The position numbers and the translations under genes were made by a program. This document shows, in pieces, positions 1 through 64,000 of a stretch of 64,000 nucleotides of DNA (position 1 is the first letter of the stretch; every line of letters begins with the position of its first letter). This DNA is from Phycisphaeraceae bacterium (GTDB taxonomy: Bacteria > Planctomycetota > Phycisphaerae > Phycisphaerales > UBA1924), in assembly GCA_019636795.1 (NCBI GenBank), contig JAHBWW010000004.1, forward strand, positions 248,001-312,000, read 5' to 3'. Below the pieces are notes generated by a model. The model saw only the letters and a program-made list of their open reading frames with translations. It searched no databases and was not told where the DNA came from.

Positions 1-1198
1 TGTGAGTTCGTCGGGGTCTCGCGCTTCGACTACAGGTTCGGGATGGGTGCTCGACAAGCGCGGGCACATCGTGACCAACTCGCACGTCGTGCGCGGGGCG
101 GATGCAGTACGGGTGCAGTTCTTCGATGGGCGAGTTGTTCAGGCCGAACTGATCGGGGCCGATCCTTTTACAGATATTGCGGTCCTCAGAGTGAATACGT
201 CCGACGGGCTCTTTCCGCTGACGCTCGCGCGTGGGCGTGTGCCTCGCAAGGGTGAGCGTGTGTATGCCTTCGGCTCGCCATTCGGGTTCAAGTTCTCAAT
301 GAGCGAGGGGATCGTGTCGGGACTCGGGCGAAACCCGTCGGGGTCGCTCGGGTTCGGGGGGTACACGAATTTCATTCAGACCGATGCTGCGGTCAATCCG
401 GGCAATTCCGGTGGGCCTCTGGTCGATGTTCGCGGGCAACTGGTAGGGATGAACGTCGCGATCGCGACCGGGCGCGACACGCAGGGAACGCAGGACTCGG
501 GCGACTCTGCGGGCATCAGTTTCGCGATTCCGGTCGGGACGATTGAGCCGATTGTGTCGCAGATCATCGAAGGGGGCCAGGTGGCGCGCGGGTTCGTGGG
601 CGTGCAGTTTCGCGAAAGCGAAGATCGCGTGTCGCTCCCGGATGGCTCGTCGGTGGTTGGCACTCGTGTGACTCGGGTGATCGACGATGGTCCAGCAGCC
701 CGTGCAGGTTTGCGGGCTGACGATGTCATTGTGTCGATCGCGGACTACTCGGTCACGGGTTCGCAGGCTTTGCAGGCGTTGATCAGTTCGTCGAGACCAG
801 GAGCGGTGATTCCGATGCAGGTGTTGCGGGGTGATCGGTTGTTGCCGGTGCAGATCACACTCGATGAAATGCCGCTCTCGAATATGCTCGATCGGATCGA
901 AGGCCAGGTCTACCGGCAACTCGGTGTGCGCGTGCGGACGGTCTATCTCGAGAACGGCGGGACTGGCGCGGCGATCATGACGGTCACGGAAGGATCGATC
1001 GCATCGAGACTGGGGCTGCGCCCGGGTCAGATTGTGCTTTCGGTTGATGGGCGGTTGATCGCAACTCGCAACGACTTCCTCGAAGCGGTCTATACCGGCA
1101 GGCTGCTCAATGGCGGGGAACTACCGTTCGTGGTTGTCTCGAGCGACGAGAGCAACGCCACTCGTGCAACGATCAGGGTTCGGATCTATCCTCGCTAG
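1..1198 (+). CDS. HtrA/DegP-type serine protease with two PDZ domains, 5' end outside window
   Basis: Periplasmic or envelope quality-control protease of the trypsin-like HtrA family. The catalytic triad is visible: His28 in TNSHVV, Asp58 in FTDIAVL and Ser136 in NPGNSGGPL, counted from the GTG at position 2. Two PDZ domains follow, at about residues 190-290 (beginning near GFVGVQF) and 300-398 (beginning near RQLGVRV). The usual signal peptide and first strands of the protease fold are missing because the window starts inside the gene. The GTG at position 2 is therefore unlikely to be the real start. The 3' end overlaps the convergent lipoprotein gene by 26 bp. Family assignment is firm; the substrate is unknown. 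Confidence 0.93.
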   Translation, partial: VSSSGSRASTTGSGWVLDKRGHIVTNSHVVRGADAVRVQFFDGRVVQAELIGADPFTDIAVLRVNTSDGLFPLTLARGRVPRKGERVYAFGSPFGFKFSMSEGIVSGLGRNPSGSLGFGGYTNFIQTDAAVNPGNSGGPLVDVRGQLVGMNVAIATGRDTQGTQDSGDSAGISFAIPVGTIEPIVSQIIEGGQVARGFVGVQFRESEDRVSLPDGSSVVGTRVTRVIDDGPAARAGLRADDVIVSIADYSVTGSQALQALISSSRPGAVIPMQVLRGDRLLPVQITLDEMPLSNMLDRIEGQVYRQLGVRVRTVYLENGGTGAAIMTVTEGSIASRLGLRPGQIVLSVDGRLIATRNDFLEAVYTGRLLNGGELPFVVVSSDESNATRATIRVRIYPR

Positions 1199-1922
1199 AC
1201 CGAATGATGATCGCCACCGGAGCAGCGAACTTCGGAATTGACGGGTTGCGAGCGAGGAACGAAGGCGTCTGGATCATCGAATCAGGATGATGCATCGCGA
1301 GCGGGGAAATGACCTCGGAGCCGAAGGTCGTCAGTCCGATGATCGTGCCTTCGAGATCGGCCCAGTATCGCTCCTGCCCGGCAATTCGGCGGATTGCCGA
1401 ACCAGCAAACACCCATTGCTGTGGTCCGAGCGTGCTTCGATCAGGCAGAACTTCGATCCAGTTTTCAGGCGGGACAAGCGCTGCGCCGCCATCGGGTGGC
1501 ACGCGAAAGTGCACCTCGAGCGGTGGGCCTGTCGGAGGGATCGCGCGAAGCGAGCCATCGGCAAGTTCGAAGCGACCTGGCGAGCCCGGCTCAAGACCGA
1601 GCATCAAGAGAGCAGCGTGGATGTGCGAAGGTCTGGCGTCGGTGACGACGAGAGCCTCGTGTTCACGCGAGTCAGGCGAGCATGCGATCAGTTCGAGGTA
1701 CACATCGGGCGTCTGCGGATCGTGCATGTCTGTTGCAATACGCGCGTCGATTTCGATGGTGCGGGAGGCCAGATCGAGGCGCACATGCGGAAAAACTTCG
1801 ATGAAACGAGACTCTGTTGAGGGTCTTGTTGACTCGAACGGTTCACTTGCCGATTGATTGCGCGGCGAGGACGCGCACCCCGCGAGCGTGGCCAGGGCCA
1901 GTGTGAGCAATGCCGCCCTCAT
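1173..1922 (-). CDS. YdjY-like lipoprotein of unknown function
   Basis: Predicted lipoprotein of 249 residues. The N-terminus [16 protein letters not shown] is a short lipoprotein signal with an LAGC lipobox, followed by a Ser/Thr/Pro-rich linker. The body contains the stretch around [18 protein letters not shown] followed by [16 protein letters not shown], which resembles the YdjY-type domain common in planctomycete secreted proteins; the biochemical role of that domain is not known to me. The ATG overlaps the murD stop (ATGA), so it is probably translationally coupled to murD. The 3' end runs 26 bp into the convergent protease gene. I am confident this is a real gene but cannot give a function. 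Confidence 0.8.
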
Positions 1923-3235
1923 TGGCCGAATCTCCCGACAAGTTCTGCAAACCGTTGTCCCCGTTCAATGAAGTTGCTGAACTGATCCCACGAGGCGCAT
2001 CCGGGGCTGAGCAGGACAGCATCGCCAGCCTGCGCGCGAGACATGATTGTTTCCACAGCACCATCGAGTGTCTGGCAGTTGATGCCGCCGTGCTTGCACA
2101 GTGCTGGAGCAGTAGCGCCGATGGCGGCGAGCGTTGCGAGCTGGGCAGCGGCAGCAGAAATAGCGTCGAGCGAGACCTTCTTGTCATATCCGCCCGCGAT
2201 CAGATGGATGCGCTCGCACCCCGCTTCTTGCAGTGCCCGAATCGCGAGGAGCGTGGCTTCGGGAGTGGTAGACTTGGAATCGTCGTAGAAGCGAACGCCG
2301 CGATGGACGCCGACGAGCGCGAGACGGTGCGGCAATCCGTTGAACTGCTGAATTCCAGGCAGCGCAGTAGCCGAATCCAGCGAGAGTGCTTCAATCGCAG
2401 CAAGCGCGCAGGCGGCGTTGAGTTCATTGTGGTGCCCCGGCACGGCAAGAAGCGGCACTCGAACGGCGCGATCGATGATGCGCCGCTCTACACCGTGCGC
2501 AGTCGGCCAGTCGTGCACGCCGGGGCCGAGAATGACGGTTCCTCCAGGGCGCGTGTTCAGAGCCAGCACCTGCTTGCTTGATCGGTAGTGTGCTTCGTCG
2601 CCGTGCCAATCGAGGTGATTGGGGACGAAGTTCGTGATGACGCCGACAGTTGGCCGAAATTCGCGACACTCGCGCAACCACCACAGCATCGCGCTCGACA
2701 GTTCAAGCACAATGACAGAGTCGCGCGTGACACTATGGAGTTCGCCGAGCAGCGATCCACCAATGTTTCCGCCAACGAGCGCAGGCATGCCAAGAGTTTC
2801 GAGCGCAGTGCCGATCATTGCTGTGGTGGTGCTTTTGCCGTTGCTGCCGGTGATGCCGATGATGCGCAGGTTAGGCCCGCCGCGGTCGATCAATGCAAGT
2901 ATGGAGAGTTCGACTTCTGTCGTGATGCGAGCGCCTCGGTCGCGGGCGGCTGAGAGTTGATGATGTTCCCACGGCTTTGAAATGGCCGGGTTGACGACGA
3001 TCATGTCTCGCTCGTCGGTCTGCGGGAGATCATCGCAACCGAGTTGAAGTTTGATTGAACCGTGTTCGACGTATGGCGCCAAAGCAGCAATCGACTCGTT
3101 CAAGTCATCAGCATCGAGGCGATCAACAATAAGAACGGGGATGTCGAGCGATGCGAGATAGCGAGCGACTCCGACGCCGCCTCCGAACTTGCCGAGGCCA
3201 AGGACAATCGCGCGTTGTTGAGCGGGAATAGGCAT
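1919..3235 (-). CDS. murD: UDP-N-acetylmuramoylalanine--D-glutamate ligase
   Basis: Cytoplasmic Mur ligase that adds D-glutamate to UDP-MurNAc-L-Ala in peptidoglycan precursor synthesis. A Rossmann-like N-terminus ([11 protein letters not shown]) is followed by the ATP-binding P-loop TGSNGKST near residues 129-136 and the conserved NHLDWHG segment of the central domain; the C-terminal domain has the DDSKST motif. Length (438 residues) is normal for MurD. The start at 3235 is preferred because the protein then begins [13 protein letters not shown] just after the priA stop; an earlier in-frame start would overlap priA by about 30 nt. It lies in a minus-strand run priA-murD-lipoprotein with a 7-nt gap upstream and a 4-nt overlap downstream. 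A dedicated murD shows the organism keeps a peptidoglycan pathway. Confidence 0.95.
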
Positions 3236-3242
3236 TGCTCGG

Positions 3243-5588
3243 TCACAAGAGCCAGATCGGATCCACGTCAATGGCGTACTCTGCGTCGCTGGTCAGGTGG
3301 GTTGACGCGCGGGCACCAGCCAGCACATGCATGAGCGTACGCGCGGACGGCGTCATGATGCGAATCTCAAACCGGAATCGATCGGAGAGGCGTGCAAGAG
3401 TGCACGGCATCGGGCCTGCGAGCTCGACATCCTGCGTGATGTGCGGCAAGAGCGCATCGCGTGCAGCATCGGCGAGAGATTTTGCTTTTTCAAGATTGGC
3501 GTGGCGGGCGACGATGCGGGCCATGCGTGTGGTCGGCGGGAGGCGTGCTGCGCGGCGGATCGCCAGTTCGCGGCGGGCGAATGTCTCGTAGTCATGCGCA
3601 GCAGCAAGGACAATCGATGGATCCTGCGGATTCATGGTCTGCACGATGACGCGAGCGCGGCCAAAGGTTTCGATCGAGCCACGCCCGGCGCGACCCGCGA
3701 CCTGACTGACAAGTTGAAATGTACGTTCCTGTGCGCGAAAGTCCGGCATGAAGAGGGAGGTGTCGGCACTGAGCACGCCGACGAGTCCGACGTTCGGAAA
3801 GTCAAGGCCCTTGGCGATCATCTGTGTGCCGAGAAGGACGCGTATCTGCCCTGATCCGAACCGGTCGAGGACATCGAAGTAGTTGTTGCCCGTGCGCATC
3901 GAATCGGAATCGACGCGATAAAAGTCGATATCGGCCCTGAGACCCAATCGCTGTTCGAGTTCACGCTCGACGTGCTGAGTGCCGGGTTGAAGCAGAATCA
4001 TCGGCCCATTGCACGAGGGGCAATGTTGAGGCGTGCGTTCGGCAGCCAGACAGTGGTGGCAGCGAAGAAAGCGGGTGTCGCCCGATGCGGGCAGGCGATG
4101 AGCAGTGAGCGAAACGTCGCACGATGAGCATCGCATCGACCAGCCGCAGCGTGTGCTGGCGCAGGCGACATACCCGGCTTCGCCGCGGCGATTGAGGAGC
4201 AAAATGGCTTGCGAATTGCGAGCAAGAGTTTCGCGCAGCGCCTGCTCGATGGAGGGGCCGATCAGGTCGATGGTCGGACGCCGCGAAGCTCGTCGTTCGG
4301 CGTGTTGTTCCTTCGCGAGATCGACGATATGAACAGGCGGAAGTATGCCGCCACTGACTCGATCGTGAAGTGTGTGCAGTTCATACCGAGCGGAATGGCC
4401 AACTGCGTTGTTCCACGACTCGAGCGATGGCGTGGCAGAACCCAGGAGCACCACTGCGTTTTCGAGCTGTGCACGTTTGATGGCGACATCGCGGCCGTGA
4501 TAGCGCGGAGCCTGGTCCTGCTTGTACGAACTGTCGTGTTCCTCGTCGACGATAATCAGACCAAGGTTCGGCATCGGAGCGAGGATCGCCGATCGCGGAC
4601 CGATGAGGATTCGAGCGTGACCCTGGGCACATCTGGCCCATGCTTGATGACGTTGCGCGCCCGTCAGTTGTGAATGAATCACCGCGAGCGGCGTCGGACC
4701 GAAACGCTCCGAAAAACGTCGTACGGTTTGAGGAGTCAGCGCGATTTCGGGTACAAGGACGATCGCTGTCTGCCCGCGTTGCAAAGCCTCAGCGATGAGG
4801 CGGAGGTAGACCTCGGTCTTGCCAGATCCTGTCACGCCGCGCAGGAGATGGACCGCGTGCGAGCCGAGCGTGAGGGTGGTGGCGTTGATGATCTTCTGCT
4901 GCGCAGCAGTCGGCGTGGGTGGTGGAGGCGGCGAAGCATGTGCCGAAACCCAGGCTTGATCTGCAGCGGCAACCTCGGCGTGTTCGAATGCCTCCAGCGT
5001 GCCTGCTTCGATAAGGCGATTGACAGGGCCGACGTTCGAGCAATGCGCGAGCCGAGCCAGGGCGCGCGGTTCGATCGGAAAGTTGGATTCGGGGAGCTCG
5101 GTTATTGCATCAAGGGCTCGGCGAACAGCGGGGGGCATCGACGCGATGCGCTCCGGCGGGAGGACATCTGACGAACGCCTGAGCACTGTGCGGGTGCGCT
5201 CGCCGACGCGAGACTTAACCGAACTCGGAAGCATGGCCTTGATGACCAATCCCAACGGGCAGGCGTAATAGCGAGCAATCCACTTGGCCAATTCGACGAG
5301 CTGAGGTGAGAGCACCGCCCGGCCGGACTCGAGCACCGACTTTACCCGCGCGGGGTTGAGGCCTTCGAGCAACTCTTTTCCGCCCGCACCGACGACAACG
5401 CCACCCACAATTTTGGCGTTTCGACCGATGGGAACCTGTACCCATTGGCCAATGGCCAGGTCGCGGCCACGGTACGTCAGGCCTTCGTGCCCGAGCAAGC
5501 CCTCGATGCCGCGTTCGATGACGACGCGGACGTAGGCGTGATCGAGCTCTTCGGGCAGTGGTGCAGGATGTTGGTCGAAGAGGTTCAC
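3243..5588 (-). CDS. priA: Primosomal replication restart helicase PriA
   Basis: Superfamily 2 DNA helicase that reloads the replisome at stalled forks. The N-terminal third is the PriA DNA-binding region. Walker A is GVTGSGKTE (about residues 251-259) and Walker B is DEEHDSSY (from about 348), followed by the motif LLGSATPS and the C-terminal motif QVAGRAGR. The zinc-binding cysteine cluster lies at about 476-526. Its first pair is Cys-x4-Cys (CASTRC) rather than the usual Cys-x2-Cys, a two-residue insertion, while the other pairs (CSSC, CHHC, CPSC) are normal. The start codon is GTG. The divergent carA starts only 20 bp away. Length 781 is close to the family norm. Confidence 0.96.
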
Positions 5589-5601
5589 GCGGCGCTATAC
5601 T
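5571..5601 (+). promoter_or_regulatory. Candidate carA promoter, possibly giving a leaderless mRNA
   Basis: TTGGTC at 5571-5576 and TATACT at 5596-5601 are separated by 19 bp, a slightly long spacer. TATACT ends 7 bp before the carA GTG at 5609, so transcription from it would begin at or beside the start codon. No Shine-Dalgarno sequence precedes the GTG. The -35 element would lie inside the first codons of divergent priA. Motif match by eye only. Confidence 0.3.
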
Positions 5602-5608
5602 CTGATTC

Positions 5609-6814
5609 GTGAACAATAAGCCAACTTCATCGGACGGGTTTCGCGTTGGTCGCCTCGCGCTGGCCGACGGGAGTGTGTTTCGCGGGCGGGCGTTCGGAGC
5701 GGTGCAGGCACCGGTGCTCGTCTCGGCCGAAGTGGTGTTCAACACCGCGATGACCGGGTATCAGGAGTCTTTAACAGATCCGTCCTACACGGGGCAGATT
5801 CTCGTGCAGACGACGCCTCTGGTCGGGAACACGGGGACCAACCGCGTCGATGTTGAATCTGACAAGGTCCATGTTTCCGGGTTCATTGTGCATGAAATCG
5901 CCAGAAGGTGGTCAAATTTTCGTGGCGAGCACTCACTTTCAGAGTTTTTGGCCCGGGCGGGCGTGCTGGGGCTTGAAGGCGTCGACACTCGAGCATTGGT
6001 GCGGGTGCTGCGGACGCGGGGCGCGATGCCGGGCGTACTCACCAACCGTGAAGATGTGTCAGATGCCGCTTTGGTGGCCATGGCACGCGAGACACGACAC
6101 ATGAACGGGCAAAACCTCGTGGGCGATGTCGGGTGCGATCGACCATGTGGGTGGAGTAAGGACCGCGGGGACTGGGCTTTGGTGCAGGGTGGCAGTCGAC
6201 GCTTGCGCGTGCTTGCTCTGGATTGTGGCATCAAGCAGAACATTCTGCGCATTCTCGCCGAGCATGGGTGCGATGTGACGTTGATTCCGCACACGACGCC
6301 AGCTTCGGAGGTCCTGCGTGCGTTTCGCCATGGCGAAGCTGACGGCTTGTTCATCTCGAACGGGCCGGGGGATCCTGCTGCAGTGACGCAGACTGTGGCG
6401 ATGCTGCGTGAAGTCCTTGCGGCATATCCAAACGTTATCGTGCCGACGTTCGGCATCTGCCTAGGTCTTCAACTCCTGGCACTGGCTGCGGGGGCAAAGA
6501 CATACAAACTGCCGTTCGGGCATCGCGGCGCGAATCAGCCCGTCCGGAGTGCCTTTTCGGGTCGTGTGGAGATCACGTCACAGAACCACGGGTTCGCGGT
6601 TGAGCGGGACTCTTTGAAGGCCGTCGGCGGCGAGGTGACGCACGAACACCTGAACGACGGAACTGTTGCCGGGTTCCGGCTGGTGGATCGTCCCGTGTTT
6701 GCGGTGCAGTATCACCCGGAGGCCTCGCCCGGGCCTCATGACGCGGATGGGCTGTTCGAAGAGTTCATGAAAATGATGGAAACCAAGTGTTCTCCGGCAG
6801 TTACCGGAGTGTGA
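5609..6814 (+). CDS. carA: Carbamoyl-phosphate synthase small (glutaminase) subunit
   Basis: Glutamine-hydrolysing subunit that feeds ammonia to CarB to make carbamoyl phosphate for arginine and pyrimidine synthesis. The N-terminal CPSase-small domain has the typical VVFNTAMTGYQE and DPSYTGQI stretches. The C-terminal class I glutamine amidotransferase domain shows the nucleophile Cys in FGICLGLQLLA and the His/Glu pair in VQYHPEASPGPHD. Length is 401 residues. The start is a GTG with a short extension (MNNKPTSSDGFRVG) before the usual beginning of the family. It is divergent from priA with 20 bp between the two starts. carB is not in the window. Confidence 0.96.
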   Translation: MNNKPTSSDGFRVGRLALADGSVFRGRAFGAVQAPVLVSAEVVFNTAMTGYQESLTDPSYTGQILVQTTPLVGNTGTNRVDVESDKVHVSGFIVHEIARRWSNFRGEHSLSEFLARAGVLGLEGVDTRALVRVLRTRGAMPGVLTNREDVSDAALVAMARETRHMNGQNLVGDVGCDRPCGWSKDRGDWALVQGGSRRLRVLALDCGIKQNILRILAEHGCDVTLIPHTTPASEVLRAFRHGEADGLFISNGPGDPAAVTQTVAMLREVLAAYPNVIVPTFGICLGLQLLALAAGAKTYKLPFGHRGANQPVRSAFSGRVEITSQNHGFAVERDSLKAVGGEVTHEHLNDGTVAGFRLVDRPVFAVQYHPEASPGPHDADGLFEEFMKMMETKCSPAVTGV

Positions 6815-7282
6815 CCTGCAGGCGTCCGATAAAAGTGGGTGGTGGTGCGGTGTAACGATGGGTTGGATTTGGTCCGGTTTTGAATGAATTGGTCATTTTG
6901 CTCACAATGGCGCTTGCATTGTTCTGAGATTCGGGTATATTGAATCGAGGCCCTTTCTGAATGGAGTGTTCTGCTCAATTTGGATACATGGGTCAGGAGA
7001 GTTTCGTTTGGTTCATCTCTCAGGGAAGGGGATCTCTGGGAATGACAGTTTGGAGTGCAACCGTGTGAACACGTCGGCCCCTTCTCGTGGGGCTTGAGGG
7101 TTCGACGGTGACGGAGAGAGATCGAGTTGTTTACGCGGTTGAAGAACGGTTTGTGTTCCTGAGCGCTCGCCAGAGATTGTGCGGGCGTCGTTGACGTGTT
7201 CTGTGTTCCCCCGGATGGGGATTTGTGTTTGAGTTGTTGTGGTTCCACAGTTTTTTAGGACTTTTTGAAAGAGGAGCGTTCC
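6815..7282. other. Intergenic region and long presumptive leader upstream of a secreted-protein gene
   Basis: 468 bp without a supported gene. It holds a candidate promoter (6914-6941) and several small GC hairpins, for example CGTGT/ACACG at 7062-7073 and GCCCC/GGGGC at 7077-7093. A good Shine-Dalgarno GAGGAG (7271-7276) sits just before the ATG at 7283. If the promoter is right, the 5' leader would be about 335 nt. I recognise no known riboswitch. The long antisense open frame covering part of this stretch and the next gene looks like a shadow of the coding strand. Confidence 0.5.
6914..6941 (+). promoter_or_regulatory. Candidate sigma-70-like promoter
   Basis: TTGCAT (6914-6919) and TATATT (6936-6941) are separated by 16 bp in the most AT-rich part of the gap after carA. 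It would drive the secreted-protein gene at 7283 from a start near 6948. Identified by eye; planctomycete promoter consensus is not well known to me. Confidence 0.35.
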
Positions 7283-8362
7283 ATGAAGGCGAAGACTTGT
7301 CTTGCTCTGGCAATCGCGGCTGGCTGCGCCAGCGTCGCGGCTGCGAATGACACCCCGGCTCTGATGACCGAGGGTCTGTTCAGCGTCCCGGCCGATCGCA
7401 TCGGTCACATTTACTTCAACGCCGCGACCGGCGAAATGGTCCAGACTGGCGCCCCCACGCAGCTGCGTGGCACGCCGAACCCGATCTGGGTCAACGAAGG
7501 GTACGATCAGTGCGGTTTTGCTGAGTGGTTCTTCTTCGGTCTGCGCGACACCGGTACCGGTACTGACTGGCACATGATGGACTACGGCGAGATCGCTCCC
7601 AACAGCGTGGTCGACACCGTGACCATGCTCTACGCGACCTCCGTCCCGGACCCGACAGAAGCCGGCGTTGCCGGTCACGAAGTGACCCTGTGGCTCTTTG
7701 ACGGCGTGGACATCGGCATCATCGGTTCGCCGAACGCCATTCCGCACTTCGCGCTGACCATCACCGACCTCCCGGGTTCGGCTGCTGGCACCGCTGGCTG
7801 GGTCCTGACCCTCGATCTGACCGGCCTGGCCGAGTTCGAAGTCGGCGATGCTGACGGCATCGACGACTCGGGCAACGGGTTCAACTCGGGTTACGGCCCG
7901 TTGGTTGACCTCAATGGCGATGGCAATGCCAACTTTGCCTACGGCTACAGTTTCGCTGTGCCGACTCCCGCCAGCCTCAGCGGTATGGGTCTGGTCGTTC
8001 CCCCGGGCGATCTGGGCAACACCCTCGGCGAAGGCGACAACATGGGCCTTTACGCTGGTGGTTTCGACTTCCTTGACTATGACGGACTGTACTGGTTCGG
8101 TGGTTACAACTGCGCCGGAGGCGCTGGCTTCCTCTGGGGTCCCTGGGCTGGTAACTACGTCGGTCTCTATGGCGGCGGCGGCGGCCCGGTTCCGTGCCCC
8201 TGCGATCGCAACAATGACAATGAGTGCGACTTCTTCGACGTCCAGAACTTCCTCCAGGCGTTCTCGTCTCAGCAGGCTTCGGCTGACCTGAACGGCGACA
8301 ACATGTGGGACTTCTTCGACGTTCAGCTCTACCTCCAGCTCTTCTCGAACGGCTGCCCGTAA
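7283..8362 (+). CDS. Secreted protein with C-terminal paired dockerin-like (DFFDV) repeats
   Basis: Exported protein of 359 residues. The signal peptide is MKAKTCLALAIAAGCASVAAA; the start at 7283 is chosen for the GAGGAG Shine-Dalgarno 6 nt upstream, against an upstream in-frame start six codons earlier. The middle has no domain I can name; it is rich in Gly, Trp, Tyr and Asp and probably beta-sandwich-like. The last ~55 residues start with CPCDRNNDNECDFFDV, then a second copy DLNGDNMWDFFDVQ, and end FSNGCP. The D-x-N-x-D-x-x-x-D spacing is that of dockerin/EF-hand calcium loops. Codons end in C much more often than in neighbouring genes, which usually signals high expression. A strong terminator follows. 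Function unknown. Confidence 0.85.
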   Translation: MKAKTCLALAIAAGCASVAAANDTPALMTEGLFSVPADRIGHIYFNAATGEMVQTGAPTQLRGTPNPIWVNEGYDQCGFAEWFFFGLRDTGTGTDWHMMDYGEIAPNSVVDTVTMLYATSVPDPTEAGVAGHEVTLWLFDGVDIGIIGSPNAIPHFALTITDLPGSAAGTAGWVLTLDLTGLAEFEVGDADGIDDSGNGFNSGYGPLVDLNGDGNANFAYGYSFAVPTPASLSGMGLVVPPGDLGNTLGEGDNMGLYAGGFDFLDYDGLYWFGGYNCAGGAGFLWGPWAGNYVGLYGGGGGPVPCPCDRNNDNECDFFDVQNFLQAFSSQQASADLNGDNMWDFFDVQLYLQLFSNGCP

Positions 8363-8401
8363 TCCGGGTTCGTCCGTTACGAAGTTGAACTGATCTGAAA
8401 T

Positions 8402-8440
8402 CGACGCCCGCGGCAATGTGTCGCGGGCGTCGTCTTTTTT
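8402..8440 (+). terminator. Strong rho-independent terminator
   Basis: A perfect 11-bp GC-rich stem (8402-8412 pairs with 8422-8432) with a 9-nt loop is followed by TCTTTTTT. It lies 39 nt after the stop of the secreted dockerin-type gene, in the right orientation to end its transcript. Confidence 0.9.
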
Positions 8441-8501
8441 GTCGGGTCGATGCGCACCAAGATCGAGTAGCGTGTGCAAACTCGATCAGCCGACGCCCGG
8501 C

Positions 8502-9077
8502 TTACTCGGGGGTAGTGCTGTCGAGTCGGGATGTGGGATTGCTCTGAGAGCCGAGGATGGCGCGGCCTTGTGAGGCTCGCTTGTACAGCGTGCGCGAGGA
8601 GGGTGAGGCATGAGCGCTGGGGGCTTCAGTGATGATGACCAGAGGCAGCGCGATCGTCTGCCCAAGGGCAAGGACGGGTTGGGCGAAACCTTCGATGACA
8701 AGGCCTCTGCGGTTCGACTCTCGCAGGTCGAGCGCCGAGTCGGGGGTTGGATACAGGGCCTTGCTGCGTGGGGAACGGAACGCGAAGCGGCGATCGATAC
8801 GGAGGAGCGGGCCGTGGGCGGTGCCATCGACGGGGACGATAACGTCGATCGTTGCCCATTCGCCCCGGTGCATGGTCAGGAGCGATGCAGTTGATTGCTG
8901 TGCCTGGTCATTTGCGGGGTGTGTAGCGAGGCCGATTGGTTGCGTGTTTCCTCCGAGGACCAGTCGATCGGCAAGGGAACGGTCATAGCCGCATCCAGCG
9001 AAGCACACGCACGAGCCACAAAGTGCAAGATGCAACGTCAAGCGATGGGCGAGACGGGGGGATTGAGTCATATTCAT
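8502..9077 (-). CDS. Hypothetical lipoprotein
   Basis: Predicted lipoprotein of 191 residues: the N-terminus MNMTQSPRLAHRL is followed by a hydrophobic stretch and an FAGC lipobox. No domain is recognised; the mature part contains a likely beta-rich segment (WATIDVIVPVDG, LVIEGFAQPVLALGQTI) and ends in a Ser/Thr/Pro-rich tail. Its ATG overlaps the recX stop by 4 nt, so it is co-transcribed and probably translationally coupled with recX. Convergent with the upstream secreted-protein gene, separated by the terminator at 8402-8440. Function unknown. Confidence 0.7.
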   Translation of the reverse strand: MNMTQSPRLAHRLTLHLALCGSCVCFAGCGYDRSLADRLVLGGNTQPIGLATHPANDQAQQSTASLLTMHRGEWATIDVIVPVDGTAHGPLLRIDRRFAFRSPRSKALYPTPDSALDLRESNRRGLVIEGFAQPVLALGQTIALPLVIITEAPSAHASPSSRTLYKRASQGRAILGSQSNPTSRLDSTTPE

Positions 9078-9742
9078 GCGTCCTCGTCGTTGTTGAGAAG
9101 GTCTGGACCAAAGGTGGCTTCGATGGCTTCGTGGGCGATGTGCTCGTCGAATCCTCGAGCGGCAAGGAGTCGCAGCAAGCGTGCGGCGGTTTTGCGAGCG
9201 GACTCGCTGCGGGGCGCACGTGATCGGCGTTCGTTGACAAGATTGATCGCTTCGGTCAGCGGGTCGGTGTGCTGGTTGTGAAGTGCTTCGGCGATGTGTT
9301 CGGCCTTGATGCCAGAGCGGACAAGTTGCTGCTCGGCGAGAAAAAGCCGCCCCGGACCTCGCGATGCCTGACTCTCGACGAGGGCTTGGGCATAATGAGC
9401 GTCGTCGATGAGCCCGGCGCGGGTGAGTTCGTCGAGTGCTTCGGCGATGATGGCGGGGTCGGGTTCGTGCGCAGCCAGTGCGGCGGCGAGATCGGCCCGT
9501 GCGCGAGGGCGGGCTCGGAGATTGCGCAAGGCGCGTTCTTTGGCGGCATCGATCCGCTGGCCGCGTTCGGCTGCAAAGGCAAGATCAGGGGTCCAGGCGG
9601 TGCCGACGCGAATGCCGAGATCGACACAACGGGATTCGGCGAGCGTTGGGCCGCGCTGATTATCGAGGAAGACGATGACCCGACCTGGGCGACCGGGTGC
9701 GGGGTGGAGGCGTGAAACGCGTTGAGCGACGGGTTCGACCAT
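9074..9742 (-). CDS. recX: RecX family regulatory protein
   Basis: RecX modulates RecA filaments in homologous recombination. The helical RecX repeats are visible: ERALRNLRARPRARADLAAAL, then a GLIDDAHYAQALVE segment and SRGPGRLFLAEQQLVRSGI, the order typical of the family. The start at 9742 (MVEPVAQRVS) is chosen because the preceding residues do not resemble RecX and run under the divergent dehydrogenase gene; no clear Shine-Dalgarno helps. The resulting 222 residues include an N-terminal extension of about 70 residues before the first helical repeat, longer than in small RecX proteins. recA is not adjacent. It shares a transcript with the lipoprotein downstream. Confidence 0.85.
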   Translation of the reverse strand: MVEPVAQRVSRLHPAPGRPGRVIVFLDNQRGPTLAESRCVDLGIRVGTAWTPDLAFAAERGQRIDAAKERALRNLRARPRARADLAAALAAHEPDPAIIAEALDELTRAGLIDDAHYAQALVESQASRGPGRLFLAEQQLVRSGIKAEHIAEALHNQHTDPLTEAINLVNERRSRAPRSESARKTAARLLRLLAARGFDEHIAHEAIEATFGPDLLNNDEDA

Positions 9743-9878
9743 CTCAGGAACGATAGGTTGAGCACTTGTGAAAGTGGAATAAGATGGAGGGTGGGCCAGC
9801 ACAGTGTTGCGATGGCCTGGAGGATGCAGGGTCAGTGAACAAGCGGCCAAGCAGGTTGCGTTATATGGGAAGCATGTC

Positions 9879-10739
9879 ATGCACGAAGTGAAGCGAGTGG
9901 GAGTTGTGGGGTCGGGTCAGATGGGAGGCGGGATTGCGCAAGTGGCTGCTGCTGCGGGGTTCGAGACGGTGGTGTATGACGTAAGCGAGGCTCAGATTGA
10001 TCGCTGTCGGCAGACGCACGAGAAGTTGCTTTCGCGCGCAGTCGAGAAGCAACGCATGACTGCTGAGCAGATGAAGCAGACTCAGGCGAGGCTGAGTTAT
10101 TCGACGACGTTCGAGTCACTTGGTTCGTCGGACGTCGTTATTGAAGCGGTGGTCGAGGATGCCAAGGTCAAGCGGGAGTTGTTTGCAAGGCTCGATGGGG
10201 TGGCCGGTGAGAGTGCGATCCTGGCGACGAACACGAGTTCGATCAGCATCACGGAGATCGCGGCGGCGACGAAGCGGCCGGGCCGAGTGATCGGCATGCA
10301 CTTTTTCTATCCGGTGCCGGTGATGAAACTGGTCGAGGTGATCAATGGCCTGGCGACGGAAGAGGCAGTCACAAGGAGGGTGATTGCGCTGGCCGAGGCG
10401 ATGGACAAGGTGGCACTCCCTGCTCATGATCGGGCGGGGTTCGTGAGCAATCGAGTGTTGATGCCGATGATCAACGAGGCGTTTTATGCGTGGATGGAAG
10501 GAGTTGCCAAGCCTGAGGATCTGGATGGGATCATGAAGCTGGGGTGCAATTTTCCGATGGGGCCTTTGCGTCTGGCGGACTTTATCGGGCTCGATACATG
10601 CGCACACATCATGGATGTGCTTGCGGAAGGACTCAACAGCGAGCGGTATCGGCCGTGTCCGTTGCTGAGGCAGTTGGTGACCGCGGGGCGTCTTGGAGAC
10701 AAGTCGGGGCGCGGTGTTTTTGAGTATCCGCGCGGGTGA
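9879..10739 (+). CDS. 3-hydroxyacyl-CoA (3-hydroxybutyryl-CoA) dehydrogenase
   Basis: NAD-dependent oxidation of 3-hydroxyacyl-CoA, or the reverse reduction, in fatty-acid or butyrate-type metabolism. The Rossmann motif VGVVGSGQMGGGIAQVAA is at the N-terminus. The catalytic segment IGMHFFYPVPVMKLVEVI contains the conserved His. The C-terminal domain shows GFVSNRVLMPMINEA and FPMGPLRLADFIGLD. Length of 286 residues matches the monofunctional short family (Hbd/PaaH). The start at 9879 (MHEVKRVGV) has a purine-rich GGGAAG upstream. With the acyl-CoA mutase and acyl-CoA synthetase elsewhere in the window it suggests acyl-CoA catabolism, but these genes are not one operon. Confidence 0.93.
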   Translation: MHEVKRVGVVGSGQMGGGIAQVAAAAGFETVVYDVSEAQIDRCRQTHEKLLSRAVEKQRMTAEQMKQTQARLSYSTTFESLGSSDVVIEAVVEDAKVKRELFARLDGVAGESAILATNTSSISITEIAAATKRPGRVIGMHFFYPVPVMKLVEVINGLATEEAVTRRVIALAEAMDKVALPAHDRAGFVSNRVLMPMINEAFYAWMEGVAKPEDLDGIMKLGCNFPMGPLRLADFIGLDTCAHIMDVLAEGLNSERYRPCPLLRQLVTAGRLGDKSGRGVFEYPRG

Positions 10740-11036
10740 GGCAAGACGCTTGCATCCCAAGGACTTGCTGTGATGCGTTGTGGTCGTTGGATGGAGTTTG
10801 ACAGAGCGGTGCAGACTTGCTCGGATCTTGTGTTCTTGGGCCGGTAATACGGGTTTTGCGCTTGCGTTTGTGGTGGTTTGACAGCAAAAAGTGTGAGAAT
10901 CGGTACAAAGTGTTTGTTGTAGCGACGTGTGCGATTAGGATCATCGCGTCGAGGGCGAAAGCGGCCGAAAGTAAAGTTGCAGCGCGGGGCCAGGTGGGTG
11001 GCCTCGCGTTGTTCTTTTGTGAGTATGCAATTGTTG
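10740..11036. other. Convergent intergenic region without recognised gene
   Basis: 297 bp between the 3' ends of the dehydrogenase and the anti-sigma factor. Apart from the hairpin at 10983-11008 I see no gene or repeat. It is lower in GC than its surroundings, as expected for an untranslated convergent spacer. Confidence 0.5.
10983..11018 (+). terminator. Candidate terminator between convergent genes
   Basis: A 9-bp stem (10983-10991 with 11000-11008, one G-T wobble) with an 8-nt loop is followed by TTGTTCTTTT. It would stop plus-strand transcription, though it lies about 240 nt after the dehydrogenase stop. On the minus strand the tail is only moderately T-rich. Confidence 0.5.
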
Positions 11037-11885
11037 TCAGCCTGGGAGCGCTGCGAGGAAGACGATGTCGCGGTCGGAGACGACAACGCCTCCTGGGGGC
11101 TCTTTGGTGACGGCGAAGATCGTGGCGCGGTTGACGCGGAGTTTGGGGTCGATGGGAATGATGACTTCGCCGGAGTCGGTGAGGCGGACATCGAAGACGC
11201 CTCCATCGACGGGGTTTTGTTCGAGTCCGCCTCGGTTGGCGTCGAAGATCCAGAGTTGGTACTGGAACTCGCGGGGGTCATTGGCAGCGATTCCCTTGAT
11301 GCGCATGTAGCCTTCGTTGGCGGTGTCGCTCCAGATGATGTCGCCGACGACACCCTGATCGAGCGGGTGAGGTGCAGGTGCGGCGAGGGGGCTCTTGTCG
11401 AGACTGAGCCAGTTTGCAGTGCGTGCGTCGGTAGAGGCGGCGAGCAGTGCCTGGCGAGCCTGTGCGGCGTCGAGAGGGCTTGGGCTGGAAGGTTGCTTGA
11501 CGACAAGTGCGAAAGCGATTGCGGCTGCAGCGGCAATCCAACCAGTCCAGGCGAACCAGTTTGGACGTGTGGCGGGGGAGATGGGAATGGGTCCGGGGCC
11601 ACCGATTGCGATTGAGTTGTCGGCGGTGCTTGATTGGAGCGACGCGTTCCACTGATCGGCAGCGCGGAAGAGTCTCTGTCGGATTGAATCGGGCATGGGC
11701 TCGATGTCGCGCAGGAATGCGAGTTCGAGCGCGGCAGCGGCGAGATCGAGAGCGTCGAGGGGGATGTCGGGATTGGCGGCCATGAGTTTGTTCAACTCCA
11801 ATTGTTCGGAATCCGTGAGCGCACCGGTCGCTTGCTGCGTGAGCAGGTCGTAGATGCGATCGTGTTGTGAGGTGTGCTCATTCAC
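11037..11885 (-). CDS. RskA-like anti-sigma factor
   Basis: Membrane-anchored anti-sigma factor of 282 residues. The N-terminal ~80 residues are a helical cytoplasmic zinc-less anti-sigma domain (DRIYDLLTQQATGALTD...). A single transmembrane segment (WTGWIAAAAAIAFALVV) follows, then an extracytoplasmic domain with the RskA signatures YQLWIFDANRG, PVDGGVFDV and VNRATIFAVTKEPPGG. Its start overlaps the stop of the sigma factor by 4 nt, the standard pairing. It should hold the upstream-encoded ECF sigma factor inactive until an envelope signal releases it. No metal-binding HxxxCxxC motif is present, consistent with RskA rather than ZAS-type anti-sigma factors. Confidence 0.88.
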   Translation of the reverse strand: MNEHTSQHDRIYDLLTQQATGALTDSEQLELNKLMAANPDIPLDALDLAAAALELAFLRDIEPMPDSIRQRLFRAADQWNASLQSSTADNSIAIGGPGPIPISPATRPNWFAWTGWIAAAAAIAFALVVKQPSSPSPLDAAQARQALLAASTDARTANWLSLDKSPLAAPAPHPLDQGVVGDIIWSDTANEGYMRIKGIAANDPREFQYQLWIFDANRGGLEQNPVDGGVFDVRLTDSGEVIIPIDPKLRVNRATIFAVTKEPPGGVVVSDRDIVFLAALPG

Positions 11886-12442
11886 GACACGGGCTCCCGA
11901 TACGTCGGACGATTTTTGGACTTCTCCTCAAGAGTTTCGCGGATCTTGATCAGCCCTCGGCGGATGTGAGTCTTGACTGTGCCCAGAGGGAGATCGGTGG
12001 ATTCGGCGATTTTTTCGTGCGACAGGCCGTGAAAGACAGCCATGCGAAGCACGCGTTGCTGTTCCGGGTTGAGGGTTGAAAAGGCTTGAAATGCCCAGTT
12101 TGCTTCGTCAGAAAGCTCTGGCCTGGAAGGGGGAGAAGGGGCGGAAGCCTGTTCATTGATGTCGGTTTCGGCTGGTTTGCGTCCCTTTCGGCGGGTGTGG
12201 TCGATGAGACGCCGACGGGCGATCATGGCGATGAAAGTAGGTTCGGAAGCGATGGTCGGATCGAAACGGTCTGCGCTTTTCCAGATCGAGATAAAGATAT
12301 CCTGAACGACATCTTCTGCCTCGGCGTTGGTGCTACAGAACTTTCGGGCGAGGGACCAGACGAGGCCGCTGTAGGTGGAGATGCATGCGCGTACAGCGTC
12401 GTTGTCACCTTGGGCCACTCTTTGGAGCAGGGAACTTGACAC
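11882..12442 (-). CDS. ECF-type sigma-70 family RNA polymerase sigma factor (SigK-like context)
   Basis: Extracytoplasmic-function sigma factor of 186 residues. Region 2 covers SGLVWSLARKFCSTNAEAED and the next residues (VVQDIFISIWK). Region 4 has the helix-turn-helix GLSHEKIAESTDLPLGTVKT. The GTG at 12442 is preferred as start because AAAGGAC lies just upstream on the minus strand; the longer reading from 12523 has an N-terminus rich in Cys and Ser that does not look like a sigma factor. The gene is coupled to the RskA-like anti-sigma factor and sits 88 nt downstream of a FAS1 gene on the same strand, the same company kept by mycobacterial SigK. It is likely autoregulated, but no promoter was proven. 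Confidence 0.92.
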   Translation of the reverse strand: MSSSLLQRVAQGDNDAVRACISTYSGLVWSLARKFCSTNAEAEDVVQDIFISIWKSADRFDPTIASEPTFIAMIARRRLIDHTRRKGRKPAETDINEQASAPSPPSRPELSDEANWAFQAFSTLNPEQQRVLRMAVFHGLSHEKIAESTDLPLGTVKTHIRRGLIKIRETLEEKSKNRPTYREPVS

Positions 12443-12530
12443 GACGCAGAGTCCTTTCGAACGCTGCGTCGATGATAGCAACGCTCTGCACATAACGCTA
12501 CAAGATGAGCAGAGGGAGTCCACGTACGGA

Positions 12531-13496
12531 TTACTCCGGCAGGAGTACGGAGTCGATCACATGAATGACGCCATTGGATGCGTCGATGTCGGTAGCGAGG
12601 ATTGAGATGCCGTTGACGACGAGGCGTCCTTCGCGGACGCTGAAGACGAGGCTTCCGCCTTGGGCCGAGTTTGCTGCACCGGCAACAAGTGCATCGCGGG
12701 CGAAGATGCGACCGGGAACGACGTGGAACTTGAGCACGGCTGCGAGTTTTTCGCGGTTTTCCGGCTTGAGGAGGTTGGAGATTGTTGCGGCTCCGAGTTT
12801 TTCGAAGGCTTCGTCGGTGGGGGCAAGAATTGTGAATGGCCCTTCAGAGCCCAGCAGATCGGCAAGGCCCGCAGCCTTTGCGGCGGCGAGAAGGGTTGAG
12901 AATGACCCAGAAGCGGCAGCAACTTCGACGATGTTTTTCGACTCGGGGAGGATGACGGAGTCGATGACATGGATGATGCCGTTGGACGCCTTGATGTCAG
13001 TCGCTGTGACTTTTGCCCCGTCGATCATGACACCTTTACTGGAGGCATTGATCTCGATGCGCTGACCACCGAGGGTGGTGGCTCCTGTTGTCTTGACGAC
13101 TTGCGATGCGGGTACGACGCCGGGGACGACGTGATAGAGAAGGACGGCCTGGAGCATCTTCTTGTTCTCAGGCTTGAGAAGGGTTTCGATGGTTCCCTTG
13201 GGGAGTTTGGCAAAGGCTTCGTCGGTGGGGGCGAAGACGGTGAATGGTCCTTGGCCCTTGAGGGCGCCGACGAGGTCGGCGGCGGTGAGGGCAGCGGCGA
13301 GCGTCTTGAAGTTTCCGGCGGCAAGGGCCGTGTCGATGATGTCTGGGGCCTGATGCGCGATATCGGCAATTTGTGCCGAGGCGGCCGTAACGGCGGATGC
13401 GCATGTGGGAGCGCATGTCTTGTCTGGGCCGGCCGAAGCGAGGCCTGCCCCAATCGAAAGCGCAAGGACAGCAGTGAGACGTTGAGAAACGGTCAT
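12531..13496 (-). CDS. Secreted protein with two fasciclin (FAS1) domains
   Basis: Exported 321-residue protein with signal peptide [20 protein letters not shown]. There are two FAS1 domains, about residues 50-185 and 190-321. Each carries the H1 motif ([16 protein letters not shown] and [16 protein letters not shown]) and the later YHVVPG / FHVVPG and [13 protein letters not shown] / [13 protein letters not shown] motifs. FAS1 proteins act in adhesion or bind small hydrophobic ligands. A good Shine-Dalgarno GAAGGAG precedes the ATG. It lies upstream of, and on the same strand as, the sigma/anti-sigma pair, so it is a candidate target of that sigma factor. A perfect hairpin lies 44-59 nt upstream of the ATG. 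Confidence 0.93.
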
Positions 13497-13539
13497 TCAG
13501 GACTCCTTCAAAAAGTGTTCACGATGTGTTGAGCCTTTG

Positions 13540-13555
13540 CGGGGGACAACCCCCG
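13540..13555 (-). promoter_or_regulatory. Perfect GC hairpin in the leader of the FAS1 gene
   Basis: CGGGGG at 13540-13545 and CCCCCG at 13550-13555 form a 6-bp inverted repeat with a 4-nt loop, 44-59 nt before the FAS1 ATG. There is no T-run, so it is not a typical terminator. It could be an operator or an mRNA-stability hairpin; role unknown. Confidence 0.3.
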
Positions 13556-13751
13556 AAGAACTGGCTCTCAATCTTGCTTTCGATGGAGAGGGTCTGGCCG
13601 ATGCAGCAGTTTCTTGAAATCCGTCGTGGCGTGGAAGGTGGCGTGCGGTCTGGGCGAGGCGGATCGAATAGGGTGGGCAGTCCGAGCCTGAGATTCGAGA
13701 ATGCCCTAAAGTTCGGGCAGGTCTGGTTCGAGGACTTATGGGAGGCAGCAC

Positions 13752-15554
13752 ATGACGATGGCAGGATCGGCGGTTGGCACGAGCAGGATCGTTGGGCCGG
13801 ACATTGACCCGCACGCGGTGACGATTTCGGGGATTGTGCTGGACCCGATGTATGGTCCGGAGAATCTGCCTGAATCGTTGCAGCAGGTGGAGCGAGATAT
13901 CGCGGCTCCGGGTGAGTTTCCGTACACGCGAGGGCTGTTTCCCGAAGGGTACCGCACGCGGCTTTGGACGATGCGGCAGTTTGCGGGGTTTGGCTCGGCG
14001 GATGATACGAATCGTCGTTTCAAGTACCTGCTCGAAGCGGCGAAGACCTCGACAAAGGCGAACACTGGCCTGTCGACAGCGTTTGATCTGCCGACGCTGA
14101 TGGGCCGGGACTCGGATGATGTGCTGTGTCTGGGTGAAGTTGGCAAGTGTGGTGTTGCGATCGACACGATCGAGGACATGCACCGGTTGTATTCGGACAT
14201 TCCCGTTGACACGGTAACGGTGAGCCAGACGATCAACGGTCCGGCTGCGGCAATCTGGGCGATGTATCTGGGCATGGCGATGCAGCGCGGGATTTCGTGG
14301 GACACGCTGGGCGGGACGTTGCAGAACGACATTCTCAAGGAGTTCCACTCGCAGAACGAATACATCTATCCGCCCGAACCTTCGGTGAAACTGGTTGTGG
14401 ACACGATCGAGTTTCAGTCACGGCTTGTTCCGAGATGGCACAGTGTGTCGATTTCGGGGTATCACATTCGCGAGGCAGGATCGACCGGGCCTCAGGAGTT
14501 GGCGTTCACGTTGCGCGACGGGATGGAGTATGTCGAGGCGTGTCTGATGCGCGGGCTTGAGATCGACGAGTTTGCACCGAGGCTGAGTTTCTTCTTCAAC
14601 AGCCACAATGAGTTCTTCGAGGAAATCGCGAAGCTCCGCGCGGCGCGAAGGATCTGGGCGCGGCGGATGCGCGATGTGTACGGCGCCAAGAGTCCGAAGA
14701 GTTGGTACATGAAGACGCATGTGCAGACGGCAGGGTGCAGCCTGACGGAGCAGCAGCCGCTGAACAACATCGTGCGTGTGGCGTATCAGGCGATGGCGGC
14801 AGTGCTCGGCGGGTGTCAGAGCCTGCACACCGATTCGATGGATGAGACTCTGGGCTTGCCGACAGAACAGGCCGTGACGGTGGCGCTGCGCACGCAGCAG
14901 ATCCTGGCACACGAAACAGGAGTGACACGAACGACCGATCCGCTTGGTGGTTCGTGGTTCATCGAGTCGCTGACCGATCGTGTCGAGGCCGAGGCGCTGG
15001 CACTGATTGAAGAGATTGACGGCATGGCGGGGGGTCAATGGCCTGCGTGCAAGTCGCACTGGTCGATCGAGCATGGGGGCGGCGTTGTCGCGGGGATCAA
15101 CAAGGGGTATTTCCGTCGGCAGATCGCCGAAGCGAGCTATCGATTCAGTGAAGAGTGTGAAGCGGGCGATCGCATTATTGTGGGCGTCAATGAGTACACC
15201 GAGGATAATGAGAAGAGACCAATCGACATTCTCATGATCGGGAGTGAAGTCGAGGATGATCAGGTGAGCAGGCTTGGCGCGTTCAAGGCGAATCGAGACG
15301 TTGCAGCGGTGCGTGAGGCGTTGGAGCGCATCCGCATGACCTGCCGCGATGGTGATCCGGGTTCGCCGGGGGCGAAACTGATGCGTGGCGGAGTGGTGTG
15401 TGCGTATGTGCAGTCGGCCGGTGAACTTGGGCTTGAGCCGACCAATGTGATGCCAGCACTGGTCAACGCTGCGCTTGCAGGGTGTACACTCGGTGAAATG
15501 ACTCAGGCGATGGCGGATATTTATGGACGATACAGCGGTGGGCCGGAGTGGTAG
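13752..15554 (+). CDS. B12-dependent acyl-CoA mutase large subunit (methylmalonyl/isobutyryl-CoA mutase family)
   Basis: Catalyses a radical carbon-skeleton rearrangement of an acyl-CoA with adenosylcobalamin bound by a separate small subunit. The TIM-barrel substrate domain is complete (EFPYTRG, LWTMRQFAGFG, TAFDLPTLMGRDSD, SISGYHIREAG with the conserved His238), but the protein ends at 600 residues with no C-terminal cobalamin-binding domain. The residue matching Arg207 of methylmalonyl-CoA mutase, which grips the substrate carboxylate, is Gln201 (HSQNEYIYPP), as in isobutyryl- and 2-hydroxyisobutyryl-CoA mutases; Tyr67 occupies the Tyr89 position. Substrate is therefore uncertain. GGAGG lies 6 nt before the ATG. 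The small subunit is not in the window. Confidence 0.9.
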   Translation: MTMAGSAVGTSRIVGPDIDPHAVTISGIVLDPMYGPENLPESLQQVERDIAAPGEFPYTRGLFPEGYRTRLWTMRQFAGFGSADDTNRRFKYLLEAAKTSTKANTGLSTAFDLPTLMGRDSDDVLCLGEVGKCGVAIDTIEDMHRLYSDIPVDTVTVSQTINGPAAAIWAMYLGMAMQRGISWDTLGGTLQNDILKEFHSQNEYIYPPEPSVKLVVDTIEFQSRLVPRWHSVSISGYHIREAGSTGPQELAFTLRDGMEYVEACLMRGLEIDEFAPRLSFFFNSHNEFFEEIAKLRAARRIWARRMRDVYGAKSPKSWYMKTHVQTAGCSLTEQQPLNNIVRVAYQAMAAVLGGCQSLHTDSMDETLGLPTEQAVTVALRTQQILAHETGVTRTTDPLGGSWFIESLTDRVEAEALALIEEIDGMAGGQWPACKSHWSIEHGGGVVAGINKGYFRRQIAEASYRFSEECEAGDRIIVGVNEYTEDNEKRPIDILMIGSEVEDDQVSRLGAFKANRDVAAVREALERIRMTCRDGDPGSPGAKLMRGGVVCAYVQSAGELGLEPTNVMPALVNAALAGCTLGEMTQAMADIYGRYSGGPEW

Positions 15555-15609
15555 CAGAGGGCGAACCGTGTCCCTCAGTGTTCGTACCACTTGACAAGGA
15601 GGAAACGCC

Positions 15610-15930
15610 ATGCAGGTGCAGGTCAACTTCGCAGATGTCAAAGGCAGTGAGTCACTTGAGCAGCACATCCGGGAAGAACTAGAACGGAGTATCGGGCGGT
15701 ACGCCACACGGATTACACGGGTTGAGGTCCACGTGAGCGATCATAATGGAGTCAAGCACTCGCCTAATGACAAGCGTTGTCTGATGGAGGCAAGACCCGC
15801 GGGACACGAGCCTTTTGTCATTGAACACCATGGGGATGACTTCTTTGCTGTCGTCTCGGTCGGGGCGGACAAACTCGAACGCGTGTTGAGCAAGCACTTC
15901 GATAAGTTGAACGAACATCACCCGCATTGA
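15610..15930 (+). CDS. HPF/RaiA-type ribosome hibernation factor
   Basis: Small 106-residue protein of the ribosome hibernation promoting factor/RaiA (formerly sigma-54 modulation) family, which binds the 30S decoding region in slow growth. The beta-alpha-beta-beta-beta-alpha pattern is visible: VQVNFADVKGSESLEQHIRE, then ITRVEVHVSDHN, then RCLMEARPAG, ending with an amphipathic helix (LERVLSKHFDKLNEHH). It is the short form, lacking the C-terminal dimerisation domain of long HPF. A strong Shine-Dalgarno AGGAGG precedes the ATG. It begins 55 nt after the mutase stop and may share its transcript. Confidence 0.85.
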   Translation: MQVQVNFADVKGSESLEQHIREELERSIGRYATRITRVEVHVSDHNGVKHSPNDKRCLMEARPAGHEPFVIEHHGDDFFAVVSVGADKLERVLSKHFDKLNEHHPH

Positions 15931-16062
15931 AGTACGCGAAGCGGAGTTATTGGACCAATCCCCTTCTTGTTCCGACACTCTTTTGGCGATGCCAGGCACT
16001 TTTCTTGTGCCCACTCTGTCGCTCGGTATACTTCATGTGGTTCACACTGAGAGGAGATCGCG

Positions 16063-17139
16063 ATGAGGGGATTGACTGGTATGGTGGCGCTCGGGATGCT
16101 CGCGGGAGCAGCGATGGGGCAGTCGTTCGAGGCTACGGTCAATAGCAAGGCGAGTTCGGCTGCTTTCGGTGCGGACGCAGTTCTGGCAACGGCAGGAACG
16201 TTGATCGGCAATTACGACGCTGACACGAATCCAACGGGGACTCAGACGAGACCCGGGTTGTTTGGCGGTTCGGGCAACATGCCCATTCCGGTGACGATCG
16301 ACCTCGAGACAGCTACAGAGGTCGATGGTTCACCAGCCGGTGGGTTCGTGATCGACATTGATTTCGAGGGGTTGCAGTTTTCGATCGACGGCTTGACACT
16401 GGATTTACTCAACGGAAGTGTCGGCGCAACGAATCTTTCGGCTACGTTGCTGTATGATTTGTTTCGCACGTTCAGTCCGACGTTTATCTATCCAGGAGGA
16501 ATTCCGATTACGGTTCCGCTCGGGCAAATCGGCGATGTGAGCCGCGCTGAAGTTGCACAAGTCGATGCGGGTGTTGGAGTGTTGACGGAGACAGAGGACC
16601 CGAATGTCTTTGGCTTCACCGCGTTGTTGACTGCGGAGATTTCGTTGACACTTTCCATCGGTCTTCCCGGATCGGAACCTGTCGAGACGCCGATTGATGG
16701 TTTGCCGGTCGCACTGCCCCTTTCGGGTCAGATCGAGCGGTTGGCGGGTGGGACGCTTCGAATCAGCATTGCGGTGGAGACGCAGGAGGCGGAAGTGGAG
16801 TTGCCGATCGAGGGATTTGAGTTACCGCCGTTTCCGATCGAACTGCCGACGCTGACAGAAGGCGTGGTCGCGAACGTGATTCTGACGTTGGTTGCCGAGT
16901 CGTTGACGCTTACGACCTCTTTTGGGCTGAATCTCGTAGCGATTGCAGAGCAGCCTACGACGTCGTGCCCGGCAGACTTCAATGGCGACGGGTTGGTCGA
17001 TTTCTTTGATGTCTCGGCATTTCTCGCGGCGTTTTCCGCGAGTCAGCCTTCGGCAGATCTGAATGACGATGGCGTGCACGACTTCTTTGATGTGCAGATC
17101 TTCCTGGGGCAGTTCTCGGCCGGGTGCGGGAAGTCGTAA
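16063..17139 (+). CDS. Secreted protein with C-terminal paired dockerin-like (DFFDV) repeats
   Basis: Exported 358-residue protein. The signal peptide is MRGLTGMVALGMLAGAAMG, with AGGAG placed for the ATG. The mature region is made of hydrophobic, beta-rich stretches with a repeated style (VTIDLETATEVDG, LTLSIGLPGSEPVETPIDGLP, VANVILTLVAESLTLTTSF), with almost no Cys and no known catalytic motif. The C-terminal ~55 residues are SCPADFNGDGLVDFFDV...ADLNDDGVHDFFDVQ...FSAGCGKS, two calcium-loop-like repeats bracketed by a Cys at each end. It shares this tail with the products at 7283, 21241 and 26625. Function unknown. Confidence 0.82.
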   Translation: MRGLTGMVALGMLAGAAMGQSFEATVNSKASSAAFGADAVLATAGTLIGNYDADTNPTGTQTRPGLFGGSGNMPIPVTIDLETATEVDGSPAGGFVIDIDFEGLQFSIDGLTLDLLNGSVGATNLSATLLYDLFRTFSPTFIYPGGIPITVPLGQIGDVSRAEVAQVDAGVGVLTETEDPNVFGFTALLTAEISLTLSIGLPGSEPVETPIDGLPVALPLSGQIERLAGGTLRISIAVETQEAEVELPIEGFELPPFPIELPTLTEGVVANVILTLVAESLTLTTSFGLNLVAIAEQPTTSCPADFNGDGLVDFFDVSAFLAAFSASQPSADLNDDGVHDFFDVQIFLGQFSAGCGKS

Positions 17140-17160
17140 ACAACACGAGCAAAGCCGCGG

Positions 17161-19617
17161 TTACTCGCTGCGGCACACGATGACGTGGCAGGCATAGGGC
17201 GCGAGCGAAGCGATGGGAGTCCAAGTGTCCTGGCCCTGGCGCGGATTAACCGTTGCTGAGGCAAGGACATCGCGTAGCGGGCCTGCACATGCGAGCACGC
17301 TGTCGTGAGGCTTGATGGTCACGCCTTCGAGAGCCTGGTCGCTGAGGTTGATGATGACGAGGACAGTCTGGTGCTGATGAGTGCGAGTGAACGCAAGCAC
17401 CTGCGGGCTTGACGCGCTTGCGAGCATGAAGTCGCCGACTGCAAGCGCCGGTGTCGCCTGGCGCAGGCGGATGAGCGTGCGGTAGTGACTCAGGAGGCTT
17501 TGCGGGTCATCGGTTTGAACGGCAACGTTGACGTTCGGCGTATCGGGATTTGGTGCTCGCCAGGGGTTTACGTTCGAGAACCCGGCCTTCTCGGGCTCAC
17601 TGGTCCATTGCATTGGTGTGCGAAGGTCGGGGTCGGGTTTGGTGCCGATCATGCCGATCTCTTCTCCATAATAGATGAACGGCACGCCGGGCATGGTGAA
17701 CTGGATACTGGCAGCGGCCCGAGCACGCTCGATCGAGTTGCCAAGCCGGCTTCGCACTCGGTCCATGTCGTGGTTGCCGATGAATGTCGAATAGATGCCC
17801 GAGCCGTAAGCGTTGTAAGCCTTTTTGAGTGCGGCTGCAAGTGGGGCTGCCTTGGCCGAGTTGAGCGCTTCGGCGATCGCGAATGCGATGTCGAACTCGA
17901 AAGCCGAATCGACCCCGCCGGGGATGTAACGCTGGACTTGTTCGGTTGAAGCCCAGATCTCGCCGACTAGGAACGCTTCGGGGGCCGCACGGTGCATGGC
18001 AGCGCGGTAGTCTTCGAGCCATGCGATGGTTTCGGCGGTGTTTTCGAAGACTACGCCGTCTTCGATGAGATGCTTGATGGCGTCGAGGCGCAGGCCGTCG
18101 ATGCCGATGTCGGCGAGCCAGTAGCGTGAGAAGTCATGAATGGCTGCGGTGGCGGATGGGGAACGCAGATTGAAGTCGGGCATGCCGTGGTAGAAGAAAC
18201 CGTAGTAGACCTTGTTGTTGCGGCGTTTCTGGCGGTCGTGCCAGACAGTGTGATTGGGTGCGCCGGGGCCGGTGAGCGGCTCGTCGCGCCAGACGAACCA
18301 GTCGTGCTTGTCGCTATTGGGGTCGATGGCTTCGAGGAACCACGGATGCTGCGACGAGCAGTGATTGATGACGAGGTCGATGATAACTCGGATGCCGCGT
18401 TTGTGGCATTCGGCCAGCAGTTCGCGCAGGTCTTCGTGCGTGCCGTATTGCGGGTTCACGCCGCGATAGTCGGTGACGTCGTAGCCGTGATAGCTCGGTG
18501 AAGGGTTGATCGGCAGGAGCCAGAGTCCGCTCACGCCGAGGTCGGTGGATGTGGTGGGGTCGCCGTCGTTGAGGTAGTCGAGTCGTTCGATGAGGCCGCG
18601 CAGGTCTCCGATGCCGTCGCCGGCGAGCGGGCCGGTGGTCGAGTCGGCGAAGGAGCGAACGAAGATCTGATAGAACGTTGCGTCGTGCCACCAGGGTTGC
18701 GTGGGGTCGGCGGGTTTGGTGTGGAGCGATGCCTCGTGCACGACGTGTGTGATGTGGTCGCGTGCGGGAATCGCCGACGCGCTTGGGCTTGCACCCTGTT
18801 CGATCCACTGCCGAATGAGTTCGACGTGTTCGGCAGGGAGGGGGACGCCGCGCTTGGGCATGAAGTCGGCGTGAGATTGTGGCAGTGTGATGCGCTCGTG
18901 GAGGCTGCTGAGTTCGGGCATGCCGGGCACAACGATCTCATCGAAGTACGGGCTTGCGGAGAGGTGCTGGTAGGTGTCGAGGCGGAGTTTGCCGCTCTGC
19001 TTGTCGGGGCCGTGACATTCGATGCATGCGGCTGCGAAGATCGGCGCGAGATCGCGCGCGAAACTCACCGGCCCGGCTGACGGTTCAATGGAAAGTTCCG
19101 GCGCGACGGGAAGAGAATCGGTCGCGGCTGCGGCGCGTTTGAGTGGTGCCAGGAGGTAGCCCTTGCCCCACACCAGTTCGCCGCCTTGATGCCCCGCGAG
19201 GCTGACCAGAGCAACGGCCAGAACAAGAAACACCACCGAGAGGCGGCGCACACTCACGGCGGTTTCCTTTAAACCTGCAAGCGCAAGCCCAAGAGTGAGC
19301 AGGACTGCCGCGATCGACACGATGGCGGTCCAGCGGTGCCACTCGACGGCTGGCGAACCGCTCAGGCCTTCGGCGTCGGCGTGCAGCCAGCCGCTGGCGA
19401 TGGCCGCGAGTCCGCCCGCCAGACCGAGCGCCAAGCAGCCGAGTGCCGCGGGTGAGGGTGATGTGCGGCGTCGGGCGAGGCGCACGAGTTCGAAGAACAG
19501 TGCTGCCGCGACCAGCGCGATCGGAAAGTGAACAAGCGCGACGTGGGCGCGGCCTCCGACTTCGAGCAGCGGCGATGTGGCAAGACAAAGCGCAAGGTGG
19601 CAGATGTCAACGTGCAT
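17161..19617 (-). CDS. Fusion of DUF2231-like membrane domain, cytochrome c motif and GH13 alpha-glucan hydrolase
   Basis: An 818-residue protein in three parts. Residues ~20-150 form about four transmembrane helices beginning AHVALVHFPIALVAAALFF, like DUF2231. Residues ~185-280 carry a haem-binding CIECHG (198-203) in the setting SFARDLAPIFAAA...KLRLDTYQHL, typical of planctomycete cytochrome c modules. From ~309 there is a GH13 alpha-amylase-family barrel with nucleophile Asp512 (GLRLDAIKH), acid/base Glu553 (LVGEIW) and Asp617 (IGNHDMD), plus a C-terminal beta domain. A membrane-anchored, periplasmic enzyme is expected, with possible alpha-glucosidase, alpha-amylase or maltooligosaccharide activity; the GH13 subfamily is not certain. 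The ATG at 19617 is preferred over a TTG 51 codons upstream, whose extension is not domain-like, though no Shine-Dalgarno is evident. Confidence 0.88.
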   Translation of the reverse strand: MHVDICHLALCLATSPLLEVGGRAHVALVHFPIALVAAALFFELVRLARRRTSPSPAALGCLALGLAGGLAAIASGWLHADAEGLSGSPAVEWHRWTAIVSIAAVLLTLGLALAGLKETAVSVRRLSVVFLVLAVALVSLAGHQGGELVWGKGYLLAPLKRAAAATDSLPVAPELSIEPSAGPVSFARDLAPIFAAACIECHGPDKQSGKLRLDTYQHLSASPYFDEIVVPGMPELSSLHERITLPQSHADFMPKRGVPLPAEHVELIRQWIEQGASPSASAIPARDHITHVVHEASLHTKPADPTQPWWHDATFYQIFVRSFADSTTGPLAGDGIGDLRGLIERLDYLNDGDPTTSTDLGVSGLWLLPINPSPSYHGYDVTDYRGVNPQYGTHEDLRELLAECHKRGIRVIIDLVINHCSSQHPWFLEAIDPNSDKHDWFVWRDEPLTGPGAPNHTVWHDRQKRRNNKVYYGFFYHGMPDFNLRSPSATAAIHDFSRYWLADIGIDGLRLDAIKHLIEDGVVFENTAETIAWLEDYRAAMHRAAPEAFLVGEIWASTEQVQRYIPGGVDSAFEFDIAFAIAEALNSAKAAPLAAALKKAYNAYGSGIYSTFIGNHDMDRVRSRLGNSIERARAAASIQFTMPGVPFIYYGEEIGMIGTKPDPDLRTPMQWTSEPEKAGFSNVNPWRAPNPDTPNVNVAVQTDDPQSLLSHYRTLIRLRQATPALAVGDFMLASASSPQVLAFTRTHQHQTVLVIINLSDQALEGVTIKPHDSVLACAGPLRDVLASATVNPRQGQDTWTPIASLAPYACHVIVCRSE

Positions 19618-19890
19618 TGGGCAGATGGTACACGCGGCCTGCGGCTCCCGGCGTGCAGTCGTGGGGCCACGCCGGGGACTCTGCCAGTCACCCATCCAAT
19701 TTGGAGACGTGTCTCCCGCTTGGCAGGTTGAGCAAGCCTCTTCTGGCGGTTCATCAGTTGGGTTTTTCAATCAGAAGTCTTGCATGCGATGCGGTTGTAC
19801 GGTACCTTGCTCTATCGGCGGTGCTGCGGTGGCATTCGTTGCTTTTCTCAGCCCGAGCGAGCATCACAAGCAGGAACGGAGAACCAGGCC

Positions 19891-21210
19891 ATGTCCGTAG
19901 ATTCTTATGAAGCCAGTGGGTCCCTCCCCGGTGGAATCGGTGCCGACCGTCGTGCGCTGCTTGCCGGGCTGGGCGGGCTGGCTGCGGGGGCACTCTTTGC
20001 CGGTTCGCGCACTGCGCACGCCGGCCCTCTGAATCCGCCACCTGGTCCGATTGCGCCGACGGGCAAGACGCTCACCGAGGTTGAGCCGCGCATCGCGATC
20101 AACGCGACCAACACGCCAGGCACGGCCGACGCGACCTACCGCATCTCGCAGCCGGGCAGTTATTACCTGAGCGGCAACCTCGTAGGCCAACCCGACAAGT
20201 ATGGCATTCTCATTGAATCGTCCGACGTATCGATCGACCTGGGCGGCTTTGCGGTCCTGGGGGTCGGAGGCATCTTCACGGGGATCGCTGCAAACTCCGG
20301 CCAGTACCGCAACATCATCGTCCGCAATGGTATCGTGCGCAACTGGGGCGGATCGGGCGTCCAGTTCATCACAGGACACAATGCGCTCGTCGAACACATC
20401 ATCACGGCTGATAATGGTGATCGCGGCATCAGCGTGGGCACATGCGCCATTGTCCGCCACTGCATCGTTCAGGCCAATGGAAACATCGGCATTGAGTGCA
20501 GCCACTCGTGCATCGTCGAAGCATGTACAGTGCGTGACAATGGCAACATCGGCTTGCAGGTCGGCACCGACTCGGTGGTGACTAACTGTACCGCTGTGAA
20601 CAACGCGCTGGGCATCGCATTGGGCGTTCGCTGTATTGTGCGCGATTGCACCGCACAACTGCACAAGTTTTATGGATTCTCATCCTCGGGAAACACACGC
20701 TTCGAGCACTGCACGGCCGAGGGGAGCGGGTCCTCCGGTTTTCTGGTCCAGTCCGGCTGCTCGTTCATCGGGTGCAGCGCCCGCAACAACACGGCCGATG
20801 GGATCCGCGCGACGGACAACTGCCTGATCGCATCGTGCCTTAGCGTCAGCAACGGAGTCGATGGCATCCGGGCCACCAACCGCTGCATCATTCGCGGCAA
20901 TGTGTGCTCGCTCAACGGTACGGGCAGCGGCGGCACCGCGGGCGCCGGCATTCATACCGCGGGCATCGACAACCGCATCGAGGACAACAACTGCACGGGC
21001 AACGGTCGCGGGATCGACTGCGACACCTTCGGCTCGATCATCGTGCGCAACTCCTGCTCGGGCAACACGACCAACTGGGATCTGGCGGCCGACAACCGCC
21101 ACGGCGGGATCGTCAACGTCACGGCGCTCAGCAACCCGGCCGTGGTCGGGCTCGGCGGCGCGACGTCGGCGCTGGTGAGCGAAAACCCGTGGGCCAACTT
21201 CTCGTATTGA
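19891..21210 (+). CDS. Tat-exported right-handed beta-helix protein
   Basis: Secreted 439-residue protein. The Tat-like signal has a twin Arg in GADRRALLAGLGGLAAG and a likely cleavage after AHA. From about residue 95 it is a right-handed parallel beta-helix built of ~22-24-residue coils (for example YRNIIVRNGIVRNWGGSGV, HNALVEHIITADNGDRGI, SCIVEACTVRDNGNIGLQ), as in NosD/pectate-lyase-like proteins. Many coils carry Cys next to Asn/Asp-Gly turns. No pectate-lyase catalytic residues are evident. The start at 19891 gives the signal peptide directly; GGAG lies upstream. The next gene follows by 30 nt, so the two may form an operon of exported proteins. Confidence 0.85.
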   Translation: MSVDSYEASGSLPGGIGADRRALLAGLGGLAAGALFAGSRTAHAGPLNPPPGPIAPTGKTLTEVEPRIAINATNTPGTADATYRISQPGSYYLSGNLVGQPDKYGILIESSDVSIDLGGFAVLGVGGIFTGIAANSGQYRNIIVRNGIVRNWGGSGVQFITGHNALVEHIITADNGDRGISVGTCAIVRHCIVQANGNIGIECSHSCIVEACTVRDNGNIGLQVGTDSVVTNCTAVNNALGIALGVRCIVRDCTAQLHKFYGFSSSGNTRFEHCTAEGSGSSGFLVQSGCSFIGCSARNNTADGIRATDNCLIASCLSVSNGVDGIRATNRCIIRGNVCSLNGTGSGGTAGAGIHTAGIDNRIEDNNCTGNGRGIDCDTFGSIIVRNSCSGNTTNWDLAADNRHGGIVNVTALSNPAVVGLGGATSALVSENPWANFSY

Positions 21211-21240
21211 ACCTTCATTGCGAGAAAGGAGCAGCTCACC

Positions 21241-21882
21241 ATGATGAACACGCGCATCGCAATACTTCGGCTTGTAGTCGTTGCGCTGACGGCCACCGCG
21301 AGCAGCGCCCAACTCATCGACCCCAAACACACGTTCGCCTGGGGCGAGAATGTCGGCTTCCTCAACTGGGGCAACACGCCGGGGCCTGCAGTCCCGCAGG
21401 TCGAGAGTGGCTTCCTCTCGGGGTTCATCTGGGGCGAGAACGTCGGCTGGATTTATCTTGGCGACGGCAATGGGCCCTACGCCAACACCGACCACACCAC
21501 CTTCGGCGTCAACTACTCCGGCCCCAACAACAACCTCTCGGGCTATGCGTGGGGCGAGAACGTCGGGTGGATCAACTTCAGCGGCGGGGCGCTGGCGGCT
21601 CCTCGCAATCCCGCAAAGGTCGATTTCGCAGCCCGTCGCCTGCGCGGCTTTGTCTGGGGCGAGAACATCGGGTGGATCAATCTCGACGACGACAGGGTGT
21701 ATGTTGGCCTGCTGTGCGCGGCCGATCTGACTCAGGATGGCATCCTCGACTTTTTCGATGTGCAGTTGTTCCTCAACTGGTTCAGCGCGCAGAATCCCAG
21801 TGCCGATTTCAACAACGACGGGATCTTCGATTTCTTTGACGTGCAGGCCTACCTCAACGCATTCAGCGCCGGGTGTCTGTGA
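21241..21882 (+). CDS. Secreted WGENVGW-repeat protein with dockerin-like tail
   Basis: Exported 213-residue protein. The signal peptide is MMNTRIAILRLVVVALTATASSA. The mature part has four copies of a repeat with core W-G-E-N-[VI]-G-[WF]-[IL]-[NY]: FAWGENVGFLNWG, FIWGENVGWIYLG, YAWGENVGWINFS and FVWGENIGWINLD. Copies are spaced about 30-40 residues apart, each likely one beta-hairpin of a small propeller or solenoid. The C-terminal ~55 residues are the paired DFFDVQ calcium-loop tail ending FSAGCL, here without the leading CP (it begins CAADLTQDGILDFFDV). AAGGAG lies before the ATG. It probably shares a transcript with the beta-helix gene. Function unknown. Confidence 0.85.
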   Translation: MMNTRIAILRLVVVALTATASSAQLIDPKHTFAWGENVGFLNWGNTPGPAVPQVESGFLSGFIWGENVGWIYLGDGNGPYANTDHTTFGVNYSGPNNNLSGYAWGENVGWINFSGGALAAPRNPAKVDFAARRLRGFVWGENIGWINLDDDRVYVGLLCAADLTQDGILDFFDVQLFLNWFSAQNPSADFNNDGIFDFFDVQAYLNAFSAGCL

Positions 21883-21970
21883 GCGGCCGGTGGGGCGAGT
21901 CGTTGGGGGGGTGATTGGGTTCGAGTCTCGTTGGCGCTGCCTGATGTGACGTTGGCGCTCCCTGCCGTCC

Positions 21971-22345
21971 TCACGCGCACGCCGCACAGCGGCCATGCAG
22001 CACGATCGTGTGGCCGCTGAGCACGAAGCCCGGCGGCAGGAGCCCCGCCAGCCCGCTCGGGCAGCCGTGGATGTCGTAGACCTTGCCGCACGAATCGCAA
22101 TGAAAGTGGTGGTGGTGGTGCGCCGCGGCTTCCTTGAGTTCGTAACGCGGGGGCTCGCCGGGCACATCGACGGGCACAATAAGCCCCTCCTCCTCGAGCC
22201 GGCGCAGCGTGCGGTAGACGGTGGACAGCCCAAGGTCGGCGATCTCGCGCGAGGCGGCGGCGAGCACTTCCTGCGGGCTCAGCGGGCGTGCGGCGTGCGC
22301 GAACGCTTCCTCGATCGCCGCTCGCTGGCGGGTCATGCGCGCCAT
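21971..22345 (-). CDS. Fur-family metal-dependent transcriptional regulator
   Basis: A 124-residue repressor of the Fur/Zur/PerR family. The winged helix includes MTRQRAAIEEAF, RPLSPQEVLAAASRE and LGLSTVYRTLRRLEEEGLI. The dimerisation domain has the metal-ligand region AAAHHHHHFHCDSCGKVYDI and the C-terminal CAACA, giving the structural zinc site of two CxxC pairs. The His-rich run would fit Zur or PerR as well as Fur; the metal cannot be told from sequence alone. The reading starts MARMTRQRAA with no N-terminal extension. Downstream on the minus strand there is no clear partner; upstream is sixA, 81 nt away on the same strand. Confidence 0.9.
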   Translation of the reverse strand: MARMTRQRAAIEEAFAHAARPLSPQEVLAAASREIADLGLSTVYRTLRRLEEEGLIVPVDVPGEPPRYELKEAAAHHHHHFHCDSCGKVYDIHGCPSGLAGLLPPGFVLSGHTIVLHGRCAACA

Positions 22346-22426
22346 GAAGTAGCCTCACGCACAAAAGAGCCGGAGCAGGAGAAAGTACGGGTCATCAGGC
22401 AAGTGTTGGCACAACAGAGCGGCGCG

Positions 22427-22909
22427 TCAATCTTCGCCCGCCAGCCTCAGCCTGGCCAGTTCGCGCGCCGACGACATCGGCGCCGACGGATCCAGCTCGA
22501 GATGCACCGCCTCGCCGGTGCGCAGCCGCTGCCCATAGCCCGTCGGACCCAGCGTCAGCACCGTGACCAGATCCTCGAGCTGCGGGTTGTGCCCGACAAA
22601 ACAAGGTGACTGGCCGAGTGCCGCGTGCTCGGCGATCAGGTCGAGCGCTTCGGAGACAGGCGCATCGCACAGCAGGCGATCATCGCTGATCAGCGCGACG
22701 CGCAGGATGCGGGCGAGAATCTCGGCCGTCTGCTGGGCACGCACGAACGAACTGGCGACAATCACGTCGGGCGCCAGCCGCTGCTGCCCGAAGGCCGCGC
22801 CCAGAAACTCGGCCTGTCGCTGACCGCGCAGCCGCAACGTCCGGTCGCGGTCGAGACCCGATTCGCTGATGCGTTCGGCCTTGCCATGTCGGACGACCAG
22901 CAGCCTCAT
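22427..22909 (-). CDS. sixA: SixA-type phosphohistidine phosphatase
   Basis: A 160-residue histidine phosphatase-superfamily enzyme of the SixA branch, which removes phosphate from phosphohistidine on phosphotransfer proteins. The N-terminal catalytic motif is LLVVRHGKAE, with RHG at residues 7-9. The second conserved His is in CFVGHNPQLEDLV, and the alpha-helical segment SSFVRAQQTAEILA is typical. The start at 22909 (MRLLVV) overlaps the crcB stop by 4 nt and lines up with the family; the longer upstream reading runs inside crcB. No partner phosphotransfer protein is in the window. Confidence 0.9.
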   Translation of the reverse strand: MRLLVVRHGKAERISESGLDRDRTLRLRGQRQAEFLGAAFGQQRLAPDVIVASSFVRAQQTAEILARILRVALISDDRLLCDAPVSEALDLIAEHAALGQSPCFVGHNPQLEDLVTVLTLGPTGYGQRLRTGEAVHLELDPSAPMSSARELARLRLAGED

Positions 22910-23307
22910 GTCGCGTGCTCCTTGACTCCGGGAAACAGACTCAGCCCCGCGAGCACCGCCGCCAGCCCGAAGATATTGGACGCCAGCACATACACAATCG
23001 CCCGCGCTTGATGGCCATCGGACCACAGCTGGATCGTCTCAAGCCCGAAGGTCGAAAATGTTGTGAAGCCGCCGATCAGCCCGACGAGCAGCGCCAGCCG
23101 GACCTCCTCGCGCACCGCCCAGGTCGTCGCCAGCGTGTGCCAGAGCGCGCCGATGGCAAAGCAGCCGATGATATTGACCGCCAGCGTGCCGTACGGAAAC
23201 CCGCCCGGCCCGGCGGTATGCACCCAACGCACCACGCCAAAGCGAAGCAGCGTTCCGACGCCACCCCCGACGAACAGCAGGCCAAGATGGTAGAGCCCCG
23301 TATACAT
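22906..23307 (-). CDS. crcB: CrcB/Fluc fluoride channel
   Basis: A 133-residue, four-helix membrane protein of the Fluc family that exports fluoride as a dual-topology dimer. The motifs are GGGVGTLLRFGV in helix 1, GTLAVNIIGCFAIG in helix 2 and the family hallmark GLIGGFTTFSTFGLE in helix 3. The single-gene form suggests a homodimer. It is divergent from an EamA permease, with 59 bp between the starts. No fluoride riboswitch was recognised in that short gap. Followed by sixA with a 4-nt overlap. Confidence 0.95.
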   Translation of the reverse strand: MYTGLYHLGLLFVGGGVGTLLRFGVVRWVHTAGPGGFPYGTLAVNIIGCFAIGALWHTLATTWAVREEVRLALLVGLIGGFTTFSTFGLETIQLWSDGHQARAIVYVLASNIFGLAAVLAGLSLFPGVKEHAT

Positions 23308-23366
23308 GGCAATTGGAGTGCAGCCGCAGTGAGTCTAGCATTGCTGCCCCTCGGCAGAGGCCGAAC

Positions 23367-24446
23367 ATGCATCAGGAAGTGGGGGCCGCAAGAGGGGGGA
23401 GAGTCGGTTTGGGAGGCAATACGTCGGGGCAGTCGTCGAGCGGACAGTGGGCAGGCATGCTGACGATCGCGCTGACGCTCGTCGGGTGGTCGGTCACGCC
23501 GGTCTTCATTTCGTACCTCTCGCCGCACATCGACTTCTGGACCAACAACGGCTGGCGCTACGGCATGGCGGCGCTGGTCTGGATGCCGGTGCTCATCATC
23601 GGCGCGCGCAAAGGAAAGATCCCGCCGGGGCTGCTGCGCAAGGCGCTCGTGCCCTCAGCGGTCAATGTCGTGGCGCAGATCCTCTTCACAAGCGGGTTCT
23701 ACCTGATCGATCCGGCCATGCTCATCATCGGGCTGCGCATGCAGATCATCTTCGTCGCGATCGGTGCGGCCATTCTCTTCGCGGGCGAGCGCTCGGTCAT
23801 CGCGTCCAGGGGATTTATCATCGGCGCGAGCCTCGCCACAGCGGGCACGGTGGGCGTGATGGTGTTCGAGCTGGGCGAAGGGGCGGGAAACGACCGGATT
23901 GTCGCGGGAATGGCCCTGGCCATCGGGTCGGGCGCGGGCTTTGGCGGCTACGGGCTTGCGGTGCGGCACTGCATGCGGGGGGTGCCGTCGTACTTCGCCT
24001 TCGCCGCGATCAGTCAGGTCACGGCGGGCGTGCTGCTGGTGCTCATGCTCATCATGGCCAAAGATCACGGGGCGGTGCCGCTCTCACTCAGCCCGGGTTT
24101 GTTCGGCCTGCTGATGCTCTCGGCCTTCACGGGCATCGCGGGCACGCACGTGCTGTACTACATGAGCATCACGCGCCTGGGCGTGGCCGTCTCGACTGCG
24201 GTACTTCAGTTGCAGCCCTTCGGCGTCGGGATCATCTCGTACTTCGTGCTCGGCGAAAGACTCAGCCTGCCGCAGTGGATGTGCGGGGTTGTGGCCATCG
24301 GCGGGGCGGGCCTTGTGCTGTACATTCAGCACACCATGCGCCATGTGCCGACGGTCGAGCCAGAGATCGAGGATTTCGCGCAGCTCCCGCCCGATGCCGT
24401 CGCGGCCGCGGTCATCGCCGAGCGCGAGACTGCGGCGGTTGAGTGA
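23367..24446 (+). CDS. EamA/DMT-superfamily permease
   Basis: Inner-membrane transporter of the drug/metabolite superfamily with about ten hydrophobic segments arranged as two EamA repeats (first from IALTLVGWSVTPVFISYL, second from MALAIGSGAGFGGYGLAV). The repeat-end signatures RMQIIFVAIGAAILFAGE and VAVSTAVLQLQPFGVGIIS are present. The substrate cannot be predicted. The start is uncertain: ATG 23367 gives a 30-residue soluble N-terminus, whereas ATG 23457 begins right at the first helix. The C-terminus has an Ala/Glu-rich cytoplasmic tail. Confidence 0.85.
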   Translation: MHQEVGAARGGRVGLGGNTSGQSSSGQWAGMLTIALTLVGWSVTPVFISYLSPHIDFWTNNGWRYGMAALVWMPVLIIGARKGKIPPGLLRKALVPSAVNVVAQILFTSGFYLIDPAMLIIGLRMQIIFVAIGAAILFAGERSVIASRGFIIGASLATAGTVGVMVFELGEGAGNDRIVAGMALAIGSGAGFGGYGLAVRHCMRGVPSYFAFAAISQVTAGVLLVLMLIMAKDHGAVPLSLSPGLFGLLMLSAFTGIAGTHVLYYMSITRLGVAVSTAVLQLQPFGVGIISYFVLGERLSLPQWMCGVVAIGGAGLVLYIQHTMRHVPTVEPEIEDFAQLPPDAVAAAVIAERETAAVE

Positions 24447-24502
24447 GCATGTGATGCGCGGGCAGGAATACAGCAAGCCCGCCGTGAGCGTGCAACGCCG
24501 TG

Positions 24503-25075
24503 TCAGGGTGAAGGCACGATCGTGAATGTTCCTGCGATAGAGCCGCGCTGGTCGGGCAGTTCGAGCCAGATGCCGCCGCGCTGCCCGCTTTGATCGAGTT
24601 CGAGCAGCATGCGATAGCCCTCCATCACCACAGCCACTGCGCCCGGTGTGCGCACATGCAGATGCGGCGCACCGAAGGCAGCCGGTTCGAGAATGCTCCA
24701 CGAGCGACGATCCGGTTCATTGAAGAACACGAGCGTGACGGCGTAGTCGCCTTCGCCCGCCAGCCGCAGCGCGGTGCCCATGCGCTCGGCCCGTCGCAGC
24801 GCGAATGGCTCACCGCCGAGCACGCCGGCCAGAGGCTCATCGGGGATGGTCGGCTCGGGCGCAGTCTGAGCGGGTGCGGGGGCAGGTGACTCAGGCTCGT
24901 GCGGCTGCGCAGCGTCGGGTGGGCCGGGGTGCGGCTCGGGAGACTGCGGGCCGGGAGCGGAAGATGGAGCGGGTGCCGGTGGTGGTTGCTTGCCTTCGCA
25001 CGCTGCCAGCGTCAGGCCAAGCGCACTGACCGCTGCTGCTTGCATCAGACGCAGGCCCATTCTTTCGTGTATCAT
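24503..25075 (-). CDS. Hypothetical lipoprotein with proline-rich linker
   Basis: Predicted lipoprotein of 190 residues. The signal MIHERMGLRLMQAAAV is followed by the lipobox LAAC and then a ~65-residue Pro/Ala/Glu-rich linker. The C-terminal ~100 residues form a small beta-rich domain (MGTALRLAGEGDYAVTLVFF, WLELPDQRGSIAGTFTIVP) that I do not recognise. The start at 25075 is supported by GGAGG on the minus strand. Divergent from the acyl-CoA synthetase, with 53 bp between starts. Function unknown. Confidence 0.72.
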   Translation of the reverse strand: MIHERMGLRLMQAAAVSALGLTLAACEGKQPPPAPAPSSAPGPQSPEPHPGPPDAAQPHEPESPAPAPAQTAPEPTIPDEPLAGVLGGEPFALRRAERMGTALRLAGEGDYAVTLVFFNEPDRRSWSILEPAAFGAPHLHVRTPGAVAVVMEGYRMLLELDQSGQRGGIWLELPDQRGSIAGTFTIVPSP

Positions 25076-25128
25076 CGCTGCAACCTCCGCATGATGTTCA
25101 TTTCGCAGATAAGAGGATAGCAAGACCC

Positions 25129-26604
25129 ATGTCCGTTCATTGGCCCATCATCCGCCGTCTGGCAGCAAACGCCCGCAAGATCGCCGTCACCGACGACCGC
25201 CGCGACTATCGGGGTGTCGAGCTGCTTGTGGCGTCGATGAACCTGGCCGATGCGATCGAAACGCGCTCGGCGACGAAAAACGTGGGCGTGATGCTCCCGA
25301 CGAGCGGCGCGTTCCCTATCGCTGCCCTGGCGACGTGGATGCTCGGGCGCACGCTTGTGCCGCTCAACTATCTGCTGCGGCCCGACGAACTTCAGTACGT
25401 GGTGGACGATTGCGAGACGGACATTATCCTCACGGCGGGTCCGATGCTCGAACATCTTGGTGCTGCGCCGCGCGTCAAACACTTGGTCAAACTCGAAGAC
25501 CTCGCGCTGGGCGGCTTGCCTGCCCCGCGCTGGCCGCGCGGCGGTGCCGACGATGATCTGGCCGTCATCCTCTACACCTCGGGCACCAGCGGCAAGCCCA
25601 AGGGCGTCATGCTCAGCCACGGCAATCTCTCGGCCAACATCCGCCAGGTCTTCGAGTGGGTGCAGTTCAGTCGCAGCGACATGTTCCTGGGCGTGCTGCC
25701 GCAGTTTCACTCGTTCGGGCTGACGGTGCTGACGCTGCTTCCACTCTCGGCGGGGCTGCGCGTGGTGTACACCGCGCGTTTCACTCCGACGAAGATCGTG
25801 GATCTGTTCCGCAAGCATCGCCCGACGTTCTTTGTCGCCATCCCGTCGATGTACAACGCGATGTTGCAGGTCAAGAGTGCAAAGCCCGAAGACTTTGCGT
25901 CGCTCAAGTACGCGGTCTCGGGCGGCGAGCCCTTGCCCGATGATGTTGCCGATCGCTTTCGCGATCGTTTCGGCGTGACCATCGCCGAGGGCTACGGCAT
26001 GACGGAGACCGCGCCGGTGACCAACTGGTGCCGCCCCGAGGAATACAAGCCGCACTCGGTCGGCCGCGCGCTGCCCGGCATCATCGAGCAGATCATCGAT
26101 CCTGAAACGGGACGCCAGCTCCCGCCGGGAGTCGATGGCGAGCTGCGCATCAAGGGCCCGAACGTCATGAAGGGCTACTTCAAACTTCCGCAGGAGACGG
26201 CCGCGACCTTCGACGAGCGCGGGTTCCTGCGCACCGGCGACATGGCACGCTTCGACGCCGAGGGCCATCTCTCGATCACCGGCCGCATCAAGGAAATGCT
26301 CATCGTCGGCGGCGAGAATGTCTTTCCGCGCGAGATCGAGGAAGTCATCAACCAGCACCCGTGCATCCACGCCAGCGCCGTCATCGGCGAGGTCGATCCG
26401 ATCCGCGGCGAGGTGCCGCTCGCGTTCGTCGAGATCGCCGAGGGCGCGACGTATGACGAGCGCGGGGTTCTGGGCATATGCCGCGAGAAACTCGCCGGCT
26501 ACAAGGTGCCGCGCCGCATCGAAGTGCTCGATGCGCTGCCGCGCAACGCAACGGGCAAGATCCTTCGACGCGCGCTCAAGGAACGTATCGCCGATCAGGC
26601 ATAG
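25129..26604 (+). CDS. Long-chain acyl-CoA synthetase family (AMP-binding) ligase
   Basis: Adenylate-forming enzyme of 491 residues that activates a carboxylic acid to acyl-AMP and then acyl-CoA. Core motifs: ILYTSGTSGKPKGVMLSH (A3 region), GYGMTETAP (A5), RTGDMARFDAEGHLSITGR (A7/A8, including the hinge Asp and Arg) and the C-terminal lysine in NATGKILRR (A10). The gene lacks any carrier-protein domain, so it is a free-standing synthetase rather than part of an assembly line. Fatty acid is the likely substrate, but chain length cannot be read. A weak AAGAGGA precedes the ATG. It ends convergently against a dockerin-type gene. Confidence 0.92.
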   Translation: MSVHWPIIRRLAANARKIAVTDDRRDYRGVELLVASMNLADAIETRSATKNVGVMLPTSGAFPIAALATWMLGRTLVPLNYLLRPDELQYVVDDCETDIILTAGPMLEHLGAAPRVKHLVKLEDLALGGLPAPRWPRGGADDDLAVILYTSGTSGKPKGVMLSHGNLSANIRQVFEWVQFSRSDMFLGVLPQFHSFGLTVLTLLPLSAGLRVVYTARFTPTKIVDLFRKHRPTFFVAIPSMYNAMLQVKSAKPEDFASLKYAVSGGEPLPDDVADRFRDRFGVTIAEGYGMTETAPVTNWCRPEEYKPHSVGRALPGIIEQIIDPETGRQLPPGVDGELRIKGPNVMKGYFKLPQETAATFDERGFLRTGDMARFDAEGHLSITGRIKEMLIVGGENVFPREIEEVINQHPCIHASAVIGEVDPIRGEVPLAFVEIAEGATYDERGVLGICREKLAGYKVPRRIEVLDALPRNATGKILRRALKERIADQA

Positions 26605-26624
26605 TCAGATATTTATCACACAGT

Positions 26625-27797
26625 TCATGGGCATCCAGCGCTGAACGCTGTCAGAAAGGCCTGCACGTCGAAGAAGTCGAGGTTGCCGTCGCCGTTGAAG
26701 TCGGCTGCTGGATCGCCGAGCGAGAAGAGGGCCAGGAAGAGCTGCACATCAAAGAAATCGAGTTTGCAGTCGCCGTTGAGGTCTCCATGGCACATTGATT
26801 TGCGCCACAGCACGGCCTCTTGCCACGGCGACTGGTCGGCCATCGCATATCCCCCGACGCGGATACAGCTGGGCGTGACCATCACACTCTGGGCGATAGA
26901 GTGCCGGTAATGGGCGGGCAGGTAAACATGCAGGTTTTCGTACACCGTTGTCGCGCTGTCCCAGAGTGCAGCCACAATGTCGCCGCTCGGTTTTTCCACA
27001 TTCCCGACGTGCATGCGGGAATGCGTGGCCAAGACGACCGACGATACTTCGCCGGCGGGGTGCATGTTGAAAAAACTATCAGCCGTGTTGTTCCACTGCC
27101 CGGCCTGCCACTCGCCGCCGAACATTGCAGCTCCGACCTGCACCGATGAATGCATGCCGACGGCGACGCTTGAGTCGGCCCCCGCCGGGTGCAGATCGAC
27201 GAAGGTGTCAACCGTCATACGCCACCGCGCCGCTCTGGATTGTTTGCCGAGCGTGACGAATCCAACCTGGTGGGTGGAGTTCAGCCCTTGGACGAACGAT
27301 TCGTCGAAGCCGGCCGGATGCAGATTGACCCATGACAGCGGCGTGCCGGTCCAGAGAGACGCTTGATATCCGAAGCCGGTCAGATAGACCGTGCCTCCCT
27401 GCCGTGAGCCATCGATGGCAACGCCGAAAGATCCGACGGCTCCGGGCGGGTTGAGATCGACAAATGAGGCAGCGGTTCCGTTCCACCATCCGGCACGCCA
27501 GCCGCCGCTGATCACTGCCGACCCGACCTGATTGCCACCTTCCATATCGACGATTGTGGCCGAAGTGGCAACAGCGGGGGTGATGTCGCTCCACAGCAAA
27601 GGCGATCCGTTCCAGAGGATCGCGCGATTGCTCGATCCTGTGAAGATGGTTCCGGCCTGAACATCCACATCGACGCCGGTAAGTTCGGATTGAATTTGCC
27701 CGCTTGGGTGCAGCACCGTGGCGGTCCACTGCCCCGCAGCCGAGCTCGCTGCGAGCGTGAGCGCCCCTGTTGCCATCGCCACAAAGAAGCTTCGCAT
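26625..27797 (-). CDS. Secreted HAF-repeat protein with C-terminal dockerin-like (DFFDVQ) tail
   Basis: Exported 390-residue protein. The signal peptide is MRSFFVAMATGALTLAASSA; the start at 27797 is supported by GGGAGA just upstream on the minus strand. Residues ~90-270 are four to five repeats of 42-45 residues with the pattern ...G-G-x-x-x-A-x-x-W-...-F-V-D-L-H-P-A-G-...-S-x-x-x-x-x, for example WNNTADSFFNMHPAG. This resembles HAF-type repeats and probably forms a beta-propeller. The last ~55 residues are MCHGDLNGDCKLDFFDVQ...ADFNGDGNLDFFDVQ...FSAGCP. It shares the tail with the products at 7283, 16063 and 21241. Function unknown. Confidence 0.85.
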   Translation of the reverse strand: MRSFFVAMATGALTLAASSAAGQWTATVLHPSGQIQSELTGVDVDVQAGTIFTGSSNRAILWNGSPLLWSDITPAVATSATIVDMEGGNQVGSAVISGGWRAGWWNGTAASFVDLNPPGAVGSFGVAIDGSRQGGTVYLTGFGYQASLWTGTPLSWVNLHPAGFDESFVQGLNSTHQVGFVTLGKQSRAARWRMTVDTFVDLHPAGADSSVAVGMHSSVQVGAAMFGGEWQAGQWNNTADSFFNMHPAGEVSSVVLATHSRMHVGNVEKPSGDIVAALWDSATTVYENLHVYLPAHYRHSIAQSVMVTPSCIRVGGYAMADQSPWQEAVLWRKSMCHGDLNGDCKLDFFDVQLFLALFSLGDPAADFNGDGNLDFFDVQAFLTAFSAGCP

Positions 27798-27962
27798 GTT
27801 GTTCTCCCTTCCTGAGTGTGGATCGGATCTCGTGCTACACCCCGGTTCGTAGCGGCACCCCGCTGCGACCCATTCGCATACACCATAACGACTCAGTGTC
27901 ATTCTGGCAAGCACAAAGTCGGAACCAGACAGCCGATTGCCGCGTCCCGCGTGCCGGCCATC

Positions 27963-29798
27963 TCAGAACGGGAACACGATCGGCGCAAGAATCACCGCGC
28001 AGATCCCCACAACCACATTCATCGGCACGCCGATCTTGAGGAAGTCCTTGAACGTGTACCCGCCCGGACCATAGACCATCAGGTTCGTCTGGTAGCCCAG
28101 CGGCGTGGCGAAACTCGCCGACCCGGCCATCATGATCGCGATGACGAACGGCATGAAGTTCACATCCAGCGCGTTGGCCGTCGCCAGTGCGATCGGGAAG
28201 GCCAGCGCCACCGCAGCGTTGTTCGTGATGATCTCGGTGAAGAAACTCGTCACGATGTAGATCGCCAGCAGGAGCAGCCACGGATGCGGGTTGGACCCGA
28301 AGAGGCCGATCACGGTTCCGGCGATGAGTCGCGCCGCACCTGTCTTGTCCATCGCCGTTCCGATGCCCAGCGCCGCGCCGATGACGATCAGCACGCTCCA
28401 GTCGATACTGCGCCGCGCTTCGGTGATGGTGCAGCAGCGTGTGAGCACCATGGCCCCGGCAGCGAGCATCGCCGCGGTGAGCATCGGATAGACCTCGAAG
28501 GTCGCCAGCGCCACCATCGCAACGAGGATGGCCACCGCCAGCGGCGCGCGTCCGTGCCTTCGCGGCGTTGAATCCTCGAGCTTGCTCACGAGCAGAAAGT
28601 CGCGAGAACTCCCGACGCGATCGACAAAGCCCGGGTCAGACTCCACGAGCAGCAGGTCGCCGCCCTTGAGCCTGATGTCACCGAGCTTGCCGCGGATGCG
28701 TTCGCCGTTGCGTGCCACCGCGATGACCGCGCCATTATAGAGGTTGCGAAAGCGCGACTCGCGGATCGTGCGTCCGGCCAGACGTGACCCGGGTGCGACG
28801 ACGGTCTCGAACAACCGGCGGCGATAGCGCGGCGAGTCGAGCTTGAAGACCTGATTGGTCGCCAGCGCCAGCCCGCGCGCGTTGGCCAGTTCCTTGATCG
28901 AATCGACGACGCCGGCAAACACCAGCCGGTCGCCCTCGCGCAGAATCTGATCGGGCCCGACCGCCGAGAGAATGTCGCCCCCGCGCTCGATCTCGACCAG
29001 ATAGCACCCCGGCAGCGCCCGCAGCCCGGCGGCTTCGACGGTCTTGCCCGCCATCGAGCTGCCCTCGGGCACGATGAGTTCGAGCGAGTATTCCTTGGGG
29101 TCCACCATCAGGTTCGTCGAGGCCTTGCGCCCGGGCAGCAGTTTGGGCCCGATGAAGATCAGGAACAGCGCCGCGATGATCGCCGTCGGCAGTCCGACCC
29201 ATGTGATGTCGAACATCCGCAGTGCCCGCATGTTGGCAGGGTCAACAACATCGCCCGCAGCCGCGAGCGTGGCAATGAGCATCCCCGCGACCACGAGGTT
29301 CGTGCTCGTGCCGATGAGCGAGCACGTGCCGCCAAGAATGGCCGAGTAACTCAGCGGGATCATGAGTTTGCTGGGCGCGAGGTTGAGTTTGCGGGCCCAG
29401 TCCTGAACAGCTGGAATCATCATCGCCACGACGGGCGTGTTGTTGAGAAACGCGCTCATGCCCCACACGGGGGTCATGACGCGCACGATTGCGCCGCGTT
29501 CGCTCCTGGGCTTGCCGAGCAGACGGCTGGCGATGAAGTCGATCCCGCCCGTCTCGCGCAGCCCGGCGACCACGACAAACAGCACACCCACCGTCAGCAT
29601 GCCCGAGTTGCTGAACCCCGCCAGCCCGTCGCTGCTCGAAAGGATGCCCAGTTTCCAGACGCCATCTTTCGGATACGGCACGGCGAGCATGAACACGAGT
29701 GCAGCGGCGAGAATCGCATCGGCCGCAATGCGAGTTGCCGCCAGCAGGCCCAGCACTCCGACCAGCGTTGCGAGCACAAGCAGAACTTCGATCGTCAT
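27963..29798 (-). CDS. SLC13/DASS-type permease with two RCK-C (TrkA-C) domains
   Basis: A 611-residue membrane transporter. The N-terminal half of the permease has ~5-6 helices with FSNSGMLTVGVLFVVVAG and the paired family motifs SAFLNNTPVVAMMIP and GTCSLIGTSTNLVVAG. Two cytoplasmic TrkA-C domains follow at about residues 210-390 (for example LVVDPKEYSLELIVPEGSSM-like start and LPGCYLVEIERGGDI). The second permease half ends in the symmetry-related motifs SFFTEIITNNAAVALAFP and GSASFATPLGYQTNLMVYG. Such proteins move sulfate, dicarboxylates or other anions; the substrate here is unknown. A terminator-like hairpin lies about 120 nt upstream of the start on the same strand. Confidence 0.9.
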   Translation of the reverse strand: MTIEVLLVLATLVGVLGLLAATRIAADAILAAALVFMLAVPYPKDGVWKLGILSSSDGLAGFSNSGMLTVGVLFVVVAGLRETGGIDFIASRLLGKPRSERGAIVRVMTPVWGMSAFLNNTPVVAMMIPAVQDWARKLNLAPSKLMIPLSYSAILGGTCSLIGTSTNLVVAGMLIATLAAAGDVVDPANMRALRMFDITWVGLPTAIIAALFLIFIGPKLLPGRKASTNLMVDPKEYSLELIVPEGSSMAGKTVEAAGLRALPGCYLVEIERGGDILSAVGPDQILREGDRLVFAGVVDSIKELANARGLALATNQVFKLDSPRYRRRLFETVVAPGSRLAGRTIRESRFRNLYNGAVIAVARNGERIRGKLGDIRLKGGDLLLVESDPGFVDRVGSSRDFLLVSKLEDSTPRRHGRAPLAVAILVAMVALATFEVYPMLTAAMLAAGAMVLTRCCTITEARRSIDWSVLIVIGAALGIGTAMDKTGAARLIAGTVIGLFGSNPHPWLLLLAIYIVTSFFTEIITNNAAVALAFPIALATANALDVNFMPFVIAIMMAGSASFATPLGYQTNLMVYGPGGYTFKDFLKIGVPMNVVVGICAVILAPIVFPF

Positions 29799-29918
29799 AG
29801 GGCAAAGGATATCGACCGGTTGCCCGCTTGTCCTTCATTCGCAGCGCTCGCGCCCGCGCCCGAACGCCAGCCGCATGAAAACCGTCCGCGTGATGGCGAT
29901 TGCTGCGCGTGAGGCGCA

Positions 29919-29943
29919 AGAAAAGCGGGGCCCAAGCCCCGCT
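29919..29943 (-). terminator. Terminator-like hairpin upstream of the SLC13 gene
   Basis: Read on the minus strand, GCGGGGC (29942-29936) and GCCCCGC (29931-29925) form a stem with a 4-nt loop, extended by one A-T pair, followed by TTTTCTT. It could end the transcript of the upstream DUF2007-type gene 274 nt earlier, or attenuate read-through into the permease gene 121 nt downstream. Confidence 0.65.
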
Positions 29944-29966
29944 GCGCGATCATTTGTTCACGACTC

Positions 29967-30098
29967 TCAGGGTGGGTACCACATCGCGCGACCGAGGAGG
30001 TCGCGCAGTCGTGCCGGGGCGGTGTGGGCGGTACTCATTTCGAGGGCTGTGCATCGCGCGGGAACCCGTGCGTCATCCGGCATCGCTGCGCGGGACAT
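29967..30098 (-). CDS. Possible short leader ORF (43 codons) ending ...MWYPP
   Basis: Possible reading frame from ATG 30098, with an internal ATG at 30038 that would give only 23 residues ending RLRDLLGRAMWYPP before the stop. No Shine-Dalgarno is visible before either ATG, and open frames of this length are common by chance in GC-rich DNA. It is listed only because of its position: the stop codon lies 24 nt before the terminator-like hairpin at 29919-29943 and the whole lies upstream of the SLC13 gene. Probability of being real is low to moderate. Confidence 0.2.
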   Translation of the reverse strand: MSRAAMPDDARVPARCTALEMSTAHTAPARLRDLLGRAMWYPP

Positions 30099-30216
30099 GG
30101 GGGAGGAAGAGAAGAAGTTAGGAGGGCAGCGGGCGAAGGCACCCGTGAAGATGCGATCACCTTCGACCCCGTCACGATGCCGCGCGAGCGACAGGCGATC
30201 CGACCCGCCCCGCCGC

Positions 30217-30495
30217 CTAGTCCTCCATCTCGCCCACGTCGATCTGCGACCAGTCGATCTCGGCCGCGGCCACGAGCACCGCGTCGATCACCGCTGCCGC
30301 GTCGGCCGCGTCCTCGGCCCGCACCAGCACGCGCACCTTCCCCGGCGCTTCGGTCCGAAAGCCCGATGTCAGCCCGCCGACCGCGCGCGCCTCGATGCCG
30401 TGCTCGACCAGCGCCGCAACGATCAGGTTGGCCTCGATCTCGCTGGCCACCTTGGCCGCTACCACCACATCGGGCTGCTGCTCGGATTCGTGCAT
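30217..30495 (-). CDS. Small DUF2007-like putative signal-transducing protein
   Basis: A 92-residue acidic protein with the pattern of DUF2007 domains: VVVAAKVASEIEANLIVAALVEHGIEARAVGG at the start, then KVRVLVRAEDAADAAAVIDAV. This is a beta-alpha-beta fold often found as a single small protein or next to metal or cofactor enzymes. It ends in a short acidic tail (IDVGEMED). Divergent from mutL, with 79 bp between starts. Function unknown. Confidence 0.7.
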   Translation of the reverse strand: MHESEQQPDVVVAAKVASEIEANLIVAALVEHGIEARAVGGLTSGFRTEAPGKVRVLVRAEDAADAAAVIDAVLVAAAEIDWSQIDVGEMED

Positions 30496-30574
30496 GGACA
30501 GGTCCTTTCACGCGCGCCGCCGCACACACGCATCATACAGCCTCTTGGCGCCCGCAGCCCATACAATCGCCCGC

Positions 30575-32473
30575 ATGGCCCCCCGCATCGCACGCTTGTC
30601 GCCGCTGCTCGCCGGACAGATCGCCGCCGGAGAGGTCATCGAGCGCCCCGCAAGCGTCGTCAAGGAACTCGTCGAGAACGCCATCGACGCGGGCAGCAGC
30701 CGCATCTCGATCGACCTCGAAGCCGGAGGCGTCGAACTCGTGCGCGTCAGCGACGACGGCTGGGGCATCGAGGCCGATGACCTGCCGCTGGCTCTGGCCG
30801 CTCACGCCACCAGCAAGATCCGAGAGGCCGAGGACCTTGACCGCATCATGACCATGGGCTTTCGCGGCGAAGCGCTCGCCTCGATCGCCTCGGTCGCGCG
30901 CGTACGCATCACCAGCCGCACCCGCGCCGATGTTGAGCACCGCAGCGCGAGCGTGGACCATCAGGCCTGGACCATCGCCGGCGAGGGCGGCAGCGTGACG
31001 CCCGCAGCCCCCGCCGCCGCGCCGCCCGGCACCACCATCGAGGTTCGCAATCTTTTTTATAACACCCCCGCGCGGCGCAAGTTCCTCCGCACGCCCGCCA
31101 CCGAGCAGGGCCGCTGCCTTGAATGGATCACCAACCTCGCGCTCGCGCACCCGGCGATCGGGTTTGTCGCGCGCTGCGACGGCAAGATCCGCCTCGAGTG
31201 CGACGCGGGCCAGTCGCCGCGCCAGCGCGTGCTGGCGCTGCTCGGGGCCGAACTCGAAGCGCAACTCATCGAGGTCGCCCTCGACCATCAGGACGACGCG
31301 CGCGGGCTCTCGCTGTGGGGGCTCATCGGCCGGCCCGCTGTGGCCCGCGCGACCGCGAGCCACCAGCACATCTTTCTCAACGGCCGCACCATTCGCGACC
31401 GCACCATCGCCCACGCGATCAAGGAAGCGTACCGCGGGCTGATCGAGCCGGGGCGCTTCCCGACCGCCGTGCTCATGCTCGACCTGCCGCCCGGAGCCGT
31501 CGATGTCAACGTCCACCCGGCCAAGCTCGAAGTGCGCTTCCGCGATCAGTCCATGATCCATCAGGCGGTGCTGCACGCTTTGCGCGACGCCCTGCGGACC
31601 GCCGACCTGACACCCGCCGCGGGCGGCGCAGCGTTGTTCGGCGCGCGCTCGCACCAAAGTGCAGCGCTGCCGGGCCCGGGCGCCGCGCTGTCGAGCGATG
31701 ATCGAGCATCATCGAGCCCCGGCTTTGCGCTGCGCTCGGCCCAGGCCTTTGTCGAGCACCTGCGCGCCGGGCCCATGCCCAGCCCCAGCGCCATCCGCGA
31801 CGCGCTGGCCGAAGATGAACACCGCGCAAGCCACCCATTGCCAGCCGCGATCGCGTGCGACAGCAGCGAACATCGCCCGCTGAGCGTGGTCCGCCCCGTC
31901 GAGCGCGTGCTGGCCGTCCACAACACGTATCTGGTGACGCAGGATGAGGCCGGGCTTGTCATCATCGACCAGCACGCCCTGCACGAGCGCGTCATGTACG
32001 AACGCCTGTGGCAACGCCTCGGCAATGGCCCCCTCGAAAGCCAGAAACTGCTCACGCCAATCGCCGCCCCGGCCACCAGCCGCCAGATCGAGGCCGTCGA
32101 ACGACTCGAAGCCTTGCTCACCCGCTGCGGCATCGAGATCCAGATCCTCGGCCCGGCGTCGATCGGCATCGGGGCGTTCCCCACGCTGCTCTTTGCGCGC
32201 GGCGTCGATCCGGTCGAGTTCATGTCGGCCCTGCTCGAACGCGCCCAGCGCGACGAGATGCCCGTGAGCGAAGAAGAAGCATTGCACGAAGTCCTCGACA
32301 TGATGGCCTGCAAGGCCGCCGTCAAGGCCGGCGACAAACTCGCCGACGAAGAACTGCGCGAACTGCTCGCGATGCGCGAGGACGTCGAACGCTCGGCCGC
32401 CTGCCCGCACGGGCGGCCCACCACCGTGCGCGTCACCATCGACCAGCTCGAAAAACTCTTTCACCGCCGCTAG
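30575..32473 (+). CDS. mutL: DNA mismatch repair protein MutL with nicking-endonuclease motif
   Basis: A 632-residue mismatch repair coordinator. The N-terminal GHKL ATPase domain has ELVENAIDAG, SDDGWGIEADDL and TMGFRGEALASI. A flexible linker (~residues 340-435) is followed by the C-terminal dimerisation/endonuclease domain with DQHALHERVMYE (465-476), matching the D-Q-H-A-x2-E-x4-E metal site, and the partner motifs CKAAVKAGD and ACPHGRP near the end. These mark the nicking type used in bacteria without MutH. The start at 30575 places MAPRIARLSPLLAGQIAAGE at the N-terminus, as usual. It ends with a 4-nt convergent overlap with the glycosyltransferase gene. Confidence 0.96.
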   Translation: MAPRIARLSPLLAGQIAAGEVIERPASVVKELVENAIDAGSSRISIDLEAGGVELVRVSDDGWGIEADDLPLALAAHATSKIREAEDLDRIMTMGFRGEALASIASVARVRITSRTRADVEHRSASVDHQAWTIAGEGGSVTPAAPAAAPPGTTIEVRNLFYNTPARRKFLRTPATEQGRCLEWITNLALAHPAIGFVARCDGKIRLECDAGQSPRQRVLALLGAELEAQLIEVALDHQDDARGLSLWGLIGRPAVARATASHQHIFLNGRTIRDRTIAHAIKEAYRGLIEPGRFPTAVLMLDLPPGAVDVNVHPAKLEVRFRDQSMIHQAVLHALRDALRTADLTPAAGGAALFGARSHQSAALPGPGAALSSDDRASSSPGFALRSAQAFVEHLRAGPMPSPSAIRDALAEDEHRASHPLPAAIACDSSEHRPLSVVRPVERVLAVHNTYLVTQDEAGLVIIDQHALHERVMYERLWQRLGNGPLESQKLLTPIAAPATSRQIEAVERLEALLTRCGIEIQILGPASIGIGAFPTLLFARGVDPVEFMSALLERAQRDEMPVSEEEALHEVLDMMACKAAVKAGDKLADEELRELLAMREDVERSAACPHGRPTTVRVTIDQLEKLFHRR

Positions 32474-33498
32474 CTCTTGCCCAGCCGCGCACGGCACGCT
32501 GCGAGCACTTCATCGACCTCGATCCGCTCCATCAGCGCAACATTGGCCGCGCGCTTGTGATCAAGCTTGTCGCCGGGCGTCACATGCTGAATCACATCGC
32601 CCTCGCGCCGGTACGGCCCCACACGCGAGACCTCCGTCGGCCCGTACAGCGCCACGATCGGCCGATCAAAGCCCACCGCCATGTGCAGCGCCGCCGAGTC
32701 GCACGCTGCCACCAGCACGCTGCGCTCGATGATCGCCATCGTCTGCCCGATGCTCGTCCGCCCGACCAGGTTCGTCACACGCGGCTCGCGTGCAGCCAGC
32801 GCCGTCAGCGCCCCGCACTGGGCTTCCTCGCCTGGTGCGCCGATGATCGTGATCGGTTCGTCCGACTCGCGCAGCAACCGCTCGGCCAGGGCCGCGAATC
32901 GCTCGATCGGCCACCGCTTGGCCGCCCATCGGCTCGTCGGCGCGAGCACGATGCCGACCTCGGGCACCAGCGCGCGGGCCGCCATCTGATCCTCCTCCGC
33001 CGCATACAGCCGCATGTCGCGCACCGGCGCGATGCCAGCGCGCTCGACCAGCCCGAGCATGCGATCGACCGTGTGCATCGAGCGATCCAGCGCGTGCCGC
33101 TCGGTATTGAACACCCAGCCGCACTCCTGCGCATTGGCATAGCCCACGCGCCGCCGCGCCCCGCTCGCACGCCCGATCAGCGCGCTGCGCAGCAGCCCCT
33201 GCGCATCAATCACCAGGTCGTACCGCTCGGCCCGCAGCCCGCCCAGATACGAAAACACCTCCCCGATCCGCCCGCGCTTCATCGCCCGCCCCAGCGCCCC
33301 GCGCGCAAACGGCACCACCCGCGCCACATCAGGGTGCGCCCGCACCGCATCGACAAACGAATCCTGCACCAGCCAGTCGATCCGCGCCGATGGCAGCGCC
33401 CGCCGCAGCGACACCAGCACCGGCACCGTCCGGCACACATCGCCCAGAGCGCTCGGGCGAATCAGCAGAATGTGTTGTGGGTCGTGTGCTCGTGCCAT
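32470..33498 (-). CDS. Glycosyltransferase family 9 (heptosyltransferase-like)
   Basis: A 342-residue GT-B enzyme of the ADP-heptose:LPS heptosyltransferase family. The N-terminal LLIRPSALGDVCRTVPVL is the family hallmark. The C-terminal nucleotide-sugar domain has VGIVLAPTSRWAAKRWP, NLVGRTSIGQTMAIIERS, ACDSAALHMAVGFDRPIVALYGPT and the DH near the end. It suggests an outer membrane with LPS-like glycolipid; the acceptor is unknown. The start at 33498 (MARAHDPQH) is preferred over one eight codons upstream. It follows gspE on the same strand after 30 nt, perhaps one transcript. Confidence 0.9.
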   Translation of the reverse strand: MARAHDPQHILLIRPSALGDVCRTVPVLVSLRRALPSARIDWLVQDSFVDAVRAHPDVARVVPFARGALGRAMKRGRIGEVFSYLGGLRAERYDLVIDAQGLLRSALIGRASGARRRVGYANAQECGWVFNTERHALDRSMHTVDRMLGLVERAGIAPVRDMRLYAAEEDQMAARALVPEVGIVLAPTSRWAAKRWPIERFAALAERLLRESDEPITIIGAPGEEAQCGALTALAAREPRVTNLVGRTSIGQTMAIIERSVLVAACDSAALHMAVGFDRPIVALYGPTEVSRVGPYRREGDVIQHVTPGDKLDHKRAANVALMERIEVDEVLAACRARLGKS

Positions 33499-33528
33499 GG
33501 CGTGCGGCGGATGGTATCGCACGCTCGA

Positions 33529-35211
33529 CTAGGCCGTCAGAGCCCTCGCGACTTCCGAGAGCGTCGTCCGCCCTTGGCGCACCTTCGCAAACCCGTCGGC
33601 CCGCAGCACCGTCAGATGCCCCTGCCGCAGTGCCTCGGCCGCGATGTCCGGAGCGTTGCGCCGGTGCATGATCATGTCGCGCAGTTCGTGCGTCAGGCTC
33701 AGCAGTTCGTACACACCCACACGCCCGCGATACCCCGTGTTGCGACACGAGCGGCACCCGCGCCCGCGCGTGAGCATCCCACCCTCGGACATCTCGAAAT
33801 CGGGCGGAATCTCGTCGGCCTCGGGCTTGTACGGCTCGCCGCACTCTTCGCAGATTCGTCGCACCAGACGCTGGGCCATCACGCCCTCGACCGATGACGA
33901 CACCAGGAACGGCTCGACGCCCATATCGAGCAGGCGCGTCGTCGCGCCCGACGAATCATTGGTGTGCAGCGTGCTGAACACCATGTGCCCGGTCAGCGAC
34001 GCCTGAATCGCGACCTCCGCCGTCTCCTTGTCGCGGATTTCGCCGACCATCACCACGTCCGGGTCGTGACGCAGAATCGACCGCAGGCCGGCCGCAAACG
34101 TCAGGCCCGTCTTCATGTTCACCTGGATCTGGTTCACTCCCGCAACGTGATACTCCACCGGATCCTCGACCGTAATGACCTTGACCGCGTCGGTCACGAT
34201 CCGGTTCAGACTCGCGTACAGCGTCGTCGACTTGCCCGAGCCGGTCGGGCCCGTGACCAGCACAATGCCATGCGGCCGCGAGATGAGCCTGTCCCACCGC
34301 GCCTGAGTCTGCGTATCCATGCCAAGATCGTCAAGCGAGAGCAGCACCGCGGTCTTGCTCAGCACGCGCAGCACCACGCCCTCGCCAAAGAGCATCGGAA
34401 TCACGCTCATGCGCAGGTCATACTCGGCCGTGGGCGTGTTGGGCGCACGATGCACGAACGTGATGCGCCCGTCCTGAGGCTTGCGTTTCTCAGCGATGTT
34501 CAGGCTCGACATGATCTTGAGGCGGCTGACGATCGCCGCGCCGAATCGGTTGATCGTCGCCGGCACATTGGCTTTCTGCAGCACGCCGTCGATGCGATAA
34601 CGCACAATCAACTCACCCTCGTACGGCTCGATATGCACGTCCGTCGCGCGCTCGTTGATCGCTTCAGAAAGAATGTCGTTGACCAGTTTGATGACCGAGG
34701 CTTCCTGCGCCTGCTCGATCTCCTCAGCCTCGCCGCCAGTGATCTGCGCCTGCTCGTCCTTGTCGGCCGACAACTGTTCGAGCGTGTCGCCGCCCACGCC
34801 GTAGTGCAGCCTGATGAATTTGCTCAGTTCCTCTTCGTCGGCCAGCACCAGTTCGATCGAGCACCCCGTCAGCAGCCGAAGTTCATCCAGCGCCGTGATC
34901 TCGAACGGGTCGCTCGTCGCGATCGTCAGTGTCCCGTTGTGTCGATCGATCGGGACGCAACTCTGCCGGTAGACCAGTTTCGGCGGCAGCATCGACAGCA
35001 CGCCACGATCGGGCGCGATCATCGCAAGATCCACCACCGGCATCTGGAACTGATCGCCCAGCGACTGAAGCACCTGCGCCCGCGAGACAAACCTCAGCCG
35101 CACCAGCACCCGGTCGAGCCGCTCGCCCGTCTCGCGCTGCTCAGTCAAAGCACGCTCGAGCTGCTCGCGCGTGATCAACCCCTTCTCGACCAGAATCAGC
35201 CCAATGCCCAT
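33529..35211 (-). CDS. gspE: Type II secretion/type IV pilus assembly ATPase
   Basis: Cytoplasmic hexameric ATPase that powers pseudopilus assembly. Residues 1-150 form the N-terminal GspE/PilB N domain (MGIGLILVEKGLITREQLE). The ATPase core has Walker A GPTGSGKST (321-329), the Asp-box region near VITVEDPVEY, Walker B VVMVGEIRD (386-394) and the His box STLHTNDS. The zinc tetracysteine is C454, C457, C486 and C489. Length 560 fits GspE. It lies apart from, and opposite to, the gspF and gspG-to-D genes 1.5-25 kb away. The assignment to this T2SS rests on there being only one such ATPase in the window. PilB cannot be fully excluded. Confidence 0.92.
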   Translation of the reverse strand: MGIGLILVEKGLITREQLERALTEQRETGERLDRVLVRLRFVSRAQVLQSLGDQFQMPVVDLAMIAPDRGVLSMLPPKLVYRQSCVPIDRHNGTLTIATSDPFEITALDELRLLTGCSIELVLADEEELSKFIRLHYGVGGDTLEQLSADKDEQAQITGGEAEEIEQAQEASVIKLVNDILSEAINERATDVHIEPYEGELIVRYRIDGVLQKANVPATINRFGAAIVSRLKIMSSLNIAEKRKPQDGRITFVHRAPNTPTAEYDLRMSVIPMLFGEGVVLRVLSKTAVLLSLDDLGMDTQTQARWDRLISRPHGIVLVTGPTGSGKSTTLYASLNRIVTDAVKVITVEDPVEYHVAGVNQIQVNMKTGLTFAAGLRSILRHDPDVVMVGEIRDKETAEVAIQASLTGHMVFSTLHTNDSSGATTRLLDMGVEPFLVSSSVEGVMAQRLVRRICEECGEPYKPEADEIPPDFEMSEGGMLTRGRGCRSCRNTGYRGRVGVYELLSLTHELRDMIMHRRNAPDIAAEALRQGHLTVLRADGFAKVRQGRTTLSEVARALTA

Positions 35212-35304
35212 CTTGCTTACACCCTACCAGACTCAGCGCCCGAAGTTCCACACTTTTCGTCACATTCCCGTCACTTCTACCGTCGCCAGAGCCTGCCGCT
35301 GACA

Positions 35305-36096
35305 TCAACCCGGATATGTTGCGCTCGTGCGTTCAGTCTCCCACACCGTCATCGACACAAGCGAAGCGTTGGGATCAGCCTCCGTGATCCGTGGCTTAAG
35401 AAGCCCGAAAAACACCCGGGCCATGTTTTCGACCGAAGGATTCACCCCCGAATCGGGTGCAAACTCCGCAGTATCACAATTCAGGTTCGTGTGATCAAAC
35501 CGGTCCAGAATCGCCGCCTTGACCAGTTCCTCGATACGAGCCACCGGCATTGGGGATGCCGCAACCCGAACCCTCACACAAGGCTCGATCTGATAATTGT
35601 GCCCGTGACCGTTCGGGTTGTTGCAGTGACCGAAGACACGGCGATTCTCCTCATCGCTCATCGCACGGACATGCAACCGATGCGCGGCTGCGAAATCGAA
35701 CCGCACCCGGATCTCCGCCCACTCCTCTGAACCTTGCACGGGCATTTCAACTGCATGATACGGGCTCAATCTCCAGCGCAGCGATTCGGCCCCTTCAAGA
35801 TGGGCAATCCGCACCGCCTCGACCAGACGCGGCATCAACGTCGCCGGATGGACGGTCGGAGTCTGCTCGCAAGCCTTCGCGATGATCGGGACAAGCATTG
35901 TGCGCACAATTCTGTCGATTTCGCGGATATCGACAAGGTATCCTGTGAGTGGGTCGGGCTCGCCGCGACAGGTCAGGTCGATCTCGTAGTATCTCCCGAG
36001 CCCATGCATCGCCGGGATGCCGGCCGAGCCGTTGACACCGCCGGTTTCACCTCCGGGGTTGATGGAGAATCGAACTGTGCGTCTGAGACTGGCCAT
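35305..36096 (-). CDS. Tandem 6-pyruvoyl-tetrahydropterin synthase/QueD-family protein with degenerate first copy
   Basis: A 263-residue protein with two T-fold halves. The second half (about 129-263) has the zinc site His139, His164 and His166 in FDFAAAHRLH and GHCNNPNGHGHNY, with Cys158 at the catalytic position and spacing as in PTPS rather than the shorter QueD spacing; the partner Asp/His in ILDRFDHTNLN and Glu in TVWETERT are also visible. The first half (about 6-100) keeps the family strands (IPAMHGLGRYYEIDLTCRG, GYLVDIREID) but lacks the HGH zinc pair. It probably acts in pterin or queuosine-like metabolism; the substrate is uncertain. The start at 36096 is chosen because longer readings run antisense through the peroxidase gene. 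Confidence 0.82.
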   Translation of the reverse strand: MASLRRTVRFSINPGGETGGVNGSAGIPAMHGLGRYYEIDLTCRGEPDPLTGYLVDIREIDRIVRTMLVPIIAKACEQTPTVHPATLMPRLVEAVRIAHLEGAESLRWRLSPYHAVEMPVQGSEEWAEIRVRFDFAAAHRLHVRAMSDEENRRVFGHCNNPNGHGHNYQIEPCVRVRVAASPMPVARIEELVKAAILDRFDHTNLNCDTAEFAPDSGVNPSVENMARVFFGLLKPRITEADPNASLVSMTVWETERTSATYPG

Positions 36097-36153
36097 GTCT
36101 CGAAGTCTATCAGGCGAACCATGCCTTCCCCGAACCCCCGAATGGAGAACTCG

Positions 36154-36732
36154 ATGATCCTGCGAATCTCTCACGTTGTTGCTGCCCTGGCAGTTGTCAT
36201 GGCCCTGCCAGCGTGCAGCACCCGCAAGGTGCAGTCGTCCGAACTGCCCGCAGGCGGTGCACCCAATGTTCTGGCGCACACGATGACGCGCATCGACGGC
36301 ACGCCCGAGTCGTTGCGTCGCTATGAGGGCAAGGTGGTGATGATTGTCAATGTGGCGAGTCGTTGCGGCTTGACGCCTCAGTATGAACAACTCGAAGCCC
36401 TGTATCGCGAGCACAAGGATGAGGGATTTGTCGTGCTCGGGTTTCCTGCCAACGAGTTCATGGGGCAGGAGCCGGGCACGAACGAGGAAATCGCAGCCTT
36501 CTGCACCGAACGCTTTGACGTGACCTTTCCGATGTTCGAGAAGATTGTCTGCAAGGGCGAGGGGGCACATCCGCTGTTTGCTGAACTGGCATTTCTCAGC
36601 GCCGAGCCGAGTTGGAACTTCACCAAGTACCTGATCGACCGTCAGGGGCATCTGGTCGAGCGCATCGACCCGCGGACCAAGCCCGACGACGCTCAGGTCG
36701 TGGAATCGATCCGCACGCTGCTGGAAGGTTGA
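36154..36732 (+). CDS. Glutathione peroxidase-family lipoprotein
   Basis: Envelope thiol peroxidase of 192 residues that reduces hydroperoxides. The lipoprotein signal MILRISHVVAALAVVMA ends in LPAC. The catalytic Cys is in VNVASRCGLTPQYEQLE, with the conserved GFPANEFMGQEPG (Gln/Asn) and WNFTKYL (Trp) motifs completing the active site. The catalytic residue is encoded by TGC, so this is a Cys form, not selenocysteine. GGAG at 36144-36147 favours ATG 36154 over two earlier in-frame ATGs at 36121 and 36142. Divergent from the PTPS-like gene; gspF begins 36 nt downstream and may be co-transcribed. Confidence 0.9.
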   Translation: MILRISHVVAALAVVMALPACSTRKVQSSELPAGGAPNVLAHTMTRIDGTPESLRRYEGKVVMIVNVASRCGLTPQYEQLEALYREHKDEGFVVLGFPANEFMGQEPGTNEEIAAFCTERFDVTFPMFEKIVCKGEGAHPLFAELAFLSAEPSWNFTKYLIDRQGHLVERIDPRTKPDDAQVVESIRTLLEG

Positions 36733-36767
36733 CGAGCTGGTTGAGATACTGCCGATACTGGAGCCAG

Positions 36768-37964
36768 ATGCCGAGTTTTGAATACACAGCGGTAACGTCA
36801 GCCGGAACGCGTGTCGAGGGTGTTCTCGCTGCGGCCAGCGATGCAGCTGTGCTTGCCGAGCTCGAAGCCAAGCAGTTGACAGCCTTGCGGGTCGAGGAGC
36901 AGGTCGAATCGCGTGGGTTTCGGCGCGGACTGTCGGCTGCCAAACTCGCGCGGGCATACACCCAGCTCTCCGACCTGATGCGGGCCGGCGTACCGATCAT
37001 GCGTTCGTTGTCGCTGCTGGGCAGATCAAAGAGCGACAAGAAACTCGCAGCCGTGTTTCGCAAACTTGCAGAGCACGTCTCCGACGGCGGCGAGATCTCC
37101 GATGGCATGGAACTTCAGCCGGACGTGTTTCCCCGCATTCATATCGCCATGATCAGAGCAGGTGAGCGAGGCGGGTTCCTCGAACAGGTCTTTGCGCGCC
37201 TCGGGCAGTTTGTGCAGGCCCAGGCCGAGTTGCGAGGCAAAGTCGTCGGCAACATGATCTATCCGTGCGTGCTCATCGGGGTGGGTATCACGCTGCTGGC
37301 GGTCATCTTCATCGTCTTTGTGCCGCAGTTCGAATCGAACTTCGAGGGTCTCAAGAGTCAAGGTGAGTTGCCCGCGCTGACCTCTGTTTTGTTTTTCATC
37401 AGCCACGCGCTTGGGCGCTATGGCGTGTTCACCGCAATTGGGCTCATCGCTCTGGCAGCGGTGGTGTGGCGCATCACGCGCAGGCCCGATGTGCGGCGAA
37501 CCCTGGTGGTGCTTCGCAACCGCATCCCGATTGCGGGCACGTTGTCGCGATCGCTCGCAGCTGCCAGATTCTGTCGCATGCTCGGGACGATGGAGGCCAA
37601 TGGGGTGCCTTTGCTGGCCGCGATGCAGATCGCCCGCGAGGCAGCGGGAAATGTCCTCATGGAGGAAGCAATCGACAAGGCGGTCGAATCGGTCCGGGCG
37701 GGTGAACCCCTCGCTCCCCCATTGGCCCAGAGCGGGATGTTCGAGGAAGACGTCATCGAGATGATTTCGGTCGGTGAGGCAGCGGGCAACGTTGACGAGG
37801 TCATGCTCGGGATCGCGGAAACGATTGAGTCTCGCATCAACCGAATGCTGGATACGGCTGTCCGTTTGATCGAGCCTCTGATGCTTCTGATGATCGCGAG
37901 TGTCGTGGTGCTGGTGGCGATTGCGCTGCTGCTTCCGATGCTCAAGATGAGTGCCGGTTTGTAA
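36768..37964 (+). CDS. gspF: Type II secretion inner-membrane platform protein
   Basis: A 398-residue polytopic protein that couples the GspE ATPase to pseudopilus growth. It starts MPSFEYTAVTSAGTRVEGVL, as in the GspF/PilC family. Two cytoplasmic GspF domains (about 60-180 and 265-385) each carry the paired motif, for example LSDLMRAGVPIMRSLSLL and RMLGTMEANGVPLLAAMQIA, and are followed by hydrophobic helices (VLIGVGITLLAVIFIVFVPQ; LMLLMIASVVVLVAIALLLP). The gene is separated from gspG by 218 nt, so it may have its own transcript or share one with the upstream peroxidase. Confidence 0.94.
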   Translation: MPSFEYTAVTSAGTRVEGVLAAASDAAVLAELEAKQLTALRVEEQVESRGFRRGLSAAKLARAYTQLSDLMRAGVPIMRSLSLLGRSKSDKKLAAVFRKLAEHVSDGGEISDGMELQPDVFPRIHIAMIRAGERGGFLEQVFARLGQFVQAQAELRGKVVGNMIYPCVLIGVGITLLAVIFIVFVPQFESNFEGLKSQGELPALTSVLFFISHALGRYGVFTAIGLIALAAVVWRITRRPDVRRTLVVLRNRIPIAGTLSRSLAAARFCRMLGTMEANGVPLLAAMQIAREAAGNVLMEEAIDKAVESVRAGEPLAPPLAQSGMFEEDVIEMISVGEAAGNVDEVMLGIAETIESRINRMLDTAVRLIEPLMLLMIASVVVLVAIALLLPMLKMSAGL

Positions 37965-38182
37965 CGGGAATGTACCAGATGTTGTGGTGCATGTTCCTTC
38001 AGGGTTAATTTGCAGTGGTATTGCACCGCTGAACCGAGTATGCTAGCATCGACTAAGTCGCTCTGGGTAATGCTGGCGCTGGCGTAATCACGCCGCGCCG
38101 GTCGATGCAAAGATGCGAGAGAATCGGGCTCAGGTTGTCAGTGGTGAAGGTCGGAGGCGGTTCGGGACAGAAAGGGATGAAC

Positions 38183-38689
38183 ATGCTCAGGAAGAAGAAG
38201 TGGTATGCAGTGCGGCGTGTGTCGAGAGGCTTCACCCTGATTGAGGTGATGATCGTGCTTGCGATCGTGCTTGCCCTTGGCGCGATCGTCAGTGTGGCAG
38301 TTCTGAGCCGGCGCGACCAGGCCAATGTGAACCTGACCAAGACAGACCTGAACACCCTCAAAGCGGGGCTCAAGTGGTTCCGGTTCGAGTACAACCGTTA
38401 CCCGACGGATGAGGAGGGGCTAGCGGTGCTGTGGAGTTCGGAGACGCTCGACCCGGAACTGGATGAGTCGAAGTGGAAGGCTCAGCTCGAGGAGCCTCTA
38501 CCCAAGGATCGGTGGGGCCGCGAGTGGATGTACATGCAGCAGAGCGACAAGGACCCGGCGCGGTATTCGTTGTGGTCCGTGGGTCCAGACGGCGAAGACG
38601 GCACCGAAGACGACCTCAAAGCGTGGACAGATGATGATGACACCAGTGGGTTCGGATTCGATGGCGTGGGCAGCGGACGGGGGGGATGA
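38183..38689 (+). CDS. gspG: Type II secretion major pseudopilin
   Basis: Major pseudopilin of 168 residues. The prepilin signal ends RVSRG, followed by FTLIEVMIVLAIVLALGAIV, with Phe at +1 and Glu at +5. The mature core has the GspG pattern TDLNTLKAGLKWFRFEYNRYP, then TDEEGLAVL and PLPKDRWGREWMY, and the acidic calcium loop GPDGEDGTEDD. The ATG at 38183 is preferred because AAAGGG lies 6 nt upstream; the ATG two codons earlier touches the Shine-Dalgarno. It heads a run of nine tightly spaced genes. The acidic, Gly-rich C-terminus (about 20 residues) is longer than usual. Confidence 0.94.
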   Translation: MLRKKKWYAVRRVSRGFTLIEVMIVLAIVLALGAIVSVAVLSRRDQANVNLTKTDLNTLKAGLKWFRFEYNRYPTDEEGLAVLWSSETLDPELDESKWKAQLEEPLPKDRWGREWMYMQQSDKDPARYSLWSVGPDGEDGTEDDLKAWTDDDDTSGFGFDGVGSGRGG

Positions 38690-39503
38690 GTCCTCGCGGT
38701 TCGGCTTGCAGAACAGGCGACTCGGCAGGACGCGTCGCCCGCTGTCGGCTCGCGCGCTGACGCTCTTCGAGTTGGTTGTTGCGGTGGCGCTGGTGGCGGC
38801 GCTCGCGGGTGTTACGCTGCCGCTTGTCTTGGCGCGGTCGCGCAACATTGCGTTTGACGAGTTGCTGATCCAGATCGAGCGCACGGGTGCCGTAGCCCGA
38901 AGTGAATCGCAGCGCACGAGCGCGCCTCTGCGCTTTGAGGCGCGTTGGGACGCCGCCTCGGCGGAGTATGTCATCGGCGTGTCGAGGCTCGATACGGATG
39001 AGGAAGAAGATCATCTGGCAGGGGTCGTGCGAGCCATCGAGGAAGAACCTGATGCACATGACGAGTTCGAGTCGGGAGGAGTCACTCTCGCCAGCCTTGA
39101 GACCATGTTGACGCTCGGGCCGAGGGTGCAGTTGTATCGGGGACTCTCGGACGACCTGCGCGAGATGCTGCTCAACCCTTCGGACGGTTCGAAGGCGTTG
39201 GGAAGCGCTACACGTGGTGATTTCGAAACGACGAGTGACGAGCGACGCAAACAGCGATTTACGCTTGCGATTTTTCTGCCGGATGGAACATTAATCGCGG
39301 GCGAATCGGTGTATCTGGTGACGCCACCCGAGCGGATTGCCCGCATTGCGAGCAATGCGTTTCTTGGCTCGATTTCAGCGACGCGCATCACGCAGGCAAT
39401 GCTGGAGAGCGAGGATGAGATTGACCTCTTCGATCCTTCGATCCGCGAAGGGGAAGAATCGGGGGATGCTTCGAGGGAACCTGTGCCACGAGGTTTGCCG
39501 TGA
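38661..39503 (+). CDS. GspH-like minor pseudopilin
   Basis: Minor pseudopilin of 280 residues, longer than typical GspH. After a 35-residue basic N-terminus comes the type IV pilin-like segment ALTLFELVVAVALVAALAGV. With cleavage before LTLFE the mature protein would start with Leu, not the usual Phe, and keep Glu at +5. The rest is an acidic beta-rich domain with no other motif. The start at 38661 overlaps gspG by 29 nt and has no clear Shine-Dalgarno, so the true start could be a later codon. Its position between gspG and gspI supports GspH. Stop overlaps gspI GTG (GTGA). Confidence 0.7.
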   Translation: MAWAADGGDESSRFGLQNRRLGRTRRPLSARALTLFELVVAVALVAALAGVTLPLVLARSRNIAFDELLIQIERTGAVARSESQRTSAPLRFEARWDAASAEYVIGVSRLDTDEEEDHLAGVVRAIEEEPDAHDEFESGGVTLASLETMLTLGPRVQLYRGLSDDLREMLLNPSDGSKALGSATRGDFETTSDERRKQRFTLAIFLPDGTLIAGESVYLVTPPERIARIASNAFLGSISATRITQAMLESEDEIDLFDPSIREGEESGDASREPVPRGLP

Positions 39504-40063
39504 GGTCGCGGGCACGCGGTGCTCTGCTTTTTGAAGCCATGATTGCTCTTGCGATTCTGGCGATGGCGTCTTTGACGCTGGGCGGGATCGTTCTGCAGAG
39601 CGTGGGGTCGATGGAGCGCACCCGCTGGCAGATGCAGGCGTGCGATCTTGCGCGATCGACGATGGCCATGATCGAGGCGGGGCTGGCGGACCCGGTTGCG
39701 CTGCATGGTCCGGCCACGCGGTGGGATGAATCACGATTTCTTGATCCGGATGCGTTGGTGGGCTCGGGTGAGTTTGATGATTTGCTACCAGCCAGTGCGC
39801 CGCAAGCATCGGTTGTGGCACGCGGGTCGGGGCTTGAGTGGTTTCTGGATATCGAGACCGAAGCGCACGAAGGAACCGGGCTTTGGCTCGTGACCATCAC
39901 CGCGCGGCTGGCGGGGCCGGCGGGATCGAGTCGTGATGAAGCGTCGTATTCCCTTCGGCAGTTGGTGCGGATGGGGTCTGCGCCTGATGACATTGCGGGC
40001 GAAGAAGATGAGTTGATGGATGCGGCGCGTCGCGGGGCCGATCGACCGGGAGGCGCCCGATGA
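39500..40063 (+). CDS. GspI-like minor pseudopilin
   Basis: Minor pseudopilin of 187 residues, starting at a GTG that overlaps the previous stop by 4 nt. The N-terminus RSRARG precedes ALLFEAMIALAILAMASLTL, with Ala at +1 and Glu at +5, so the signal is short and basic. The mature domain has no informative motif; its tail is acidic and Arg/Gly-rich. GspI is inferred from gene order (G-H-I-J-K) and size. It would form part of the pseudopilus tip complex with the J and K products. Confidence 0.72.
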   Translation: MRSRARGALLFEAMIALAILAMASLTLGGIVLQSVGSMERTRWQMQACDLARSTMAMIEAGLADPVALHGPATRWDESRFLDPDALVGSGEFDDLLPASAPQASVVARGSGLEWFLDIETEAHEGTGLWLVTITARLAGPAGSSRDEASYSLRQLVRMGSAPDDIAGEEDELMDAARRGADRPGGAR

Positions 40064-40779
40064 TCCGCCGCGGTTTTTCGCTGTTGGAAGTGCTGCTCGC
40101 GATCGGGATCGTGATGATTCTGTCGGGTGCGATCTACAGTTTTCTGTTCGACCTGATGAACAAGCGAGATCGGATCGTCGAGTTGACGGATCGGGCGAGA
40201 GTCGGAATCGGCGTGCTCGAAACGATCGAACGCGACCTGACGACGACGCTGGCGGGGGCGTCACGGTTTGGTGCTGGCATCTCGGGTACGCCGACGACGT
40301 TGACACTGCTCTCGCGCAGTGTCACGCTGCCGATCGGGCAGACATCAGGCGCGGTGCTTGGAGATCTTCAGGGCGTGCGATTCTCATGGAGCGGAAGTCA
40401 ATCGAGCCTGGAGGCGTCGCGGTGGGACGTGTTGTCGGGCGGCGAGCGCACGACACAGGTGCTTTCAACGCAGGTCGAGTATGTGCAGTTTCGGTATTAC
40501 GACGGTCGGGCGTGGCGAGGCGAGTTTGACTCTTCGCGCGATGGGGCGTTGCCGGTTGCGATCGAGGTTGCGATGTGGTTCGGCGTGCGCGTGCCAGCGG
40601 TGGATCTTCGCGGGTTTGAGGGTTCAAGTTTTCGGGAGGGATTTGGCGCGATCGACGATGAGGCATTTGGCGACGATGCAGCTAGTGAGCCGATTGAAGT
40701 GCCGCAGCGTGAGCCGGATCGGGTGCGTGTGATTGTGGTGCCGGATGGCCCGAGTGTGGGCTGGGGGGCGCAGTCATGA
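40060..40779 (+). CDS. gspJ: GspJ-like minor pseudopilin
   Basis: Minor pseudopilin of 239 residues. The prepilin signal MIRRG is followed by FSLLEVLLAIGIVMILSGAI, with Phe at +1 and Glu at +5. The mature domain matches the GspJ plan of a long helix followed by beta strands, with RARVGIGVLETIERDLTT and a VEYVQFRYYDGRAWR strand near the C-terminus. ATGA overlap with gspI and with gspK. It should pair with the I and K products at the pseudopilus tip. Confidence 0.85.
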   Translation: MIRRGFSLLEVLLAIGIVMILSGAIYSFLFDLMNKRDRIVELTDRARVGIGVLETIERDLTTTLAGASRFGAGISGTPTTLTLLSRSVTLPIGQTSGAVLGDLQGVRFSWSGSQSSLEASRWDVLSGGERTTQVLSTQVEYVQFRYYDGRAWRGEFDSSRDGALPVAIEVAMWFGVRVPAVDLRGFEGSSFREGFGAIDDEAFGDDAASEPIEVPQREPDRVRVIVVPDGPSVGWGAQS

Positions 40780-42464
40780 GGCGCGGTTCGAGGCGTGGAG
40801 TTGTGCTGCTGGCGGTGCTTGTGGTGATTACGCTGGCGGCGTTGATCGGCGTGACGCTTCTGGTGTCGGCCGATGCTGAGCGGTCTTCAGCCCAGGTGAC
40901 GCTTGCGCAGACACAGTCGAGGGCGCTTGCGTGGTCGGGTGTGCAGGCGGCCATGGCGCAACTGGCGCAAGAGCGCGATGCGTTGATCATGAGTCAGTCG
41001 GTGGATCTCGATCAGGAGTGGGTGCTGTTCGTTGATGAGTTCGGGCGAGAAGCCGTGGTGCGGCTGGTGGCCTCGCGCGATGGAGAGTTCATGCGTAGCG
41101 AGGGAAGCAAGCTGGATTTGAACTACGCTACGAAGGAGATGCTTGCGAAACTGGTCGGCATTGGAACGGAGGAGCGTGCGCAGCGGATCATTGATGGGAG
41201 GCCATTTACGAGCGTCGAGGAACTGGTTCGGATTGAAGGATTCCCGGCGGATCTGGTGTACGGGTTTGCTGAGGTTCCTGAAGAACTGCGGGGGGGTGGT
41301 GCGGATGGACCACTCGAAGCGGGTGAGGGACAGAGTTCGGGAGTGGTTTCCGGGCGATCTGGTGCAGCACGCTCTTTGGGTGCTGCCGGTGTGTCACCAA
41401 GCGGAACGCCTGCACTGATTGACCTTCTGACAGTGTTCAGTTTCGACCCGAATATACAGGTCGGGGTTCAGGATGAGACCAAGCGCGGGAAACTGAGGTT
41501 GAACCTGAATGTGCCGTGGTCTGATCGGCTTGAGCGAGCAGTCGAGGAGCAATGGGGACGGGACGCGGTCTCGATCGTCAAGCAGGTCATGGAGAGCAAC
41601 GCGGTCTTTACGAGCGATCAAACGCTGCTGAAGTTTCTGATCCAGGTGCAGTCAGATAGTGCAGGCGTTCGCAATGTGCTTGACTCGGTGACGACATCAG
41701 ACGACATGTACCGGCTGGGGCGGGTGGACGTATTGCGTGCGCCGGTGGAAGTGCTGGTGACGCTTCCGGGGATCGATTTTGGCAAGGCACTGGATATTGT
41801 GGATTTGCGAGCGAGGTTGACAGATACAGCTCGGCTGTCGCCGGTCTGGCTTGTCGATGAGGGCGTGCTGACGATGCCGGAACTGGCGGAGATGATCGAC
41901 TTTGTGACGACACGGTCGATGGTGTGGCGTGTGCGCATTGAAGCCGGATATCGGGAGTTTGATCCGATGGACCGGGTTGCGGGCGTGGCGCAGTCGGTGC
42001 TCGATGATGTGGCAAGGGACACGCAGTTTGACAAGCCTTTGACGAATCGAGTGGTGTACGACGCGGTGATCGACGTTTCGAGCGAGCGGGCGCGTGTTGC
42101 GTATCTGCGGGAAGTGACGATGCTGGATCTGGCGCATCGGCTGCGCGAGCGTGAGGTTGAAGTGCTTTCGTCTGATCCCGCAGCGGCGTATGAGGCTTTG
42201 CTGATGTCCGACCTTGGCCTGGATATTTTGGAGCAGGAGATTCGGACGCCATCGGCGAACGAGGCGGCAGAGGGTGCTGGATCTCGAATAGAGGCAGCTC
42301 GAGCGGCCAGGCGCGCCGAGCGAGAGGCGGCGCGTGCGGAGCGCACGGCGTCCCGCGAAGTGAGGGCGGAGCAGGACGAGCCACAGCCTGAGCCGGAGCG
42401 TGCGATGCCGGGCGATCCAGTAGATCGTCGCATCGGTCGTTGGCGGAACGGGGGTGGGTCTTGA
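40776..42464 (+). CDS. gspK: Type II secretion minor pseudopilin GspK
   Basis: Large minor pseudopilin of 562 residues, expected at the pseudopilus tip. The N-terminus RRGSRRG precedes VVLLAVLVVITLAALIGVTL, lacking Glu at +5, as is characteristic of GspK. The helix-hairpin-helix-like regions DLNYATKEMLAKLVGIG... and PVEVLVTLPGIDFGKALDIV are the GspK insertions. It is longer than the usual ~330 residues: a Gly/Ser-rich linker (~residues 170-205) and an Arg/Glu-rich C-terminal tail (~500-562) are additional. ATGA overlap with gspJ and TTGA with the next gene. Confidence 0.88.
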   Translation: MRRGSRRGVVLLAVLVVITLAALIGVTLLVSADAERSSAQVTLAQTQSRALAWSGVQAAMAQLAQERDALIMSQSVDLDQEWVLFVDEFGREAVVRLVASRDGEFMRSEGSKLDLNYATKEMLAKLVGIGTEERAQRIIDGRPFTSVEELVRIEGFPADLVYGFAEVPEELRGGGADGPLEAGEGQSSGVVSGRSGAARSLGAAGVSPSGTPALIDLLTVFSFDPNIQVGVQDETKRGKLRLNLNVPWSDRLERAVEEQWGRDAVSIVKQVMESNAVFTSDQTLLKFLIQVQSDSAGVRNVLDSVTTSDDMYRLGRVDVLRAPVEVLVTLPGIDFGKALDIVDLRARLTDTARLSPVWLVDEGVLTMPELAEMIDFVTTRSMVWRVRIEAGYREFDPMDRVAGVAQSVLDDVARDTQFDKPLTNRVVYDAVIDVSSERARVAYLREVTMLDLAHRLREREVEVLSSDPAAAYEALLMSDLGLDILEQEIRTPSANEAAEGAGSRIEAARAARRAEREAARAERTASREVRAEQDEPQPEPERAMPGDPVDRRIGRWRNGGGS

Positions 42465-44029
42465 AGCGGGCGTTGCGCGGGCAAGTCGTATTGATCGAGC
42501 TCGATCGCCACAGAATGTGTGCGGTGCAGGTGCTGGTTTCGCGAAGTGGGGTCAAGGTTCAGCGGGTGTGCTCGTCGCCTTGTCCGGAAGGGGTGTCGCA
42601 GGGGACGGCGTCGCAAGTGGGGGCGTGGCTTAAGACGGTGCTGCGTGAGGCAGGAATCGGGGCGCAGCGAGCCTTGTTCGCGGTGTCACGCGGCGAAGTT
42701 GTACTCAAGATTCTGGAACTGCCTCGGTCGGGCATTGAGACGGAGGCGGAGGTCTGCGAGGCGGTACGTTTCCAGTTGGCGCGTCAGTTGACGATGCCGA
42801 TGACCGACGCGGTGATCGATTCGATTGATCTTTCGCCGCAGTCGGACTCGGGAACGCTGAGCGTGCTCGCGGGGGCGATTCACAAGGAGCGGATTGGCTG
42901 GTATGCATCGGTTGCGGAGTCGGCGGGGTTGAAGATTGCTGGGCTTCAACTGCGGAGCGGAGGCATCGCGACGCTGACTGAACATGAAGGGGGGCCGGTG
43001 CTGGTGGTTGCGCCTGGGCCTGAGACGACGGAGTTCGTGGTTGCGAGCAGCGGGCGCGTGCTTTTTGCGCGTTTGGCCGAGTGGGGTGGGGCGTCGGTCG
43101 AGGCGTCGCTCCCGCTGTTGCGTGATGAACCGGAGCAAGGCGGAGGCAGCGACGATGAGAGTGCGCGCCGGGTTGCGGTGGAAGCCAAACGGACATGGAT
43201 GAGTTACCGCGTTTCGCAGCGTGCTGAGGATCTGGAGTCGATCATTGTGCTGGGCGAGGGCAGAGAGGCCGAGCAGATTCGGGCGCGTTGTCATGCAATG
43301 CTCGAAATTCCGGCGCGGTGTAGCGGGTTGCCCGAGCGGGTCGCCATTCGCCCTGAAGTGGACGAGCAGACTCAAGCAACGATCCTGCCGTTGCTTGGCC
43401 TAGCGCTGCGAGCTGGCGCTGGCGCGGGCGGGCTGGATTTTGCGGACCCGAGAAAGCCGCCGGATGTGGGCGCAGGTCGGCGACAACTGGTGCTGGCAAG
43501 CATTCTGGGAGTGATCGTCGTCGGTGGGGCGGGATATCTCTGGGCGCAGAACCAACTGGCTGCTCTCAAGGATCGCGAATCGGCGCTCACGGAAGAACTC
43601 AATGCCCTCAATCTCGAGTATCGTGCGTTTCTCGGTGAGCTCGCGCGGGCAGAGCACATCAAGCGGTGGGACTCGGCAGATCCCGATTGGGTGGGGCACA
43701 TCGCGTGGCTGAGCGACCGCCTGCCTGATCCTGCGCAGTCGCAGGCCGATCGCTTTCTGTTGAGTCTCGGGGCGAGCATCGGATATGAAGGCACAGCGTT
43801 CCCGGGGGGTAAATGGTCGACGAACACAAGCGTGGCGACATCGATATCGGGAAGGGTGACCGCGCGACAGATGTCGCTTGATCTTCGAGAGCGGTTGCTC
43901 GGCGAGCGGCTTCACACGGTGTTTAACAGGGGTGCAGACGTTGCGGATCGGTATGACCTGGAACTGGTGACCAGCGCTCTGAGGCTGCCTCGCGCTGCGA
44001 CCGAGAAGCCAGTGGGGGGTGGATCGTGA
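42461..44029 (+). CDS. GspL/PilM-like assembly platform protein
   Basis: A 522-residue protein. The N-terminal ~320 residues look like an actin-like cytoplasmic domain of the GspL/PilM type (VVLIELDRHRMCAVQVLV, LPRSGIETEAEVCEAVRFQL, GPVLVVAPGPETTEFVVAS). A transmembrane helix follows (ASILGVIVVGGAGYLWA), then a coiled-coil (LAALKDRESALTEELNALNL) and a periplasmic ferredoxin-like domain. This is the GspL plan, or PilM plus PilN in one chain. It should recruit GspE to the inner membrane. The start is taken as TTG at 42461, forming a TTGA overlap with gspK and preceded by a G-rich Shine-Dalgarno; a TTG seven codons earlier is the alternative. Confidence 0.75.
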   Translation: MKRALRGQVVLIELDRHRMCAVQVLVSRSGVKVQRVCSSPCPEGVSQGTASQVGAWLKTVLREAGIGAQRALFAVSRGEVVLKILELPRSGIETEAEVCEAVRFQLARQLTMPMTDAVIDSIDLSPQSDSGTLSVLAGAIHKERIGWYASVAESAGLKIAGLQLRSGGIATLTEHEGGPVLVVAPGPETTEFVVASSGRVLFARLAEWGGASVEASLPLLRDEPEQGGGSDDESARRVAVEAKRTWMSYRVSQRAEDLESIIVLGEGREAEQIRARCHAMLEIPARCSGLPERVAIRPEVDEQTQATILPLLGLALRAGAGAGGLDFADPRKPPDVGAGRRQLVLASILGVIVVGGAGYLWAQNQLAALKDRESALTEELNALNLEYRAFLGELARAEHIKRWDSADPDWVGHIAWLSDRLPDPAQSQADRFLLSLGASIGYEGTAFPGGKWSTNTSVATSISGRVTARQMSLDLRERLLGERLHTVFNRGADVADRYDLELVTSALRLPRAATEKPVGGGS

Positions 44030-45021
44030 CGCGTGGCCGCATTCGACTGATTGCGATCGTCGCGTTTCTCGTCGGGGCTGGCGGTGTGGGGAATCTGCTG
44101 GCTCAGCGGATGTATTTCAAGCCGGCGGCCGTATTGCGGAAGAACATCGAAGAGATGGAACGGACTCAGTCGCGCGTCGAGGACGTTATGGAAGCATGGT
44201 TCAGTGTCAAGGGTGAACTCAAGGCCTTTGGCAGTACGCAACTCGGGCGAGAGTTTGACGAAGTGGAGCATCGTCTGAGGACTGGTTTGCAGGAGATCGG
44301 GGCAAGGCATCAGTTGAAGGGAGTGCAGGTGAGCAACGCGCGTCCGAGGCCGGAGCGGACACCGCTTGCGGGCGCGAGGCTTCGGACACGTCTGGGGCGT
44401 TCTCTGTCGGAGGCGCGTGATTTTGCGGTCATCAAGGGGACGTTTGGCGGGAATGGGTCGCTGGAGCAGGTGATGTTGGCGCTGGCGTCGGTGCAGAGCC
44501 AGCCTTGGGTACATCGGCTCGATCGAGTGTCGATCGAGCCTCGTGGCCGAGAGAGAACCGAGTTTCAGTTGGATGTTGCATTTTCGGTCGTGTTCGCGCC
44601 CGACCTGGCGCCAGCGGAGGCATCGTCGCCAGAGATTGTGGGGGCGAGTGCGGAAGTCATCGCGAATGCGAGGCGTGTGGCGTTGCGCAACGTGTTTGTC
44701 CCTCCGGCACCACCTCCGGCCCCTCCGCCTCTTCCGCCGGTGGTGCAACCTCCGGTGGCGCCTCCACCTGCACCTCCGCCGTATGACCGGTGGAAGGTGA
44801 CAGGGGTGATCGAGCGTCGTCAGGATGGCTCGACAGCAAGCGTGGAAGTGTGGCTGTTGCAGATGGATACGGGTGAGCAGCGGATTTTGACCCCCGGCGA
44901 CGAGGTGCTGGGGCATGTGCTCGAGTGGGGCGAAGGTGAACGGGCGGTGTTCGTGTTTGATGGGCAGCGTTACGAAATTGCACAAGGGCGGACCCTGGCT
45001 GAACGAACGGCGCTGAACTAG
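44026..45021 (+). CDS. GspM/PilO-like protein fused to a GspC/PilP-like domain
   Basis: A 331-residue protein beginning at GTG (GTGA overlap). A short cytoplasmic start is followed by a single transmembrane helix (LIAIVAFLVGAGGVGNLLA), a coiled-coil and a periplasmic domain to about residue 215, as in GspM/PilO. A proline-rich linker (~residues 225-252, PPAPPPAPPPLPP and similar) leads to a ~75-residue domain (YDRWKVTGVIERRQDG, VWLLQMDTGEQRILTPGDEV, RAVFVFDGQRYEIA) that resembles the homology region of GspC or PilP, which docks on the secretin N0 domain. Placed directly before the secretin gene, it may bridge the inner-membrane platform and the secretin. Fusion is inferred from pattern only. 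Confidence 0.65.
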   Translation: MTRGRIRLIAIVAFLVGAGGVGNLLAQRMYFKPAAVLRKNIEEMERTQSRVEDVMEAWFSVKGELKAFGSTQLGREFDEVEHRLRTGLQEIGARHQLKGVQVSNARPRPERTPLAGARLRTRLGRSLSEARDFAVIKGTFGGNGSLEQVMLALASVQSQPWVHRLDRVSIEPRGRERTEFQLDVAFSVVFAPDLAPAEASSPEIVGASAEVIANARRVALRNVFVPPAPPPAPPPLPPVVQPPVAPPPAPPPYDRWKVTGVIERRQDGSTASVEVWLLQMDTGEQRILTPGDEVLGHVLEWGEGERAVFVFDGQRYEIAQGRTLAERTALN

Positions 45022-45088
45022 GTACACTGCAGGTGTGCCGGGCGCGAGCCTTGTGCACCCTGATCCAGGCGGGTGAAGGAGATTGATG

Positions 45089-48000
45089 ATGGATCGCAGA
45101 GAGAAGATGCACGGTCGGATGGGCGTTGTGGTTGCAGCGACGCTGATCGCGTGTGCGGGAATGCCGGTCTCAGCGCTGGCGCAATCAGATGGTGTGGCTG
45201 TGGCTGAGGGGCAGGCGGGTGTCTCTGCTGCCAAGGAACCGGTACGCATTCGGTTCAACTTTGACGGCGCGCCATTTGATCAGGTGCTGGATTTCTTTGC
45301 GCGTGAGACGGGTTTGCCGGTCATCCGCGAGGCAGCGGTGCCAGCGGGAAACCTGAAATTCATCAGCGGGCGGGATTTTTCGCTCGGTGAAGCACTCGAG
45401 GTGTACAACTACAGCTTGCGTGCACATGGCGTGCGGCTGGTGCATGAGGGAGACTTTTTGTATCTGCGGTCGCTGGCCGGTGCGGCGAGCGATGCGAGGG
45501 CAGTCTCGCCGGAGGAACTGGCTGCGATTGCATCGCGCGATCCATCTGAGTATGTGACAACGTACATTCCGCTGAACAACGCGCTGGCGGAGCGCGTGGT
45601 GGAACAGATCAAGCCACTGATCCGCGAACCCGGGCTTGCACAGGCAATTGATCGGCAAAACATGCTGCTGCTCGTCGAGACGGCGGCACAGTGCAAGCGG
45701 ATTTTCGAGATCATCACTCAGATTGATCAGGTCCGGCCGGCGGATATCGGGTTCGAGGTGTACCCGCTTCGATACACGACGGCGGACGCGATCGTGGCGA
45801 CGATCAAAGGGATCGTGCCGGAGCGCGATGAGATCATGGTGGTGGACAAGAACGGCAACGCGCGCAATATCGAGGATGTGAGCAAGCCGCCTCTGAAGTT
45901 GTCAGCAGATGCACGGATCAACGCGGTTGTTGCGGTTGGGCCGACGAGCCGGTTGCCGGTGGTGAAGGAGTTGGTTGCGCTGCTTGATACGGCGGATGGG
46001 AGTGCGGAGGGCGCGAGCACCGGGCCTCAGATGAAAGCATTCGAACTGTCAGGAGTGACTGCGGAGGATGCAGCGACTCAGATTTCGGCACTGTTCAGAG
46101 CGATTCCTGAGGCCAGACGTCCGACGGTGCAGGCGCTGGCGGATGTTTCGCGTGTGATGGTGGTGGGGAGCCCTTCGCAGCTGGAGCAGGCGCGGGCACT
46201 GCTCGATGTGATCGACCCGCGCATCGAGGGACTTGCGAGGCAGGATCGATCGGCACGGGTGGTGCACCTGACCCATATCGAGCCAGATCGGGCGATGCAG
46301 ATCGCGCAGCGGTTGCTGACGCCCAGACAAGTGAAGATGCTGAGTTTCGCGCCTTCGAGCGACGGGCGCTCGCTGATCGTTGCGGGGCCGGCCTTGGACG
46401 TTGATGCCTTGGAACAGTTGATCGCGGGCATTGACGCCAAGCCCGACCTGGCGCAGCATGTGCGGGTGGTTCGGTTGAGCAAAGGGCCGGTGAGCGAGGT
46501 CGTTGCACGAGCGTCAGAACTGGACAACATGACGACCGAAGCACAGCGTGACGCGGTGAAAGCGATTGTCGATGAGGAGTCGCGGAGCGTAACGCTGGTT
46601 GGGTCGGCGAGTGCTCTAGCCAGATTTGAAGACAGGCTGCGTGCCGCAGAGCAGAGCGTGGTGGTTGAGACTGAGACACGCATGTTCACGCTCAAGCGTG
46701 TGCGTGCGACGGAGCTTGCGGGGCAGCTGTCGAGATTGCTGGTGCCGATGTTGACGCCCGAAGACGGGAGCGTGCTGGTTCCACCTTCGATAGATCCGCT
46801 TGACGATCTGAAGACGCTTGTGGTGCGTGCGCAGCCGGAACAGTTTTCTACGATCGAGGGGCTGATTGCGCAGCTGGATCAGGAGAAACCTGGAGAGCGG
46901 CAGTTTCAAGTGATGTCGCTGTCGGGGCCGTATGCCGAGCAATCGGTACAGCGTGCGATGGAGTTGTACAAGGCGCAGACGCAAGGCCTGCCGGAATCGG
47001 AGGCGGGGGAGATTTCGTTCGAGATTGATCGCCGCGCGGGGAAGTTGCTGCTCACGGGGCGGAGTGCGGGGCTGGTGCTGTTCAGCGGATTGCTGACGCA
47101 GGTTCAGCAGTTGGTCCCGCCTATGCGAACGACGCGTGTGGTGGATATCGAGTTCGAGAAGGCGAGCGAGCTCGTCGCGCCGTTGCGGGAGTTTTTGGCC
47201 GGTGCGGATTCGATTGATCCGATGCGTGAGGTTCCTGAGCCGACAATGTCGGTGATCGAGCGGACCAACTCGCTGATGATTACAGCCGAGGAGGCACAAC
47301 ATCAGTTGATCGGCGACTATCTGAAAAGGCTTGACCGGCTGGAACCCGGGGATCTGCCGCCACTGAGACTGATTCAGTTGCGAACAGCGGATGCGCTCAA
47401 CATCGCGGCGATGCTGACACAACAGTACAGCCAGAGGTCAACAGCAGAGCGCATGGCCCGGCCGGTGGAGATCAGGGCGGACGGAAATACGAACACGTTG
47501 ATCGTTGCTGCGCACGCGGATTTGTTTGGCGACATCAAGGCGTTTGTAGACGAACTGAACAAGGAAGAATCGGACCAGCCCGAACGATTGACGTTTCTGT
47601 TTCCGCTGAAGGTTGCCAAGGCTGTGGATGTTGCGACGGCGATGGACAAGTTGTATCCGCAGCCTCCTATGCCGGCAGACCGACTGGGCAGGCCGATGCC
47701 GTGGCTTCAGGAAAAGAAGGAAGTGACGGTGTCGGCGGATCCGAGCAGCAATTCGCTGATCATCGACGCGCCAGCCGATCGTCGGGCATCGCTCGAGGAA
47801 CTGGCCGAGAAGCTTGACCGTGTCGAAGTGCCTCCGGTTGCGGAGCTTCGAACGTATCACGTGGTTGGTGCAGACCTGAACTCGGTGGCGCGGATGCTCG
47901 AGGGGCTGAGCCGGAATGGTTCGCTGAGCAGTGCGGCGCAGCCTGGTCGGCCCAAGGTGCAGGTTGTGATCGAGACTGAGCCGAAGAGTTCGACGCTGAT

Positions 48001-51000
48001 CGTTGCGGGCGATGAGGTGACGTTCGAGAAGGTCGAGCAGGTGCTCAAGAGTCTGACGGCGGTGCCTGTGGACAAGGCACTGCGAATCGTGCCGATTGCC
48101 AACGCGCAGGCGACGGATGTACGGGCGAGGGCGCTTCAGATCTATGACTCGCAGACGGCTCAGATTCCTGGCGCAGGCAAGGTCGATGTGACGATCGACA
48201 GCAGCACGAACTCGCTTGAAGTTGTTGCGGACATCGAGGCGATGGCTCGGTTTGTGCAGATCCTCGACGAGTTGCAGCGGCAGATCGGGCCTGCGCGCGA
48301 AGTGCGCATGGTTCAGTTGAAACTCGCTCAGGTTTCCGAAGTGATCGGGTTCCTGCGTGAGTTGGTTGGTGCGAGCGAGTCGCTGAAAGTCGCGGGTGGT
48401 CCGACGCCAGTGTTTGAGCCGATCGAGGCGACGAACTCGATCATGATTGCAGCCCAGCCGGCACAGTTTGCGATTATCGAGCAGTTGATTCGAAGTCTGG
48501 ATAATCAGCAGGTCGCTGATCGTCCTCCGATGCGGATCTTGAGACTGCGGTCGACGGATGCGGCCAATCTCGCGCTGGTTCTGCAGCGATCCTATGAACA
48601 ACGACCGACGGATGAACGGGCGAAGCAGCCTGTGGATGTGCAGGCAGACGCTGCGACGAATACCCTGATTGTCTCGGCCCATTCGGACGTGATGCCGGAG
48701 ATCGAGGCAATTGTGCGTGAGTTGAACGATGCGCAATCGTTTGATCTTGGCGAGCGGCAGATCCGGATTTTTCCATTGCGAGTCGCTCGGGCTGAGGAAC
48801 TGGCCAGGACGATCGACGAGATGTATCCGCCGCCTCCGATGCCGCGCGATGCGCGAGGTGTTCCGAGGCCGGACCTTCAAGGGCCGAAGGAAATTTTCGT
48901 GCGTGCGGATCGGGCGACGAACTCGTTGATCGTTGATGCGCCTTCAGAACGGTTGGCTGGTTTCGAGCAGGTCGTCAAGCAGCTCGATCAGACGAAGTTG
49001 GCGGAGAATGTAGAGCTTCGGACGTATCGCATCGCGAGGGCGGATCTGGTTGCGGTTCAGACCACGCTTCGCGGCCTGGCGGAGAACGGTGCGCTCACGA
49101 ACGCGGCGCAAGCGCCGATTACGATCAGTGCCGAGCCAGCGAGTCGAACGGTGGTCGTGAGCGGCCCTTCGGAAATTTTCGAGCGTGTCGAGGCGGTGCT
49201 GCGCGAAGTTGACGGCGAGATTGCGCACCCGAGCACATCGATGCGGTTGTATCCGCTCAAGCATGTGCGTGCGGAACGTGTGCAGAGCGTACTTCGGCAG
49301 ATCTTGTCGGCGAGATTGCGTGAGCAACAGCGTGCAGAAGGCGCGTTGGCGGTGCCGATCGAGGAGTTGCTTGAGGTTGCAGCAGATCCTGGTTCGAACA
49401 CGTTGATTATTTCAGCGCCAGAGTCGCTTCAGGAAGCCGCGGAGCAGTTGATTGCAGTGTTGGATACCGAAGCCGCCGCATCGGGACGGTCGACTATTCG
49501 GGTGGTGCCTCTGACGTATGCGGATGCGGCGCAGTTGGCGCAGACATTAAATCAGGCGCTGCCATCGATGAATCTGCCGGGCGGCGAGGTGGTGCAGATT
49601 CTGCCGACAGCGAGTTCGAATGCGATTCTGATCGCGGGCACGGAGGCAGATCTGAAGCGGATCGAAGGCTTGATCGAGCCGCTGGATCGTCAGCCATTCG
49701 ACCCCGAGAAGGCAACGGTAGAGACATTCCCGCTCAAATACGCTGAGGCGACGAAGATTGCGACAACAGTCGAGCGATTGCTGGTCGATCAACAGCAGAC
49801 CGACCCTCGAATTCTGGCACTTCAGATGCGGTCTCGAGATTTCCGGTATGTGGAGCCAGCCAAGATCAGAGTGGAAGCTGAGACTCGAACAAATAGTTTG
49901 ATCGTGTCCGGGCCAACGGTGACGATTCAGCTTGCCAAGTCGATGATTGAGAGGCTGGATCAGCCGACGGAATTGTCGGGGCGTCGTGCGGTTACCTTCA
50001 CACCGGCAAACGGCGATGCGAGTTTTCTCGCGGAGAGCGTTTCGCGTGTGCTGGCGGCGACGAGGCCAGCCGGGCGGTATCCGCTTGAGGTTATTGCGGA
50101 AGGCGCTTCGGGCTCGGTTCTGGTGATCGGGTCGGATGATGAAATAGCGGATGCACTGAGGCGATTGGCAGATCTGGACGATCGCAGCCCGGCGATGCCG
50201 ATGGTGGAGGTGCGGTCGTTTGAACTTGCCAACACAGGAGCGGGAAGTGCGGCAACGGCTGCACGGGCACTGCTGAGCGATGAAACGCGTTGGCCCGAGG
50301 CACTTGTGCGGGCGCGCCGGGTGGGGCTGCGTGTGCCAAGTGTTTCGGTCGAAGCCGATCTGGAGCGTAATCGGCTGCTGGTGAGCGCGCCTTCGCTTTT
50401 GATGCCACTGGCTGAGCAACTGGTCGCATCACTGGATCAGCCGAGGCAGAGTGGTGCGGTTGATGTGCGCGTGTTTCAACTGAAGAAGGGAAATGCAGCA
50501 TCGGTTGCAACTGCAATGCGCGATGCGCTCTCGGCAAGTCTCTCGCCCGGTGAAAAGGCTCCTGCGGTGACCGCGGAGCCATCGAGCAATTCGGTTGTCA
50601 TAGCCGCCTCGACTGAGAGACTTGAGCGGGCTGCAGCGATGATCGCTTCGATGGATGAGTCAGTCGAGCCTGACGGCGTCGGAGTGCGGACGGTCTACCT
50701 CAAGCACGCCAAGGCCGAGGTGCTTGCACCACTGGTGCAACAGATCATCGCGAAGGAAGATCCGCTCGCGGGTGTTGACATGTGGTCGCGAGGCTTCCTG
50801 ATGCGCGAACTTTCGCGTGGTGGTATGTCGTTTGACGATGTTCCAGTGAAAGTGGTTGCAGAACGCCGGCTCAACGCGCTGATCATCAGTGCGCCAGCAG
50901 CCATGCTTTCGCTCGCGGAGCAGGTGATTGAGGGACTTGATGTTGATCGCGGTCCTGGTGGAACGAACGGTGATCGCATCATTCGTGTGATTGTCCTGCA

Positions 51001-54000
51001 GAACGCGGATGTGACGGAATTGTCGGCTAGTGTGGCAGACTTGTTCGATTCGGACGAGACTGGAGAAGTTGCACCTTCAGTGCGCGTCGATGCGCAGAGC
51101 AATGCGCTGATCGTGCGCGGATCGTCGACGCAGATCAGTACGATTGAAGCCCTGGTGAAGGAACTGGATGCTGCAACATTGACGAGCTCGCGGCAGTTGC
51201 GGCTGATATCGGTTGATCGCTCGCGTGCTGATGCGCAAATGATGGCCAGAACACTTCAGCGAATGCTTGAACAGCAGCAGGGCATCAAGGTCGAAATAAT
51301 CTCGGCTGAAGAACTGCTCGAACGCGGCCGTAAGCAGGGACCAGGCGCTGGCGCTTTGCCTGCAGGTCGAACATGGCAGGAACAGACTGCGGGATTGATC
51401 GCGGCGACGGCGCTCGGCGCCATACAGGCGGTTGCTGCCGCGGGCGAACAGGCAGACACTGACGAAGAGCCCGCGCTGGTGATCGCGGTTGACCCGGTGA
51501 CGAACACACTCATGGTCATCGGTTCTCCGAGATTGACCGATCGTGTGGCGGGACTGGTCGAGCAGTTGGAATCGCAGATGCCTGCCGACCCGACAGCAGT
51601 GCGCATCGTGTCGCTGCCTGACCTTGTGGACGCCCGACAAGTGGCAGATATCGTCAGCCAGACTGTGCAGCAAGTTGGCATTTCCAGCTCGACGAATCCG
51701 GGAGGGTTTACAGGCAGGGTTGCAATTCGTCCGGACCTGACCGGGAGCGCGGTCATCGTGTGGGCGAATGAAAAGGACTTTGAATCGGTCGCGGAGATCA
51801 TCGCAGGAGTGTCGCGTCTGACGGACTCTGTATCGGTGATGGTCAAGGTTTATCCGTTATCAAATGTTCTGGCGAGGCAGGCGGTGACATCGGTGCGGGA
51901 TCTCTTCAGCGCCGCGCCGCGAGGCAGGCAGGCGCAGCAGATTCGCGACTTGACGATGCTCGACCCAAGCGGGCGCGAAGTTCGGGCATCGATCAATCCG
52001 GATCGCATCAGTGTCATCAGTGACCCTAGCGACACGATGATGATTGTGGCTGCGCCGCGGGAAGCGTTTGATCTGGTAGATCGATTCGTGGCGATGCTCG
52101 ATCAGAGTCCGGTCATGGATCGTCTGGGAATCCGACGTTATGCACTGGTCAATGCACGAGCGACGGATTTGTCGCGAACGCTTCAGACGCTCTTTGACGC
52201 ACAGCGCACTGGTGCCGGGCGCACTGCGACAGAGATGCCGCGGGCGATGTTTGTTGCGGATGATCGGACGAACAGCCTACTTGTAACTGCATCCAGCGAG
52301 CAGCATGACGAAGTGTCTCGGCTGCTCACGACGACCGACGTTACGCTTGGTGATGTTGATACGGAACTGGCGATTATCCCGCTTCGCAATTCGAGCCCGG
52401 CCGCTGTAAGCCGCATCGTTGATCAAGTGGTCATTGGGCGAGACCCCGGGCGTCGCGAGCGGATTCAGATCTCGGCGGAGGAGTCTTCGAGGCTGTTCGT
52501 CGTGCGGGCGCCGAAGGAAGAGATGGAGCAGGTGCGTGCTCTCGTCGAGCAGGTCGACAAGATCGAGGTCGGTACATTTCCGATCCGCTCGATCAAACTG
52601 GCAACTGCCAATGCGGTAGAGGTGGCGCAGCAGTTGCAACAGTTCTTTCGCGAGCGGGGGACGATAGGTTCGGCTCGAGGTCCTCGGTCGGGTGCAGCAG
52701 CCATTATCGGTGAAGAACGCAGCGGGACACTGATTGTTTCTGCGTCAGATGATGACTTTGCGCAGATCGAATCGCTCGTGCAGATGTTCGACGTTCCGGC
52801 TGCGGGTCGTAAACTCCAGACCCGCATTGTGAATCTCAAGAACGCACGAGTTTCAGATATTTCCGGAACGCTGCGCAACTTGGGGTGGGCGTTGCAGGAA
52901 GAGCGGTTTGGCGGCTTCTGGGGAGGCGGGCGTCGTTCGGCGTCAACCTCGGACACCATCATCATCGAGGTCAATGAACGCACGAACTCAGTGATCGTCA
53001 TGGGTCAGGGTGAGACGCTTGACACGATCATGGCGGTCGTTGCTGAACTCGATCAGCCGCTCTCGAATCAGACAAAGCCGGAAGTGCGGGCAGTCAAGGC
53101 GCAAGGTGCGGATCTGAACGCGCTGGCGCGCATGATCGAACAATCAACCGCCACGCCGGGATGGCGTGAGTGGTTCGGGCGAGATCCTGATCGCGTGGTT
53201 GTGCAGGCTGATCGCGAACGCAGCATGCTGATTCTCGTCGGCGACAAGGCGCGGGTGGATCTGGCGGAAGGGTACATCAAGCAGATTGCCGAGGCTGCAG
53301 TAGAGAGTGATCGCGAGATTCGCTCGATTCGGCTTGAGCACGCCGAAGCTTCGCGAGCGGCGACGAGTCTGTCGCGATTCTTTGCTGAACGCGCGCGCTC
53401 ACAAGGAGTTGATCAGTCGGGTGTCACGATCATTGGTTCAAATGAGGGCAATGTTCTGTTGGTGTCTGCGCGGGCGGAAGATCTGACAGTTCTGAATGAA
53501 CTGATCGCGCAGATTGATCAGCCCGAACTCGGCGAGGGTCGCACAATCGAAGTCTTTTCACTCAGGCACATCGCGCCCGACGAAGCCGCGACGACGCTGC
53601 GTGAGATGTTCCCGACTTCGCGGGCTGACGAACGGGTGATTGCAACTGCGCAGCCAAGCCGCAGTTCGCTGATCGTTTCTGCCCCGGTGCAGCAGATGGA
53701 TCGCGTCAAGGCGTTACTTTCAGAGATAGACGCGCTGCCGGCGGCCGAATCGACACGCATTGCAACCGTGCAGCTTGATCACGCGCGGGCTGCTGATGTG
53801 GCGTCGGCACTTCGATCCGCCCTTCCCATCGGCGTTCGGCTTCAGATCACGGCCAATGAGCGGCTCAACGCTCTCATGCTCACCGGTTCAGATGAAGCAA
53901 TCTCGTTGGTACGCGATCAAATCGCGAGCCTTGATACACCGACGACGACTTCGCCTTCACAGTTTCGGCGTTTCGAGATCAAGCATCAATCGGTGTCGGA

Positions 54001-57000
54001 TCTTGCATTCACGCTTCGAGCGATGATGCGGGGTCGGCCGAGGGGTGTCGGGGTTCCGGAGCCGAACTTTGACCCCTTGTTCGACGACAACGCGATGGCG
54101 GTGACGGCAAGCGCCGACGATATGCCATTCATCGAGGAGATCATTCGCGAAATCGACACCCCTCGCGGTTCGACGCGCAAGACGCGGTTCATCAAGTTGC
54201 AGTATGCGGCTGCCGAATCAGCAGCCGAGGCGCTCAAGATGTTTTACGGCCGTCTCGCACCAGAGGCAGCAAGCCCGGCACAGCGTGATGTGACCATTCT
54301 TCGGGATAACGCGACGAACTCGCTGGTGATCAGTGGCGATGAATCGGTGTGGGAAGGCATCGAGGGGTTGCTCGCGCAGCTCGATACTGCGGAGTATGAC
54401 ACTTCGCAACAACTGGTTGTGATCTCCCTGAAACACGCCGACGCACAGAGCGTGGCTCGGGCGATCAACGAAGGGCTGCGCGCGCCGCTCGAAGAACAGT
54501 TGCGACGGGAGCAGTTGAGATTGCGCGAGGAAAATCGCCGCACGGGCGGACGCGAGGAGCCGACGTTCGAGCCGGCGGTTCTGGTGAGCAGCGAAGGCAC
54601 GCCGACAGTCTCTGCCGAAGTGCAGACGAATTCGCTGATCGTGTTCGCAGGGCGCAAGGATATCGACCGGATTCGTGCGATTGTCGAACAACTTGATGTT
54701 CCGGATTTTCTACGCATGGCGTCGGCACGCGTCATTCCTCTGACCAGTGGGCGAGCGAGCGTGATCGCGGGGTCGCTTCGCCAGGCGTTTGCTAGCCGTG
54801 GCGAGCGAGCAGGAAGCCCGCGCGAGGTTGTGATCATCGGTGATGATGCAAGCAACACGCTGATCGTCCGGGCCGATGACGAGCAGTTCTCCGAGATTCT
54901 GTCTCTGACACAGGAAATCGTGAGTCAGGTGAGTGGTTCGCAGGCGACGCCTCGCGTGCTGCGAGTCAGCAATGTGCCAGCGGTTCGACTTCGTGAGACA
55001 CTGCTCGCGACGTTCAGCCCCCTCGCGCAGCAGCGCAACGAACCTCTGAGCATCTCTGTTGATCGCGGGAGCAACTCGCTGATCGTCGCTGCAAGCGAAG
55101 AGATGCACAAGCAGCTCCAGGAACTGACGACCGAACTCGACGGTGTGCAGCCGGGCGAAGGCGGGCCAGGGTTGCACCCAGCGCCCGGCATCAACATGCT
55201 CGGGCAGACGGTTCTCGTGATCGATATTGAACACAACGCACCAGCTGAAGTCATTCGCATGCTCGAGCAACTCGGCGTGACGCGGCCTCAGCCGAGCGAT
55301 CGGCCCGGGCTTGTGAGCGAGCCGGTTGTGCTGATGGCCATGACAACGCGTCGCGCCATCGCGGTGCTCGGAACGCAGGCAGACTGTGTCATCGTCGCAA
55401 CACTGGTACGAAGTGTGGACGCAAAGCCCGGCGAAGCGACGCAGGATCTTGCGGTGATCAGGCTCCGAATGGCGGATGCGGCAGCAGTGGTGCAGTCGCT
55501 ATCGCGCATTCTCGATTCGGCTCAGCAGGCTCCGACTTCTGCCCCTGCGCTGGCGCTGCGCGAGCAGGTACGCAGGCTGAAGATGACGCGAGATCGCTTT
55601 GACGAAGGCCCCATCGAACTCGATCTGTCAGTCCCGATTCGGTTGATTCCTGATGCAGCGACAAACTCGATCTTCGTCGGCTCAACAGTCGCTAACGTCG
55701 CTGCAATCCGCGAACTCGTGGGTCTGCTCGATACCATGCCGATGGGGGAATCGGTCGTCGTCCGGATTTTTCCACTCGAGAACTCTTCTGCTCGCACTCT
55801 CAAGCCGTTGATTGAAGAATTGTTCCGTGAAAGCGATCGGCTTCGGCGTCTGCCGGGCACAACTCGTGTGGGGCTGCCGAACACCGCGATTGGGCAGGCA
55901 CTCGCGGGCGAGATTGTGGTTGCTGTCGATGAACGTACAAACTCGCTGATTGTCGGAGGTCGCGAAGAAGCGGTTGCACTCGTCGAAGTGCTCATTCGCG
56001 ATCTCGACGAGGATAACGCTGCCAAGGGTTGGCTCGAAGCGAGGATTCTGCCGCTCCAATATGCCGATGCCGTGACTCTGGCGCAGAAGATCGATCAGGT
56101 TCTGGTGCGCGGGATCGGTTCGACGCCCGAATCCGTCGGGTTGCAGAGGCAGGCCGGGAGGCTGCGACTCGTGTTGCGCGATGGCGGCCAGGACCATTCG
56201 ACAACATCCGACATTTTCGCTCCGATGACCGACCTTGTCGTGACGCCAGAGGAAACTCTCAATGCGCTGATCGTGGTGGGCACACCGACAAATATCAATG
56301 TTGTTCGAGAGTTGGCATCAATGCTCGATGTTGAACTTGCCGCTTCGAAGAACGCGCTTCAGGTGATTCCGATGCAATTTGCTGCAGCCGAGCGCGTTGC
56401 AGGAATTGTCACTGATGTGTTTCGTCAGCGAGAATCGTTGCCGACCTTCCGTGTCGAGGATCGCGTGGTTATCAGCGTGGATGGACGTACCAACTCCTTG
56501 GTGGTCTCGACGAGTCCACGCAGTTTCGAACTGCTTTACAGCCTGATCGAAACTCTTGACAAGGAAGAGTCGCGGTACGCTGTGGGGTTGCATGTCGTCT
56601 ACGTGCCACAGGGTGATGTACGGCAGTTGGCTCCCAAACTGCAACGTCTGATGCGGGAGCGGATCGAAGCGACAAGACGATCTGGCGATATTCAAAGCGC
56701 TCAGGACGTATTCAGCATCGAAGCAGAACCCGCGACAAGTTCGCTGATCGTTGCAGCGAGCGACGAAAACCTGGTGCTCGTGCGCGACTTCATCGAGATG
56801 CTTACGCGCGGCGGGCTCGAAGTGACGCAGTCAGAGAAAATGGAAGTGATTCCGCTCGAATCACTCGGTCGTGCCGTTGAAATCGCCGCAGCAGTCAACA
56901 GCCTCTATGTCCAGCGAGAAAACGAGCGGCGCGGCGATCGCGCAGTGACAGTCGTTGCGAGCGAACGGCAAAACGCGCTGATCGTGATGGGTAACGAGAG

Positions 57001-58873
57001 CGACATGCTTGCGGTGCGAGCGATTGTGGCACGCCTCGATCGAACGCGTGTCGAAAACGTCGTGGACTACAAGCGCATCGTGCTCAACTCGGCCAGTGCA
57101 CGCGAAGTGGTCACGCTCGTTCAGGACGCCCTCGCGGGGCGGTCGATTCGCGGTAGCAGCGGCGGGTCGCAGCAGGCGACCATCCTGCGTGTCTTCAAGG
57201 ATCAGATTGAACAATCTGTTGCCGAAGCGACGATCGACGGCAACATCCGCGATCAGATCACATTGACCCCTGATTCAAGAACAAACTCGATCATGATCAC
57301 GGCTCCGACCGAAGTGATGAACCTGATCACACGGATCATCGAAGATCTTGATCTTGATCGTCGCGGCGATCGCGTCATCGAGACCTTCGCGCTCTTGAAC
57401 GCAGACGCACAGGCCATGGCAATCCTCCTGGGAGAACTCTTCAATCTTCGGCAACTCGGGGATAGTCTGGTACTGATTCCATCGCGGGCGGGTGTCGAAC
57501 CGGAGGACACCCCAGGGCGGTTCACGCCAGTGCCCGATGTGAGGCAGGAACTCTCGATCACCGTTGATCGTCGGACCAATACGTTGCTTGTTTCTGGCAC
57601 TCGTGAATATCTCGATGAAGTTCGGCAGGTCGTCGAGAGTCTCGACGCGATCCAGGCTCTTGAGCGAGAACAACGTGTCTTCAACTTGCGCAACGCGCAG
57701 GCCACCGAGATCCAGACGACCTTGCGCGGGTATTTCGAAAGCGAAGCCGAGCGGCGTCGCCTGACTCTCGGACCACAGCGGGCTGAAAGTTTCATGCGGC
57801 AATTGGAGCAGGAAGTCACAGTCGTCGGAGATATCAAGAGCAACAAACTGGTGATCTCGGCTTCGCCACGATACATCGAGGCGGTGGCAAAGATTGTCGA
57901 AGAACTCGACGCCTCTCCGCCTCAGGTGATGATTCAGGTATTGCTCGCCGAGATCACACTCGACAACTCGGATTCGTGGGGCATGGACATCAACATCGGT
58001 GGTGTCGTTGCCACGAGCAAGATCGGTGGGGATGGATATGTGTTCGAAGCGCTGGCGGGGGGAGCTGGCGTTGCAACGTCGCTGGGAGTTCCGAATTTTT
58101 CAGTTGCCAGTACAGACTTTACCCTTCTCCTCCGTGCACTCGAGGAGCAGGGAAAACTCGAGGTTCTCAGCCGTCCTCACGTGACGGTCAACAACAATGA
58201 GGACGCGCTGATTCAAGTCGGCGAGAATATCGCAATCGTCACGGGCGTACAACGCGACAACTTCACAGGCGGGACGACTGCGAACGTCGAACGCGAGAAT
58301 GTCGGCATCATTCTCAATGTTCGGCCTTCGATTTCTTCCGACGGGTTTGTGCGCATGAACATCACGCCGGAAATCTCGCAGCTGAGTGCTCGCACCGTAC
58401 AGATTGATGCAAACTTCAATGCGCCGATCATCACTCAGCGACTCGTCGATACGGTCGTGACGGTCAAAAATGGGCAGACCGTTGTCATTGGCGGACTGAT
58501 TCAGACGATCGAGGAGAATCGAAAGACAAAAATCAAAGGTTTGGGGAATCTTCCGGTCATTGGCGGGCTGTTCCGCACGAGTGAGAACTCGAAGGTCAAG
58601 ACCGAGTTGCTTGTGATCCTTACGCCGTATGTGATTCCGGGTGATTCACCTGCATCCGAACTTCGTCAGCGCGACTTGTCGAACCAGAAGATCTTTGGGT
58701 TGGAAAACCCGGAGAAGGTGCTCAAAGCCTTGGGACTCGAGGATGGTCTGCCTTCGGTTACGGGGCTGGGGGGGCCGGTGGCGCTGCCCGAGCCATTGGA
58801 CCCAGAGCGTGCCAAAGAATGGTCCGAATGGTTCAAGTGGGACGAGGACGGGAAGGGTACAAAGAATGATTGA
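45089..58873 (+). CDS. gspD: Giant type II secretion secretin with about 50 N-domain repeats
   Basis: A 4594-residue secretin, against 600-750 for ordinary GspD. The signal peptide (about 1-32) is followed by an N0-like domain at ~50-125 (FNFDGAPFDQVLDFFARETG, then FLYLRSL). From ~150 to ~4275 I count about 50 consecutive modules of 62-100 residues, each of form strand [RV]x[FIV]PLxxAxAxxVA, helix, strand, then D/E-x-R-T-N-S-L-I-V and helix ending in LD. This is the N1/N3 (secretin_N) pattern; GspD normally has three. Residues ~4278-4520 are the C-terminal pore domain, with VMIQVLLAEITLD, the gate-region VLSRPHVTVNNNEDA and VTVKNGQTVVIGGLI, then LVILTPYVIP. Two blocks starting at 680 and 1070 are near-copies. 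AGGAG stands 7 nt before the ATG at 45089 and 4 nt before one at 45086. No stop interrupts the frame. Confidence 0.92.
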   Translation: MDRREKMHGRMGVVVAATLIACAGMPVSALAQSDGVAVAEGQAGVSAAKEPVRIRFNFDGAPFDQVLDFFARETGLPVIREAAVPAGNLKFISGRDFSLGEALEVYNYSLRAHGVRLVHEGDFLYLRSLAGAASDARAVSPEELAAIASRDPSEYVTTYIPLNNALAERVVEQIKPLIREPGLAQAIDRQNMLLLVETAAQCKRIFEIITQIDQVRPADIGFEVYPLRYTTADAIVATIKGIVPERDEIMVVDKNGNARNIEDVSKPPLKLSADARINAVVAVGPTSRLPVVKELVALLDTADGSAEGASTGPQMKAFELSGVTAEDAATQISALFRAIPEARRPTVQALADVSRVMVVGSPSQLEQARALLDVIDPRIEGLARQDRSARVVHLTHIEPDRAMQIAQRLLTPRQVKMLSFAPSSDGRSLIVAGPALDVDALEQLIAGIDAKPDLAQHVRVVRLSKGPVSEVVARASELDNMTTEAQRDAVKAIVDEESRSVTLVGSASALARFEDRLRAAEQSVVVETETRMFTLKRVRATELAGQLSRLLVPMLTPEDGSVLVPPSIDPLDDLKTLVVRAQPEQFSTIEGLIAQLDQEKPGERQFQVMSLSGPYAEQSVQRAMELYKAQTQGLPESEAGEISFEIDRRAGKLLLTGRSAGLVLFSGLLTQVQQLVPPMRTTRVVDIEFEKASELVAPLREFLAGADSIDPMREVPEPTMSVIERTNSLMITAEEAQHQLIGDYLKRLDRLEPGDLPPLRLIQLRTADALNIAAMLTQQYSQRSTAERMARPVEIRADGNTNTLIVAAHADLFGDIKAFVDELNKEESDQPERLTFLFPLKVAKAVDVATAMDKLYPQPPMPADRLGRPMPWLQEKKEVTVSADPSSNSLIIDAPADRRASLEELAEKLDRVEVPPVAELRTYHVVGADLNSVARMLEGLSRNGSLSSAAQPGRPKVQVVIETEPKSSTLIVAGDEVTFEKVEQVLKSLTAVPVDKALRIVPIANAQATDVRARALQIYDSQTAQIPGAGKVDVTIDSSTNSLEVVADIEAMARFVQILDELQRQIGPAREVRMVQLKLAQVSEVIGFLRELVGASESLKVAGGPTPVFEPIEATNSIMIAAQPAQFAIIEQLIRSLDNQQVADRPPMRILRLRSTDAANLALVLQRSYEQRPTDERAKQPVDVQADAATNTLIVSAHSDVMPEIEAIVRELNDAQSFDLGERQIRIFPLRVARAEELARTIDEMYPPPPMPRDARGVPRPDLQGPKEIFVRADRATNSLIVDAPSERLAGFEQVVKQLDQTKLAENVELRTYRIARADLVAVQTTLRGLAENGALTNAAQAPITISAEPASRTVVVSGPSEIFERVEAVLREVDGEIAHPSTSMRLYPLKHVRAERVQSVLRQILSARLREQQRAEGALAVPIEELLEVAADPGSNTLIISAPESLQEAAEQLIAVLDTEAAASGRSTIRVVPLTYADAAQLAQTLNQALPSMNLPGGEVVQILPTASSNAILIAGTEADLKRIEGLIEPLDRQPFDPEKATVETFPLKYAEATKIATTVERLLVDQQQTDPRILALQMRSRDFRYVEPAKIRVEAETRTNSLIVSGPTVTIQLAKSMIERLDQPTELSGRRAVTFTPANGDASFLAESVSRVLAATRPAGRYPLEVIAEGASGSVLVIGSDDEIADALRRLADLDDRSPAMPMVEVRSFELANTGAGSAATAARALLSDETRWPEALVRARRVGLRVPSVSVEADLERNRLLVSAPSLLMPLAEQLVASLDQPRQSGAVDVRVFQLKKGNAASVATAMRDALSASLSPGEKAPAVTAEPSSNSVVIAASTERLERAAAMIASMDESVEPDGVGVRTVYLKHAKAEVLAPLVQQIIAKEDPLAGVDMWSRGFLMRELSRGGMSFDDVPVKVVAERRLNALIISAPAAMLSLAEQVIEGLDVDRGPGGTNGDRIIRVIVLQNADVTELSASVADLFDSDETGEVAPSVRVDAQSNALIVRGSSTQISTIEALVKELDAATLTSSRQLRLISVDRSRADAQMMARTLQRMLEQQQGIKVEIISAEELLERGRKQGPGAGALPAGRTWQEQTAGLIAATALGAIQAVAAAGEQADTDEEPALVIAVDPVTNTLMVIGSPRLTDRVAGLVEQLESQMPADPTAVRIVSLPDLVDARQVADIVSQTVQQVGISSSTNPGGFTGRVAIRPDLTGSAVIVWANEKDFESVAEIIAGVSRLTDSVSVMVKVYPLSNVLARQAVTSVRDLFSAAPRGRQAQQIRDLTMLDPSGREVRASINPDRISVISDPSDTMMIVAAPREAFDLVDRFVAMLDQSPVMDRLGIRRYALVNARATDLSRTLQTLFDAQRTGAGRTATEMPRAMFVADDRTNSLLVTASSEQHDEVSRLLTTTDVTLGDVDTELAIIPLRNSSPAAVSRIVDQVVIGRDPGRRERIQISAEESSRLFVVRAPKEEMEQVRALVEQVDKIEVGTFPIRSIKLATANAVEVAQQLQQFFRERGTIGSARGPRSGAAAIIGEERSGTLIVSASDDDFAQIESLVQMFDVPAAGRKLQTRIVNLKNARVSDISGTLRNLGWALQEERFGGFWGGGRRSASTSDTIIIEVNERTNSVIVMGQGETLDTIMAVVAELDQPLSNQTKPEVRAVKAQGADLNALARMIEQSTATPGWREWFGRDPDRVVVQADRERSMLILVGDKARVDLAEGYIKQIAEAAVESDREIRSIRLEHAEASRAATSLSRFFAERARSQGVDQSGVTIIGSNEGNVLLVSARAEDLTVLNELIAQIDQPELGEGRTIEVFSLRHIAPDEAATTLREMFPTSRADERVIATAQPSRSSLIVSAPVQQMDRVKALLSEIDALPAAESTRIATVQLDHARAADVASALRSALPIGVRLQITANERLNALMLTGSDEAISLVRDQIASLDTPTTTSPSQFRRFEIKHQSVSDLAFTLRAMMRGRPRGVGVPEPNFDPLFDDNAMAVTASADDMPFIEEIIREIDTPRGSTRKTRFIKLQYAAAESAAEALKMFYGRLAPEAASPAQRDVTILRDNATNSLVISGDESVWEGIEGLLAQLDTAEYDTSQQLVVISLKHADAQSVARAINEGLRAPLEEQLRREQLRLREENRRTGGREEPTFEPAVLVSSEGTPTVSAEVQTNSLIVFAGRKDIDRIRAIVEQLDVPDFLRMASARVIPLTSGRASVIAGSLRQAFASRGERAGSPREVVIIGDDASNTLIVRADDEQFSEILSLTQEIVSQVSGSQATPRVLRVSNVPAVRLRETLLATFSPLAQQRNEPLSISVDRGSNSLIVAASEEMHKQLQELTTELDGVQPGEGGPGLHPAPGINMLGQTVLVIDIEHNAPAEVIRMLEQLGVTRPQPSDRPGLVSEPVVLMAMTTRRAIAVLGTQADCVIVATLVRSVDAKPGEATQDLAVIRLRMADAAAVVQSLSRILDSAQQAPTSAPALALREQVRRLKMTRDRFDEGPIELDLSVPIRLIPDAATNSIFVGSTVANVAAIRELVGLLDTMPMGESVVVRIFPLENSSARTLKPLIEELFRESDRLRRLPGTTRVGLPNTAIGQALAGEIVVAVDERTNSLIVGGREEAVALVEVLIRDLDEDNAAKGWLEARILPLQYADAVTLAQKIDQVLVRGIGSTPESVGLQRQAGRLRLVLRDGGQDHSTTSDIFAPMTDLVVTPEETLNALIVVGTPTNINVVRELASMLDVELAASKNALQVIPMQFAAAERVAGIVTDVFRQRESLPTFRVEDRVVISVDGRTNSLVVSTSPRSFELLYSLIETLDKEESRYAVGLHVVYVPQGDVRQLAPKLQRLMRERIEATRRSGDIQSAQDVFSIEAEPATSSLIVAASDENLVLVRDFIEMLTRGGLEVTQSEKMEVIPLESLGRAVEIAAAVNSLYVQRENERRGDRAVTVVASERQNALIVMGNESDMLAVRAIVARLDRTRVENVVDYKRIVLNSASAREVVTLVQDALAGRSIRGSSGGSQQATILRVFKDQIEQSVAEATIDGNIRDQITLTPDSRTNSIMITAPTEVMNLITRIIEDLDLDRRGDRVIETFALLNADAQAMAILLGELFNLRQLGDSLVLIPSRAGVEPEDTPGRFTPVPDVRQELSITVDRRTNTLLVSGTREYLDEVRQVVESLDAIQALEREQRVFNLRNAQATEIQTTLRGYFESEAERRRLTLGPQRAESFMRQLEQEVTVVGDIKSNKLVISASPRYIEAVAKIVEELDASPPQVMIQVLLAEITLDNSDSWGMDINIGGVVATSKIGGDGYVFEALAGGAGVATSLGVPNFSVASTDFTLLLRALEEQGKLEVLSRPHVTVNNNEDALIQVGENIAIVTGVQRDNFTGGTTANVERENVGIILNVRPSISSDGFVRMNITPEISQLSARTVQIDANFNAPIITQRLVDTVVTVKNGQTVVIGGLIQTIEENRKTKIKGLGNLPVIGGLFRTSENSKVKTELLVILTPYVIPGDSPASELRQRDLSNQKIFGLENPEKVLKALGLEDGLPSVTGLGGPVALPEPLDPERAKEWSEWFKWDEDGKGTKND
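47126..48060 (+). repeat. First copy of a duplicated block of N-domain modules in the giant secretin
   Basis: Four modules starting at residue ~680. Its signature LYPQPPMPADRLGRPMPWL, followed by VTVSADPSSNSLIID, matches the second block at about the same offset (MYPPPPMPRDARGVPRPDL followed by FVRADRATNSLIVD). The order of strands and module ends is the same; the blocks are offset by 390 residues (1170 nt). Confidence 0.7.
48296..49215 (+). repeat. Second copy of the duplicated N-domain block in the giant secretin
   Basis: Four modules starting at residue ~1070, similar in order and detail to the block at 47126-48060. For example PPMRILRLRSTDAANLALVL corresponds to PPLRLIQLRTADALNIAAML in the first copy. 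The copies are diverged, so this is an old duplication. Confidence 0.7.
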
Positions 58874-59366
58874 TCGTCAGCCGAGATGCTTGTTGGTGGC
58901 GACGATCGCTTTGTGTGCGTTGGTCGGCGGGTGTACGTCCGGGGCGCCTCAGTCCAAACCGAAGCCCGATATGTTCGGCCCTCAGCATCCGCCTGTACAG
59001 ATGCAACTGAACATCGGGATGCCATTTGATACGGACGGCAACGGGTTTCCGGATACTGTTCAGGCAGTGGCCTATATGTTCCCGAATTCGAATCTCTCAA
59101 AATTGCCGGTTCGGGTAGAAGGATCGTTCGAGTTCGTGATGTTCAAAACGAATGGCGAATTGATGGCGAACTGGGTGTTTCCTCCCGAGCAGGTCAAAGC
59201 AACCGGACGGCTGCTGCCTGCGGGCCCGGGGTATCCGATGTTTCTGAGGCTTGCGCCGGGGATGGATGTCATGGTGCCGACCAACATGGAAGTGCGGGCC
59301 GAGTTCACCAGCGAGGCGGGTCAGAAGATTCGTGGCATGGGGGGTACGGTGCGTTGGGGCGGGTAG
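58866..59366 (+). CDS. Small lipoprotein overlapping the secretin stop (pilotin candidate)
   Basis: A 166-residue predicted outer-membrane lipoprotein: signal MIDRQPRCLLVATIALCA, lipobox LVGGC, then a Ser/Lys/Pro linker (TSGAPQSKPKPD) and a compact domain containing FDTDGNGFPDTVQAVAYMFP, FEFVMFKTNGELMANWVFPP and VRAEFTSEAGQKIRGMG. No known domain is recognised. The ATG lies inside the last codons of the secretin gene (8-nt overlap), with GGAAGG upstream, so the two are translationally coupled. Secretin pilotins (GspS, PilW/PilF type) are small lipoproteins encoded next to or near the secretin, so that role is plausible; the sequence itself does not show it. Confidence 0.8.
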   Translation: MIDRQPRCLLVATIALCALVGGCTSGAPQSKPKPDMFGPQHPPVQMQLNIGMPFDTDGNGFPDTVQAVAYMFPNSNLSKLPVRVEGSFEFVMFKTNGELMANWVFPPEQVKATGRLLPAGPGYPMFLRLAPGMDVMVPTNMEVRAEFTSEAGQKIRGMGGTVRWGG

Positions 59367-59442
59367 GGGTCAATTGGAGTTTTAGCGCGATCTTTGCGCA
59401 AACTGTGCGACGCTGCGAATCTCCCTGGCAGACACTTCTTTC

Positions 59443-59458
59443 GTGACCTATTGGTCAC
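59443..59458 (+). promoter_or_regulatory. Perfect inverted repeat upstream of pstS
   Basis: GTGACC (59443-59448) and GGTCAC (59453-59458) flank TATT. The 16-bp palindrome lies 27 bp before the pstS ATG and has no T-run. It could be a regulator-binding site or a leader hairpin. It does not match the direct-repeat form of the classical Pho box. Confidence 0.4.
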
Positions 59459-59485
59459 TTGATGATCCTCAATCGGAGTACCACC

Positions 59486-60490
59486 ATGAAGAAGGCCTTT
59501 TTGGGACTGACTGCTTTGATCGGTGTCGGCGTGATGGTTGCATCAGGGCCGGTGAAAATTGACCCGAAGTTGCAGCCGTACGTGACGGATCAGAAGGTGG
59601 CTGGGGACCTGCGAACAGCGGGATCGGACACGATGGGCAACCTGATGAGCCTGTACGCTCAGGCCTTCAACAAGGTGCATCCGGGTGTTCGGATTCAGGT
59701 CGAGTCGAAGGGTTCTTCGACCGGACCCGCAGCATTGCTCGAGAGCCAGGGGCAGTTTGCCGCGATGAGCCGTCCGATGAGCAGTAAGGAAATCGACCAG
59801 TTTGTCAAGAAGTTTGGGCATGCTCCGACCGAACTGCGCGTGGGGATCGATTGCCTTGCGGTGTATGTGAACAAGGACTGCCCGCTCGAAGAGATCTCGA
59901 TTCCTCAGTTGCGGCGAGTTTTTTCGGTGGATGGCCCGGACATGAGGTGGAGTGACCTTGGCGTGACGCATCCGCAGTGGGCGGATCGCCCGATCAGTCT
60001 GCACAGCCGCAACGCAGCGTCGGGGACGTATGGATTCTTCAAGACGGTCGCACTGGGTGGGGCGGACTTCAAGAGCACCGTCAAGGAAGCCCCCGGTTCG
60101 GCTGGGGTGGTGGGCGCGGTGGCGACGGACCCCCTTGCTATGGGGTATTCAGGCATTGGTTATTCAACCCCGGACGTCAAGGCGTTGCGGGTGTCATTCG
60201 AGGACGGAGAGCCGGGTGCAGAGCCGACACAGGAGGCGGCAAATTACGGGGATTATCCGATCGCTCGCAATCTGTATGTGTATGTGAACTATGACCGGCA
60301 GGCGGGTCTCGATACGCTCCGGGCCGAGTTCATTCGGCTCATGTTCTCGCGTGAAGGGCAAGAGGCGGTAGTGAAGGACGGATACTTCCCCGTATCGGCT
60401 AAGATTGCGGCTGAGGATCTTGCCAAAGTCGGCTTGATGCTTCTCCCTGCGAAGAAGAAGGACGTCGTCGACGCAGACGGTGACTCCTGA
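59486..60490 (+). CDS. pstS: Phosphate ABC transporter substrate-binding protein
   Basis: Periplasmic phosphate-binding protein of the high-affinity Pst importer, 334 residues. A signal peptide MKKAFLGLTALIGVGVMVASG is followed by the PstS motifs TAGSDTMGNLM, ESKGSSTGPAALLES, HSRNAASGTYGFF and the ligand-contacting SRPMSSKE and GYSGIGYS regions. The start at 59486 has GGAG 7 nt upstream. It heads an operon with pstC (11-nt overlap) and pstA. Phosphate limitation is the expected inducer. The C-terminus is a charged tail (KKKDVVDADGDS). Confidence 0.93.
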   Translation: MKKAFLGLTALIGVGVMVASGPVKIDPKLQPYVTDQKVAGDLRTAGSDTMGNLMSLYAQAFNKVHPGVRIQVESKGSSTGPAALLESQGQFAAMSRPMSSKEIDQFVKKFGHAPTELRVGIDCLAVYVNKDCPLEEISIPQLRRVFSVDGPDMRWSDLGVTHPQWADRPISLHSRNAASGTYGFFKTVALGGADFKSTVKEAPGSAGVVGAVATDPLAMGYSGIGYSTPDVKALRVSFEDGEPGAEPTQEAANYGDYPIARNLYVYVNYDRQAGLDTLRAEFIRLMFSREGQEAVVKDGYFPVSAKIAAEDLAKVGLMLLPAKKKDVVDADGDS

Positions 60491-63353
60491 ACCCCAAACG
60501 CGAGCACCTGCCTTGTCGATTGATGACGCACGCCGGACACCTGCGGTAAGGCTCACCGGAAGGCGCGTGCGTCTGGGGGATCAGTGCGCCCGAAGCGTAA
60601 TCACGTTCGGCGGCATCGTCGTGCTGGCGGCGATGTTCGGGATCCTGGTGTTCCTGACTCTGTCGGCCGCGCCGCTATTCGTGGGGGCGAAGGTCGTGGC
60701 GATAGGTCCGAGCGCAAGTTTGACACTGGGCGGAGAGCCAGCGTTCCTGAGGCTGATCAATGGAGCAGATCGCGCGCTCATCATTACGACTGAGGCTGAA
60801 CTTGTCGAAGCGCGTCTGACAGATGGGCATGTCGCCCGGCGTATCGGGCTGATCGACGAAGGTTCTGCGACTTCGATTGCGTTTGAGCCGGGGCGCTGGC
60901 GGGCGACAATCGGGACTGATGACGGGCGTGTACACACCGTGGTGGTTGATGAGCAATGGTTTTCGCTGCCCGAGACGGCAGCAGCCCTGCTTCCATCTAT
61001 GCAATCTGGAGACATTGTTCTCCTTGATGACGAAGCTGTTCGCCAGCGAATTTCGTCGGCTGCCCGTGTGAATCGAACGCTTTCTCCTTTCAGTTCAGTG
61101 GAGATGCTGCCGAGCGGCGCACGCACGCTTTGGGAGCCGACCGTAGAACGCGGGGCGGTGTTCACGATTCGCCACGGAGACGGTGCCATCGTGTGTATCG
61201 ACAGCGGAGGCGTCGGCGAGCAAAGTCGATATATAGCGCTGGTCAGGGAGGATGGTTCTGCGCTCTTCGGCACAATTCGCTCGACTGTTCGGCTTGATGG
61301 TGGCGGGCGTGTGGAGCGACTTGTCGAGCATCCCATCGACCTGGGAGAGATCGATTCGCTGCCGCGCTGGTTCTTTGTATTCTCCGACGGCACGGGGGTG
61401 CTTGCGCTGTGGGAGAATGGAAAGTTCCTGCGGTTTGACGCGCGCGACTTGCGGTCGGGAGTGCGCCGAGTCGAGAAGGGACGGGTTGTTCCTGAGAACG
61501 AAACCGTGACTGCTGCTTCGATGGCACTCGGAGGATTGACGCTCATCGTGGGCGGATCGAGCGGGCAAGCGTCGGCGTGGCTGGTTTCGGAGAGGCCGGA
61601 CTCGACTTCCGCAGACGGACGCATGCTTACGCAGCGATGGCGAGATTCGGTCGGAGACGGTGCGGTGCGGGCGATCTCGCCCGGTGATCGCGATCGATCA
61701 GTCGTGTTTGTCGGCGCGAGCGGGAGCGTGCTGATCAAGCATGTGACGAGTTTGAAACGGTTGGCGGAATTCACGATTGAGGGGCCTGCGCCGCGGATCG
61801 CGTCGACAACGCCTTCAACCAATCGCGTGCTGTGGCTCAAGGATGACGGGTCATTCGAATCGCGTGAGCTCGACCCCGGGTATCCGAGTGTGAGTGTGGC
61901 GTCGCTGTTCGGAAAAGTGCATTATGAAGGGTACAGCGATGCACAGTGGGTATATCAGTCGACTGGTGATGTGCAATCGGAGCCGAAGTACAGTCTGATT
62001 CCATTGATCTTCGGCACGCTCAAGGCGACGGTGTTTGCAATGTTTTTTGCGATTCCGCTGGGGGTGCTGTCAGCGATTTATGCCAGCGAGTTCATGAACC
62101 GCAAGGTGCATCGTGTAGTCAAGCCGGGAATTGAACTGATGGCGTCACTGCCTTCGGTTGTGATCGGATTTGTGGCGGCGATGGTGGTTGCGCCGTTCGT
62201 TCGCATGTGGCTGCCTTCGATTATGGTTGGCATGTTTGTGATTCCGACGATTGCGATCCTGGGAGGCATGATCTGGCAGACACTTCCGCCGCGTTGGAGC
62301 AGGCGGTTCGGATCGCGTACCAAGTTATCAATTGTGCTTGTCATTCTCGCGGTGGGGCTGGCGGCTTCGAGTCTGGTGGGGCCTGCGGTGCAGGACTGGT
62401 TGTTTTCGCCTTCGCGGGCTGAACGTTTGGTTGCAGCCGGTTCTTTTGAGACCATTCCTGAGGGTGATGCCCGCTGGTCAGAGCGGCGTGTGGCCTCGCT
62501 CACGGTGGGTGAGCGTGCGCAATTGAGGGAGCAGGGCGTGTTCTTTGTCGATGGGCGTGCTGTGAAGCCTGTGGAGTCTGACATCTCACTTCCGGTCGTG
62601 GAAGGGAGCATTGAGAAGTGGCTTGATGGCAATTTCGGGGGGGCTTGGCCGGGGTGGTTTGTGGTCATGATGATCCCGGCATGCATTGCGGTGATGGGCC
62701 TTCACACGGTGCTTGTGGCCAAGCGGTGGACGGGCGTGCTCGAGCGCAAGAGCAGGGCGGTTGCAGCGAGTCTGGAAGTAGCCAGGTTCGTGAGCAGCGT
62801 TGGAGCGATTGTCGCATGTGCGGGAGTGTTTGCGTGGGGATTGTCTGCAGCGGGGTTTGACCCACGAGAATCGATTTTCGGGCAGTTCACGCCTCGCAAT
62901 ACCCTGATCGTCGGCCTGGTCATGGGGTTCGCGATCATTCCGATCATCTTTACGATCAGCGAGGACGCGCTGGCGAGTGTGCCCAAGTCATTGAGATCTG
63001 CTTCACTTGGGTCAGGCGCGACGCCATGGCAGACGGCCATCCGAGTGGTGCTGCCGGTGGCGGGCTCTGGTATTTTTTCTGCATGCATGATCGGGCTTGG
63101 GAGAGCGGTTGGTGAGACGATGATCGTGCTGATGGCAACGGGAAATACGCCTGAAATGAGCTGGAACATGTTTTCCGGATTTCGCACCCTTGCAGCCAAC
63201 ATCGCTGTGGAACTGCCCGAGGCGCCTAAGGGCGGAACACACTATCGGGTGCTCTTTGTCTGCGGATTGATCCTGTTTCTGATGACGCTGGTCATCAATA
63301 CGACGGCGGAGTTTGTTCGGCAGCACTTCCGCAAGAAGAGCGCAGCACTATGA
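60480..63353 (+). CDS. pstC: Phosphate ABC transporter permease with very large periplasmic domain
   Basis: A 957-residue PstC, about three times the minimal length. After an N-terminal transmembrane helix (~40-62) lies a ~430-residue extracytoplasmic domain of beta-strand style with repeated blade-like segments (GRWRATIGTDDGRVHTVVVD, GAVFTIRHGDGAIVCIDSGG, GTGVLALWENGKFLRFDA), likely a WD40/YVTN-like propeller. The true permease core follows from ~505: FGTLKATVFAMFFAIPLGVL, SLPSVVIGFVAAMVV and the EAA motif region SASLGSGATPWQTAIRVVLP, ending GRAVGETMIVLMATGN. A second ~100-residue hydrophilic insertion interrupts the core. Such enlarged PstC proteins are known in some proteobacteria. GTG start overlaps pstS. 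Confidence 0.9.
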   Translation: MTPEPQTRAPALSIDDARRTPAVRLTGRRVRLGDQCARSVITFGGIVVLAAMFGILVFLTLSAAPLFVGAKVVAIGPSASLTLGGEPAFLRLINGADRALIITTEAELVEARLTDGHVARRIGLIDEGSATSIAFEPGRWRATIGTDDGRVHTVVVDEQWFSLPETAAALLPSMQSGDIVLLDDEAVRQRISSAARVNRTLSPFSSVEMLPSGARTLWEPTVERGAVFTIRHGDGAIVCIDSGGVGEQSRYIALVREDGSALFGTIRSTVRLDGGGRVERLVEHPIDLGEIDSLPRWFFVFSDGTGVLALWENGKFLRFDARDLRSGVRRVEKGRVVPENETVTAASMALGGLTLIVGGSSGQASAWLVSERPDSTSADGRMLTQRWRDSVGDGAVRAISPGDRDRSVVFVGASGSVLIKHVTSLKRLAEFTIEGPAPRIASTTPSTNRVLWLKDDGSFESRELDPGYPSVSVASLFGKVHYEGYSDAQWVYQSTGDVQSEPKYSLIPLIFGTLKATVFAMFFAIPLGVLSAIYASEFMNRKVHRVVKPGIELMASLPSVVIGFVAAMVVAPFVRMWLPSIMVGMFVIPTIAILGGMIWQTLPPRWSRRFGSRTKLSIVLVILAVGLAASSLVGPAVQDWLFSPSRAERLVAAGSFETIPEGDARWSERRVASLTVGERAQLREQGVFFVDGRAVKPVESDISLPVVEGSIEKWLDGNFGGAWPGWFVVMMIPACIAVMGLHTVLVAKRWTGVLERKSRAVAASLEVARFVSSVGAIVACAGVFAWGLSAAGFDPRESIFGQFTPRNTLIVGLVMGFAIIPIIFTISEDALASVPKSLRSASLGSGATPWQTAIRVVLPVAGSGIFSACMIGLGRAVGETMIVLMATGNTPEMSWNMFSGFRTLAANIAVELPEAPKGGTHYRVLFVCGLILFLMTLVINTTAEFVRQHFRKKSAAL

Positions 63354-64000
63354 GCCAGACTCCGACCCAGCCCATCTTGAGACACAAACGACAAACGTCG
63401 TTTGCTGCGCGCGGCGAGCCAAAGGTGTGGCTCATGGGGCTTTCGATTGTGCTGTGCGTGTCGATGATCGTGCTGATGATCGTGTTGATCGTGGCGCGCG
63501 GGAGCACGACATTCTGGCCTCGGCCGATTCATGAGGTGACGCTTGCGGACGGGACGGTTTTTCTGGGTGTCCCGATGGGCGAGAACGCGTACCAGCCGAT
63601 GGATGCCGAGCGGGCCGAAATAGAAGCTGCACGCGAGGCCGGAGTGGTGCAGATCGAAGGTGCGTGGGATGAGGATGGACAGCCTATTCGGCGTCGGTAC
63701 ATGGTTGGGAATCGTGATCTCGGGCAACAGAGTTTTCGCTGGGTGCCCTTGTGGCGTGTGCGTGAGGTGTCAGTGCCGCTTGATGCCGTTCTTGTCGAGC
63801 GTCGCGAATGGGGTGTGTTTCTTGGTCGGATTGAATCGATCACACGCGATGAAACGGTTGCGATTGACGATGGCAGGATGGAAAGCCGACGGGCTGTACT
63901 CGCCGAAGGGACTCAAGCGGTTACAGAGCAGTTGAACCAGATGATGCGCGATGTCAGACGGAGGCAGGGTGACATTGCGAGGCTCAACGAGCGTGTCGTC
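63350..64000 (+). CDS. pstA: Phosphate ABC transporter permease PstA, 3' end outside window
   Basis: The first 217 codons of the second Pst permease. The ATG overlaps the pstC stop (ATGA). A hydrophilic start is followed by one transmembrane helix (GLSIVLCVSMIVLMIVLIVA). Then comes a long extracytoplasmic segment with the short repeats VTLADGTVFLGVP and PLWRVREVSVPLDAVLVERR, ending in what looks like a coiled coil (VTEQLNQMMRDVRRRQGDIA). The usual PstA core helices and EAA motif lie beyond the window end. Identification rests on operon position and on the enlarged-Pst pattern shared with pstC. Confidence 0.75.
   Translation, partial: MSQTPTQPILRHKRQTSFAARGEPKVWLMGLSIVLCVSMIVLMIVLIVARGSTTFWPRPIHEVTLADGTVFLGVPMGENAYQPMDAERAEIEAAREAGVVQIEGAWDEDGQPIRRRYMVGNRDLGQQSFRWVPLWRVREVSVPLDAVLVERREWGVFLGRIESITRDETVAIDDGRMESRRAVLAEGTQAVTEQLNQMMRDVRRRQGDIARLNERVV

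Follow-up and report, generated by a model that had tools for sequence, protein, structure and literature searches.

A 4594-residue secretin with about 50 N1-type modules in a type II secretion operon of Phycisphaerae: a candidate long ring-stacked conduit

Secretins are textbook channels of modest depth. Those studied in detail carry one to five of the small ring-forming N1-type modules, and GspD, the secretin of the type II secretion system (T2SS), has an N0 domain and three such modules. What is to be made of a secretin with fifty? The question is raised by one gene in the window, as we call the whole stretch of 64,000 nucleotides of a Phycisphaeraceae contig analyzed here, in which the original prediction had read a single uninterrupted frame with about 50 N-modules before a secretin pore. 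The frame is open throughout, from a TTG at 45083 or an ATG at 45089 to 58873 on the forward strand; the TTG lies 6 bp upstream of the ATG, from which the length of 4594 aa is counted (Table 1). In our judgment the chances are about even that its product is a long ring-stacked T2SS conduit.

Domain searches agree with that first reading of the frame. Pfam Secretin_N matches the protein in 39 stretches, each at E≤0.001 and together worth 1240.9 bits, and the secretin pore (PF00263) is found once, at 153.2 bits against a curated cut-off of 27.5; when the bacterium's own genome is scanned, 45 of 54 Secretin_N matches fall within this one frame. Residues 57-121, the expected place of N0, match PF21305 at E 5.4e-4 and 20.2 bits, under the curated cut-off of 27. 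The best NCBIfam model is that of GspD (TIGR02517), with 1172.9 bits against an equivalog cut-off of 351.35, a sum of 23 stretches that is inflated by the repeats; the likewise repeat-inflated scores of PilQ (TIGR02515; 392.5 against 284.35, three stretches) and of the type III secretion protein SctC (TIGR02516; 356.3 against 238.45, six stretches) also exceed their cut-offs but are lower. An HMM built from the giant secretin's own modules and their orthologs delineates 50 contiguous modules from residue 153 to 4280, with a median length of 78 aa and gaps of -3 to 14 aa, and it finds zero modules in 10 shuffled copies and in the reversed protein.

We rejected the idea of a tandem array of near-identical units, as mean identity among the modules is 25%; the exception, modules 8-11 against 13-16 at 33-49%, looks like a later block duplication. 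An assembly artefact, which the original prediction had considered unlikely, was likewise rejected: Tandem Repeats Finder reports no DNA repeats in the gene, and long open secretin frames recur across numerous genera, some of them in genomes that are listed as a single contig (G036, G071, G115, G091, G331, and G377).

Table 1. Features of the giant secretin and its operon (positions in the window)
Feature	Position	Strand	Basis or remark
GspE/PilB-type ATPase, opposite strand	33529..35211	-	PF00437 + MshEN
GspF	36612..37964	+	PF00482; TIGR02120 303 bits, under cut-off 424
GspG major pseudopilin	38105..38689	+	PF08334, over cut-off
GspI-like (weak)	39500..40063	+	NCBIfam E 0.005-0.04, under cut-offs
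GspJ	40060..40779	+	PF11612, over cut-off
GspK-like minor pseudopilin	40776..42464	+	HHH_3; T2SS_GspK E 2.7e-8, 33.7 bits against cut-off 130
GspL-like	42440..44029	+	PilM_2, E 3.8e-8; co-occurs with giant secretin
GspM-position protein, 331 aa, Pro-rich linker then C-terminal HR-like domain	44026..45021	+	upstream match in 31/36 fetched loci
Giant secretin gene	45089..58873	+	4594 aa; open frame, Pfam, NCBIfam type_II_gspD
Signal-peptide-like N-terminus, residues 1-32	45089..45184	+	read by eye; protein's most hydrophobic 17-mer
N0 domain, residues 57-121	45257..45451	+	PF21305 type_II_gspD_N0, weak
N1-type modules 1-24	45545..51187	+	own HMM; beta-alpha-beta-beta-alpha in AF2 model, residues 1068-1960
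Modules 8-11, copy of putative internal block duplication	47120..48076	+	33-49% identity with modules 13-16
Modules 13-16, other copy of putative internal block duplication	48290..49228	+	identity with modules 8-11
Module 25, residues 2033-2166, large insert in alpha1-beta2 loop	51185..51586	+	134 aa against median 78
Hydrophobic segment, residues 2103-2119, within module-25 insert	51395..51445	+	third most hydrophobic 17-mer of protein
N1-type modules 26-50	51587..57928	+	own HMM; modules 46-50 in AF2 model, residues 3831-4560
Secretin pore domain, residues 4350-4516	58136..58636	+	PF00263, whole-protein E 6.7e-45

The gene stands where a secretin would be expected in a T2SS operon, as had been predicted, with GspF, GspG, GspJ, and GspK- and GspL-like genes upstream and the GspE-type ATPase nearby; a phosphate transport operon lies downstream. 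Of 36 orthologous loci that were fetched, 31 have relatives of GspL and of the GspM-position protein upstream, on the same strand as the secretin. The latter protein is a candidate partner for N0 by virtue of its HR-like domain, a resemblance read by eye; PF16537 (T2SSB) matches 2 of 22 family members with a best E of 0.002, and a PDB profile search with the C-terminus gave no match. Binding of secretin N0 has been reported for the HR domains of GspC, GspB, and PilP (PMC9239104).

How widespread is this architecture? We sampled 101 genomes of the order, 298 of the class, and 294 of the phylum, and called a genome giant-bearing if a pore match of E≤1e-35 lay in a frame of more than 1500 aa. By this definition 41 of the 101 order genomes carry a giant secretin, 17 of the 29 from the same family among them. 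The GspL of the operon matches 40 of these 41 and only 4 of the 60 others, all marginally (E 2.4e-5 to 9e-4), the counts being per genome and uncorrected for relatedness; the match in G102 (E 1.3e-4) is a marginal contig-end fragment only, and in the sole giant-bearing genome without a GspL match (G016) the secretin starts within ~1.5 kb of a contig end. Since neither the giant pore nor GspL is present in 12 of the 29 family genomes, the system appears dispensable. Secretin frames of at least 2,900 aa are open in at least 30 of 61 family genomes, each from a different genus. Long GspD frames, which we sought across Phycisphaerae, recur throughout the class at ~2,400-6,200 aa, several of them in single-contig genomes, and reach 6169 aa among the 298 genomes. 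The longest (L176, G183:C18:6222-6746) has at least 60 modules within the 5652 aa in view.

Outside the class, frames of the phylum sample do not exceed 1491 aa among the matches listed. A further set of named GTDB genomes (at least 80 loci, mostly titled Planctomycetota or Phycisphaerae) gives, among the matches listed, 3-5 modules in Sedimentisphaerales and similar rows, 5-9 in full-length rows from Pirellulales, Planctomycetales, and other Planctomycetia, and 10-12 in three Gemmatales; rows whose frame leaves the 10-kb flank show at least 35-43. Module number is thus graded across the phylum, from 3-5 through 5-12 to 23-60. Long-array secretins of the Phycisphaerae kind also occur under other record titles, namely Cyanobacteriota (L089 and L097; Cyanobacteria, Leptolyngbya), Planctomycetia (L104 and L108), and Verrucomicrobiota (L119); some of these titles look wrong, and L119 could be a genuine case outside the class. 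In G159, a 2602-aa secretin with 23 modules sits on a long branch (L196), apparently intact and with a GspL match ~1 kb upstream. At another locus (L087), the 4278-aa secretin frame of G002 is faced on the other strand by a longer open frame (4634 aa), which is presumably a by-product of base composition.

To compare arrays position by position, we fetched full orthologous genes, aligned their module strings, and counted reciprocal best hits on a colinear path. Module i of the window pairs with module i of the ortholog at 50 of 50 positions in G024 and G013 and at 49 of 50 in G014, and in another family 44 of 45 (G091) and 35 of 38 (G061) reciprocal best hits are colinear. The array is therefore likely old, with each position keeping an identity of its own across genera. 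In further families few such hits are colinear (7 of 15 in G088, 10 of 16 in G065), which suggests that those arrays have diverged or been rebuilt. Whole modules can be lost as blocks: G115 lacks modules 7-15 and 29-30, and G036 lacks 5-6. Among 30 intact arrays of families f1, f2, and f4, 21 have 48-53 modules and nine have 32-46.

The array is not always encoded by one gene. Two adjacent genes replace the single one in all 17 loci examined from families f19 and f17 (13 genera) and in both genomes of genus g85, the first encoding modules without a pore (N-protein) and the second modules with a pore (C-protein), and wherever we read the second protein by eye it has a signal-peptide-like start. 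The 17 loci were picked from the class list by frame size. Most pore frames in these families measure ~1,500-1,910 aa; the exceptions (G369, 1113 aa; G206, 1253 aa; and a second G355 frame, 1074 aa) were left out. The pore protein has 12-17 modules, and of the upstream same-strand frames, 12 are fully visible with 20-33 modules, four are cut by a contig end, and one (G302, L185) is interrupted by Ns. At L191 and L198 the upstream frames give a spurious pore signal, as the pore query spans part of module 50. A GspL match precedes the N-protein gene in 9 of these 17 loci (several of the others end before GspL's place), which indicates that the pair occupies the place of the single gene.

For eight f19/f17 pairs compared with intact relatives, 13 to 24 of 20 to 27 reciprocal best hits are colinear, and the break falls at the same place. 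Genus g85 (G086 and G108) is sister to the intact 52-module G129 and G061 with a support of 99 in a quick tree, from which G062 (0 modules) and G095 (cut contig) were omitted; against the intact G119, its pieces give 43 of 43 and 40 of 40 colinear reciprocal best hits, and in G108 the ATG of the second gene overlaps the stop of the first. In this tree families f19 and f17 do not group together as a clade, so their splits may represent either one event followed by re-fusion, or two. Two further candidates were not taken as splits. In G078 (L069; a genome listed with two contigs), a 58-module array is spread over three overlapping frames (26+19+13 modules), the second and third of which lack signal-peptide-like starts; frameshifts, whether from sequencing or in a decaying gene, are likelier here than a split. 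In G106, only ~10 codons separate the candidate start from the upstream contig end, and a similar insert is present at this place in intact relatives.

Where exactly does the array break? In g85, the N-protein ends with the first half of module 25, and the C-protein carries the second half right after its signal-peptide-like start. HMMs of the two half-modules score 18.5 and 24.3 bits on the N- and C-proteins of G086 and 17.8 and 34.5 bits on those of G108, against shuffle maxima of 3.8-5.1, which is strong sequence evidence for a break inside that module. The same test on the 17 f19/f17 pairs, with 20 shuffles, places 16 of 17 tails above the shuffles for the first half and 16 of 17 heads for the second, the misses being the G297 tail and the G305 head (a tie). 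Scores are only about 1-5 bits for nine of these tails, and the tails of G297 and G305 score higher for the second half; overall, the result is consistent with a break inside a module.

In intact proteins the corresponding site carries an insert. The module-25 stretch is 124-285 aa long in all 30 intact f1/f2/f4 arrays, against the median of 78, and in six of these arrays one of the five most hydrophobic 17-mers of the whole protein lies within the insert. In other inserts, inspection by eye reveals hydrophobic stretches that are shorter, some of which terminate in motifs resembling signal-peptidase sites, such as VFAQ in G006, and the intact G320 has a similar insert at the f19/f17 break position, with the motif ALAQ. 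The hydrophobic segment may be a fossil signal peptide, a gate, or a cleavage site. Inserts in other modules of the window's secretin occupy the same alpha1-beta2 loop as that of module 25. As inserts and gene breaks both fall there, this loop seems to tolerate insertion and breakage. Since the array can be divided between two genes, covalent continuity seems dispensable, which would favor a self-assembling stack; if the split halves do act together, they would be held by quaternary contacts and not by the chain. The gene splits thus appear to favor a quaternary, stacked assembly over a free-hanging tether.

It had been suggested that the modules might stack as rings in the manner of GspD, and modeling in segments recovered the secretin-N-like fold of single modules and no confident geometry of a stack. 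AF2 models of single chains for residues 3831-4560 (27-row alignment; pLDDT 70.5, pTM 0.42) and for the 11 modules of residues 1068-1960 (18-row alignment; pLDDT 78.1, pTM 0.26) are both strings of beta-alpha-beta-beta-alpha modules, and their best Foldseek matches in the PDB are GspD, PulD, and XcpQ. VIA-align fits one consecutive module pair to N1-N2 of XcpQ (5mp2_A) with a Z of 11.8 and 3.2 A over 132 residues; longer superpositions have an rmsd of 10 A and more. The support that these models lend is thus limited to the single-module fold.

Does the cell need so long a secretin? Its genome (3.49 Mb, 8 contigs) encodes seven secretin pores, and the six besides the giant one are frames of 799-1179 aa with 0-4 modules each. 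The envelope can therefore presumably be spanned by short secretins, which argues against a uniformly deep periplasm; the planctomycete periplasm is described as capable of great enlargement through invagination of the inner membrane (PMC5394234). Three loci (L172, G000:C2:313545-314030; L173, C4:435154-435639; L174, C2:564307-564792) hold short GspD-type secretins directly adjoining a T2SSE ATPase, and identical match scores of 104.7 bits for two of them suggest a recent duplication of the locus. One of the six short secretins is PilQ-like, with a single weak Secretin_N match and 213 bits, under the model cut-off of 284. At L175:7051-15870, a 1165-aa secretin with no N1-type module lies near a T2SSE ATPase fused to an FHA domain, and its neighbors, where tested, gave no family match.

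Our preferred reading is that the giant protein would be the outer-membrane secretin of a T2SS in which the ring-forming N1 module has been multiplied to 50. An ordinary secretin pore would sit in the outer membrane, ~50 module rings would stack into a long periplasmic tube, and at its far end the neighboring GspM-position protein could anchor N0 close to the inner membrane through its HR-like domain. This tube would consist of two half-barrels joined at one interrupted module (module 25 here), with the covalent joint optional, so that it is made as one polypeptide in most lineages seen and as two in others. At 3-4 nm per ring, by arithmetic from the lengths reported for PulD (N0-N3; 20 nm, with N1-N3 tightly packed; PMC6882859) and Thermus PilQ (N0-N5; 35 nm; PMC5745081), it would measure ~150-190 nm. 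Such a tube might carry secretion across a periplasm that is deep or invaginated, or prevent exported proteins from entering the periplasm.

The secretin-like fold of the modules and their leading PDB matches, the near absence of linkers between them, their position-by-position orthology, the two-protein versions (with those of g85 colinear and broken inside module 25), and the precedent of six rings in Thermus PilQ all speak for this reading, as does the way the giant secretin comes and goes with GspL. Several results weaken the case: AF2 offers no confident inter-module geometry, six short secretins serve the same genome, and 150-190 nm would take up much of the width of a cell measuring 0.4-1.1 um across, as reported for Mucisphaera, a member of Phycisphaerae (PMC8882080). 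Nor is length fixed, given the nine intact arrays with 32-46 modules; the f19/f17 pieces are less cleanly colinear with intact arrays; the HR identity of the partner rests on a weak match, and the system appears dispensable. The full proposal of a 150-190 nm, ~51-ring periplasmic tube, built from two half-tubes that interlock through one module split across two polypeptides, is one that we put forward tentatively, as more apt to fail than to hold in all its parts.

Much of the same evidence can be read in other ways. The pore might be normal and only the last few modules stacked as rings, the rest forming a folded-back or radiating scaffold that holds peptidoglycan, cargo, or envelope proteins, with no long tube at all. 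This would sit well with an 11-module model that predicts no rigid stack, with the short secretins serving the same envelope, and with a module number that varies by lineage through loss of whole blocks, which a non-structural scaffold would easily tolerate. We nevertheless think it unlikely, as each module keeps its positional identity over large distances, linkers are almost absent, the closest PDB folds are secretin N domains, and a module broken between two g85 proteins makes most sense if a higher-order structure holds the halves.

The insert at module 25 raises another possibility, that the giant chain is cut once it has been exported, with the hydrophobic segment as one possible site, and that the machine is built from cleaved parts even where the gene is intact. 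The constancy of the insert in intact arrays, its hydrophobicity in some of them, the VFAQ and ALAQ endings, and the g85 second gene, which begins there with a signal-peptide-like sequence, would all fit. Against this, the segment is short, often lacks a basic start, and could equally be a signal-peptide remnant from gene fusion or a gate loop, and we hold processing to be improbable. Least probable to our mind, with only a slim chance, is that the expansion is mostly neutral, the modules duplicating easily and the extras being tolerated, without function in their number, in a lineage with many huge proteins. Huge proteins are reported as enriched in Planctomycetota (PMC11573180), and the apparent later duplication of modules 8-11/13-16, the block deletions, and the range of 23 to 60 modules in whole-looking frames speak for it. 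Yet the modules are better conserved than the adjacent GspL (67% against 50% in G024 and 51% against 36% in G013, by different alignment methods), most intact f1/f2/f4 arrays keep to 48-53 modules, and long frames stay open in so many separate genera.

If the stacked-tube reading is true, a ~51-ring tube would exceed every known secretin conduit in length, with module number encoding that length, and the split genes would amount to a natural split-module complementation. A class-wide family of 23-60 modules, together with the graded series in sister groups, makes it testable whether secretin length follows periplasm depth, and genes broken inside one domain provide a natural test of N-ring assembly; the split pairs could also aid structural work, as they offer two smaller, separately expressible halves. 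The system bears, moreover, on protein transport across the envelope of Phycisphaerae, whose described Phycisphaeraceae are reported to be without crateriform structures (PMC8882080). The original prediction held that no secretin of this size had been described, and our literature search concurs: no secretin with more than six N rings was found in the available text of open-licence PMC papers, and no long secretin appears in the portions consulted of PMC5287468, PMC12057145, PMC11573180, PMC3422733, and PMC11131199.

The closest known systems include GspD itself (PulD, XcpQ, ExeD, and EpsD; TIGR02517), with which the giant secretin shares a putative N0 (a weak match), N1-type modules, a conserved pore, the position in the T2SS operon, and the leading PDB matches. 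It differs in having 50 modules against the usual three and in being encoded by two genes in some relatives; given that number, we regard it as a variant of GspD and not an ordinary member. PilQ of Thermus thermophilus offers a parallel to the proposed architecture, an extended stack of N1-type rings across a wide periplasm, most of which its six rings, called unusual, are said to span (PMC5745081). PilQ is, in contrast, a protein of 757 aa that serves the type IV pilus and DNA uptake with about one-tenth of the giant secretin's module number. The crateriform structures of Planctomycetia are, as described, likewise envelope complexes that join both membranes (PMC5394234); with their reported absence from described Phycisphaeraceae, it is doubtful that such a structure is the giant secretin's machine. 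Finally, the secretins of Planctomycetia (Pirellulales, Planctomycetales, and Gemmatales; rows among L124-L164) have a related pore and an expanded N-module array, but their 5-12 modules in 1,077-2,162 aa, as counted in full-length rows, are intermediate in number.
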